DNA from: Zygnema cylindricum | Taxonomy: Eukaryota > Streptophyta > Zygnematophyceae > Zygnematales > Zygnemataceae | Reading direction: 5' to 3' | Assembly: GCA_037447655.1 (NCBI GenBank) | Contig: JBBHKE010000913.1 | Span: forward strand, 62,001 to 126,000 | DNA length: 64,000 nucleotides | In this document: one piece after another, positions 1 to 64,000 of the stretch | How positions within the stretch are numbered: position 1 is the stretch's first letter | Layout of the letters: every line of letters starts with the position of its first letter | Translations under genes and position numbers: made by a program | The notes under the pieces: generated by a model | Databases searched by the model: none | Told to the model about the DNA's origin: nothing | Seen by the model: only the letters and a program-made list of their open reading frames with translations

Positions 1-317
1 CAGTAATGACTTCTGTACGACGACGGTCGCGTGATTGACGAGAAAAGCGGGCAATGGCACATGTTCGCTTTTGTGCAGAAGGGCGACGAAATTGCTCTTT
101 TATCGTAAACAAACAGTTAGGATTTTCGCCCATGTATATTTAGCTTAAATATGTAGCTTTGTTTTTTAGTGAAGATTTCTCCGTCATAATTTTTAGGGTG
201 TTTTAATGTGCGAAAACGAAATCGTTACTTCAAACTGTGACGGTTCTAGACGCTATGTAATTTTGTGAAGATTCAATGCACGATTCACACTAGAAATGGA
301 TGATGAATGAGATAAAT

Positions 318-773
318 CATAGTTCAAAAGTAGGCGTTTTTTGGTAGGCCTTTTGTAGGTCGCCTTTAGCGTAAGTTGTGTTACGGGCTTTCCATGTGAT
401 GTTCTTAGATCGCTACTTTCATCAGCAACCGTCCAATCGTCCGAATCTGACGATAGTCCTATCGTAAGTTGTGTTATGGGCTTTTCATGTGATCTTCTTA
501 GATCGTTACTTTCATCAACGACCGTCAGATCGTCCAAATCTGACGGTTTAAATAAACAGTCGCTCAAAACTCACAGAAAAAGTTTTTTTGTCCGATTTTT
601 TTTTCAAATTTAGACATGACGTTTAATTCTCTATCGATCCATGTGCAACTCAACCCTGTTACTATTTTATTTCATTTTGCGGCCAATACAATATGGGTCT
701 TAAGGCCATATTGTATGTTTTGCATACAATAGGCACATTGTATGGGCGTACAATCCCCTACTTTTGAACTATG
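318..773. mobile_element. hAT-type MITE, copy 1, with 8-bp target duplication
   Basis: The element starts CATAGTTCAAAAGTAGG and ends with its inverse CCTACTTTTGAACTATG. The octamer AGATAAAT lies directly on both sides (310-317 and 774-781). An 8-bp duplication is characteristic of the hAT superfamily. There is no coding capacity. Inside, a unit of about 92 bp containing AGTTGTGTTAYGGGCTTT is present twice in tandem (about 371-545). Further copies are at 18237-18739 (complete) and about 4998-5203 (right part only). The boundaries are well supported; the superfamily assignment rests on duplication length. Confidence 0.85.
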
Positions 774-781
774 AGATAAAT

Positions 782-3700
782 GGATGTCCTTTTTTTTGTT
801 TGGACGTGAATCTCCCTTGACGTCATCTCACGTCAGCAAAAACGTCGCGATGTGATTTATGTTGCCATACGATTAGTCGTCGATGACTCAAATCCGTCCG
901 TACCAAATCACGCAATACTCTATAAGTCTTTTTTTTTTACAGACACCTAGCTTTTTGTGACATTTATTGCGTCACCTCCGATTTCACTCGGGGTTGCGGC
1001 CGAACCCGCCGTGACGTCATGGCCACCTGGATTTTTTCTTCTCGAGTTTTGTTAACCGCGAGAAGAGCGGTATTCTGGGCCTCACAGGTTCCGGAAAGGT
1101 GGATTTCTTTCACGGGTTCGGAAATTGTTTAGGAGTGGGCGAAGAGACCATCCCCCACGATTTGAAATCCACACCATTTCTGTGGCCTCCAAGAGAGAGG
1201 GAAAATCTGTTGCCCCAAGCTGGGAACTCCTCCCCCCAAGAGTGATTTGGGAAATCTCAACTAATCCTACCACGTGTTCCTCTACTAACATAGCCACAAG
1301 ATTGTTTGTTTATGAGGACCACCTTATCACTCTCCCTTTTAGAGCACCATGGGGGTTGTCTCTTGTGTGCATATCCTCAAAATGTGAAAACCAGTGGAGG
1401 TTTTTCATGGGGAGGAGGTTGCCAATTAACCTTACTCGGAAAGCATTGCGTTCCCCCCTTTTACCAACCATTTTCTTTATTCGGACTAACATCTTTTTAA
1501 AGCCCTTTCTCTGCTATGCTTGAATCCTGATGTATAGTAGGGCCTTTGAGTTGTGTGTTATTATTTGAGTTGATAATAATGAGCCAACTCGTTACCCCCA
1601 CCCCAAAAAAAATGGAAGCAGCGCTTCCAAACACTACCAATCCAATAGTGTGATGCTTTTGGGACTTAACAATATAACTCTTACAGATACTCTAGACCAA
1701 GGCACTTCGCTAACACGCTCCAACAAACTAGTCAACGTCCCAACCAAGTCTCTTAAAGTACGAACATATAACTGTGAGTTAGCGAGATGGTTATTGAGGT
1801 TGAATTGTTAATTATTTATGTGGGCTCGACTTTATAAGACAAACGAAGCTCAGTCTTACAATAACAACATAACTTATAATCCTTGTCTAATCATGTTTCT
1901 CTTGCCATTGTTCTTTAAATCTAAAGTTTGGATGGAGGATGCTAGGCCCAATCATAACCTGATAGTTCTTTGCACCAACTTATTGGAATTCAGTCAATTT
2001 CCTTTCCTTCACATAATGATATTAAGGTGTCACTCTTCATCAATTTACCGAAATAATCAAGTTACTACATGATTCCTAATAACAACATATGCCACAAGCT
2101 ATGCGGTTATACCGGCTAGCCACATGGGAATAACTTTCACAACCGTTGTTTAATTATTTTAGTTTTACTATTTTTTGTATGTTCTTGCCAACTTATTGTA
2201 GGTCAAAGTGAGCATGTGGAAGAGTTGGTTTGGCCCCTCCGACCGCACAATGTGCCATTTTATCAAAATCGTAAGTCTCTAACCTAAAAAAATCATGGCT
2301 TTGATGGTCCATGTCGGTAAGTGATCACAAGGCCACATCTTTTACGGAGTCGCGATGGTGGGATTTTGTTCCTTAAATTCGTAGCTAGTATCGACTATTG
2401 ATATGTCCTCGGCCTGTAGGGTGATGTTGTATATAAAAGCGTCGTCTTCTTTCAGGTCGTCTTTTTCCCACAAAATCGTCATCCCCTATGAAAACGTAGT
2501 CAATGGAGTTCAATCTGATGAATTATTAGCATCCAGCGTACATCGTGAGAATTTCCTAGTTATGTATTCCCATAGGTTGCAGTCGATGTGGCGACGGAGT
2601 GACTTGGCTATCGTGATCGATATCGCGAGGGATTGATTGGGTATATCGAGACATGGGAGATGAATCTTGTCCTTAAATACGTTATCGTGCCTTTAGCCTA
2701 TGTAGGCGTGCATGGCAGCTCGTGCAACGAAGCCATGGCGGTAAAGTTTTCTTAAGGGATAGAAGAGGGCGTGGGGTTCTTGTCATACCATAAAAAGCAA
2801 GAGATTCTTCATTCGTATTTTTTGGTCACCTACGGATCCTCGTGCCTTAGTAAGAAGCATTATGGCTTTACCAAAACTGATGTTCCACCTTCGTCGTTTT
2901 GGCAAACTTTCTTAAGCTATATGACCTCGTTTGAAAACTCATTCTTGTTAATGTTACATCGATTCTCATTGAGCCACTTGTTGTGGTTGTTGTTTATCAT
3001 ACTCAAAAAAATTGGTGCATGATGCAATTGCAATTGTTGGCGCCGAAACGAAGTACATTATCAAACAACAGTTGTACAAAAGTCTTCGAAGCCCTTTCGG
3101 TTGACTTTAAGTTTAATTCATAGTGGTGGGTGGGTTCGTGATGATATGGCTGTTACAAGGCCAATGGGGACACAATTTTATTTTAGTGTAGCGTTGTAAA
3201 AGAGCGTGGGAGCTTGGGATGCGACAACGCTCATTAAGACTTAGTAGATCAGTTCCTTCCACATGTACTAGAGATTTAATATATGTAGGCAAGTCATCCG
3301 ACAACTTCATCCGTTATTGGAATTGAAATTATTTGAAGTATATTGGTGCAAGAGTCCTCCACCGAGCTGTCTAGTTCATTGTACCGTGGTGCCCTTCGAC
3401 GAGCTCAAGCCCCCGCTCCCTTTGGGTGAAACACGAGATTAGATGATAGGTCAGGCTTTCCATATCTTCCACCAAGAGATTTTTTTAGCTTTGATGACCT
3501 TCGGGGGTGCTAGACCCTATCTTGTAGAGGTGTGGGTAGTCATCTAGTTGAGGTTTCTTCTCCTTGTGGGCAATCACCTTCAATAGTTAATGATGCGGAT
3601 TATTGTTTTACTTAGTGTTTGGTGGATACTTGTTTTAGTTGTTCCTATCGCATTTGTTTGCCATTTTAGTCTTAACCCGTTGTCTCTTTGCTTAAGAAGA

Positions 3701-4798
3701 GTAAATGTATTTTTTTTTAAGTTTTTTCGTCTTATGTCTCTTAAGCACCCAGATGGTATTTCCATCCTAAGTTTTGCAAAAAAAAACTTTATAATCCCTT
3801 GTTGTGCGATGCAACTCGTATTGATTTTGTGGTTTTAACAAATTAGAATCCACGAGGACAAGTCGTGTGAAAGTTGTTGGTTATCTATTATAAACGAATG
3901 GCGGTATGACGCCGTGTCCCGCATAAATATTTATGGGCGTTAGCTAAAAATTATGGAACTTTTTAGATGCTCAACATAGAAACGTCAGTTGCGACCGCAC
4001 ATTTTTTGCGTTTGACCATCGATTTCAAGTGATGTTGTAAAGTACGAAAAATAAATCCATGTATATCATAGTTATTCACACAGTTTAGTGCGAACGATTC
4101 AATCGCGACGAATTATATGTAAGGAACGCATTGAACGTTTTGAAGAAATCTTAAAAATCGTTAATGAATTTTCGTCCGTATTATTCCGTACATGTAAACA
4201 AAAATGAATTTCATATATACCGCAGTTTGTAAGTTTTCCGTTAAATGAGCGCTAACATTTCAACATTCCATGGCGGCTTCTTTAAAAAAAAAAAAAACAA
4301 GACGTTCGTACATTTTTCAAACTTACTGCGCGCAAATAATGTGACATTTCAACGTCTCTTCTCGAAAATGTCCGTACATTTTCGATAAAATTACATACAT
4401 GTTCCGTCAAATTTCTGTTCAGTTTACTGGACAGAAAATACTAATAACTGCGACGTACATTACCGTAAAATCCGTACATTTTACGGGAAATTCTGTACTT
4501 TCGACGTAAATTGGCCGTTCTGTTTACCGGACGGAAAGTACATCGCGATTTTTTTCGATTTTTTCAACAGTCACGAATTATACGTTTCAATCGTAAAAAT
4601 GGAAAAAATCGCACGATTTGAACAACAGCGATATATATGCTTGTTTTGTGCGATCTGTACTTAGTATAAAGCCGCACGAAAGCGCGTACGATGCTGTAGT
4701 GTCGCACAAGCACAACTTCAAAATGCGTCTGTATCATACGCTTTTAGTATCATCTGTACTTAACGAAAAAGCCGCACAAAAGTCTTAATCATGTGTAC
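782..4798. other. Gene-less stretch upstream of TSA
   Basis: I see no supported gene. The longest open stretch (1125-1523, plus strand) encodes no family I recognise and lacks a convincing start context. Between about 3900 and 4760 the sequence is rich in GTAC and in small palindromes around CCGTACATTTTACGG. This may be a degraded repeat, but I could not define ends. Confidence 0.4.
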
Positions 4799-5312
4799 GG
4801 TTCGCACACTTAAAAATGTGTACGGAACCGAAAGCCAAACTCCTAGAGACCTGCTTGTGGATATGTTCTATCCTTCAACAAGTGTACCCCTTACTGCCTC
4901 CGAAACTACACCGTGAATCGCTATTAGCGTAATGAAATAGATAGCGTAATGAAACAATTAGCGTACTTTACGGTAAATTGTGTTTTTTCGGGTACACCAT
5001 GATACTAATTTATCATGTACTCTAATTTTTTTTTCAAATTTAGACATGACGTTTAATTCTCTATCGATCCATGTGCAACTCAACCCTGTTACTATTTTAT
5101 TTCATTTTGCGGCCAATACAATATGGGTCTTAAGGGTATATTGTATTTTTTGCGTACAATAGGCATATTGTATGGGTGTACTTTCACCTACTTTTGATCT
5201 ATGGTTCGCACACTTCAAAATGTGTACGGAACCGAAAGCCAAACTCCTAGAGACCTGCTTGTGGATATGTTCTATCCTTTACAAGTGTACCCCTTACTGC
5301 CTCCGAAACTAC
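4799..5312. repeat. Duplicated 110-bp block flanking a MITE remnant just upstream of TSA
   Basis: Positions 4799-4909 and 5203-5312 are nearly identical (a few differences including a short indel). Between them lie a segment starting ACCGTGAATCGCTATTAGCG, resembling the Stowaway-like MITE ends seen elsewhere, and the right part of the CATAGTTCAAAAG MITE, whose last base coincides with the start of the second block. The second block ends about 60 bp before the TSA start codon, so the duplication probably covers promoter or 5' UTR sequence. Confidence 0.7.
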
Positions 5313-5372
5313 TGCCGGCTGCTCCTGAACCCTGCACCCGTCTAGGCTCGGTTTTCCAGTGAAGCTGCAGCC

Positions 5373-13827
<8,455 letters not shown>

Positions 13828-13848
13828 TAGTTAGTGAGAGGGAATTAA

Positions 13849-13854
13849 AATAAA
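13849..13854 (+). terminator. Candidate poly(A) signal of TSA
   Basis: AATAAA lies 22 bases after the TAG stop. It is close to the stop for a plant 3' UTR and plant signals are loose, so this is tentative. Confidence 0.3.
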
Positions 13855-15773
13855 GGAGTTGGGTGTGGGAAAAAATTGTGTGGCAGTCTTATTTCTTAAA
13901 TATAAGAAGGAGGTTTTTGTTTTTTATCCGCGGTGAATGTTTTTAGAGAGGTTGGTGGAAGTTTGGAGATTTTTTTTGTTTACTTTTATTCCACACCGAA
14001 AAAGCGGAGCAGTTTCTCCGAAAGCCCTATCAACAACCTTCAATAACCTCACCCAAACTAATTTTTTTTTTTTTTAAGTTCACAGTATGCCGTTGACTAA
14101 CTAAAAAGGATATACATTTATATACAGAAACATAAACATACATACATGTACATGATGTTGGGCGAGGTGTGCCAGGTAGACTTTGATGTTGCTGTAACCT
14201 TGACACGACATCTGACACGTGATTGGTCAGAAGTGTCTAACGAGGAGAAAATAGAGCTCCACAGAAAATGGTGGGAGGTGTTATTTGAAGTAAAAGCTTT
14301 AGCCATATGTCGATTGAGTGTCAAAACCCATCTTTGGTGGTTTTGCAACATAGAATACCTGTTTAAAAAACACATAAAATACCTATGTAGGAAATTAAAG
14401 AGGCTAAAAAATGTCACTCCCAATCGCCACTAGAACTGTAATGATGAACTTTTACTCTGAACTGTTAAGATTCAGAAGTACGTTTCCAGTCTGTACCGTC
14501 TGAGCCGTTGGGGCCACATTCAGTACAGCGTACTTTGTCAGGTCGATGCAGTCAAGGTCGACTTCAAAAATATCGTGTGATCTACTCACATTATCCACAC
14601 TATTTGTGGTTCTCGTTTAGCTTTGAGTAAGGATTTTGTTAAAGCGTTGTATTTGGTTTAGAGTGTAATCACTGCACTGAACCAACAAGGGATTACAACA
14701 AGGTATAACATGAGATACCACCACAGGAGCCAGAGACTACTTAAAACCTCCATCTTTAATTTTTCTTTTCATGAAGTTTCAGTTTGTTTTAACTATATTT
14801 GAAATGAATTTTTCTCCTGAATTCCAGTGTAAAATTATATCAACCGGTTACAACAACAGACTACGTACATGATGCATTGCAATGGGAGTTGATAAACGCT
14901 TACAAACTTTTCATCTTTACGTTTCCATTCCTTTAAGTTATTGGGATGCTTTTATTTTAAGTATAGTTTTCTTTTATATTCTAGTATTAAATTTCTTTGT
15001 TTACAACGTTCGAAAATGTTGTTGTCTTAGCGAGGTTTAGAACCAAATAGTAACTGGTTTACCTTCTCATGTCAGGTTCGAAACCTATTAATGTTCTGTT
15101 CAAGTTATACTGGTTTTACTGAGGACAGTCAAGTTTGAATTGAGAGGTCGTATAACAACATTATTGGAATTTGATAGTTTAACTACCGAAGACTAGAAAA
15201 CTAGACCTTGGATAAACACTAATTGCATCACAATTTTTTTCGCCCCTCTAACACTCATGAAATCAATAGCTTTATAAAATTATGCGAAACTTACATACCT
15301 TGAAAACATAAGATTTATTGAACTTGCTGGTTAGGAAATAATCAATTTAGAGCTTAAGATCCCATTATAGGTGACGTATTATCTTCCAGTTATGACGTAG
15401 TCCATTTAATCCTAGAAGGTCAATTTAATCCTGTAAGTCCACGGGATTGTCAATTTTGCGAAAATATCATCGGTAAATCTGACGCCGGCGTTTCTGGTGA
15501 TCGACGAGAATCGAGCGGTGGCCAGAAATGGACAGCTGGCCGAAATTGGACTATCTCGCAACAAAGTGCCAGCTGTAAACTCGGGTAATAGGACAGAAAC
15601 GAGCCGTCGGACAGGTTTGACCAGGGCGCTGCTCCGGACCTTGGATCGAAATGTACAAACAAAAAAATAGGTTTTTCGCCTTTTCTATTTTGCTATTTTC
15701 GCCTCCTTGTACCCTAAGTACGTTACCGTACACACTTCTTGTGTGCTGAAAAGTACAACCGGTCTAAAATTGA
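13855..15773. other. No gene seen downstream of TSA
   Basis: Short open stretches (for example 14146-14433) have no recognisable domain and no supporting splice context. No repeat boundary could be fixed. Confidence 0.4.
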
Positions 15774-16668
15774 TAGTGTTGTGTATCGGTAAGGATTTGC
15801 CGATAACCGATATGGGCCTTTTTTTGGGTATCCGATAATCGATATATTGGTACGATATATCGACATCGGTCTTATCGCCGATAAGTAGCCGAAAATATTG
15901 GGTACTTATCGGCGATAATGCGGATAACGATAATTATCGGCGATAAATGTACGGGCCGTACAGATAAATGTACGGCCTGTACACTCAACTGTACGTCTTA
16001 TCCCCGGACGTGTACAAGCACATAAAGTACAGTAGCCGCCATGAGATCTGTACGGTTTTGATACGGATCCAGTAAAAACGATGAACCTTTCACATCCGAC
16101 GCCATGGCTTTGTCCCTTTATTCCTTGAGATCCACTGGGGACATGCCACGTGTTAATCTGTCGGCTTTTTTAGCATAAGCTGCCAAAAGAGCCATTCCGG
16201 GATGTCAGCGCTCACGCTAGCCCGTCCGCTCGTGTTTTGTCATTCCAAGTCGTCCATTCCATTCCGGCGGCGCGCAGAATGTTATTTTGCGTCCGTTGTA
16301 CTTTGTGTCCGCCGTCCTTTTCCAGTTCCATGTTCACCAGTTTGTCAGTAAAATTCTGTACGTTGCCGTAAAATTTCAGTTCAGTTAACCGACCAATGTT
16401 TATATGCTGCGCTGTCCGTAATAAATTGCAGTTAAACGACAACGGAACAGAATTTTATACATGGCATGCCACGCTATACAAAGTCAATAAAATAATACAG
16501 TATGTTATAAAGTACTATTGTATGCATACTATATATATTTTTTAAGTTATCGCCGATATGGAATTTGTTGGTCTCAGACCGATATATCGGAACCTCTGAC
16601 CGTTCGATAACCGATAACTATCGGTATCAGTGTTATCGCGATAAGTTTTTTACCGATACACAACACTA
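15774..16668. mobile_element. 895-bp non-autonomous hAT-type element with perfect 8-bp target duplication
   Basis: Ends are TAGTGTTGTGTATCGG and its inverse CCGATACACAACACTA. The octamer AAAATTGA flanks it on both sides (15766-15773 and 16669-16676). The subterminal regions are dense with TATCGG, CGATAA and ATCGATAT palindromic motifs, typical of hAT transposase binding regions. The middle holds no recognisable gene. A lone end, TAGTGTTGTGTATCGG, occurs again at 62327. Confidence 0.9.
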
Positions 16669-17697
16669 AAAATTGAAATAGAAGTAAGAGTGCGTCTCCA
16701 TGTACTTGAAACTTATCAAAATTACTTTGTTTTTTAGCCCAGATCCGGCGAACCCGGATTTCAAGTGTCCTTATGTGTAACAACGACATAGTTACTTAAG
16801 GGTGTGACGATTGTATACGTTGACAATGCTCGTGACGGCTGTCAACGTCTACAATCTGTGATGACGCACGTTATTTTTTGTAACTGCTTGTGACGTCGCA
16901 TGAGTTTTCGTGACATTGTAGACGTACCGCCTTCCAGCCCGTGCCCTTCCACGGTTGAAGAAGATGCACTTTGCCTTTGCGTCGCCTGTACGGTCGACGT
17001 GAAATGGCATCGGAATCTTGAGAATAAAATCTGTATCAGGCGCAAACGGACAAAACTAAACAAATTGTGTACTTTACTTTGTCGTACCTTAACCTAAACG
17101 GACAAAACATGACGAATAGTGTACCTTTCGCCGTCGCTTCAATTCGTTTGAAATTTTTGTGAAATAATTTACACGTGCGAATACGTGTTCCTATTTGTTT
17201 TCAGAAAATACTTTGTTTTAAAACACATCTTCCTTGTGTTTTAAATAAAAGTTTGAAGATGACGTTTTTTGGCATGGCCATTAGTGGAATAACACAAGAC
17301 GATAACATGTAGTACATCCTAAATTAGATGATGACACAAAATGTACTTCTCATTTTTTCTATTTTTCTGTATGGTTGAAACTTACGCGGTAAGGCTCTAA
17401 GTTTTACAGGAAAACGACAAAAAAAAATCCTTACTTTGGCACATGGAGACGCACCCCAAAGAACATTGAAAATTGTCGGTGCACGTACTCAGATTTAGGG
17501 TGAACCTCCATCTGGCGAAAAGTGGGGTTGTTTGCTGGAAAAAGTGCATTTTTGTACATATCCAGCTCATTTCCGTACTGCTTTTTATATATATATATAT
17601 ATAAAACATAATTACTGGGGATTCCTCAAGATTCTCCAAACTTTTGGGCGACAACGTCGACCGTATGATTATGAATTTTCTAAGCAAAAGGTCACTC

Positions 17698-17750
17698 CGT
17701 CCAGTGATTGGCTACTCTCCTCATGGAGGACACTAGCCAATCACCGGACG
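17698..17750. repeat. Short perfect-type hairpin
   Basis: CGTCCAGTGATTGGCTA (17698-17714) pairs with TAGCCAATCACCGGACG (17734-17750), 16 of 17 positions, around a 19-base loop. It lies in the interior of the long-inverted-repeat element. Role unknown. Confidence 0.7.
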
Positions 17751-18236
17751 TGTAAAATGTTTACGCGTGGACAAGTCACATACGAACCACGCGCCTTCGG
17801 ACATTTGCCACGCGCCTTCGGACAAGCGGGAATCAAATCCAACGAAAACGACGAGAAAATGTTTGTCGAAAAATGTGTCGTGACGCCTCCTCCACCATCC
17901 GTTGACATCCAAAATTTGCGGCACCGCGACGAAGCACGAACGACGAAACAACGACAAAAAGAACAAAACACAAACGTACAAATTGTAAACGCATGTAATA
18001 TAATTTTGCGGTTGGCTATACGGATACAAGTTCATATATTCTGCTTTTGGAATATTTGCCTATGTTCGCCGTCAGAAGAGAAACCTACGTGCACCAATCG
18101 AAACAAAGCACCTACGCGATAAATTTCATTGTTGACACGACCTGATGGAGAAGTGAAAGAAATATTAGTGCCAGTAAACATTTTTGTACGATTACTGTTG
18201 GCGCCTGATAGAGAAGCGACCTTACTTTATTTGGGC

Positions 18237-18739
18237 CATATTTCAAAAGTAGATGTTTTTATGGTAGGCCTTTGGTAGGCGCACAAAACTTGGCACAAAA
18301 CTCTCGCAGAGTAGGCATACTATATGTGTGTGCGTTTGTACATACTTTTGTACGAACGTACGAACTTGACGTATGATCATAGTAAGCGCACGTCGCTGGA
18401 CGAAATTTTCAGCAAACTGACACAGCGTAGGATGAGTTGTGTTATGGGCTTTTCATGTGATATTCTTAGATCGCTACTTTGATCTGCGACCGTCCGATCG
18501 TCCGAATCTGACGGTTTAAATTAAAAATACCTCAAAGCTCACATCATTTTTTTTTTCATGAATGTTTTTCAAAATGTAGACATGACGTTTAATTCTTTAT
18601 AGATCGATGTGCAACTCAACCTTGTTACTATTTTTTTTCATTTTGCAACCAATACAATATGGGTATTAAGGCCATATTGTATGTTTTGCATACAATTGGC
18701 ATATTGTATGGGCCTACTTTCACCTACTTTTGAACTATG
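18237..18739. mobile_element. hAT-type MITE, copy 2, with 8-bp target duplication
   Basis: Same family as 318-773. Ends CATATTTCAAAAGTAG and CTACTTTTGAACTATG. The octamer ATTTGGGC is present at 18229-18236 and 18740-18747. It shares the block GACCGTCCGATCGTCCGAAT and the block ATTGTATGTTTTGCATACAAT with copy 1. Only one of the two 92-bp internal units is present. Confidence 0.85.
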
Positions 18740-20033
18740 ATTTGGGCACAAAGCCGCAAACAAAGAAAAATGCAAAATCGATGATATTTGTCAGTGGGGG
18801 TGATACAGATAAGCTACAGCACTGTAGTGACGAATACAAACGTTAAACATTTGTAGCGTGACATCCCACAGTAGCCTGCCACGTTGAATATGTACGCGTG
18901 ACAGCCTTCAATCATGCCAGGTGTCGGAGTGAGACCTTTCAAAGCCACAAATCTAGGGTCAGCATTCACCAATTGCGTGGCATCGATATCGAGCGGCTTC
19001 CACAGTATCGCGTGTTCACATATACTTTTACAATTGTGAATCTGGGCGTTTTGTCTTTTAAGCGACGTGTCGTATGTTTGCTCATAAACACCGACAAGTT
19101 TTATTGTTCGGCGTCGAATTTCACCCCTACTTTAGACTTTTTAGTACGTAACACTCAAAATAGTTGTACGGCAGGTTACATATGGTACAGTAACGATATG
19201 TCCCCATGTGCATAAGTAAGTGTTTTTTTTCTGTCGTTTTCTTGTATAACTTGGTGCCGTAATGCCTAAGTTGCAACCGTACGAAGAAATCGCAAATTTG
19301 TAGAGTACAATTTGCGTCATCCTCGAATTTAAAATGTATGAAAATTTGTCGTCTTGTGTTTTTCGACCCACTTCCATGACAAAAAACGTCATCTTCAACC
19401 TTACGTTTAAAACACATGCGAGATGTGTTTTTAAATTAGGTATTTTGATAAACAAATAGGAACATATATTTGCAGGTGCCGTAATTTTCGAAATTTTCCA
19501 TACGATTTCCAATAACAAAGAAAAGTACGGAATTTGCTATGTTTTGTCCGTTTCCGTTTGAATACGACGAAGAAAAGTACACAATTTGTTTGGTTTTGTC
19601 CGTTTTTGTCGAGTACGGATTTCCTTTTTTGCAGGGGTTTTCAAATTCCGATGCCATTTCACGTCGACCGGATAGGAGACGTAAAGGCAGAGTGCCTCGT
19701 CTTCAACCGTAAAACGGCACAGGCTGGAAGGCGGTAGATCTACAATGTCACGGTAGGACATGCGACATCACAAGCAGTTCCAAGAAATAACGTGCGACCA
19801 CAGATTGTAAACGTTGACAGCTGCACAAGTATTGTCGACGTGTACAATTGTCACAAGCGTAAGTTACGATTTCTTCCTTACAAACATCGGGACACTTGAA
19901 AACTGGGTCCGGCGGATCCGCGCTAAAATACAAAGTAAGTTCCTTAAGTTACAAGTACATGGGGACATACCCTTAGTCGAAAATAGCTTCCACTTAAAAA
20001 TATTGCACGATTGTACAATGCTATGGTACAGAA

Positions 20034-20232
20034 CACCGCTCACTGCTATTAGCCTTAACGATTTATTAGTGCAAATGCGAAATTAGAATTAATAATATTA
20101 CTTTAGTGTAAGAGACGTGGCAGATTGTAGTCCACTTTCTTAAATAATGTTGCTAACTCTATTTTGTGATTTTTAGCGAAAAAGAGTCGCGACCGAATTA
20201 GTGTAGTCAACACTAATAACAGTGAGTGGTAT
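20034..20232. mobile_element. MITE family A copy
   Basis: Ends ACACCGCTCACTGCTATTAG and CTAATAACAGTGAGTGGTAT are inverted repeats with few mismatches. The internal core GACGTGGCAGATTGTAGTCC is also present at 22278 (GACGTGGCAGGTTATAGTCC). Confidence 0.75.
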
Positions 20233-20704
20233 AGCATTCTAGTACAAAAAAAATGAGTTGGACAAAAGGTACAACGATAAGAAAGTTCCAACGATGGCAT
20301 CATCGGGCCGCAGTGACGTCACATAATGCTGAGCTGGTCCATCTTTCCAAGTTGCGTGGACGTATCACGATCGCCAATGGCCATTGGCCGGTTCGCGCAG
20401 TTTTGATTCGGCGAGGTACAGTCCTGATCGTACAATACTCGTATGTTACGAAAACCGTTTGGAACTACAGGACAGTACAGTACATCGTTAATCGTATTTA
20501 GCATGTATGTTTTTTTCGTCACTGAAAACATCTCTATCTCCGTACACATTTGTCCAATTTTCATTTTAAGACCGCCATTCGTAAGCTGGGAATACAACCT
20601 TTCAATCGCAACCGTCAGATCCACAATCCGACATGTATGTGTGGAGAAAATATATTTTAAGAGACAAAAAAACATACACGCTAACTACGATCAACGGTGT
20701 ACTG

Positions 20705-21263
20705 TACACCGCCAATCGCTATTAGCGTAGTGTACACTAATTCCGTCCCACTTTTTTTTTTATTCTCCATTAGCGTAGTTCATTATTTTTTTTTCTTCAC
20801 TCTATTTAGGGTAAATTTTGTAGTACCGTACAAAATGGAAGTACGTTATAATTTAAATAGTGTGGTGTACGGTCACAGTAAAACCGTACAGAAATGTACC
20901 TTTTAAGTGAAAAAGTACAATTCATTATGTTTAATAGCCGCGGACGCATAAGAATGTGCGGTCTAAAAAGGAGATCAAATCGGGCTGTGAAATATCACGT
21001 TCGTATATATTCGTCCAACAACCATGTTTTGACTGTGTGAACGTATGATTTGTGTACGCTTTGTCAGATTTTGTACAAATACCTATATTAGTGTGAGCAT
21101 GTTTGCGACCGACATTTACTTTTTTCAAAGACCCAAATTATAATTATTAAACAATTAGAATGTATGTTTTTTTCACAATTTTCAAATTCTTAATTAGTGT
21201 AAACCACGGTAATTATTCATATACGCTAAAGAAAATTCTACGCTATTAGCGATTGGCGGTGTA
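20705..21263. mobile_element. Stowaway-like MITE family B, long copy
   Basis: The 24-bp ends, ACACCGCCAATCGCTATT plus AGCGTA on the left and its inverse at 21239-21262, match at 23 of 24 positions and are bordered by TA on both sides. The 559-bp element has no coding capacity that I recognise. Confidence 0.75.
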
Positions 21264-21659
21264 TTGTACTGAACTGTAATTTGCGCCGAAATGCCGAATA
21301 AATAAGTACGAGAGATCCTTGGGCGTTTCGTAAGCGTCGAATGCGTACTATATTTTGGTGTATTATCTCTATTTTTCTTCGACGAATATCGATATGAAAT
21401 TTTTCGAGGGGGCAACAGAGGTCGCAAAAGTCAAAATTTTACATAACCGAAACCGAGCGTTTTTTTTTTTCAAAATCTGAGTAACTGACGCCCCACCGGG
21501 TTATGTCACGCTCCAAAACTGTTAACCGTTAACCGACCGACGTTTACGAAAATAAAAATTAACCGAATCTCGATTTCTCGCGACTAATCGTGCCCGCCCG
21601 TAACCGAAAAAGTACAAAATTAACCAATTTATGACGTATGAATAAGCCAATAATTACGA

Positions 21660-21852
21660 TTTGTCGCGTTCCCTAAGATTTACAAAATGAATAGTGTTAC
21701 TACCGTGTCAAATTTGCGACGCTTTGTCGCGTTCCCTAAGATTTGCGAAATGAATAGTGTACTACCGTCTCAGATTTGCGACGCTTTGTCGCGTTCCCTA
21801 TGATTTGCGAAATGAATAGCGTTACTACAGTACTGTGTCAGATTTGCGACGC
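21660..21852. repeat. Three tandem copies of a 62-68 bp unit
   Basis: Units start at 21660, 21723 and 21785. Each begins TTTGTCGCGTTCCCTA and ends ATTTGCGACGC, with ATGAATAGYGT in the middle. Units two and three are more alike than either is to unit one. Confidence 0.85.
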
Positions 21853-22199
21853 TAATCATGATGTCACGTACTTCCATGATACCAAAGAGTACAAAGTATT
21901 ATGACGTTTTCACAATGCGGTTTGTAAAAACGCATTCTGTCAAAACGTACAGCTTCACGTCATTATGACGTTTGCACTACGTGATTTGTGAAAACGCAAG
22001 TACATCATAACGACATGTATTAAATCATTTTTTTTTTCGTTAATACGGTACAATTTTGTACGTTAACCACACTAATTAAAATGACACTATACTAGAGTTG
22101 TTAGCGCTGATTCAAATAGTACCTTGAATAATGTAAAGAAAAATTTAGAGTTATTTACTCTTTTTAGGTTTCTCGGCCAAAATTCGTGGTGACGGATTT

Positions 22200-22388
22200 A
22201 GCGTTAATAACGCTAATTACGATTCGCGGTGTAGTGTAAATGGAAAATTATGATTAATAATACTGTTTAATGCAAGGAGACGTGGCAGGTTATAGTCCAC
22301 GTATTTAAATAATGTTGTTAACTATATTTTGTGATTTTCGGCTATAAGTAGTAGCGACTAACTAATACTAATAACAATGAGTGGTGTA
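22200..22388. mobile_element. MITE family A copy, left end uncertain
   Basis: The core GACGTGGCAGGTTATAGTCC, then TATTTTGTGATTTT, and the right end ACTAATAACAATGAGTGGTGTA match the copy at 20034-20232. The left inverted end could not be identified with confidence. Confidence 0.5.
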
Positions 22389-23004
22389 GTGGTACATTTC
22401 CCTTTGCAAAAAGACAACTCGTGTACCTCTTCTTTTTACTATTTTGTCATTTTGCAATCTCCCTTTACGATTTTTTTTTTCCTCAACAGTCACCTCCTAC
22501 AAGGGATTTGTTCATAATTTTGCGTGTAACTCTTAGATTAGTGCTTAAACCCTTATATTAATGTTTATTCTCTCGCAAATCTATTTTTTTTACTACAATT
22601 TTCGGACAGTTTTTCTTTCGACTACGATACATGTTATGAATTATGCAAAAAAGGTAAATTTTCAATTATGTATGTTACACATTGTGATGAGCAAAAAAAA
22701 CAAAAAAAAAATTGTAGTATCAAATATAGAAATAAACAAATAACAACCTCGTTTTATTTTCGACTCTATTGTACAAATTCTCAACCTCAAACTTAAAACC
22801 ACACAAAAATGTATAAATATAAATTTAGTATACATATGACGCTTTGGTAATTTGATAAATATAAGCACTCCGGTTTAAAACAAAAAAAAAACAAAATAAC
22901 ACTAGAAAAATTGTGAAATACAACAAAAAATTCAAAGGAAAAAAAAACATGAAAACTAATACCAAAAAAATAACAATAATTAGAAAACAAAACAAAATAA
23001 AAAA
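22389..23004. other. AT-rich stretch 3' of the hAT transposase, no gene
   Basis: Rich in A and T runs, probably the 3' non-coding part of the adjacent hAT element (minus strand). I could not identify a terminal inverted repeat. Confidence 0.4.
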
Positions 23005-25254
23005 CTATGCATTTAAAAGATCTCGGTTTGATCTAACACACAAATGATCACTAACAATTGAAGCAGCTAGTGAGCTCCTCTTCTTTGTTATCGTGTTTTT
23101 GGCATCCGAAAAATTGCATTCGAACATGGAGCTCGAAGCCGGAATAGCTAGAATAGATCTAGCAACACCGACTAGAATATGAAATCCTCCATCTTTCGCA
23201 CGTTCATTTGATTTTTTTTTTCCACCATTCAAGTATATTAAAGTTCAATCTTTCGTCGTTGGTTAATTTTAAATCAAAATAACGTTTCATTTCGTCATTA
23301 ACGAGCGTTTTTTTGTTGATGGTAATAAGAACCTCATTTTCCTCATCGCTCTCACAAAAAAAATTGTGGAAACCGTCCTTACTTTGCGATGTTTTTAGTT
23401 TTTTTGTGATACGTTGAGGACTACCGAAATCCACGTCATCACCGAGGTCGTTTGCGAGTTCTCGAAATTTGACCCTTGTGATTTCAATTTCGGTTTTCGA
23501 TACCCCAATTATTTCAAGCTTTTGTTTTTTTCGGGGATCTAAGAGAGCCGCGACAATATGATACTCACGAAGGCCCCACTTCGATAGTGCAAATTTCACA
23601 AAAAGTTGTTTCAATTTTTGCAAGTTTAGGGAATCGGCGTGGCATTCTTTTTCACCGTCATTGTATGATGTTTTTCTTATCTTACAATGGTCATGGAGAG
23701 ACAATAGTTCAAACAAAACCAAATGTAAAGTTAGTTCTTTATATTTTTCCAATTTTAGGGTCGCTTCTTGAAACCTTTCCAAAAATCGTATAATTTCGGT
23801 AAGGTGAGTCTTATCAATACAAGCAAAAAGTATCATTTTTTTTTTGCTTGAGCGATTGGTCCTATCTCATCGAATGCATAGTAAATACTATTAAGCATTC
23901 GGAGCAAAGAATTCCACCGCGTTGCGTTTTCTTGTTTTAAAGTGTTTTTAAAAAGATTTTGTAAATTACTCTGTTTGAAAAACGTGACCAATGATTTACA
24001 CGCGTCAAATAGATAAAAAAAACCAAGAACTTCCACATCGTATTTGCCTTTTTTGGAAGTTCCGCTCTTATTTAAGATCGTTGTCACAATTGTTGCAATT
24101 TTATGGTCCGCACAAGGTATCCAAGTAAACATACTCGGTAGACCTTGAATCGCACACATGTTAGAGCCACTATCAGTCACGACAACGTAGCGATCAAAAT
24201 TGGACATTTCAAAATTGGTCAAACAGTTTTTGAAAACCGTTAAAATATTTTCCACGGAGTATTTTTCCTCCGGAAAATGATCGACTTGAATCGTCCGTGC
24301 ATGAAGTTTAAATTATTTGTCGATAAAATGAGCAGTTATTGACATGAATGAGGTTCTTTTTATTGTTTCGGTCCAGAGATCGGTCGTGAATGCGACAAAA
24401 ATATTGCTTTCAATATTTTCTCTAAGTTTTGGGATGATGAAACTACAAATATCTTTCGCAGAAGATATAATGTAGTTTTTTACACTATTGATGGACGGGA
24501 GTAGTTGGTCGATTTCAAAACTTTTGTTGGACGAAACACCAACATCAAACAATGCTTGACAAAATGCTTCAAACCTGGGGAAAAAAAAAATATCATACAA
24601 TTACTAACCATGATTAATAAAGAAGGTTTATACCGAAATGATTTTTTTTTATGGAAAGACAAATAAAAAACAATATCACGACAAACTAAGCTCAAATTTA
24701 TAAATTTATGAACAAAACAAGTTTTAATGACATTTACACTCAAGCCATCTTAAATATAATTTAAAATAAATCATACCTGAACCGTCGACTATCGAAAATG
24801 GTCAAATGTCCTCACAACACATCAACACCACCATTTTTGCATTTTTTTTTTATCACTCGTTTTGGCCTCCGTTTTTGAAAGAAACTTACGAAGAAGTCCT
24901 CTTCAATTATCCATACCGGCCAAATCTAAATGTGTGAGTATTGATTGTTGAAGTACCGTTTGCTCACTTGTATTGACAAACTATAAACATATATTACAAG
25001 CCACAAAACCTGCCCCCTTTACCATATATTTGTTTGATGTTCTGACTTCATAGACATGGCCCAAATTTTTTCCAACAATTTGAAATGGCCGTGCTTTCTT
25101 TCACTAGGTAATACTGAGCAATTTCACCATTTTTAGAATTTCGAAGTTCGTTTTGGATTGTAGTTTTAAGGGAAGCGAGGATGTTTTTCTCCATTTTAGT
25201 GTATGACAAAGTTTTGTTTGAATTGTGGTCGAGTTTCTCTAACTTAAATAGCAA
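23005..25254 (-). pseudogene. hAT-superfamily transposase, broken
   Basis: Cuts and pastes hAT DNA transposons using an RNase H-like DDE domain. Near 25010-24960 a BED zinc finger reads CNIC followed by SILTHLDLAG. An intron seems to end at the CCCCAG before 24577. The catalytic domain follows with FTTDLWT and SFMSITAHFID (about 24430-24330), then VVTDSGSNM (about 24180) and ATRWNSLLRML (about 23920). The C-terminal dimerisation region has IPASSSMFECNFSD and SSLAASIVSDHL (about 23140-23040). Two frameshifts, near 23837 and 23216, both fall in runs of ten A, and there are stops in the N-terminal part. The frame changes may be real decay or assembly errors in homopolymers. It could be a source of transposase for the hAT-type MITEs nearby, but their ends were not found around this copy. 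Confidence 0.85.
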
Positions 25255-25295
25255 TTCAATTTATCAATTTATTGTTTGACACATGTGAGTACGCC

Positions 25296-26535
25296 AATAA
25301 TGTCATGCCGCATCCCGTCGGCTGCTCGCGCGCACGTTATCATGCACGCACGCGCGGTATTTTGCACGCACGCGCTGTATTTTTGCACGCACGCGCGGTA
25401 TTTCTCACGCACGCGCGGTATTCTGCACGCACGCGCGGTATTCTGCACGCACGCGCGGTATTTTGTATGCACGCGCAGTTTAAGGCATGCGCGCTCGGTT
25501 TTATGCATGCACGCGCGGTTTTATGCATGCACGCACGATTTTGGCACGCGCGCATAATTTTTGTTCGCACGTGCAATTTAATTCCGATTCATATTTTCAG
25601 TTTTTCGTTGAAAGGTACTAATTTCGTGCGATATGTTTTATTTCGTGGGTAGGTACATGATTTTCAAAGTTGGATGCGAAACATCGATTGGGCGACGTGA
25701 CGCGATTTCGAGTATTTCGTGTTAGACCTTTTATTTCGTGCGGTATGCTTCGATTCGTGCGTATGCACGCGATTTCGAATTCTGTACGCGGAGTATCGTT
25801 TGGAGGCGCATCGCGATTTCCAAGCGACGCTTTGATACACTATCTATTTATTTAAGTCGCGAACCCATGTAGGTTCGCGCACACATGTAGTTAGGGAGGG
25901 TTTTTACCCTTGGACAATGGATTTTGTCAGGCGTACGGCAGACGATGTTGGCCGCCTATTGGCCAACATCTTAAGTAGTTTCATGCATGTAAAGTAGACT
26001 AGACGTAGGCTAATTTTGCTTAGGCCTAGCGTAGCTCTTACTTAACCTAATTCTCAGACTTAGAGAATTTAGCTTTTGGACAAGAATTTTCTCTTGGCAG
26101 CGGAGCTTTTCTCTTGCTCTCTCTCTCACCGATTGCCCACGTGTCTTTTTTCTCTTTGCTTGCTAGCTGTAGAGGCTAGATAGGTTAAGAACATTTCCCC
26201 TTTTATTTATGCCCACGTTTTTAATCCACACGGCCTAAGGCCACGTCCGGAAGGTTTCCCTCCAAACTTGGTCTTTTGGTGGAAGTGTGGAATTAGAGAT
26301 CACGGGGGAGCACATCTGTACCTTGCTGTGCCTTCCTCGGGCAGCTTGACAATTTGGTTGTGTGTTTGTGTCTTGTTTGTATTTCGGTTGGCTTGGAAGG
26401 AGTGTATTTTTGATCGGAATTAGATTTTCCCTTGTTCCGGTTTGAATATTTCTTGCTTTGCTGTTGTAACGAGATAACTCTTGTAGGGAATGTGATAAAC
26501 ACCAGAGAGCCTAGTGGCTACCTCATGGCTTAGCA
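25296..26535 (+). mobile_element. Isolated gypsy LTR, 5' truncated
   Basis: Homologous, in opposite orientation, to the LTRs at 53552-55155 and 58676-60509. Shared blocks include GAATTTAGCTTTTGGACAAG and AGAGCCTAGTGGCTACCTC, and it ends GGCTTAGCA at the same point. The first several hundred bases of the LTR are missing. It has the internal CTTTTGGACAAGAA site (26073-26086) but not the complementary site after its end, as expected for an LTR without its internal region. Confidence 0.75.
25338..25560 (+). repeat. Tandem array of a 19-21 bp GCACGCACGCGCGG unit inside the LTR
   Basis: About eleven units of the type TGCACGCACGCGCGGTATTT follow one another, decaying towards the right. Related but less regular units (CGTGCGTGCATGCAA) are present in the two other LTRs of this family at 54440-54570 and 59560-59910. 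Confidence 0.85.
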
Positions 26536-27424
26536 TAAATTATCGGGACAACTTCACTCTAGGGGAGAATTCTTCCACTTTCTCTCTTTGGGTCATTTCC
26601 CCCTTTATTCTTTCTCATGGTGTATACGTTTTTCTCTTTCTCATTCATTTTTCGTTTGTATATATGCTTGTCCACATGACTTTGCTGGTTGTGATGCATG
26701 TTCGCTCTTTCTGGTCTCTCATGCACGACAATAATTAAGACTAGTTGTGGGAAATCGACGTAATATTTTGATTTTAGGTGATTTATTAACCAATTATAAC
26801 TACATGCCGCATGACATTAACATAATAATGTCGCATTATGTTTCGTACGTGCGACGTACAATTTTACGATTTTACATACTTCGAATATCATACATCGGAT
26901 CGTTTCGCGATCCGCCGTCCATTTCACTTTTGTATTCCGTATTATTCGTACGCTTATTCGCGTCACTCAATTTTGTAATTTACGTCACTTTAAATTCATT
27001 CGTACAATTACCCCCCAATCCATAAATCCTTTCGAACCTCCACAGTATATCAGATAATTACATACGCACGCAAACATGTGTGCGCACATACGAAACTTAA
27101 TCTTCCAAAAACAACACAAATTTCCTCTTTTTTTTCTTTTCGTTCAACCGTCACCCATTGCTTCCGCTGACGTCATCGCTGCTCCAACAGCCTCCTACTC
27201 CCATGTCTTCCAGACTCAGCCTACTTGACAATTTTCTCCTTGCAAAAATCCTTCCTTCCTAGTCTTTGCCGAGTATATCTTTTAATATTGAACCACTCTT
27301 TGACTTTTGTGAAACAACCTTATCAACCGCTTCCTTAATTTGTGTAAATTTTCCAGATTCCTACACATTTTAATATCGTCCTGTAACAGTTTGCCATAAA
27401 CACCAAAATGTCTTTTCACTGATG
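26536..27424. other. No gene seen
   Basis: Sequence after the isolated LTR does not match the internal leader of the other gypsy copies. No open frame with a recognisable product. Confidence 0.4.
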
Positions 27425-29202
27425 TTATGACACCTCTCCAAATTTTTGTTTGTATACCTCACTTAGCCATATGATCAAATTTGTCGAGAAATATCTTGTT
27501 CTACACACTTTCATTAAAACAACCTTCTCTCCTATTAAATACTTCCACGCCTTCCGCTTTCTTCGACGTACCTTTCTGCACCTGATTTTCTTACAACTTG
27601 CTGAAAAGTCGTTCAAGTCATTCCAATTTCCCGTCACACATCCTATCAACACTGCTGGTTGCGTTTTTCGGTGTGATCGATTTTGTAATAGGTTTCTTCT
27701 CCAACTATTTTTCCGCAATTTGTACCTTTTCCTTGTTTTCTTATAACATCTTGTTCTATTTACTGACATTGTAATTTTTCCATGGTTTGCCTCCACATTA
27801 CCTCCATAAAGTGTGATTTTTCCCACATTTTCGTTCATTTTCCGTAGACCTATTACTTCCCTTAACTGTATTCCTCCTGTGTGTATTCATTCTGATCCCC
27901 TTTGTTTTTAGATGCACTTTCTTTTTCCTAATTATCTTTGTTATTTTCCCGATTTCTTCATTTTTATGACCTATTTCACTCCCATATAACTTTGTGTCCT
28001 ACTCTATTCTCCTGAACACTTTCTCTCTATCCTTCTATGAGTTCTTTGATTTTCACTTCCACATTATTTTCCACTTCCAACGTTAATTCTCCGTCTAGTT
28101 TTACAACTTTTCTTACCTCAAAAAACTCTCTCTGTTGTAAGTCTTTTCGAGTAACCATATTTTCCCCGCAAAGAGTCACGAAGTCTTGGTCCTTTTCGTT
28201 TTCGGGTTTCTCCACACTATTTTTGGTGACAAATTTTTTCTTTGTTCATTCCACTTTCTTTTTCGGGTGCCCTTCACTTCCTTCAACTGCTCTTACTTCT
28301 GTAACCTCTTTATCCACATTCCAAAAAACACAAATAGTCGATAAGTATATCAATTCTTCGACGAAAGGTGTAAGCTTTTTGTCACCGGTCGAGTCTTGTC
28401 TCTCACTCATGAAAGCAATTGGCTCCCTCCTTGTTGAGGGTCGAACTCGGTTGTTGTCCCATCCATCTCTCAAATTTCCTGTAACACATGCACTTTTATA
28501 TGATGGACATACCCTGAAGGTATATCCTAAATCATTATAGTAAAAACAATTCTTAGGTCCATTTTCGGACATACTATTTCTTCTAATTTTCTCAAACTGA
28601 GAATTAGAGACCTCCATATTCCTCTCAAAAAACTTTTTCAAATCTTCGTCATCTAACACTATGCGGATTGCTTAACTTAAGTTCCAATCCTTTTTATCAA
28701 ATTTGAGCTATTCTATTTGATGCATTTTTATAGTCACTAGGTAATCCTCTCATTAATAAAACAACTTGTTGAGCATCTGTAAAGCATCTTTTTGCCAAAG
28801 CAATTTTTGCAAACAATCTCTCTATACTAATACAATATTCCACCATGTTTCTGCCTACATATATCCAAAAAGTTTGGTGGCACTACTAATCCTGTGATAC
28901 AAGGAAGTCTCAGAATACCTACATTCTTGGCATTTCCATATTTCAGCTGCATTTTTCAATTTTAGGTATGTCATCATCAGTTTTTTAGACAAGGAGTTCT
29001 TAATAACCCTTAGACACTCACGGTTCTTCTTCTCCCATCCACTTAATGTTTTGGTCAAAGTCTCAACTACCACATCAATTAGTTCTAACATCTCAAAGTA
29101 GCTCTCGAGCACAAACTTCCAATAGTGATAGTTAGATCCATCAAATATGGTTGGCCATGGGGGTGGGCCCATAACCTGTTGTCCTAAGCCTATTTCAGCC
29201 AT
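27425..29202 (-). pseudogene. Copia-type gag fragment, third copia lineage
   Basis: From the start at 29202 it reads an N-terminal GAG domain with MGPPPWPTIFDGSNYHYWK, then ECLRVIKNSLSKKLM. After several stops it continues (28659 to 28246) with a degenerate zinc knuckle CFYYNDLGYTFRVC in which the second Cys and the His are both Tyr. Farther down (28215 to 27425) are Lys- and Arg-rich open stretches I cannot assign. The protein would be the capsid precursor of a copia retrotransposon. No protease, integrase or RT follows, so this is a 5' fragment. Just before the start codon a 24-bp unit, GGTGCCTCCGA-AGTAATCC plus ATG, is repeated twice. Confidence 0.7.
29162..29176 (-). promoter_or_regulatory. 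Candidate half-tRNA-iMet primer binding site of the third copia
   Basis: On the minus strand GGTTATGGGCCCACC follows the triplet-ending ACAACA, which would be the LTR end. All 15 bases are complementary to the anticodon-stem region of plant initiator tRNA-Met (GGUGGGCCCAUAACC). The site lies inside the gag reading frame and encodes VMGP. Confidence 0.65.
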
Positions 29203-29747
29203 GGATTACTCTCGGAGGCACCACATGGATTACTTTCGGAGGCACCACAGACTACCCCCAAAAACAATTGTGTTTCATACAACATAGATTACTCCACAAC
29301 AAACAAAATCACTTCAAACTGCAAACAAAATCACTTCAAACTGCACCAATATGTAGTATACCATAGACACTATAAACTCCTAAAGTTCTAGCCAAATCCA
29401 CCAAGGAATCTAAAAGATACAAGCTCGAGAGATTCCTAAAATAGTTGATAGCTTTTCAATCTAACCAGGTAAACTTCTCACACAATTCTACAGAGAACAA
29501 AACAGACTAAAACAAAACACATATATATTTTCTAGAACATAAAATATCTTCTGAAAGTTTCACATCAAAACATCAATCATAGTGATCACACAAACAAGTC
29601 AAAGTTGCAAAAAAACAATCTGCCATTACTTTGATAAAAAATGATTGAGATACTAAAATAAACTAAGTCCGACAAGCTTATACTTACAGAGTAACCAACT
29701 AGGTCCTATACTATTCTTAGAGCAACATCTGTCACTATGTATTGAAC

Positions 29748-30753
29748 AAGATTAAAACAATGTATGTCTAATAAACCTGAGGTACGTCCAAAGCCTAATT
29801 GATACTTGCCGCAATTAGAGCAGTGAACACTACTTTATAATGCGCTAAACTACAAACATATCTTTCTCAAAAATTTACAAACATACGTCCGTACAAAAAG
29901 TGTTACTGATGCTTAGTCAACATCAGTCATATATGTCCAGTTGACCATGGTAGTACAGTGCGAAACTCCTGAGTATGTGTTGGTAATTAAGTATTCGACA
30001 CGGAGTGCTTAAGTCATTTGTGGTCCCCGCGTGAATCGCGTCCTTAATAGTGTGAACCTCCAAAAATATCGGCAAACGCCGTCGGCCCTTCAAATGTACC
30101 ATGAACTACTTTGTGTTAAAAACACTAGATTTAGGGGGTATTTTCTAGGTCTGAATAGATTAAGTAAAAGCGCAAGCAGTCTGCTGTAGAAAGTAATGGT
30201 CTTTTAAAGTATTTTCTAGGTCTAAATAGAAATAAGAAAGAAGCCGAGGCAGTCTACATCTAACTTCTCTCTCCAACTCTCAAACTTGTTGCAATCACTG
30301 AGAAATTGGAGAGGGAGCTAGAGCCATGGCTACCTAGGCTATCCAGAGGTTTACGGGAAAATATATTTTAGTTAGGGGTTTAATTTACCAAAAGATATTT
30401 GCCGGCCACAGGATTTGATCATGGTACCTATCGGCCGATAGACAGCCGGTAGCCGATAGCCTTAGCCGTTAAGTCTAGAAGTAGTGTTACCTATTATAGG
30501 GTTGGATAATTATTTAAACATTTATACATAGAAAAGTTCATTTAACTATAACTGATTACGGGAGACATATATCTAGTAAATGTAAAATTACGGATACCGG
30601 TACGGATAAGAAACTAATACCGCGCATTTATTTCTTTAGTGAAACGAATACCGCGCATGTATTTATTACGGCTACGATTAAATGTGAATTTAATCGGACG
30701 GCCGGAATTAACGTCGAGATCGTGGAAGAGGATCTCGGCGGTTTGTGGTCATC
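29748..30753. repeat. 1006-bp segment identical to 33568-34573
   Basis: I found no difference over the whole stretch (offset 3820). It covers non-transposon flank, the first 71 bp of a copia-2 LTR, and the first 569 bp of a copia-1 LTR. At 30754 identity stops inside the LTR and the two copies differ at several percent from there on. Confidence 0.85.
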
Positions 30754-31240
30754 ACCACATCGGATGACACGTGGCGAAATGACATTGGATCGCGGCATCT
30801 CCAAGGATTAAGGGAGCGAATCCGGACATACCACGTGTCGACATTTTGGCCCTGTCGTACAATGGCCGTACATAAAGTACACCGGCAGCTGTACTTTTGT
30901 GTACGAAACTGAAATCTGATTGGTTCGGTACATCAGTAGATAGAGTCTGTGACAAAGATAGGACTTAGAAAAATTTGAAGATAGGACCCTCTCTCCCAAA
31001 GAGCTTCTGTACAAAAGGTCAACTTTGACCCTCCATAAGTTACTGCTCAGGGGAGCAAATTCAGAGATTCTTTTTGCTATCAACTCAGGGGAGTCTTGTC
31101 TTCACAGGGGTGAAGTTGGTCAAAGTTTTTGTCTGCCAGGGTGGCAGTTATTTTTGCTGAAACACAAAGGGGTCAGGGTAATCCTAGAGGCTTCTTGGAA
31201 GCTGTCCACTCTGAGGACTTATAGAGGTCTCTGAGTTTCA
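30185..31240 (+). mobile_element. Copia-1 type LTR, 1056 bp
   Basis: Begins TGTAGAAAGTAATGG and ends GAGTTTCA, exactly the 1056-bp length of the two LTRs of the element at 34005-40456. Directly after it comes an inverted gag fragment instead of a primer site, so the copy was joined to another element by recombination. Confidence 0.85.
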
Positions 31241-31975
31241 CCTCACCCGTCCACTCCCTATTCCCCAAAACCGTTTCTCACATAGAGCTCCTATCATCCT
31301 ACTTTCCAAGTATATGAAGCCTGATCCATTGAATATGGGCACCCTAGATGGTGGTCCCATAACGTGCAACTCTGAGACCTCCATAGGACCTGAGAGTAAG
31401 CAGCTCACACGAAGCCTTTAGGGTAACCCTGACCCCTTTGTCTTTCAGCACGAATAACTGCCACCCTGGCAAACAAAAACTCGGATCACATTCACCCATG
31501 TGAAGGCAAGACTCGACTGAGTCGATAGCAAAAAGAATCTCTAAGTTTGTTCCATTGAGCTGTAAGTTATGGAGGGTGAAAGTTGACCTTTTGTATAGAA
31601 GCTCTGTGGGAGAGAGGGTCATATCTACCAAATTTTTGAAGTCATATCTCTCTCACAAACTATATCTACCGATGTATAGAACAAAACATATTACTCTTCC
31701 GTACACACAAGTACAGTTGCTAGTGTATTTTCTATTCGTATAATGTACGACATGGCTAAAATGTCGACACGTGGTATATCCAGATTTGCTCATTTAATCC
31801 CTGGAGATTTTGCGATCCAATGTCATTATGCCACGTGTCATCCGATATGGCGATGACCAAAAACCGCCGAAATCCTCTTCCGTGATCTTGGCATTCATTC
31901 CGACCGTCCGATTTTAATGCAGATTAAATCGTAGCTGTAATAAATACTTGCGCGGTATTTGTTTCAGTGTGCTCT
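31241..31975 (-). mobile_element. Inverted copia-1 type fragment: 5' gag plus 3' part of its LTR
   Basis: On the minus strand the LTR part (31975 down to 31365) ends TTGCA and is followed by CGTTATGGGACCACC, then gag coding MGPPSRVPIFNGSGFIY and on to FWGI near 31260. The start ATG lies at 31384-31382, 20 bases before the LTR end. The first 400 or so bases of the LTR are missing. Confidence 0.75.
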
Positions 31976-32159
31976 ATTGCCCACAGAAATCGCAGATCCA
32001 AAAGAAGCTTATATAGATAGTGCCGACTCCAAGTTGATATAAACCCAAATGACTGATCCCTTGACAATCACAAACCCATTATAGTTTCACACTTGTGAAA
32101 TAAGACTTTCTGTGTGCTCAGTTCCACCATATAATGTAAAGTTAGAACATGAGTTTTGG

Positions 32160-33420
32160 ACACATTCACCCACTTTGACTTTCCCTTATACATGCAGCCA
32201 CCCTGGCAGGCAAAAACTCTGACCGACTACACCCCTGTGTAGCCTAGACTCTCTTGAGTCGGCAGCAAAAAGAATTGTTGAAAATGGTCAAGTAAATTGA
32301 TAGATATGATAGGTCAAAGATGACCCTTTTGTACACGAGCTCTCTCGGAGAGAGGCTACTACCTACTAAAATTTTTCTAATACCTATCTCTCTCTCAAAC
32401 ACAATCTACTGACGTACCACACCAATCAAATTACTGTGTCGTACAGAAAAGTACAGGTGCCGGTGTACTTTCTGTACGGCTATCGTACGACATGGCCAAA
32501 ATGTCGACACATGTCATCTCCAGATTCTTTCACGTAATACCCGGAGAAGCCGCGATCCAATGTCATTTTGCCACGTGTCATCCTATGTGGCGATGACTGA
32601 AACTGTTGTCTTTTGGAAAGCTTTCAGTCTCTGAGCAGCGCAACAGCTATACAGATAGAGCAGCGCAGCTGCTATACAACACAGCAGCAAAGCAGCGCAG
32701 CAACGATGCTGCAACACAGACAGCACAACGCAACCACGATTATATTTGATATGGTCCGTACGGACAACGCAACGTCAGATATTCTTAATGTGATTCTGTA
32801 CAGGATAGAGCAACTGCGATAGATACGATTCTAGTCAACTTAGTGGGAACTTAGTGGGTAGCTCATTGACAGCTCAGTGGTAGCTTAGTGATAGCTCAGT
32901 GGTAGCTTGACAGGTTAGTGGTAGCTTGGTGGTTTGACGTACCTCTTAAGTACATTGGTGTTGCCAGTTCAACACAAGTATAAGACTTAGGACTCGGAAC
33001 ATATTATTTATCCAGACTTCCAAGCAGTAAAACTGCAAACAGTTTTTGGGAAACTTCTGAGTATTATATCTTGGGTGTTGTCGGGTCAATTGTGCTGAAA
33101 CTTTGGGAGTTGTCAGTGTTTATGCTACTCTATATTCTGATAGAGTTTTTTGAGGTTTGGATGCTTGTATAAGAATTGGTGAGCACTTAAGAACAACTGT
33201 TTGGTAGGATTCTTGATAGCTTCTGAGAGTGTATCATGTCTACTTCTACTACTACTGCTGCTCCTCCACCTGCACAGGTGGTTGTAGAACAACACAAACC
33301 GCCGAAATCTTCTTCTGTGATCTCGGCATCCTTTCCGGCCGTTTGATCGAAACCAGGTTTTGATCGTAGCCGTCATAAATACCTGCGCGATATTTGTTTC
33401 GTGTTCGAAACAAATGCAAG
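32160..33420 (-). mobile_element. Inverted copia-1 type LTR split by a foreign insertion
   Basis: The parts 32160-32606 and 33287-33420 are consecutive LTR sequence when compared with 34005-35060 (for example the block around CCGCCGAAAT). The LTR is more diverged than the copies at 31 and 34 kb. Confidence 0.65.
32607..33286 (+). other. Insertion with CAG-rich and AGCTCAGTGGT repeats, possibly the 5' end of another copia element
   Basis: Between the two LTR parts lies 680 bp with GCAGCGCAGC-type repeats (32630-32720) and five units of TAGTGGTAGCT (32840-32935). At 33236 an ATG opens a frame reading MSTSTTTAAPPPAQVVV, the sort of low-complexity N-terminus seen in some copia polyproteins, which then runs into the LTR. 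No target duplication is present. Assignment is tentative. Confidence 0.4.
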
Positions 33421-33933
33421 GTATCCGTTTCATATAGTACATTAAAATCGTACAAAAACTGTATCTATGCATTACGTATCTATATCCCGTTAAATGAACT
33501 AATCTACGTGCAACAATAAATATTCATCAAACCTCATATATCTTATCATTAATCCTAGACTTGTAACAAGATTAAAACAATGTATGTCTAATAAACCTGA
33601 GGTACGTCCAAAGCCTAATTGATACTTGCCGCAATTAGAGCAGTGAACACTACTTTATAATGCGCTAAACTACAAACATATCTTTCTCAAAAATTTACAA
33701 ACATACGTCCGTACAAAAAGTGTTACTGATGCTTAGTCAACATCAGTCATATATGTCCAGTTGACCATGGTAGTACAGTGCGAAACTCCTGAGTATGTGT
33801 TGGTAATTAAGTATTCGACACGGAGTGCTTAAGTCATTTGTGGTCCCCGCGTGAATCGCGTCCTTAATAGTGTGAACCTCCAAAAATATCGGCAAACGCC
33901 GTCGGCCCTTCAAATGTACCATGAACTACTTTG

Positions 33934-34004
33934 TGTTAAAAACACTAGATTTAGGGGGTATTTTCTAGGTCTGAATAGATTAAGTAAAAGCGCAAGCAGT
34001 CTGC
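33934..34004 (+). mobile_element. First 71 bp of a copia-2 LTR, interrupted by copia-1
   Basis: Begins TGTTAAAAACACTAG and shares TATTTTCTAGGTCT with the complete LTR of the same family at 47537. The copia-1 element is inserted after TCTGC, and the copia-2 LTR resumes at 40462. Confidence 0.75.
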
Positions 34005-35060
34005 TGTAGAAAGTAATGGTCTTTTAAAGTATTTTCTAGGTCTAAATAGAAATAAGAAAGAAGCCGAGGCAGTCTACATCTAACTTCTCTCTCCAACTCT
34101 CAAACTTGTTGCAATCACTGAGAAATTGGAGAGGGAGCTAGAGCCATGGCTACCTAGGCTATCCAGAGGTTTACGGGAAAATATATTTTAGTTAGGGGTT
34201 TAATTTACCAAAAGATATTTGCCGGCCACAGGATTTGATCATGGTACCTATCGGCCGATAGACAGCCGGTAGCCGATAGCCTTAGCCGTTAAGTCTAGAA
34301 GTAGTGTTACCTATTATAGGGTTGGATAATTATTTAAACATTTATACATAGAAAAGTTCATTTAACTATAACTGATTACGGGAGACATATATCTAGTAAA
34401 TGTAAAATTACGGATACCGGTACGGATAAGAAACTAATACCGCGCATTTATTTCTTTAGTGAAACGAATACCGCGCATGTATTTATTACGGCTACGATTA
34501 AATGTGAATTTAATCGGACGGCCGGAATTAACGTCGAGATCGTGGAAGAGGATCTCGGCGGTTTGTGGTCATCGCCACATTGGATGACACGTGGCGGAAT
34601 GACATTGGATCGCGGCATCTCCGAGGATTAAGGGAGCGAATCCGGACAAACCACGTGTCGACAATTAGGCCATGTCGTACAATGGTCGTACATAAAGTAC
34701 ACCGGCAGCTGTACTTTTGTGTACGAAACTAAAATCTGATTGGCTCCGTACATCAATAGATAGAGTCTGTGAGAGAGATAGGACTTAGAAAAATTAGAAA
34801 ATAGGACCCTCTCTCCCAAAGAGCTTTTGTGCAAAAGGTCAACTTTGACCCTCCATAACTTACTACTCAGAGGAGCAAATTCAGAGATTCTTTTTGCTAT
34901 CGACTCAAGGGAGTCTTCTTTTCACAGGGGTGAAGTTGGTCAGAGTTTTTGTCTGCCAGGGTGGCAATTATTTTTGCTGAAACATAAAGGGGTCAGGGTT
35001 ATCCTAGAGGCTTCTTGGAAGCTATCCACTCTGAGGACTTATGGAGGTCTCAGAGTTTCA
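34005..35060 (+). repeat. 5' LTR of copia-1
   Basis: TGTAGAAAG to GAGTTTCA. The last 20 bases (35041-35060) start with ATG and encode the first residues of Gag, MEVSEF. A hairpin GACTC-AAGG-GAGTC lies at 34902-34915. A 68-codon open frame in another phase (from 34827) is shared by related LTRs. Confidence 0.95.
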
Positions 35061-36317
35061 GGCTATGGGCCCACCCTTTAGGGTACCAATCTTTAATGGA
35101 ACTGGCTTTGTATACTGGGAAAGTATGATGATCGGAGCTCTATGTGTAAAAAGGTTTTGGGGGATAGTGAGTGGACGGTTGGGGCGTCCATCAAGTCTTG
35201 GAATTCCTCCAAGGTTTGGAGGAAGCACATTCACCAGAAAAGAGGATCCACCTTCAACGGAGGAAACAAAAGAAGGAGAGGTGGTGGATAAAGGAAAGGA
35301 GAAGGAGGCGACCACACTAATAACAACTAGTTCAGCATTCATGTCACCTATTTCGAGGAACGAGGAGAATGATACTGAAACGTGGGACTTCAACAATATG
35401 GCGGCAAAGCACTTCATCCTACGCCATCTCACTCAAGGACTTGCATGTCCTCATTTGTAGGTAGAAAGGGCATTCGATCTTTGGAAGTCTCTCATAAAGA
35501 TTTAACAAAGTGGTACGATTCAGCAACAACAGTTGGCTGATCAGAAAGTTAAGGAGTATGTATACAAAGGGGGGAAGATGTTGGATTTTTGCAATGAGCT
35601 TGCTACACTCTTCATGGAGCTAGAGAGTGCGGGAAAAGATTTTAGTGAAAAAGAAAAGGTTAACTGTTTATCGATGAAGTTACCTGATGAGTTCGAGAAC
35701 ATAGTCAACCGTGTGCAGGACTTGCCGGACTCAAGGTGGATATGGAACTCAATGGTAGAGATGATTCTCGTTCGGGAGAATACGATTGAGATCCGAAGGG
35801 GAGGAAAGAGTGGCCAAGCCTTGGCAACAGCGACTGATTGGAGGAACAAGGATTTCGGAAATTGGTCGAAAACTATGGGGGGAGGGAGCAGAAAAAACAG
35901 ACCGACGAGTTCAGACCAAGGGCTCCCAAAGGTTTATGTCATTTTTGTAAGAAACCTGGGCACTATATGGCAGAGTGCACTAAGTTAACCGAGCTTCGGT
36001 TAAAGGAGGGGCAGACCGGTGGTACCCCGAGAGGAAAGAAAAAGGCCCTTGTGACACAAGTACATGAGGCGGAATCCGAGGACGAGGACGATGAGCTCCT
36101 TTTAGATGAGGAGTTGGAGGCGAAAAACGAGGTCGAAATACCACGAAGGCAGAAATGTGCTTACGGTGGATTGAAAGGTGAAGCAAGTTGGATTCTTGAT
36201 TCAAGTGCCTCCATGCACATGTGTAAGGATAGGCACCTGTTCACTAAGATAAGAAATATTCCCACCGTAGAGATAGAGTACGGGGATGGGAGGATAGTCA
36301 CCACTACTCTTGTATGA
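35041..36317 (+). pseudogene. Copia-1 gag and protease, broken
   Basis: Forms the capsid and cuts the polyprotein. The N-terminal part (35041-35460) reads MEVSEFQAMGPP, then VPIFNGTGFVYWESMM, and stops at 35458-35460. The central GAG domain resumes at about 35530 with LFMELESAGKDF and LPDEFENIVNRVQ. After a frame change near 35900 comes the zinc knuckle CHFCKKPGHYMAEC (CX2CX4HX4C). The protease site follows as WILDSSASMHMC, with Ser-Ser in place of the usual Thr-Gly or Ser-Gly. A stop at 36315-36317 separates it from the integrase region. Related to the copia-2 gag at 41367. Confidence 0.85.
35061..35075 (+). promoter_or_regulatory. Half-tRNA-iMet primer binding site overlapping gag
   Basis: GGCTATGGGCCCACC directly abuts the LTR end. 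Fourteen of 15 bases are complementary to the anticodon-side part of plant initiator tRNA-Met. It encodes AMGP within Gag. No 3'-end-type site (TGG plus acceptor complement) is seen between LTR and gag. Drosophila copia is known to use a cleaved 5' half of this tRNA in the same way. Confidence 0.75.
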
Positions 36318-36326
36318 TCGGTCGAT

Positions 36327-39300
36327 TTGAAAGTGTTAGTAGAAGGAAAGACATCCATAGTAACATTCTCCGATGTATTGTTTATTCTGGAGTTGAACAA
36401 AAACCTCATCTCTACATCCGTATTAGATGATAAGGGTTTTTTTACTAGCTCTAGGGAAGGAGTCTTTACTACTAGTTTTGAGGAGGATGTCTATTTCATT
36501 GCTGAGAAAAGTAGCCATGGGATGTTTAGGCTGGTTTTAAGTAATGAAAAGAAGAAACCTTATTATGGTGGTGTTCATGATATTATGATGTGGCATAAGA
36601 GGCTTGGGCATGTGAATCTAGACAAGTTAAGAGAGATGAAAAAGATGGGAGTGGTGGAAGGGATTAAGTTTAGTGAGAATGATAATATAAGTGATTGTAG
36701 TGGATGTGCTCAAGGTAAAACACATAGATTACCCTTTCCTAAAACAACCACCTATAAGGGGGAAAAAATTCTAGATCTAATACACACAGATATTTGGGGA
36801 CCAGCTAAAGTGCCCTCACCGGGGGGGAAGAGATTTATGATGACTATCACTAATGATTGGTCTCGGTATTCCCGAGTGTATTTTTTGAAAAACAAGTCCG
36901 AAGCTCAAGACAATATAAAGCATGGAGCGAAAAACTTCATGAAACTCCAATCAAGAGAATAAGGAGTGACAATGGTGGAGAGTATACTTCTAACCAATTT
37001 GAGGATTTTCTGAGGGAAGATGGGGTCCAACACCAAAAGACAGTTCCAGAAAACCCGGAACAGAATGGGGTAGCTGAAAGGTTAAATAGAACACTAAGTG
37101 ATAGTGCTAGAAGCATGTTGTCAGATAAGAAGATAGGAAAAAGGTTTTGAGCAGAAGCAATGAACTATGCTAATTACCTCAAAAATAGAGTTCTTACTTT
37201 AGCTATAAAAGATCAATCACCTTATGAGAGATGGACAGGCCGAAAACCAGACATATCTCACTTAAAGGTTTTCGGCAGTCAAGTATTCAGTCTAGATACA
37301 GATCGGTCTAATTAGAAGCTAGATCATAAAGGAAAATCGGGATACTTATTAGGATATGATAAGGATGTTAAAGGATATAGAGTTTATGATCTAAAAAGGG
37401 AAGATATAATCATAGTAAAGCATCTAGTAGTTATGGATGAAGGAAAGTCTGTGGATCCCTTCAAATATACAAAGTCAGTAAAAATCAGATTTGAGTCAGA
37501 AAATTTCGATGACTTTGAGCTCCCTAACTATCGAGGTTTTAGAGAAGATGACATTCTTGTAGATACAAATCAGACCGAAAAGGACTCGGCTTTGGAAACT
37601 CCAGTGACAACTCTACCCGAAGCGGAAGACGTGGTGGAAATTGATTCGGAATCAAAGGATAGGGGAGAAGCCGAGTTTGTTTGAAAGAATCCACGAGAAC
37701 CATCTATTCCGGCCTCAGATTTTGAGGGGGGAAGGAGAAGTAGCAAAAGACTACAAGAAAAACAGGTTAATAACAAGGTAACTAAACTATCTCATCAAGG
37801 TGAACCTCAAACTTATGGAGAGGCGATGACTTGTCCAGAAAGAAACCGGTGGAAGACAGCCATCAATGAGGAGATAGCCTCAATTATGGCAGCCGATACT
37901 TGGGAGCTGTTGGATTGTCAACCTAACCGAAAACCAATCGGTTGTAAGTGGGTTTTCAAATTAAAATTGAACCCAGATAACACAATCGAGCGCTACAAGG
38001 CCCGATTAGTGGCAAAGGGATTTACACAAAAAGAGGGAATTGACTACGAGGAAACCTTTGCCCCGGTGGTCAAATTTCCCTCCGTCTGCATACGTCTCAG
38101 CCTGGCAGCAGCGGAAGACATGGAAGTGCACCAGATGGACATCAAGACAGCCTTTTTGCATGGAGAATTGGAAGAGGAGATCTTCATGCGACAACCCAAA
38201 GGGTTTGTGGAGGAAGGAGAGGAGAGTAAGGTATGCCGGCTGATTAAATCTCTTTATGGTTTGAAACAGGCGCCTCGACAGTGGAATAAGAAGCTTGATG
38301 AGTTTCTTACCGGTCTGAATATATCCGGATCAGCTCAGATCACTCAATCTATGTTTTCCAAGATGAGGAAGGTATTATATTTATTGCAATTTATGTTGAT
38401 GATTTGCTTGTCTTAAGTAAATCAATGGAAAAAATTAATAAACTGAAAACGGATCTTAAGGGGAGATTTGAAATGAAGGATATGGGGGAAGCAAAATATA
38501 TTTTGGGAATTCAAGTAGAGAGAGACCGAAAAAGAAAAATTATCAGATTGACTCAAAAGGAAGCAATAGGGAACATGCTTGAAAAATTTCAAACGGATAA
38601 AGCTAATAGTTGTACAACTCCAATGGAGTTGAAGAAGGGAAGTGAGGGGAGTGAGGAAGGAGGAGTCATAGTCTTAGCCGAGGAATTATCTCCTGAAGAA
38701 CAGAAGTTCATGCACACTATTCCTTACAGGCAAGTAGTGGGAAGTCTAATCTATTTTATGAATTGTACCCGGCCGGATTTAGCTGCAGCTGTAGGAGTAT
38801 TGAGTAGAAGTCTAAATGCTCCCTCTAAGAGGGATTGGGAGGCAGCTAAGAGAGTCCTTAGATATTTGTTAGGAACTAGGGATCTATGGTTGCATTTGGG
38901 TGGGGAGAATACTGACATCACTATTTGGAGTGATGCTAGTTTTGGTGATGCACCAATGAGGAGATGCACTTCTGGATATGTATTATATGTCGGTGATGGG
39001 GCTTGCTGTTGGAGTAGCAAACAGCAAAAAGTTGTTGCTCAGTCCACCATGGAGGCTGAGTATATGGCCTCTTGCTCTGCTGTAAAAGAATTGGTGTGGG
39101 TCAAGTCTTTGCTTGGTGAGCTTGGTCACCTTAAGAGTGGTGTGCAGAAATTTTTTTGTGATAATCAGGCAACAATCGCTATTTCTGCCAATCCTAAACA
39201 TCATTTTAAAGCTAAACACATGGACATTAGACTCAGCTTTGTTAGAGAGAAAGTAGAAAACAAAATAATCAGCTTAGAGTACCGACCAGATAGTGAGATG

Positions 39301-39387
39301 GTAGCAGATATGATGACCAAACCTGTGCCTTCCCCTAAGCTAATTTTCTGCAAGGAAAAGTGTGGTTTGAAATTAAAGATTGACTAG
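36327..39387 (+). pseudogene. Copia-1 integrase, reverse transcriptase and RNase H, broken
   Basis: Copies element RNA into DNA and inserts it. The GAG-pre-integrase zinc finger reads MWHKRLGHVN and CSGCAQGK (36590-36720). Integrase core: LIHTDIWGP, RSDNGGEYTS and PEQNGVAERLNRT (the D,D,E residues), followed by SPYERWTGRKP. RT: WKTAINEEIASI, GCKWVFKLKLN, YKARLVAKGFTQ, QMDIKTAFLHGELEE, LYGLKQAPRQWN. The YVDDLLVLS box sits at about 38391-38417, across a frame change between two long frames. RNase H: WSDASFGDAPMRR, STMEAEYMA and the final DMMTKPV. Stops near 36960, 37148, 37313 and 37682 break the frame. The last 1 kb (38404-39387) is open throughout. Confidence 0.93.
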
Positions 39388-39400
39388 AAAATAAGGGGAG
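39387..39400 (+). promoter_or_regulatory. Polypurine tract of copia-1
   Basis: GAAAATAAGGGGAG lies directly before the 3' LTR and after the last codon (stop at 39385-39387), the usual place for plus-strand priming. Confidence 0.85.
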
Positions 39401-40456
39401 TGTAGAAATTAATGGTCTTTTAAAGTATTTTCTAGGTCTGAATAGAAATAAGAAAGAAGCCGAGGCAGTCTACCTCTAACTTCTCTCTCCAACTCTCAAA
39501 CTTGTCGCAATCACTGAGAAATTGGAGAGGGAGCTAGAGCTATGGCTACCTAGGCTATCCAGAGGTTTACGGGAAAATATATTTTAGTTAGGGGTTTAAT
39601 TTATCAAAAGATATTTGCCGGCCACAAGATTTGATCATGGTACCTATCGGCCGGCAGACAGCCGGTAGCCGGTAGCTTTAGCCGTTAAGTCTAGAAGTAG
39701 TGTTACCTATTATAGGGTTTGATAATTATTTAAACATTTATACGTAGAAAAGTTCATTTAACTATAACTAATTACGGGAGACATATATCCAGTAAATATA
39801 AAATTACGGATTCCGGTACGGATAAGAAACCAATACCGCGCATTTATTTCTTTAGTGAAACGAATACCGCGCATGTATTTATTACGGCTACGATTAAATG
39901 TGAATTTAATCGGACGGCCGGAATTAACGTCGAGATCGCGGAAGAGGATCTCGGCGGTTTGTGGTCATCGCCACATTGGATGACACGTGGCGGAATGACA
40001 TTGGATCGCGGCATCTCCGAGGATTAAGGGAGCGAATCCGGACATACCACGTGTCGACAATTAGGCCATGTCGTACAATGGTCGTACATAAAGTACACCG
40101 GCAGCTGTACTTTTGTGTACGAAACTAAAATCTGATTGGCTCCGTACATCAGTAGATAGAGTCTGTGAGAGAGATAGGACTTAGAAAAATTAGAAGATAG
40201 GACCCTCTCTCCCAGAGAGCTTCTGTACAAAAGGTCAACTTTGACCCTCCATAACTTACTACTCAGCGGAGCAAATTCAGAGATTCTTTTTGCTATCGAC
40301 TCAAGGGAGTCTTCTCTTCACAAGGGTGAAGTTGGTCAGAGTTTTTGTCTGCCAGGGTGGCAGTTATTTTTGCTGAAACACAAAGGGGTCAAGGTTATCC
40401 TAGAGGCTTCTTGGAAGCTGTCCACTCTGAGGACTTATGGAGGTCTCAAAGTTTCA
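39401..40456 (+). repeat. 3' LTR of copia-1
   Basis: Same length as the 5' LTR. It differs at scattered positions, for example TGTAGAAATT versus TGTAGAAAGT. The hairpin GACTC-AAGG-GAGTC is at 40298-40311. Confidence 0.95.
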
Positions 40457-40461
40457 TCTGC

Positions 40462-41386
40462 CTTCACCTTCTCTCTCTAACCCCCATAATTTTTGTAGTC
40501 ACTGAAGTTGAGAGAGAGTGGTTGAGCCATGGCTGCCTTAGCTACATAAGCAAGACTATTGAGTGACATAAGTCACTCTTAACAAAAAGGTTGAGTTCGG
40601 CAGGACTCGAACATTTGACCGACATAGCGAGGCGTAGCCGTCAGCTCTAACTAGTCTATCATACAAGCTGGTTGGAGTATATAGGGTTTGAATTCTATTT
40701 AAATATTGCTTAAGAACCATAATCTGATTAACGAAATTACAGATAACAAGCATAGAGACTACTTGTAATATAGTGCGAACAAAAACCCGCACGGAACAAA
40801 TGTACATGACATTTGTTTTAACGGCTAATATTAAATGTCGATCTAGATCCGACAGCATGCATCATGGCCGAGTTCTCGGAATGGCTGGTTTGGCGGTTTT
40901 CGGGCGTGACATGACCTAACGCCACGTGGCATGACAGTATTGGAAAGCGAGAATCTAAGAGGGCATAAGAATAAGTCTAGAGGAGACAAACGTCCACTCC
41001 ATGGCCCTGTCGTACGCATGTCGTACAAAAAGAACATCGGCCATAGTACCTTTCTGTACTATATAATTCTCTGATTAATTTGTATATCAGTAGATAGGGG
41101 TTGTGAGTGGGGTTTAGGACTTAGAGGATTGAGGAGGTAGCCGCCTCTCTCTCAATGAGCTTGTATAAATGTTTACATCTTTATCACTTGATAATTATTC
41201 GCCTGGTTGGGCGTTTTCACTAAATCTTTTTGATATGGGCTTAGGGGAGTCCAACATGCACAAAGGTGCATTCAGATTATCTATTTTCTTGCTTGGGTTG
41301 CAGTGGTCCTAGTTGAAGAAGGGTTAGTCAAAAACTATCTAGAGGCTTCTTGAATTATGTAGTCCAATGGGGGACACAAAATTACA
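40462..41386 (+). mobile_element. Remainder of the copia-2 5' LTR
   Basis: Continues the LTR begun at 33934-34004. It matches the complete LTR at 47537-48534 and ends ACACAAAATTACA. The ATG at 41367, 20 bases before the end, starts gag. On the minus strand a Pol III B-box-like TGTTCGAGTCC lies in 40590-40665. Confidence 0.85.
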
Positions 41387-42505
41387 ACTTATGGGCCCAC
41401 CCTCTAAGGTGCCCATCTTTAACGGATCTGGGTTCATTTATTGGGAAGCCATGATGGTAGGGGCTTTGTGTGAAAAACGATACCGGGGTATTGTCAAGGG
41501 ACAAGTGAAACATCCATCTCAGGGAATCCCATCAGGGTTTAGTGGAGTGAGGTTTTTCTGCAGCAACATCTACCCCAACGGTAGAGGCAGACGATAGGGA
41601 TTGCAGCGTGTCCAAACAAGGGAAAAAGAAAGAGACACTTCTCACTTCTAACGCAACGGCACTCGGAGCGCCTGCCATAAAGACCGAGGAAAACGATATT
41701 CAAACATGGGAATACACAAACATGGCTGCCAGACATTTCATTTCTCAGGCACCATACTGAAACTCTTGCAACCTCTTATCTTCAAATCTTAATGGCCGAG
41801 GTGTTGTGGGTGAATTTAGTGGAGATCTATAGAGCTACTACCATTCAATAGCTTAAGTTGGCCCAGTAAATGCTAGTTGGTTACTCTCACAAAGGGGGGA
41901 AAATGTTAGATTATTATAATGATCTCTCTTGTTTGTATATGGAGATGGAGAGTGTCTGATGGACAGGTATAATGAAGATGAAGGTCAACACCCTCAACAT
42001 GAAGTTGCCTGATGAGTATGAGAAGATAGTGTACCGAGTGCAAGAAATGGATGACAGCTCTTGGAAGTGGAATACAGTGGTCTGGATGATACACCTGCAA
42101 GAAAACACTATTGAGATTCGGAGAGGAGGAAAAAGCATTCAAGCTCTAGCCGCCGGAACGCACCGGTGGGGGAAGGATTCAAGGAAGCCGTACAACACCT
42201 TTAAAGGAGAGAAAGATCAATCTGTAGCACCGAGGCCCCCAAAGGGTCTTTGTTATTTTTGAAAGAAGTTGGGACACTTCATAGCAAATTGTACCAAGCT
42301 GTTGGAGCAGAGGCTTCAAGAGAACCTTGGAGAGGGTACTTCCAAAGGAAAGAAGAAGGCACTTGTGGTCACAAAAGTGAAAGAGGAGACCGAGAAGGAC
42401 GAGTCCTCTGAGGAGGAGGATGGGGAGCTCCATCTTGATGAGAATCTGGAGGAGAAAGATATCCCTCGAAAACAGAAGTGTGTCACGAAGGATGGATCGC
42501 ATTGA
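41367..42505 (+). pseudogene. Copia-2 gag, broken and truncated
   Basis: Reads MGDTKLQLMGPP and VPIFNGSGFIYWEAMMVG, then stops at 41595-41597. It resumes near 41972 with MKLPDEYEKIVYRVQEMD and ENTIEIRRGGKS, close to copia-1. In the zinc knuckle the second Cys is replaced by a TGA stop (CYF-stop-KKLGHFIANC). An acidic tail ends at 42505, where the sequence switches to gypsy DNA on the opposite strand. The rest of copia-2 is missing. Confidence 0.85.
41387..41401 (+). promoter_or_regulatory. Half-tRNA-iMet primer binding site of copia-2, overlapping gag
   Basis: ACTTATGGGCCCACC follows the LTR end. From the third base on, TTATGGGCCCACC matches the complement of the initiator tRNA-Met anticodon-stem region. 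It encodes LMGP in the gag frame that starts within the LTR. Confidence 0.75.
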
Positions 42506-42509
42506 TCGC

Positions 42510-43335
42510 ATACGAGCATTGTAGTCTCGTCATCTGCCCGCCGATAGAGGGTACATTCGGTCGCCTCCAAGATTGGCATCCTCATACGATCCATATCATG
42601 CAACAAATATGGTAACTAACACCTGGCAGAGTTCTAGGAATGCTCTCGAATCGTCCTGGTATCTTTACCATGCAAACTCAACATCCCATTAGTACCTTTG
42701 GCTACCCAATCCTATTAATATCCATGGCAACCCCACGAAAAATGTGTGGGGAGGCGATAGTGTCCATAGTGTCAAAGGAGTTCCCAATAGTGTGACCGGA
42801 GAATGCTAGAAGAGCCGAAGCTAAATGTGCCATGGTGGGTAGCGGTTTGCGGGATGAGACGAGAAGAAGGCAGATTTTACATCCAGGAAAGTTGGAGGGT
42901 CGGTAAGAGAAGGTCTGATCCTGCATGTCTACTCCTCCACATACTCGGAGGATGACATCCTGTCACACTAAGCATTCGTAATCGTTGCATTTAATGATCA
43001 ATGTTTTTGTATAAATTTCCATAGACTCATTTTGGTTTCTGTTTTGGAACGGAAAGACGAGAGGGTCCTTGGTGATTCCAAGCACTAGTTCTGTGGTACC
43101 AGCTGAAGTGAGAAGTCGTGTAGGCGTGGCTTGAACTTGTCTAAAATTAGACCAAGCTTGAGCGCAAATCAAGATCAGAGGATCACGGGTTTGGCTCCAT
43201 TGTCTATGAGAGGAAGAGACGAAGCAACACCATTGATAGAGAAAGACTTTTGCGAGTTATCGAAAAAATTGATATGAGGGTCAAGGTTACGACGTTCATC
43301 CGCGGTAACCGGCTAAATAACCGCTAGATTGTGCT
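42510..43335 (-). pseudogene. Rearranged gypsy piece: second protease-like and integrase-tail-like segments
   Basis: On the minus strand, downstream of the integrase, there is a second copy of the protease region (LPLIDNGAKPVI at about 43210, with the catalytic DTG changed to DNG). Next comes SAGTTELVLGITKDPLVF (about 43100), which follows the protease in the full gypsy at 50 kb. Then DTIASPHIFRGVAMD (about 42770-42720) repeats the integrase tail SPHIFRVVEMD seen at about 43590. The left edge abuts copia-2 gag. Probably a recombination product. Confidence 0.65.
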
Positions 43336-44147
43336 TCAATGCAGAGCCCTCAACGCGCCAGCTGTGGCAAACTCGTCAACACGATGAGAGGTTGTAGGGA
43401 CCTCATTAACAAAAAGAGAGGCATTGGGAACGCACTCCGTCGCCTCGGTGATCGGCGTCCGCATCGCGTCCATATCTTGTGACAAATCGGGTAAGTAGCA
43501 AGGTGCGCAGTTCTTCGAATGCTCTCGCATCGTCCTCGTATCCGCACCCTCTAAACCAAACATCTCGTTAGCATCCATTTCCACCACACGAAAAATATGT
43601 GGTGAAACATCAGTGTCGAAAGTATCGAACGATTGTCGTCTGAGGTACACATAATCGCCGACCAAGTAGGATTTCTATTGTGGCTTGTAACTGCCACCCC
43701 GCATGGTGGCGAACCTTAAATTATCTCTACACTGGGCTATTTGCAAATTGTCAAAAGCCATAGGCATCTCCCGAGCGAAAAGCAAAGCACGTCCGGTAAG
43801 TTCTTCCAAAAATATGGCGTCAGACATTAGATGCAAAGGTAAACTTGCCGCTTTTTGAATATTATGACTGAGCAAAGGTGCTCGACCAAAGAAAATATAG
43901 TACAGGCTCAAATTGGCTAAGCTAGCCTGTATAGACATCTGGTATCCCATGGTGATATAGTCAAGGATTCGTCCCAGACGGAGATGTGTTTCTCCAAACA
44001 ATGCTTTCGGAGAGCCCGCTTGAAAGTCTGATAGCTCGTTCCGCCAAGCCATCCGCTTGTGGGTGATCAATACTCGTATGGCGGTGATCAACTAAAGCTT
44101 CATCCAACATCTCTTGAAAATCCCCTCAGAACGCAGTACCCTGGTTC
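43336..44147 (-). pseudogene. Gypsy integrase, C-terminal half
   Basis: Inserts retrotransposon DNA into the genome. Minus strand: LTNQGTAF (about 44152-44129) starts the second half of the catalytic core. Then come NLSLYYIFFGRAPLLS (about 43910) and QIAQCRDNLRFA (about 43730), ending with a tail VGDYVYLRR, SPHIFRVVEMDAN and LEGADTRTMREHSKN (43665-43510). The tail resembles the small beta-barrel that follows gypsy integrases. No chromodomain is recognisable. The N-terminal half is on the far side of the TRIM insertion. Confidence 0.8.
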
Positions 44148-44205
44148 GTAAGTGTTAGATTTCCTAGAAATCCGGGATTCGGCATGTCCCACACTTGGGA
44201 AAATT

Positions 44206-44276
44206 GAGCCGGCCAGGGTTCGAACCTGGGACCTTTCACTTCAGCTGCGAACGCACTACCACTGTGCCACCAGCTC
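44206..44276 (-). ncRNA. tRNA-like sequence in TRIM LTR, copy 1
   Basis: The 71 nt on the minus strand fold into a full cloverleaf: acceptor GAGCTGG with CCGGCTC (7 of 7 with one G-U), D stem GCAC with GTGC, anticodon stem TTCGC with GTGAA, T stem CCAGG with CCTGG around TTCGAAC. A box TGGCACAGTGG and B box GGTTCGAACCC fit the Pol III consensus, and TTTT follows 3 bases after the end. The anticodon loop AGCTGAA would give CTG (Gln) but has G where tRNAs have U33, so use in translation is doubtful. Confidence 0.8.
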
Positions 44277-44424
44277 GATGTTGAGACTGGCGGGTCCGTA
44301 CCCATCTATTCGGGCGGCTCGAGTATGGATATTTCCATATTCTACCCCGTATTGGACCGGCTTCACGTGCCAATCCAACACCCCCCCTCACGGGAAAGCC
44401 GGTCAAACCATCCGCAATCCCGCT

Positions 44425-44437
44425 GGCTCCGATACCA
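44425..44437 (-). promoter_or_regulatory. Primer binding site of the TRIM (initiator tRNA-Met 3' end type)
   Basis: Minus strand TGGTATCGGAGCC begins directly after the LTR. It is one base off the complement of the plant initiator tRNA-Met 3' end (TGGTATCAGAGCC). The second internal region has TGGTATCAAAGCC at 44912-44924. The opposite edge (44381-44390) reads TGAGGGGGGG on the minus strand, a polypurine tract. Confidence 0.85.
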
Positions 44438-44490
44438 TGTTAGATTTCCTAGAAATCCGGGATTCGGCATGTCCCACACTTGGGAAAATT

Positions 44491-44561
44491 GAGCCGGCCA
44501 GGGTTCGAACCTGGGACCTTTCACTTCAGCTGCGAACGCACTACCACTGTGCCACCAGCTC
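44491..44561 (-). ncRNA. tRNA-like sequence in TRIM LTR, copy 2
   Basis: Identical over all 71 bases to the copy at 44206-44276. The LTR is broken off exactly at the 5' end of this tRNA-like sequence, where copia gag DNA begins. Confidence 0.8.
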
Positions 44562-44755
44562 ATCACGATTCCGCTCGTCACCGCCGTTCCTCTCATCACG
44601 CTTCCGCCAATCACCACCAGCTGAAAATGCATTGACCCTGTCCTTTCCCCTACGAAGCTCCAAAGTGCTTTCCTTCACAAGAATTATCCCCATGGTAAAG
44701 CTCCAAGTCCATGAGGAGCCATCCATTGCCTGCATACGACAAATTATGTTTTCGT
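44562..44755 (-). pseudogene. Copia gag fragment trapped inside the TRIM
   Basis: On the minus strand it reads ENIICRMQAMDGSSW and ESTLELRRGKDRVNAFS, aligned with ENIVNRVQDLPDSRW and ENTIEIRRGGKSGQAL of copia-1 Gag but clearly from another relative. It is about 65 codons long and has no start or end of its own. Confidence 0.8.
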
Positions 44756-44769
44756 GCGGAGGTTCTTAC

Positions 44770-44867
44770 TGTTGGATTGGCACGTGAAGCCGGTCCAATA
44801 CGGGGTAGAATATGGATATTTCCATATTCTACCCCGTATTCGACCGGCTTCACGTGCCAATCCAACA
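44770..44867. repeat. 98-bp near-perfect palindrome of two TRIM LTR ends
   Basis: TGTTGGATTGGCACGTGAAG runs into a centre GGATATTTCC and returns as CTTCACGTGCCAATCCAACA. Only two of 49 pairs mismatch. It is a head-to-head junction of two LTR ends. The 14 bases to its left (GCGGAGGTTCTTAC) are an inverted copy of the gypsy sequence at 45153-45166, one base different. Confidence 0.9.
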
Positions 44868-44977
44868 CCCCCCCTCACGGGAAAGCCGGTCAAACCATCC
44901 GCAATCCCGCTGGCTTTGATACCATGTTAGATTTCCTAGAAATCCAGGATTCGGCATGTCCCACACTTGGGAAAATT

Positions 44978-45048
44978 GAGCCGGCCAGGGTTCGAACCTG
45001 GGACCTTTCACTTCAGCTGCGAACGCACTACCACTGTGCCACCAGCTC
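44978..45048 (-). ncRNA. tRNA-like sequence in TRIM LTR, copy 3
   Basis: Identical to the other two copies, while the surrounding LTRs and internal regions carry some differences (for example GATTCGG preceded by CCGG or CCAG). TTTT follows as in the others. Confidence 0.8.
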
Positions 45049-45157
45049 GATGTTGAGACTGGCGGGTCCGTACCCATCTATTCGGGCGGCTCGAGTATGG
45101 ATATTTCCATATTCTACCCCGTATTGGACCGGCTTCACGTGCCAATCCAACAATAAG

Positions 45158-47531
45158 AACCTCCGCAGAAGCCTTATAACCCACGAGAACATGCTCCTTA
45201 AAAGCAGCGGTGGTCAATTTACAGTCTTGTGGGAAAGAGCGACCACCTCTACCCACTTCCTAAAAAATTTTATCATTATCATGATGTATTGTTTCCCTTT
45301 TCGGGATAAAGGAAACAGTTCGGCGAGATCCACAGACCAGCGATAAAACAATCCTCTAATGGGCAATGGCTGTAGAGACACCTGCGGATTAGAGAAAGAG
45401 GTGCGTAACCGATCGCATATGGCGCAGTTGTGGAGAATGGCTGCCACATCTGATTGCATTCCAAGCCACCAATAGCGTGTCTATACAAGGCTCAAAGTGC
45501 GCTTGAAGCGCTCGGTTCGCCGGGGACATGCTGATGACTACTGTCCGCCAGCAATCGAACTAAAGATCCGCTGAGCCACAGATAATTTTTGGCTCGTTTC
45601 TTTACTCGGTCTTCCTCCTCGGCAGTAGTATTGGGCGGAAAGGTTTGAGAGGAGAGGAAGAGGATTAACGGGCCGTCGCGTCACGGATGTGTGGCCGGCC
45701 GAGGGTGAGGAATAGAAGAGAGACAATAAGTGATATAGGAACCACCCGACATGGCCAGTACCTCGTCCTCGTCGAAATCTTGCCGGACACTGTTATCGGT
45801 GGTTCGAGGTAGTGGATTCCTAGAAATCCCGTCGGCGTTGAAGCTTAACAAACCGGGCCGATGGATGATCTCAACGTCGTACTCTTGTAAAATTAAAGCC
45901 CATTGGGCAAGCTTCCGTGAAAGCTTATCGTTGGTCATCAACCAATGAAGGGGTTGATGGTCAGTTAGGAACGTGAATGGCTTGCCGTAAAGATAATGTC
46001 AAAAATGAACAATACCTCATACCGCGGGCAGACATTCACCCTCGTAACTAATGTAATTAGATTCAGCTCGGTTATTGCTCTGGCTGGCCTATGCCACTAC
46101 GTATGTCTCTCCCTTCAATTCTCTTTGCGTTAAAATGGTCGCTATGCCAAGCTTCCCGAAATTGGTTTGTAGGCAAAAGGGAAGCTTGTGGTTAGAAGGT
46201 CAAAGAATGGGAGCGCTAGAAAGGGTGATCTTCAATTTTTGAAACGCTTCTACTTGGGCGGGTCCCCAAACAAAAGGCATTTTTTTGAAAAGGTCATTAA
46301 GGGGAGAAGCAATCGTACTAAAATTAAATACAAATCGACGCTAATAATTGGCTTGTCCGAGAAAAGCCCTCAGACTAGTGAGATCGGTGGGGGCTGGCAG
46401 TTTGGTGATCACCTCTACCTTAGCTTTTAAGGGAGTGATGCCCTCAGCCAAAATAAAATGGCCGAGACAGGGCACTCCCTCTGCACCGAACGTACACTTG
46501 GCTAGTTGACACTTCAGCTCGACTTTATTTAAATCGGTGAGCACCCACTCAATATGACGGGCGTGCTTCTCCACCCTGGCGGAAGCGATTATCAAGTCAT
46601 CGATGTAGCACCGAGCGAATTTACATCCAACCAGCACGAAATCCATGACTTTTTGAAACACAGCTGGTGCGTTGTGAAGACCGAAAGGCATGACTGCCCA
46701 TTCCCACCGACCATCACTACCCCAAAATGCAATTTTATGTCGATCTCTTTCCTCGATTTCAATCTAGTTAAGCCCTTGGCGTAAGACAAGAATGCTAAAA
46801 AACTTTGCACCACCTACATGGTCAAATATTTCCTCCGCTAGAGGCATACGGTTGCGGTCTTGAACGGTCCGGGCATTAAGCTCTCGGTAGTCCCCACACA
46901 TTCTTCGCTCACTAAGATTTCCGTCGGAATCTTCTTTCCTAGGCATGATTGTAGGGGCGGCAAAGGTGGAATCCGACCGATAGATTAGACCGGCTTCTTC
47001 TAATTTTGCGCATCTTTAGTCCACTATCTCCGATTATATTTCACAAAGACGGTGTTTTGGCTTTAAGTTAGGTCGATCGTCTTCAAGGTCAATTAACATT
47101 TTGCAAGTAGAATGACATCTAAGGTCATTCATGGAGAAAGCAAACGCATCTATATGACTCGTGACTGCGTCACTTAATACTGCATGTTCCACCTTTGTGA
47201 GACTGGAACCGAACTTCCACTTCGGCATCTCAGGACTCTTGATAGTGAAAGCTTCCACGGCCTGAGCAAATGCAATTTGCTCATCGGCGATGAGGGAGTG
47301 GCCTAACTCGTATTTTACCAGTGTCTGCTGTATGCAGTTCACCTTGTGGTGCCAATTGGGAGTGGGATATGCGACTGTCCAATGTGGGACCAGCGAGGTA
47401 GAAGGGAAAGGGGTGGATAGAACAGCGGTATAGGTTGGAATCTCCCATGTTGTGACTAGGGCTAAAGAAATCGTAGATTGTGATATCCGGAGGAGACAAA
47501 GGCTGAGATAGAAAGAGAAAAACCTGAACTG
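45158..47531 (-). pseudogene. Gypsy reverse transcriptase, RNase H and integrase N-terminal half
   Basis: On the minus strand: a pre-RT stretch LTKVEHAVLSDAV (about 47210), then RT with MCGDYRELNARTVQ (about 46900), MPFGLHNAPAVFQ (about 46690), YIDDLIIAS (about 46605) and LRAFLGQANY (about 46350). RNase H follows with LQTNFGKLGIATILTQRE (about 46170) and TDHQPLHWL (about 45960). Integrase zinc finger GMQSDVAAILHNCAICDR (about 45460) and core WSVDLAELFP (about 45320) run up to EHVLVGYKASAEV, where the TRIM interrupts. RNase H and integrase after RT define the gypsy (Ty3) group. Several stops and frame changes make it inactive. Confidence 0.9.
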
Positions 47532-47536
47532 GATTA

Positions 47537-48534
47537 TGTTGAAATAAGTAGTTTTTGTATTTTCTAGGTCTAAATTACATTGACGGAAACATATATAGAA
47601 AATGATGGCAGCCTGCCTCCATCTCTTCTCTCTTTCCCCCATACTTATTGTAGTCACTGAAGGAGAGAGAGAGCGATGGAGCCATGGCTGCCTCCCCTCC
47701 ATAGGAAGGACTAAAGAGTGACTTAAGTCACTCTCAACAAAAGGTTGAGTCCGGGAGGACTCGAACCCCTGACCGGTAGAGCGCGGCGTAGCCGTTAGCT
47801 CTAACCAGTCTGTCGTAAAAGTCCGTTAGATGATATAGGGTTTCATTCATATTTAAACTATTGTATTATACTGAAATGATTTTACTGTAATATGGACGAA
47901 ACGAACATAGAACTTGTTAAGGTTTAGTGCAACGTCATTTCGCACGAAACAAATAAAACAAACATTTGTTTTAAACGGTCGACATTTAATGTCGGATTTA
48001 ATCCGACAGCGCACCTCATCGCCGAGATCGCGGAATGGTCAGTTTGGATTTTATGGACGTGGCATGACGTGGCGCCACGTGGAAGGATGACATTCGGTCG
48101 CGAGAATTCCGGAGAATATACGAACGAGTGGAAAAATGACACGCGTCCGTTCAGTAGCCTTGTCGTACACAGGCCGTACAGAAAGGACATCGGCCGTAGT
48201 ACCTTTCTGTACTTTACAATAATATGATTGGTTCGTACTTTAGTAGATAGGGGTTCAGAGAGAGATTTAGGACTTAGGAAATTTTGACACCTCTCTCTCT
48301 AAGAGAGCTTTGTATAAATTGGCATTTTTTGCCGGCTCATAACTTATCGGCTGGTTGGCCGTTTTCAGTGATTCTTTTTGATACGGACTCAGGGGAGTCC
48401 AGGCTGCATAGGGGTGCACTCAAATTGTCAGTTTGCCTTCTTGGGCAGCAGTGGTCATGGCTTAAAGTGGGTTAGTTAAATACTATCTAGAGGCTTCCTG
48501 TATTCTGTAGTCCAATGGAGGACACAGAATTAAA
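47537..48534 (+). mobile_element. Solo LTR of the copia-2 family inserted in the gypsy
   Basis: 998 bp from TGTTGAAATAAG to ACAGAATTAAA, flanked by the perfect 5-bp duplication GATTA (47532-47536 and 48535-48539). It separates the DNA methyltransferase from the RT of the gypsy. A 16-base hairpin GGACTC-AGGG-GAGTCC is at 48385-48400. On the minus strand the B-box-like GGTTCGAGTCC (about 47754-47764) lies next to a hairpin TAGAGC...GCTCTA. Confidence 0.92.
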
Positions 48535-48600
48535 GATTACCTCGAAAGCCTAGGGAAGCACGCGAAAGACTGTTGTGATAATGGTGTGTGATCCCCCCCC

Positions 48601-49692
48601 CTAAGCTGATTGTGACGGATGATTCTTTGTGTAGCGACTAGCTACCAGACTTAGACCTAAAACAAATGACAAGGACTGAGGGTCTATGACTCTACCCAGC
48701 AGTGTGCTCCTCTGTCGTTCTGTAAGGCCGATGGCCGCAATATTACCCGGAATAAAATGCATTAGATGCTCCCTTTCTATGGGGCTAGGCTCCTCTAACT
48801 CCCTTGTGATAATGTTTCGGAGCATGCCTGGACCAATATGCGAGTATGCGTGTGAATTAGGATAAGACACCAAGGTAGGAAAGACCTTCAAAGGATGACC
48901 GACTACATTGTTGTGGTAGTTAGAAGGATAGTCTGGGAACACGAATTTTTGGACTTGGTGAAGGGGAAGTAAGGCGGTCTTAATCTCGACAGTGGGAGGT
49001 TTTACGGACAGATTAGCCTCACGAAGAGAACCGGCCTCGATTAGGTTCGTCTATTTGGAGCGAACTCGATGAGCCAAGGACCCATGCCCAGCGGCATCAA
49101 TTATTAAGGGAGGTCCAATTAGATGTTCAATACGCTTATAATCAGCAAAAACCACGGGTCGTGAATCATTATAAGTGGACACGTTTTCCAAAAAAATATC
49201 CGACAGGCCAGTCCCCGGTTTGGAGAAAATGAAGGATCATGAGAAGTTCACAAAATGATTTTGTACGGGGATCTGCCAAACAAAGACCTTTGCCGGCCCA
49301 AGACATGTCTTTACACTCCCACCCCCCAAAAACAAGGTCTATCGGCTCCACGTTCCGTAGGTGGTGGTTACTAAAGATGCCGATATCTTGTGGAAGGGTC
49401 GTGTGCATAAGCAAGAAAGCACACTTTGGAAGCACTTGTGGATACAGGGAATGTAAGAGATTGCAATGATGCCACTCTGCCTTTCTAGCTATAACATCTA
49501 TTTCCAGTGCATAATAGTGACAAATGAGAGGCCCATTCTGTAAACATGACAATAGAGAAGCTCAAATCCCTGCAAATAAGTCTAAAATAACGACCCCCTT
49601 TGTATCACGACTCAACTGTACCGACTTCCAATTAATAGGGAGGAACCGCGAAGGATCGTTAGCTACTAGAGGAATTGGAGGGATAGGTGTTA
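48601..49692 (-). pseudogene. DNMT3-like cytosine-5 DNA methyltransferase encoded by the gypsy element, broken
   Basis: Would transfer a methyl group from S-adenosylmethionine to cytosine C5 in DNA. On the minus strand the family motifs appear in order: motif I ILDLFAGI (49570-49590), motif II ALEID (49496-49510), motif IV PIDLVFGGWECKDMSWAGKG with the catalytic Cys at 49313-49315 (usual PC is EC here), motif VI FLENV in a shifted frame at about 49185-49200, motif VIII IDAAGHGSLAHRVRS (about 49057-49100), and C-terminal RQRSTLLGRVIDP (about 48680-48720). The I-to-X order excludes the permuted DRM type; the AHR and LLGR regions look most like DNMT3. Damage: TGA at 49562-49564, T7 frameshift at 49190-49196, TAG at 49051-49053. 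It lies downstream of the protease and upstream of RT. Confidence 0.85.
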
Positions 49693-49693
49693 A

Positions 49694-50180
49694 TTATATA
49701 AGTAATGTAGACTTATAGATGTGGTCCAATGTGTGAGAATCGATAAGGAAACCCGGTTCTGCAAAGAGCTCGGGTAAGGGACAACTACCCGGTATGATTT
49801 CTTCAGACGAAAGGGAGTGGAAAATTTCCTCCCCAACGGAGTTCCCCAAAAATGCGGGGAGAGCCGTAGCCAAGTGAGCCATTGTGCGCAAAGGTCGACG
49901 TGCTGAAATGAGAGGAAGGCAAATTTTGCACTCCAGAAAATGAGTCGGTCAATAAGAGAATATTTGGTCATGCAGGTCCACGCCACCGCCAATTCAAAAT
50001 ATACCATCTTGACCCACCAATCACTCATAATCGTTCTTTTTAGTGACCAACGCTTTGACGAAAAATTTCAACGGACTCATTTTCGGTTCCTGTCTGAAAC
50101 CGAAAGATAAACGGGTCCTTTGTGATTCCGAGGAACAGCTCCGTGGTCCCAGCCGAAGTTAGAAGGCGGGTAGCTGTCGC
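49694..50180 (-). pseudogene. Gypsy region between protease and methyltransferase
   Basis: Minus strand, in frame with the methyltransferase but ended by TAA at 49694-49696. Reads MAHLATALPAFLGNSVGEE and LPELFAEPGFLIDS. A parallel stretch MAHLASALLAFSGHTIGN is found in the rearranged piece at about 42840. I recognise no domain. Confidence 0.55.
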
Positions 50181-50465
50181 CTAAAGCTTCTCTGATGTCA
50201 AACCAAGCTTGAGCGCAAATTTGGATCCGAGGATCACGGGTTTGGCCCCAGTGTCCATGAGAGGAAGAGTGGGGTGAACACCGTTCACTGAGAATGACCG
50301 CGGAGAGTTATCAAGAAAACTGATATGGGGATAGAGATTACGACGCTCTTCCGTGGTAACCGGTTGAACCGTTGGGAGACTGCGGTTTAACCGTAGAGCC
50401 CTCAAATAGGCAGCTGCTGCGACCTCATCAACATGGGGAAGAGCTTTTGGTACATCCCCCATCAT
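50181..50465 (-). pseudogene. Gypsy aspartic protease
   Basis: Cleaves the polyprotein. VHPTLPLMDTGAKPVILGSK (minus strand, about 50280-50220) has the DTG active site intact, followed by FALKLGL in place of the usual A..LGL. Frame changes separate it from gag. The corresponding site is DTK in the second gypsy (55 kb) and DNG in the rearranged piece (43.2 kb). Confidence 0.82.
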
Positions 50466-50479
50466 CGCTAAAAGAATAC

Positions 50480-52357
50480 TTAATCACTCTTTCACCCGAT
50501 GAGCCTCATGATTAGTGCCATCCAATATGGTTTGTGCCTCCGCCGCAATGGTAGAAGTTGTTTCCGATAGGGGAGGCAAAGACTATTTTGCAAATGAGAG
50601 TGGGACACGCAAATTTTGTAATTTGCCCACTCGGTTATGGTCTGCTGAACCATTTTCAAATGTAGCCACTTGTTGTTCAACAGTGGAATCCGGAAGAGTT
50701 TGCTCGGCCAACGACGGCATGTGGACAACGGTCCTAGACATCCCAGTAAATTGGGGTTTCATTTCCGCCATGAAAGCTGCAAATTGCGATTTCATCATGG
50801 TCGCCATTGTGGCTTGAAGCTCGGCCTTCTCTCTCTCTCTCAACGGGAGATCTTAGAGGAGCTTTCTTCTTCTCAGTCTCCTTAGACGGAGTGACTGGTT
50901 TCGCGGAACAGGCCGGAATTCCGTCGTTTTTTATCTGATTTTGATAAGTGAAATTAGGGTCCTTGATGTGGCACCCATAGACATAATGTCTTTTTTGGTG
51001 GCAATGAGTGCAAGTGGCCGCCTTGTCAGGACACATGCACGCATCGTGCCCGATTTTTCCACATCGGAAACACATTCGGTTTCCAAAACTAACGGGTGGA
51101 GTTCCCATGGCTGGCATCTTCAAGGCCTATTGAGGGGCCATGGATTTTTAGGTGGAGGATGAGATGGCTTAGCCGGTTCTTTGTGAGGAGGTTTCGACCG
51201 CTCATGGGCGTCCCACCACGATGTCTGCATCTCATACTCTATCGCATATTGAGCCGCTTGCTCAAAGGTGAATTTCAGTCCATACATCTACCAAAGGTGG
51301 TTTTGGATAAACCTTTTTGATGGACCTCAAACCGTCCCAACAATTTTTGGACAGCCTCCGCATCGGACATTAGGTTCGTTAATGCCTCTTGCAAAGTTTT
51401 TCTCCGTGCTCGCAAGGCAAGAGCAGTTTCACCTGACCTACACTCGAAGTTCATCAACTCTTTGATCTGGACCGGGTTTTGCATCCGGTACTCCTCTTGG
51501 AGGATGTGAAACATGACTAAAAGAGGGTCACATAAAGGAATCATCCCCCTCGCTCTAGCAAGGACCCCCGCTCGGGCAGCCTCTACATACTGACGAGGAA
51601 CCTCGGGGATAGCAAGATACAACTCGTCCCCGTTAACATCTAATACAGCCTGTCTCGCAGTCTGGTAAAGGATATCCACCGGGCCGAAAACTTTTGGTAA
51701 CCCAGCAAACAGAGCCATGACCTCTGTCATCGCAAAAACATCCTCGTACTTGCGAGTGTAGAAAAAGAGGGCCGAACCACATAGGTATCGACGGAGAAGG
51801 GAAAAGGTGACACGGAGGTCAAACCTATCCTGATATCTAAAGGCTAGATCGCGCATTTTCGTGTCGTATAACATCCGGAATTGCGATAAAGACATGGTGT
51901 CCTTTAATCCGGAAAAGCAGAATTGCATCTTACCCATGGAATTCTTTGGAGAGCAAGCCATGTTGTAAAAGGGAAGATTCGCAGGTTTTGCCAAAGATGG
52001 GCTGGCAGGGAAATTACGAGTATGAGGAGTTGGAAAGGTTTCCTCCAGAACGTCTTTTTTGGTCCCCTCTATAATTGACCTAGATAAAAATGAGGACAAT
52101 GATAATATAGATATTAGACCAGACTCCACTAACAGCGATATGCAATCCACAATCGGATCCGATGTGGTCAACAATACGGGAAAATCTGAAGGATCTAACT
52201 GCGGAGGACAATAAAATGTACCACTTTGAGTGGACCCGGATTGATAAGGAAGGTTATCCAATCTGTGGGCATAAACCAAGGGGAAAACCTTGACTACAAT
52301 AGTGAAATGTTTCCAACGGCCTAACCAAGATGCAGCACGTGTTAGACTAATCCACAC
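50480..52357 (-). pseudogene. Gypsy gag with two zinc knuckles
   Basis: Capsid protein. The largest open part (52357-51275) contains FRMLYDTKMRDLAFRYQDRF, SLLRRYLCGSALFFY and EYRMQNPVQIKELMNFECR, the capsid-type helical region. After frame changes, two knuckles read CFRCGKIGHDACMC and CTHCHQKRHYVYGC (minus strand, about 51080-50965), both CX2CX4HX4C. A predicted coiled stretch with KAELQATMATMMKSQF follows (about 50830). The homologous gag of the second gypsy is at 55700-57540. Confidence 0.82.
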
Positions 52358-53551
52358 TAGTACAAAAAACTCACGCAGTGAGAATCAAGACTTAGTGGTC
52401 AGATCTAGCAAAAAACCGGAATACCAAAAACCTCTACCTTGCAAACAAGGGACATGGCCGAAGGGCCAGATCTTTAAACAAGCATTCAGCTATCCAAACA
52501 CCTTTCAGTGCAAGTCTAAAGCAACAGAGAGATAAAAACGCTTATGTAGGGCCACCCACGGCCAGATCTAGAAAGCAATTCCACACTAGATAGTCACAAG
52601 AAAACTTCAAGGCCACTCAAAGCCATATACCATGCAGGAAAACAGGAAAAATGCTAATGCTCAATCAAAAAGGTTCTTATCGAAACCGATCCACACTGGT
52701 CCCCTAAACGAGTGTCCAAACTATAACAGAACGCTCCTGCACCCGCAAGGCATCGGCTACTTACAAACACTTTTAATACTCTAGTGAGTACTAAAAGTGA
52801 ACCGGACTTGACCGAACCCATTCGGATTTTGGAGAGCTCCCGAATGTGATCCGCTTAGAAATCCGCTCCGAAATCCCGTCCGTAATCCGCTCCGAAATCC
52901 GCTCCGAGCAGCGTCTCTAAAAGTGACCCTCCAACAACCTCCGCGAGACTCCGGTAACGTGAAGATGTACACCATGGAATGTTAGAGGACCAGTTGAAGG
53001 ACAAAAGAATGTGCAAGTAGAAGACAAATAACAAATAGGAAACACAAATACGATAGATAGGAAAAGTCAGTTAGAATAAAGTCAGAGGCTGCTCAAACTT
53101 TAGATATACAGCCAAACTTGTGACCACAATAATCTAAAGCAACCAGCAAACCCTAATTCCACTTGAAAAACCCTAATTTTAACGCTAAACCCAAGTTCTT
53201 GAGGCCAAAAATCCAAATCTGCAGCCAAAGAATAGAAGGATTCCGACCTAAGGACTAGAATCAAAAGGAATAAACCCTAAATCTGCTGCAACCCTGATTG
53301 TGCAGTCAAAACCTTTAATCTGCATCTAAACCCTAATTTTGCAGATTAACCCTAAATCTGCAGATTAACCCTAAATTTGCTGCATAATTTAGGTTTAACA
53401 CTAAAGCCAAGAAATAAAGTGGCAGCAAAATAAGAGACAAAGATTGAAAAAAAAAGAAATAGCGGCAAACAAAAACAAAATGTTTTTTTTTTTTTTATAA
53501 AATAAAATTTATATTTTTAATAGAATTTTTTTAGTTTCTTTTGGACAAGAA
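52358..53551 (-). other. Gypsy 5' leader with clustered telo-box motifs
   Basis: The 1.2 kb between LTR and gag has no gene. AAACCCTAA occurs exactly at 53148, 53168, 53272 and 53328, with near matches TAACCCTAAA around 53347 and 53366, spaced by CTGCAG-like units. The second gypsy has the same cluster at about 58300-58510. Telo-boxes are known plant promoter motifs bound by TRB proteins. Confidence 0.7.
53538..53551 (-). promoter_or_regulatory. Candidate self-primer binding site of the gypsy element
   Basis: Minus strand TTCTTGTCCAAAAG begins at the first base after the LTR. It is perfectly complementary to CTTTTGGACAAGAA inside the LTR (54014-54001, minus strand). No tRNA-type site (TGG...) is present. 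In the second gypsy the pair is 58675-58662 with 59135-59122, again perfect. Confidence 0.75.
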
Positions 53552-54876
53552 TGCTAAGCCAAGAGGTACGCACTAGGCTCTTTGGTCTTTATCACATTCT
53601 CTAGAAGAGTTATCCCGTTAAGAGAGCAAAGCAAGAAATATCCCAACCGAAACAAGGGAAAAATCGAAATCGATCAAAAATACACTCTTTCCAAGCCAAC
53701 CGAAATACAAACAAGACAGACAAACACAACCAAACTGTCAAGCTGCCCGCGGAAGGCACATCAAGGTCCAAATGTGCTCCCCAACAATCTCGAATTCCAC
53801 ACTTCCACCCAAAAGACCAAGTTTGGAGGGAAACCTTCCTAGCGTGGCCTTAGGCCGTGTGGATTAAAAACGTGTACAAAAATACAAGGGCAAATATTCG
53901 TAACCTATCTACCCTCTATAGCTAGGTAGCAATAACAAATATAAAGCATGATCAATCGGTGAGAGAGAGAGTAAGAGAAAGCTCCGCCGCCAAGAGAAAA
54001 TTCTTGTCCAAAAGCTAAATTCTCAAAGTCTGAGAAGTAGCCTAAGTAGGGACTAAGCTACGCCTAGCACGAAACTAGCCTGAGTCTAGCCTACTTCATA
54101 TGAATGAAACTACTTAAGATGTTGGCCAATAGGCGGCCAACATCGTCCGCCGTACGTTTAACAAAATCCACCGTCGGAGGGTGAAAACCCTGCCTAACTA
54201 CATGTATGTGCGAACCTACATAGGTTCGCGACTTAAATGAATGAAGGGTATCAAAGCGTCGATAGTACTCCCAAAAATCGCGTTTCATCACCAAACGATA
54301 CTTCGCGTCCATACTTTAAAATCGTGTACCTACGCACGTAACGAAACTTATCGCACGAAATTCGTACACGTTCAAACGAAACATGCACGCGAATCCCGCA
54401 CATGTCCCAAATAGATAAATCGACGATATCGCGAACAAACTAAGCATGCATGCAAGAAATCGTGGCTGCATGCAAAATACTTTGCGCGCGCGTCAAATAA
54501 CGTGCGCGCTTGCCAAAAATTGTGCAAGTGTGCCACATATCGTGCAAGCGTGCCACATATCGTGCGTGTTGGCAACCGATACCATGTGGCATGACATCTC
54601 TCTCTCCCTCTCCCTCTCCCTCTCCCTCTCCCTCTCTCTCATAATCAAAACATAATTGTGCAAAACTTCTCCTCCTCCACCCAAAATCGAAAAAATAAAA
54701 GATAAAACGACTAAAAACAATGAACATGATTACATACACAAAAAAAGGAATCACAAAATTTTTTAAAGGATAAACCAATCTAAATTCAATTAAATCAATA
54801 GAAAATAACGACTAAAAATTATGAGTTTAAAGTGATAAAACAAACAGAAAAAAAAAAAAAAAAAAAAAAAAGAAAA

Positions 54877-54926
<50 letters not shown>

Positions 54927-55155
54927 AAAAAACAAAAAAAAAAAAAAAACCCGCAAAAAAAAAAGGCTTCAAATCCTCATCGAGAGTCATCAACAAACGA
55001 GGTTGCGAGAATCTTAGAAAATCGCACCAAAAACTTTCGCAAAGAAAAAAAAAAACTTCTTGAGTTTTGGAGAAGGTTCTTAGAGGGAGCCTAGAAAGAC
55101 AAAGGTCTTTGTGAAAAAATACGGGGTAAAAGTATCCCATTCTGAAGCTTTGTGT
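53552..55155 (-). repeat. Gypsy LTR shared between two head-to-tail elements
   Basis: About 1.6 kb. It is the 5' LTR of the methyltransferase-bearing gypsy and the downstream LTR of the shorter gypsy at 55-60 kb. The lower edge is TGCTAAGCC (LTR end GGCTTAGCA on the minus strand). The upper edge is near GAAGCTTTGTGT, where similarity to the other LTR stops. It contains a CCCTCT microsatellite (54597-54640), an A-rich tract (54849-54965) and CGTGCG-type repeats. The ends do not have an obvious TG start, so the upper edge is approximate. Confidence 0.75.
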
Positions 55156-55189
55156 TGACTTAACCCGCCAATTCGGAATATAATGTCTT

Positions 55190-57540
55190 GACCCACCAAA
55201 CACACATAATCGATACATTTAGTGACAAATGCTATGACGGAAATTTCAACGTACTCATTTTCGGTTCCTGTTTGAAACCGAAAGATGATCGGGTCTTTTG
55301 TGATTCATAGAACCGGTTGCGTGGTCCCAGCCCAAAGTTAGAAGGCGGGCAGCTGTCGCCTAAAGCCTGTCTGCTGTCAAACCAAACTTGGGCGCAAATC
55401 CGGATTTGAGGATCACAGGTTTGGCCTTAGTGTCCATGAGAGGAAGAGTGGGTTGAACACCTTTCACTAAGAATGACCCCCAAGAGTTATCAAGGAAACT
55501 GATATTGGGATCAAGATAACGACGCTCTTCCGTAGTAATCGGTTGAACCACTAAAAGACTGCGGTTTAATCCCAAAGCCCTCAAAGCGGTTGTTTCTGCA
55601 ACCTCATCAACAAGGGGAAGAGCTTTTGGTACATCCTCGATCATCGCTAAAAGAATACTTTATCGCTCGTTCCCCCGATGAGCCTCATGAATAGTGCCAT
55701 CCAATATGGTCAGTGCCTCCGCCGCGATGGTAGAAGTTATTTCCGTTAGGGGAGGCAAAGACTTTTTTGCAAATGAGAGTAGGACACGCGAATTTTGTAA
55801 TTTGCCCACTTGGTTATGGTCTGCTCAACCTTTTTCAAATGTAGCCACCGTTGTTGGACGGTGGAATCCCGAAGAGTTCGCCCGGCCAACGACGGCATGT
55901 GGACAACGGTCCTAGACATCTCAATAAATTGGGGTTTCATTTCCGCCATGTAAGCTGCTAATTGTTATTTTATCATGGCCGCCATTGTGGCTTGAAGCTC
56001 GTCCTTCTCTCTCTCTCTACGAGAGATCTTAAGAGGAGCTTCTTTCTTCTCAGTCTCTTTAGGCGAAGTGACTGGTTTCGCGAAACGGGCCAAAATTTCG
56101 CCGTTCTTTATCTGATTTTGATAAGTGAAATTAGGATCCTTAATGTGGCACCCATAGACATAATGTCCCTTTTGGTGGCAATTAGTGCAAGTGGCCGCCT
56201 TCTAAGCACACATGCGGGCATCGTGCCCGGTTTTTCCACATCGGATACGCATTCGATTTCCAGAACTAACGAATGGAGTTCCCATGGCTGGCGTCTTTTG
56301 GGGCCTATTTAGGGGCCATGGGTTTTTAGGTGGAGGAGGAGATGGATTAGCCAGTTCCCTGTGAGAAGGTTTGAACCGCTCATGGGCGTCCCACAACGAT
56401 GTCTGCATCTCATACTCTAACGCATATTGAGCCGCTTGCTCAAAGGTGAATTTAAGTCCATACATCTGGCTAAGGTGGTTTTAGATAAACCTCTTTGATG
56501 TACCTGAAAACTATCCCACAAATTTTTGGATAGCCTCCGCATCGGATATGAGGTCCGATAATGCCTCTCGCAGAGTTTCTATTCGAGCTCGCAAGGCAAG
56601 AGCAGTTTCACTTGGCCTACGCTCAAAGTTAATCAACTCTTTGATCTGATCTGGGTTTTGCATCCGGTACTCCTATTGGAGGATGTAAAACATGACAGAG
56701 AGAGGGTCACGTAAAGGAATGGTTCCCCCCCCTCTTGCTGGAACCACCGCTCGGGCAGCTACTGCATACTGACGAGGAACCTTAGGGATAGCTGGATACA
56801 ACTCGTCCCCGTTAGCATCTAATATAGCAAGTCTCGCAGCCTGTTGTGGGATATCCACTTGGCCGAAGACTTTTGGTAACCCCGCAAAGGGAGCCACGTA
56901 CTCCGTCATCGCAAGAACATCCTCGTACTAGCGAATGTATAAAGTGAGGACGAACCATGGAGGTATCGACCGAGAAGGGAAAAAGCGACACGAAGGTCAA
57001 ACCTATCTTGATATCTAAAGGCTAGATCCCACATTTCCGTGTTGTATAACATCCGAAAATGCGATAAGGACATGGTGTCTTTTCATCCCGAAAAGCAGAA
57101 TTGCATTTTACCTATGCATCCGTCTGAAGAGGAAACCATGTCGTAAAAGAGAGGATGCGCCGGTTGTGCCAAAGTTGGGCTAGCAGGGAACCTACAGTTG
57201 TGATGAGTTAGAAAGGTTTCCTGCGGAAGTCTCTTTCAGTCCCCTTTAGGTATGACCTAGATGAAAACAAGGACAATGATGACGTAGATGTTAGACCAGA
57301 CCTCAGTGACGGTGATATGCGATTCGCAACCGGATCGGATGTGGTTAACGATTCAGGAAAATCCTAAAGATGTAACTGTGGAGGACGATAAAATGTATCA
57401 ACTCGGGTGGACCCGGATTGATAAGGAAGGTTATCCCAATCCGTGGGCATAAACCAAGGGGAAAACCCTGACTACAATAGTGAAATGTTTCGAACGGCCT
57501 AACCAAGATGCTGCACGTGTCAGACCAATCCACACTCGTA
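55190..57540 (-). pseudogene. Second gypsy: gag and protease only
   Basis: Parallel to 50180-52357 throughout, for example GLPKVFGQVDIPQQAARLA (about 56870) and FTFEQAAQYALEYEMQTS (about 56450). The first zinc-knuckle Cys is lost (RIRCGKTGHDARMC) and the protease site reads DTK in place of DTG. Right after the protease, at about 55165, the sequence passes straight into the LTR, so methyltransferase, RT and integrase are missing. There is no polypurine tract at this junction, which points to deletion or recombination. Confidence 0.82.
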
Positions 57541-58675
57541 CAATCAACTCACGCATTCACTTTCAAGACCTGGTGGTCAGATCTAGCAAAAAACCGGAAT
57601 ACCAAAAACCTCTACCTTGCAAACAAGGGGCAAGCCCGAAGGGCTAGATCTATAAACAAACATGCAGCTATCCAAGCACCTTTCGATGCAAATCTAAAAT
57701 AACACATAGATAAAAACGCTTATGCAGGGCCACCCACGGACATAACTACAAAGGAATTCCACACCAGATAGTCACAAGAAAACTGTATGGCCACTCAGGG
57801 CCAGATACCATGCAGGGAAAATAGGAAAATGGCTAATGCTTAATCAGAAAGGTTCAAATCGAAACCGATCCACACCGGTCTCCTAAACCAGTGTCCAAAC
57901 TATAACGGAACGCTCGTGCACCCACAAAGCATCGGCTACTTACAAACACTTTTAAAACTCTGGTGAGTACTAAAAGTGAACCGGACTGGTCCGAACCCAT
58001 TCAAATTTTGCAGAGCTCCCGAATGTGATGCGCTCACATATCAACTCCAAAATCCGCTCCGAGCAACGTCTCCAAAAGTGACCCTCCGCAAGACTCTCAA
58101 AAATGTGAAGATGTACACCGTGGAATGTTAAAGGACCAGTTGAAGAACAAAAGAAGGTGCAAGAAGAAGAAAAATAACAAATAGGAAACACAAATACGAT
58201 AGATAGGAAAAGTGCGTTAAAATGAAGTTAGAGGCTGCTCAAACTCTAGATATACAGCCAAACTTTTGACCACAATAAATCTAAAGCCAGCAGCAAACCC
58301 TAATTCCACTTGAAAAACCCTAATTCCAACGCCAAACCCTAATTCCAGACGGCCAAAACTCTAAATCTGCAGCCAAGGAATAGAAGGATTCTGACCTACG
58401 GTCTAGAATCAAAAGGAATAAACCCTAAATCTGTTGCAACCCTAATTCGGCAGCCAAAACCCTAAATCTGCATCCAAACCCTAATTTTGCAGATTAACCC
58501 TAAATTTGCTGCAGAATTTAGGTTTAACACTAAATCCAAGAAAAAAAGTGGCAGCAGAATAAGAGACAAAGATTGAAAAAAAAGAAATAGCAGAAAACAA
58601 AAACAAAATGTTTTTTTTTTCTTAAATAAATTTTATATTTTTAATAGAATTTTTTTAGTTTCTTTTGGACAAGAA
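57541..58675 (-). other. Leader of the second gypsy
   Basis: Closely similar to 52358-53551, including the AAACCCTAA cluster (for example 58305-58313) and the primer site at 58662-58675. No gene. Confidence 0.7.
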
Positions 58676-60509
58676 TGCTAAGCTAAGAGGTAGCCACTAG
58701 GCTCTCTGGTCTTTATCACATTCCCTACAAGAGTTATCCCGTTATGACAGCAAAGCAAGAAATATCCCAACCGAAAGAAGGGAAAAATCCAAATCGATCA
58801 AAAATACACTCTTTCCAAGCCAACCGAAATGCAAACAAGACACACACACAACCAAACCGTCAAGCTGCCCGAGGAAGGCACAGCAAGGTCTAGATGTGCT
58901 CCCCCACGATCTCCAATTCCACACTTCCACCCAAAAGACGAAGTTTGGAAGGAAACCTTCTAGACGTGGCTTTAGGCCGTGTGGATTAAAAACGTGTGCA
59001 AAAATACAAGGGCAAATATTCGTAACCTATCTAGACTCTATAGCTAGCTAGCAATAACAAATATAAAGCATGAGAAATCGGTGAGAGAGAGGGCTAGAGA
59101 AAGCTCCGCCGTGAAGAATAATTCTTGTCCAAAAGCTAAATTCTCAAAGTCTGAGAATTAGCCAAAGTAGGGACTAGGCAACGCTTAGCGCGAAACTAGC
59201 CTAAGTCTAGCCTACTTTACATGAATAAAACTACTTAAGATGTTGGCCAATAGGCGGCCAACATTGTCCAACGTACATCTAAAAAAATCCACCGTCCCAG
59301 GGTGAAAACCCTCCCTAACTTTATGTATGCGGGAACCTATATGGGTTCGCGACTTAAATGAATGAAGGGTATCGAAGCGTCGATACTACTCCCGGCAATC
59401 GCGTTTCATCACCAAACAATATTTCGCGTCCGTACTCCAAAATGGATTACCTACGCACGAAACGAAATATATCGCACGAAATTAGTACACGTTTAAACGA
59501 AACATGCACGCGATTCGCATACACGTCTCAAATAGATAAATCGACGATATCGCGAAACAAACTAAGAGTGCATACAAGAAATCGTGCGTGCATGCAAATA
59601 CCGTGCGCGCATGCCAAAAATCATGCAAGCGTGCCACATATCGTGCGTGCTAGCAACGGATACAATGCAGCATGACATCTCCCTCTCTCTCTCTCTCCTT
59701 TACGTTTAAAAGAAACATTGCCGCGATTCGCATACACGTCCCAAATAGATAAATTGACGATATCGCGAAGCAAACTAAGCGTGCGTACAAGAAATTGTGC
59801 GTGCATGCAACATACCGTGCGCGCTCGTCAAATAACGTTCGCGCGTGCCAAAAATTGTGCAAGCGTGACACATATCGTGCAAGCGTGCCACATATCGTGC
59901 GTGCTAGCAACCGATACGATGGAGCGTGACATCTCCCTCTCTCTCTCCCTCTTTCTCTCTCTCTCATAATCATAATTGTGCAAAACTTCTCCTCCTCCAC
60001 CCAAAATCGATAAAAAAATAGATTAAACGACTAAAAACGATGAACATGATTACATACACAAAGAAAGGAATCACAAACTTTTTTAACGAATAAACCAATC
60101 GAAATTCAGTTAAATCGACACAAAAAAACGACTTAAAATTGTGAGTTAGAACTGATAAAACAAACACAAAAAAAAACAAAACAAAAAAATGGATAAATAG
60201 GTAGGACTTTTTAATTTGACAATTGATAAATCACCAAATGAGAAAAAAAAAAAAAAACAAAAACGTACATAAAAAACAAAAAGCTATCAAAATAAAAAAA
60301 CTAGCAAAAAAAAAGAGGCTTCAGATCCTCATCGAGAGTCATCTACATACGAGGTTGTAAGAATCTCAGAAAACAGCACCAAAAACTTTCGCAAAGGAAA
60401 AAAAGAAAACTTCTTAAGTTTTGGAGAAGGTTTTTGGAGGGAGCTTAGAATGACAAAGGTCTTTTTGACAAAATACGGGGTAAAAGTATCCCATTTTGAA
60501 GCTTTGTGT
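58676..60509 (-). repeat. 5' LTR of the second gypsy, with an internal duplication
   Basis: About 1.83 kb, some 230 bp longer than the LTR at 53552-55155. The extra length comes from a duplicated block: AACATGCACGCGATTCGCAT at about 59500 and AACATTGCCGCGATTCGCAT at about 59713, each followed by the CGTGCGTGCATGC region and a CTCTCT tract. Confidence 0.8.
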
Positions 60510-63500
60510 CTGTGTAGACTAGAGCTTGCCCGATTAGGATTTGGTAAAAAGAGGTTCCAGTTAAAAAGCCGAGAAATTCTATAATTTTCGCCTGGCAGCC
60601 AAATAGACGCAAAAAAACACTAAAATCAGCTACAACAAATTTTCGCTCTAAATCTACAAGAAGCCCAAGCTCAAAACAATTAGAAAGGCTTTTTTTTGCA
60701 CCAAATGCAGTGCATATACGGGAAAGCTTTATTTTGCAACATAACTCGGACTCAACAAAGACCTCCCTCCCTCCCTCCCTCCCTCCTTCTTTCCCTCCCT
60801 CTCTCTCTCTCTAACCCTCCCTCCTTCTCTCTCTCTAACCCTCCCTCTTTCTTCCGTACCTAAGACTACAACTGTAACTGTACCGAAGACAGTACCTGTA
60901 CCAAAGATGTAAGAGAACCTGTGCTAAAAACAATAACTGAAACACAAACCCAGAAAGAGAGAAGGAGAGGAAAAAAAACACCTTTTTCTTGCGTGTTCTC
61001 GCAGTGTTCTGTTCTCTCCTCGAATTCGAGTTTTAGAGCAGGATACAGCTGTACTAAATTACTTATACAGTTGTTCATTGGCACGACCTGGACAAGATCG
61101 CACGTCGGTATCATTTCCGCGGTAAAAGGAGAGGAAAGGGAGAGGGAGCATGAGAAGGGGAGGGAGAGGGAAAAGAGTGGGAGAGAGGAGGGAGAGAGGA
61201 GGGAGAGGGAGAAAGATATACAGCACAAAGGAAACAAAAGGACAACACAGAAAAAGAACGTTGAAATCAAAACAAAAGGTTAAAATATCAACTTATCAAA
61301 GAACCCACTTGCAATGTTGAAACGAACAAATAGTGTATGGACATACGGTTTGCGAAGACGTTGATCCGACATCAAACTTCGTATATTTGGTTTGAACAAG
61401 TCAATGTTTTGAAAACTCGAATCTTTGAAATGAGCAGCAGTGTACGGTACATTTTTCGAAGGCACATATCCGAGTTCGAACCTCGTAGATGTTGTTTGAA
61501 CAAGCTATCTTTTAAAAAACTTGAACCTAATTGTTGAACGCAGTAAAAGTGTACGACACATATCGTTTCGAAGGCGCAGATCCGAAATCAAGCCTGAAGA
61601 TGTCATTTGAAGAAGCCACATTTTTTAAAACTTGAATGAGTCGAATCTAATTGTTGAACAGATTTTATGTCAGGCATACCAGTCTATAAAGTGGGTAATA
61701 CACCACTTGTTTAAGGACAAATTGGACGGCGGCGAGACTATGACTGTACAAATAAAGAACTTCATGTACACCCTGTTTGTAGTTATTTTTTTATAAAGAT
61801 TCCTTTAGAGGGAAATTTGTTACTTCCCACGTTTTGCTTGATTCTTAAAAGTAGGTCATTATATTTGCTTTAAATAAAGAGGTCAAAAAGGTGGAACTCT
61901 ACGCTTAAATAAATGGTTACAATGCTCTCAAAGTCTACACGGTGATGGTTGTGTGTTTAAACTTAAACACATTCTAATTTAGCTACTTGGTCTGCATGTT
62001 GTGACAATTCAACGTGACAGGTGGGAGAAGACAAATTTTGGTAATCTTTGTTATAGTATCCTTAGTTTAGATCATACGGGTCATCATAAGGACAACCAAC
62101 AAGTATCACCAACATTATCAACTACAACTTTACAACTAGTTCTCTCGTGATTATCGATTAATATAATGTTAGTTCAAAAGTGGCTTGGAGAAATCATACA
62201 TCTAAGCGTCAACAGTGGTACGAGCGAGGATGCTTGTTGGTCGAAATGCCTAATGAAACAAAATCTTGGACACTACAAATTTGAGGAATTGCAACGCAAT
62301 AACTTTATTATTATATGTGATAATAGTGTTGTGTATCGGTGAGTTTCAAGTCCGATAATCAAATATCGACTATTCTTATCAATAAAAGGGGCTATTAATT
62401 TCAATTTACTACAATAATTATTGTCAATGAAATTCGATATATTAACACTTAAGCTCCATGACACATGGCAAGAGTTTTTTTTCTGATTTAGTTGGTTGCA
62501 CCGTTAGGAATGACATGACAACTATAAAATGTTATTATTCATCACGTTTAAGTTGTATTTAAACCATGAAAGGAAGTTAACAGTACTCAATCTACATTGT
62601 GAAAGACATAGCGTCAAGACTTTCCTTAAGTTCTCGGCGTACCTCCTCGTAGGGTTTAGCATATCTTGCTCTAAAGAACCAATGCAACGGAGTTCCTACT
62701 TTACTGTAAGAATATCCAAAACACGACAAAAGCCACAAGTTCATTGTAAAAATCTATGTTTCAAGCGCATACCTTAATCTCTTCTTACCATCAATCTCGC
62801 CTTTGACACAAGCTATTGATATATGTTATAAAGAGTTTTCGCATTTTCTTTAGACAAAAATTTCCAAGAGTCATGTAAGGCAATAATGTCCACTACACGA
62901 GAAAGGTCAATTGCATTAAAATCCCTCAGCACATAGGACTAGGGAACAAAAAATGGGACGGTTTTGAATTACAAAGAAGGCTTGCAACCGTCACATTCAC
63001 CTCAATGTACTAAGGTCCACTTGCTTAAGTGACTCCTTTTTTTCCATATTATGTATAAGTATATTTAACATTTGAATAATTTTACTATTGATTGTACATT
63101 CGTACAACAGCTGTTCGGCCCGATGGAACTGAACCTAACTGTTTATATTATTTGCGCCGAACCTCTTTGTGTTACGGTTGTGCTTTTGTACGCTCACGAA
63201 TCCGTGCGGTATCTTTTTGTACTGTCACGTTTTTGTGCGATGACGTAGGTGTACCGTCAAGTTTATGTACGTCAATGTTTTTGTACGGTTTAGAGAGAGA
63301 GAGAGAGTGAGGTGTCGATGTTTTTTTTTGCATCATTTTTTGATTGGTTTGCGTCAGTCATGTACATTCGATTTGTTTTAATCCATACATTTTGTTTCGT
63401 TAGTACATAATATTGCGCGTGGTTTCGGTCCAACACATTGTTTCAATTTGCAGAAGTGTCTACGTGCACAGGGGTTGTGCCTATTGTGCCCTGTTAGCGG

Positions 63501-64000
63501 AGTGTTAGTGGGGAACGACGTACAAACCTTTTGTATTATTCTTTTTGTAAAACAATCAGTCACAGAGTTTATGTAAGTGAGTGAGAGTTTTATAACATTT
63601 TTTTATCTACATAATATGCTTATTATGTTGATAAGTAGCTTACGACAGTGATGGTTTTGTAACTTTATTGGTGGATGCGTCCAATGTGGTGAGCTTGTTT
63701 ACGATTATATCACCTCTCTCCCTCCCCTAGCATTTCCCCTCCCTCTGTCTTCTCCCTTTTCCCCTCCCTCTCTCACCTCTTTTCTCCCCTCACGCCCTCA
63801 CCTCTCTATCCCCCTCCCTCCCTCACTTCTCATTTCCCATCTCGCCCTCTTTCCCTCCCTTTTTCTTTCCTCTCCCCCTACTCCTTCCCTCCTTTCGTCC
63901 CTCCCTCTCCTCCTCTCCCCAAACTAAACTATGCATCATCCGTTAGAAAAGAGAGGGAGGGAAGAGAATGATCAACTCTCACTTTTTTTCTCTTTTCATT
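60510..64000. other. Gene-less stretch with microsatellites
   Basis: No supported gene. CCCT/CTCT tracts lie at 60764-60850 and 63708-63925 and a GAGG tract at 61125-61215. A lone hAT-type end TAGTGTTGTGTATCGG is at 62327. The area 63090-63300 has repeated TTTTGTACG with ACGTCA-like spacing but no defined element. Confidence 0.45.
61330..61660. repeat. Three tandem copies of a 108-bp unit
   Basis: Units start near 61330, 61438 and 61546 with AGTGTAYGG or AGTGTACGACACAT. Each contains GATCCGA or ATCCGAG, then a GTTTGAACAAG-like stretch and AAAACTTGAA. Copies have diverged considerably. Confidence 0.75.

Follow-up and report, generated by a model that had tools for sequence, protein, structure and literature searches.

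A short LTR retrotransposon of Zygnema cylindricum with a tRNA-like gene in its LTRs fits the Helenus kind of TRIM

Introduction

Within a 64-kb stretch of Zygnema cylindricum DNA (the window, i.e., the whole 64,000 nucleotides that were analysed), a complex of short LTRs raises the question of what kind of element would carry a tRNA-like gene in its LTRs, where its RNA would start and end, and which element would have mobilised it. The original prediction had described the locus as a TRIM whose LTRs each contain a tRNA-like Pol III gene, and had added that no TRIM with a full tRNA-like gene was known. This last claim was wrong, since TRIMs with tRNA-like LTRs were described from fungi, animals and one plant, Selaginella, under the name Helenus (TRIMp3; Kojima 2024, PMC10886601), so that the element does not represent a novel kind. 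The questions of its RNA and of its helper were approached through the architecture of the complex, its insertion site and its rearranged middle.

Results

Architecture of the TRIM complex

Self-comparison of the sequence placed the TRIM complex at 44153–45152, with both ends coinciding with an exact 228-bp LTR boundary. It contains two full 228-bp LTRs (LTR A and LTR C), a 124-bp partial LTR (LTR B) and two 57-bp internal regions (Table 1). Since the tRNA-like genes, the primer sites (PBS) and the polypurine tracts (PPT) all read on the minus strand, the minus strand was taken as the sense strand. Read along this strand, the complex runs from LTR C through internal region 2, a 47-bp LTR start, a 4-nt loop, the same 47 bp inverted, an inverted 15-nt target flank, a Copia gag fragment, LTR B and internal region 1 into LTR A. 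The 228-bp LTRs and the 57-bp internal regions with PBS and PPT had been predicted correctly. Given the 124-bp LTR B, the 47-bp LTR piece and the rearranged middle, the complex is no clean tandem array.

Table 1. Positions of the elements of the TRIM complex and its insertion site within the window
Feature	Position	Strand	Evidence or remark
Ty3-type pol remnant interrupted by the TRIM complex	43675–46763	-	Pfam on right side
Target-site duplication, left copy, GTAAG	44148–44152	.	
LTR A, full 228 bp, 3′ LTR on sense strand	44153–44380	-	LTR comparison
TTTT downstream of cloverleaf, LTR A	44200–44203	-	
72-nt cloverleaf of LTR A, with A box TGGCACAGTGGT and B box GGTTCGAACCC	44205–44276	-	ARAGORN, Rfam
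CAA triplet at –7 to –5 of cloverleaf	44281–44283	-	sequence
Internal region 1	44381–44437	-	PBS TGGTATCGGAGCCAG, PPT GTGAGGGGGGG
LTR B, partial (LTR positions 105–228), first base = tRNA nucleotide 1	44438–44561	-	124/124 identical to LTR A (positions 105–228)
TTTT downstream of cloverleaf, LTR B	44485–44488	-	
Cloverleaf in LTR B	44490–44561	-	Rfam 44490–44561; ARAGORN 44489–44562
Copia gag fragment joined to LTR B, in TRIM orientation	44562–44756	-	tblastn to Copia gags of the window
Inverted 15-nt copy of target-site flank by LTR end	44755–44769	+	inside inverted repeat I1
Inverted copy of 47-bp LTR start (fold-back; 4-nt loop 44817–44820)	44770–44816	+	inverted repeat I3; 0 differences to LTR A
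Further LTR copy, first 47 bp only, ends in hairpin sequence	44821–44867	-	1 difference to LTR A
Internal region 2	44868–44924	-	PBS TGGTATCAAAGCCAG at 5′ end, PPT GTGAGGGGGGG at 3′ end
LTR C, full 228 bp, 5′ LTR on sense strand	44925–45152	-	TGTTGG...CTAACA; 227/228 identical to LTR A (1/228 positions different)
TTTT, candidate Pol III terminator, LTR C	44972–44975	-	each LTR of the 513-bp model element has a single sense-strand T4 run
72-nt cloverleaf of LTR C	44977–45048	-	ARAGORN, Rfam 53.6 bits
Target-site duplication, right copy, ATAAG	45153–45157	.	4/5 identical to left copy

The two internal regions differ at 2 of their 57 positions, and the two LTR-plus-internal units at three positions in total, none of which lies inside the cloverleaf described below. 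A model unit (i.e., LTR-internal-LTR) measures 513 bp and has the properties of a TRIM: LTRs, a short internal part with PBS and G-rich PPT, a length below 1000 bp and no recognisable coding capacity. Long open frames cross the complex according to the ORF list, and the one frame searched, of 135 aa across an LTR, an internal region and the partial LTR, had no protein match at E up to 10. The primer sites share TGGTATC and AGCCAG around a variable GG or AA and presumably correspond to the 3′ end of plant initiator tRNA-Met (agreement at 14 of the first 15 and at 14 of 18 letters). Fungal and animal initiator tRNA-Met 3′ ends differ from those of plants.

Blastn with 44001–45400 as the query (E up to 0.01) found no further copies of the element elsewhere in the 64-kb window. 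Four exact LTR patterns had no matches in viral contigs, a collection that is not expected to contain such an element.

A tRNA-like gene in the LTRs

The only three tRNA genes that ARAGORN called across the window lie in the TRIM complex, on the minus strand, and Rfam family RF00005 matched each of the three cloverleaves over model positions 1–71 with 53.6 bits (E 9.9e-9; gathering 29). The predicted tRNA-like gene was therefore borne out by both tools in the three LTR copies (3/3) that span its position, and its sequence is indeed the same in all three. It does not occur in every LTR as had been claimed, because the 47-bp piece (44821–44867) is too short to contain it. The cloverleaf is 72 nt long and the TTTT starts 2 nt past its discriminator base. 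When 20,000 dinucleotide-shuffled LTRs were run through ARAGORN as an estimate of chance, a single one gave any tRNA call.

All stems of the cloverleaf are completely paired (acceptor 7/7, D 4/4, anticodon 5/5, T 5/5); since the three copies are identical, there is no covariation among them. On its own, the cloverleaf does not stand out in stability from its shuffles (z –0.66, with 48 of 200 as stable). The LTR as a whole is more stable than its shuffles (z –3.96, with 0 of 200 as stable).

ARAGORN labelled the gene as Gln on the basis of its CTG anticodon. Since the anticodon loop (AGCTGAA) has a G instead of a U at position 33, the cloverleaf should be regarded as tRNA-like and not clearly as a functional tRNA-Gln; a functional tRNA-Gln gene was ruled out by this G33, together with a body that is 53% identical to tRNA-Gln. 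Against a set of 16 plant tRNAs, presumed identities ranged from 52 to 68% (Gln 53%), with no clear winner as the parent tRNA.

Putative Pol III signals

The cloverleaf contains the box B sequence GGTTC and YGG, and its box A starts with TGGCA, i.e., four of the five positions of the usual Helenus motif TRGCY. The 513-bp model element has just two T4 runs in its sense strand, one per LTR, each directly after a cloverleaf. Among 100,000 mononucleotide-shuffled LTRs serving as a control for this placement, 1.1% had a TTTT in the 10 nt that follow the cloverleaf slot and 31% had one anywhere. Neither TATAWA nor AATAAA was found on either strand of the model element. In flowering plants, CAA is a common start-site motif of tRNA genes, being present within 10 bases upstream in 36–45% of them, and 67–73% have a downstream poly(T) (available text of PMC11700998). 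Judged from the letters, the A and B boxes, the CAA triplet, the T4 run and the lack of TATAWA and AATAAA make it plausible that the element would be transcribed by Pol III.

Probable insertion into a Ty3-type pol remnant

The remnant that surrounds the complex was recognised on its right side, where Pfam identified RVT_1 (46341–46763), RT_RNaseH (45681–45998) and the zinc-binding Integrase_H2C2 (45214–45480); the ORF on the left side (43675–44091) had no Pfam match. When the flanks were joined with one copy of the duplication, a single frame ran through the site (..AEVLTNQGTAF*), with its stop 7 residues beyond. We take the stretch AEVLTNQGTAF to resemble an integrase motif. Since the 5-bp duplications agree at 4 of 5 positions and the frame is kept across the joined flanks, the Ty3-type pol most likely received, through an integrase, an element whose two outer LTRs both carried the cloverleaf.

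A Copia gag fragment in the rearranged middle

LTR B and the 47-bp LTR piece are separated by a fragment of Copia gag, the target flank in inverted form and the inverted 47 bp. The 15-nt flank copy is identical to the target flank at 14 of its 15 positions (14/14 exact to 45154–45167, in inverse arrangement). Since the fold-back thus contains 15 nt of the element's own target flank, at least part of the rearrangement must have taken place after integration. The two 47-bp LTR starts and their loop form a 98-bp palindrome (44770–44867, 95.9% complementary), on which weak Rfam miRNA matches to two precursor families, below gathering, were also located (44777–44860).

When translated, the stretch 44562–44765 matched two Copia elements of the window in their gag (tblastn to 35692–35901 with E 9e-12 and to 42017–42157 with E 9e-11, covering 44565–44756), with 27 of 70 amino acids identical to a Copia gag of the window. 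The fragment itself had no Pfam match; of the two homologous gag ORFs, one matched the Pfam Copia gag family (E 1.2e-7) and the other was without a match. The junction between the gag fragment and LTR B is located at cloverleaf nucleotide 1, with an ambiguity of up to 3 nt as GAG can be assigned to either side. A uniformly placed junction would fall at most 3 nt from tRNA nucleotide 1 with a chance of 7/228 (3%), a figure that applies to a single case noticed post hoc.

Other repeats and putative elements in the window

The most complete Copia element of the window (34005–40456) is broken and has LTRs of 1056 bp that are 96.9% alike. Its primer site (GGCTATGGGCCCACC, from 35061) presumably corresponds to the anticodon region of initiator tRNA-Met and not to its 3′ end. 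Half-tRNA priming is known from some Copia lineages. Because this primer site is unlike that of the TRIM, the Copia element was rejected as its direct helper. A Copia RT/RNase H fragment of the window had 3073 protein matches, and none of the best 120 of these 3073 exceeded 43% identity.

The Copia LTR and its surroundings recur at 29745–31240, 33565–35060, 31241–31966, 34460–35184 and 39401–40456, in direct orientation with 97.8% identity over 1.5 kb and inverted with 81%, i.e., as a nested or rearranged LTR cluster. An ORF that was taken as a Ty3 gag had no Pfam match and no protein match at E 0.001. A 4.6-kb direct repeat (49986–54616 and 55165–59697, 86% identity) is retroelement-like by eye, and an interspersed repeat of ca. 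80–310 bp recurs at 367–774, 5025–5203 and 18435–18742 with 87–94% identity. Two overlapping minus-strand frames at 23204–24312, which we take to resemble a broken hAT transposase, had no Pfam match at E 0.001.

Discussion

A possible Pol III route for the genomic RNA

The reading that we favour, with a probability of roughly 0.7, is that the locus holds a non-autonomous LTR retrotransposon of the Helenus/TRIMp3 kind, whose RNA would be made by Pol III from the tRNA-like gene of the 5′ LTR to that of the 3′ LTR and which would rely on a Copia-type reverse transcriptase and integrase. Transcription by Pol III would begin in the 5′ LTR, either at the cloverleaf or within a few bases upstream, with a fraction of the polymerase reading through the weak T4 there. 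The RNA would then cross U5, the primer site, the internal region, the PPT and U3, and stop at the T4 of the 3′ LTR, giving a predicted transcript of 362 nt with a terminal repeat of 77 nt, in which the tRNA-like gene would constitute the repeat (R). Initiator tRNA-Met would serve as the primer, with the Copia-type reverse transcriptase and integrase acting in trans.

What mainly speaks against such a full-length RNA is the combination of a good cloverleaf and a terminator in the 5′ LTR: the T4 should stop much of the Pol III short of the primer site, and RNase P and RNase Z could cut the cloverleaf, destroying the full-length RNA. The G at position 33, a cloverleaf no more stable than its shuffles and the one-position departure of box A were likewise counted against the model.

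Weighing the alternatives

The Copia gag piece within the locus suggests that a Copia element probably served as the helper, or at least supplied a co-packaged template. If an RNA starts, or is cut, at the 5′ end of the cloverleaf, a first strand primed at the primer site would be completed at that point, and a misplaced jump onto Copia gag RNA would yield the junction observed. Both the gag junction and the position of the T4 suit an RNA that would start and end on the tRNA-like gene. A tentative extension, which we consider rather doubtful, is that the tRNA-like gene is the R of the genomic RNA and the gag junction the fossil of a cDNA that jumped onto Copia gag RNA packaged alongside; the junction would then identify the helper as well as the RNA start. 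Alternatively, and with a chance just short of even, the rearranged middle might stem purely from template switching at short matches during replication or break repair, in which case the junction would be uninformative on the RNA. The 15 nt of its own target flank carried by the fold-back do place that step after integration, the junction between Copia and LTR may share GAG, and a junction this close to nucleotide 1 has the above-mentioned chance of 3% and was spotted after the fact. Yet the gag fragment reads in the sense direction, and an LTR piece running from the tRNA 5′ end through the LTR end into the primer site is the expected product of a misplaced strong-stop transfer; moreover, cereal complexes with three LTRs within one 5-bp duplication were explained by template switching during reverse transcription (Sabot and Schulman 2007, available text of PMC1950507). 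An origin in replication or repair is compatible with Pol III transcription of the element, and would remove the junction argument only.

It might also be Pol II that makes the template, from a promoter that escaped recognition, with RNase P setting the 5′ end of the transcript at nucleotide 1 and the tRNA-like gene making a separate short RNA only. A T4 directly after the cloverleaf would stop Pol III, the fully paired stems suit RNase P and RNase Z, and RNase P cutting would account equally well for the start of LTR B at nucleotide 1. Nevertheless, we regard such a template as unlikely in view of the lack of TATAWA and AATAAA on both strands of the model element, and of the closest studied relative, Cassandra, whose RNA is said to extend from the 5S sequence in the 5′ LTR to that in the 3′ LTR, i.e., from and to its Pol III gene (Kojima 2024, in the available text of PMC10886601). 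Far less probable still is that the cloverleaf is no family trait at all, and that one of the LTRs of the locus received a single insertion of a tRNA or tRNA-derived SINE, which local gene conversion then spread. One locus forms the basis here, and its three cloverleaf copies are identical; yet none of the three LTRs that cover its position lacks the cloverleaf, and in the outer two, which lie within the 5-bp duplications (4/5 identical), it is found at the same position, arguing against an insertion into one LTR after integration. Reverse transcription itself copies one R/U5 to both LTRs. Furthermore, no duplication of its own was seen by eye around the cloverleaf, the three differences between the LTR-plus-internal units all fall outside it, and the described Helenus class has the same layout (PMC10886601).

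Comparison with known systems

tRNA-derived SINEs have a tRNA-like head with A and B boxes and no coding capacity. An assignment of the Zygnema element to these was ruled out by its LTRs, PBS, PPT and 5-bp duplication.

By layout, size, primer site and duplication length, the Zygnema element fits a further member of the Helenus type. It shares with Helenus the gene-less short LTR element (here with a 513-bp unit, within a published size range of 311–1263 bp) with tRNA-like A and B boxes in each LTR, a PBS and a PPT, and the 5-bp duplication (here 4/5 identical) of the fungal and plant members (PMC10886601). An anticodon that is not matched by the tRNA body is a further likeness, as the two disagree in many Helenus families according to tRNAscan-SE (PMC10886601). 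Fungal Helenus elements have primer sites for the anticodon loop of several tRNAs or for the 3′ end of initiator tRNA-Met, and for these fungal members only, Copia partners were argued from primer sites, duplication length and one internal-sequence match (PMC10886601); signs of a Copia partner are likewise present here. In contrast, box A reads TGGCA here vs. TRGCY in most members, a Copia gag fragment lies inside the present locus, and the Selaginella element Helenus-1_SMo has an LTR of 120 bp and an internal region of 85 bp vs. 228 and 57 bp in Zygnema.

Helenus is commonest in fungi and animals, and its defining paper included one plant, without transcript data (PMC10886601); the name also appears in the available part of a 2026 meeting report. 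The present plant-type member combines an intact cloverleaf, a T4 where an RNA end would be expected and a gag chimera at the tRNA 5′ end, and permits a testable statement on the RNA start and on the mobilising element. In addition, tRNA-like LTRs are a warning to annotators, as they put false tRNA genes into genome counts; in rust fungi, Helenus LTRs add such genes to the totals (PMC10886601).

Cassandra resembles the Zygnema element in having a Pol III gene with a terminator in each LTR, and, as far as the available texts go, a methionine primer site (PMC10853983) and arrays of three LTRs (PMC7215508). It carries 5S rRNA in its LTR, whereas the sequence here is tRNA-like: no 5S rRNA family was among the 3 Rfam matches at gathering or the 13 matches at E up to 5 in the 64-kb window. 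In a 2016 survey of 48 plant genomes, 5S was reported in no TRIM except Cassandra, and the word tRNA is absent from its main text, as far as the available version of the article extends (PMC4717578). Ajax, a nemertean TRIM with a partial 5S promoter (PMC10886601), similarly has the promoter of a small-RNA gene in its LTR, but is 5S-derived, of animal origin and without a cloverleaf. Finally, with the cereal template-switch complexes (as given in the available text of PMC1950507) the locus shares three LTRs within one pair of 5-bp duplications and near-identical outer LTRs; it differs from them in that its middle LTR is cut at the tRNA 5′ end and fused to Copia gag, next to a fold-back that includes the target flank.
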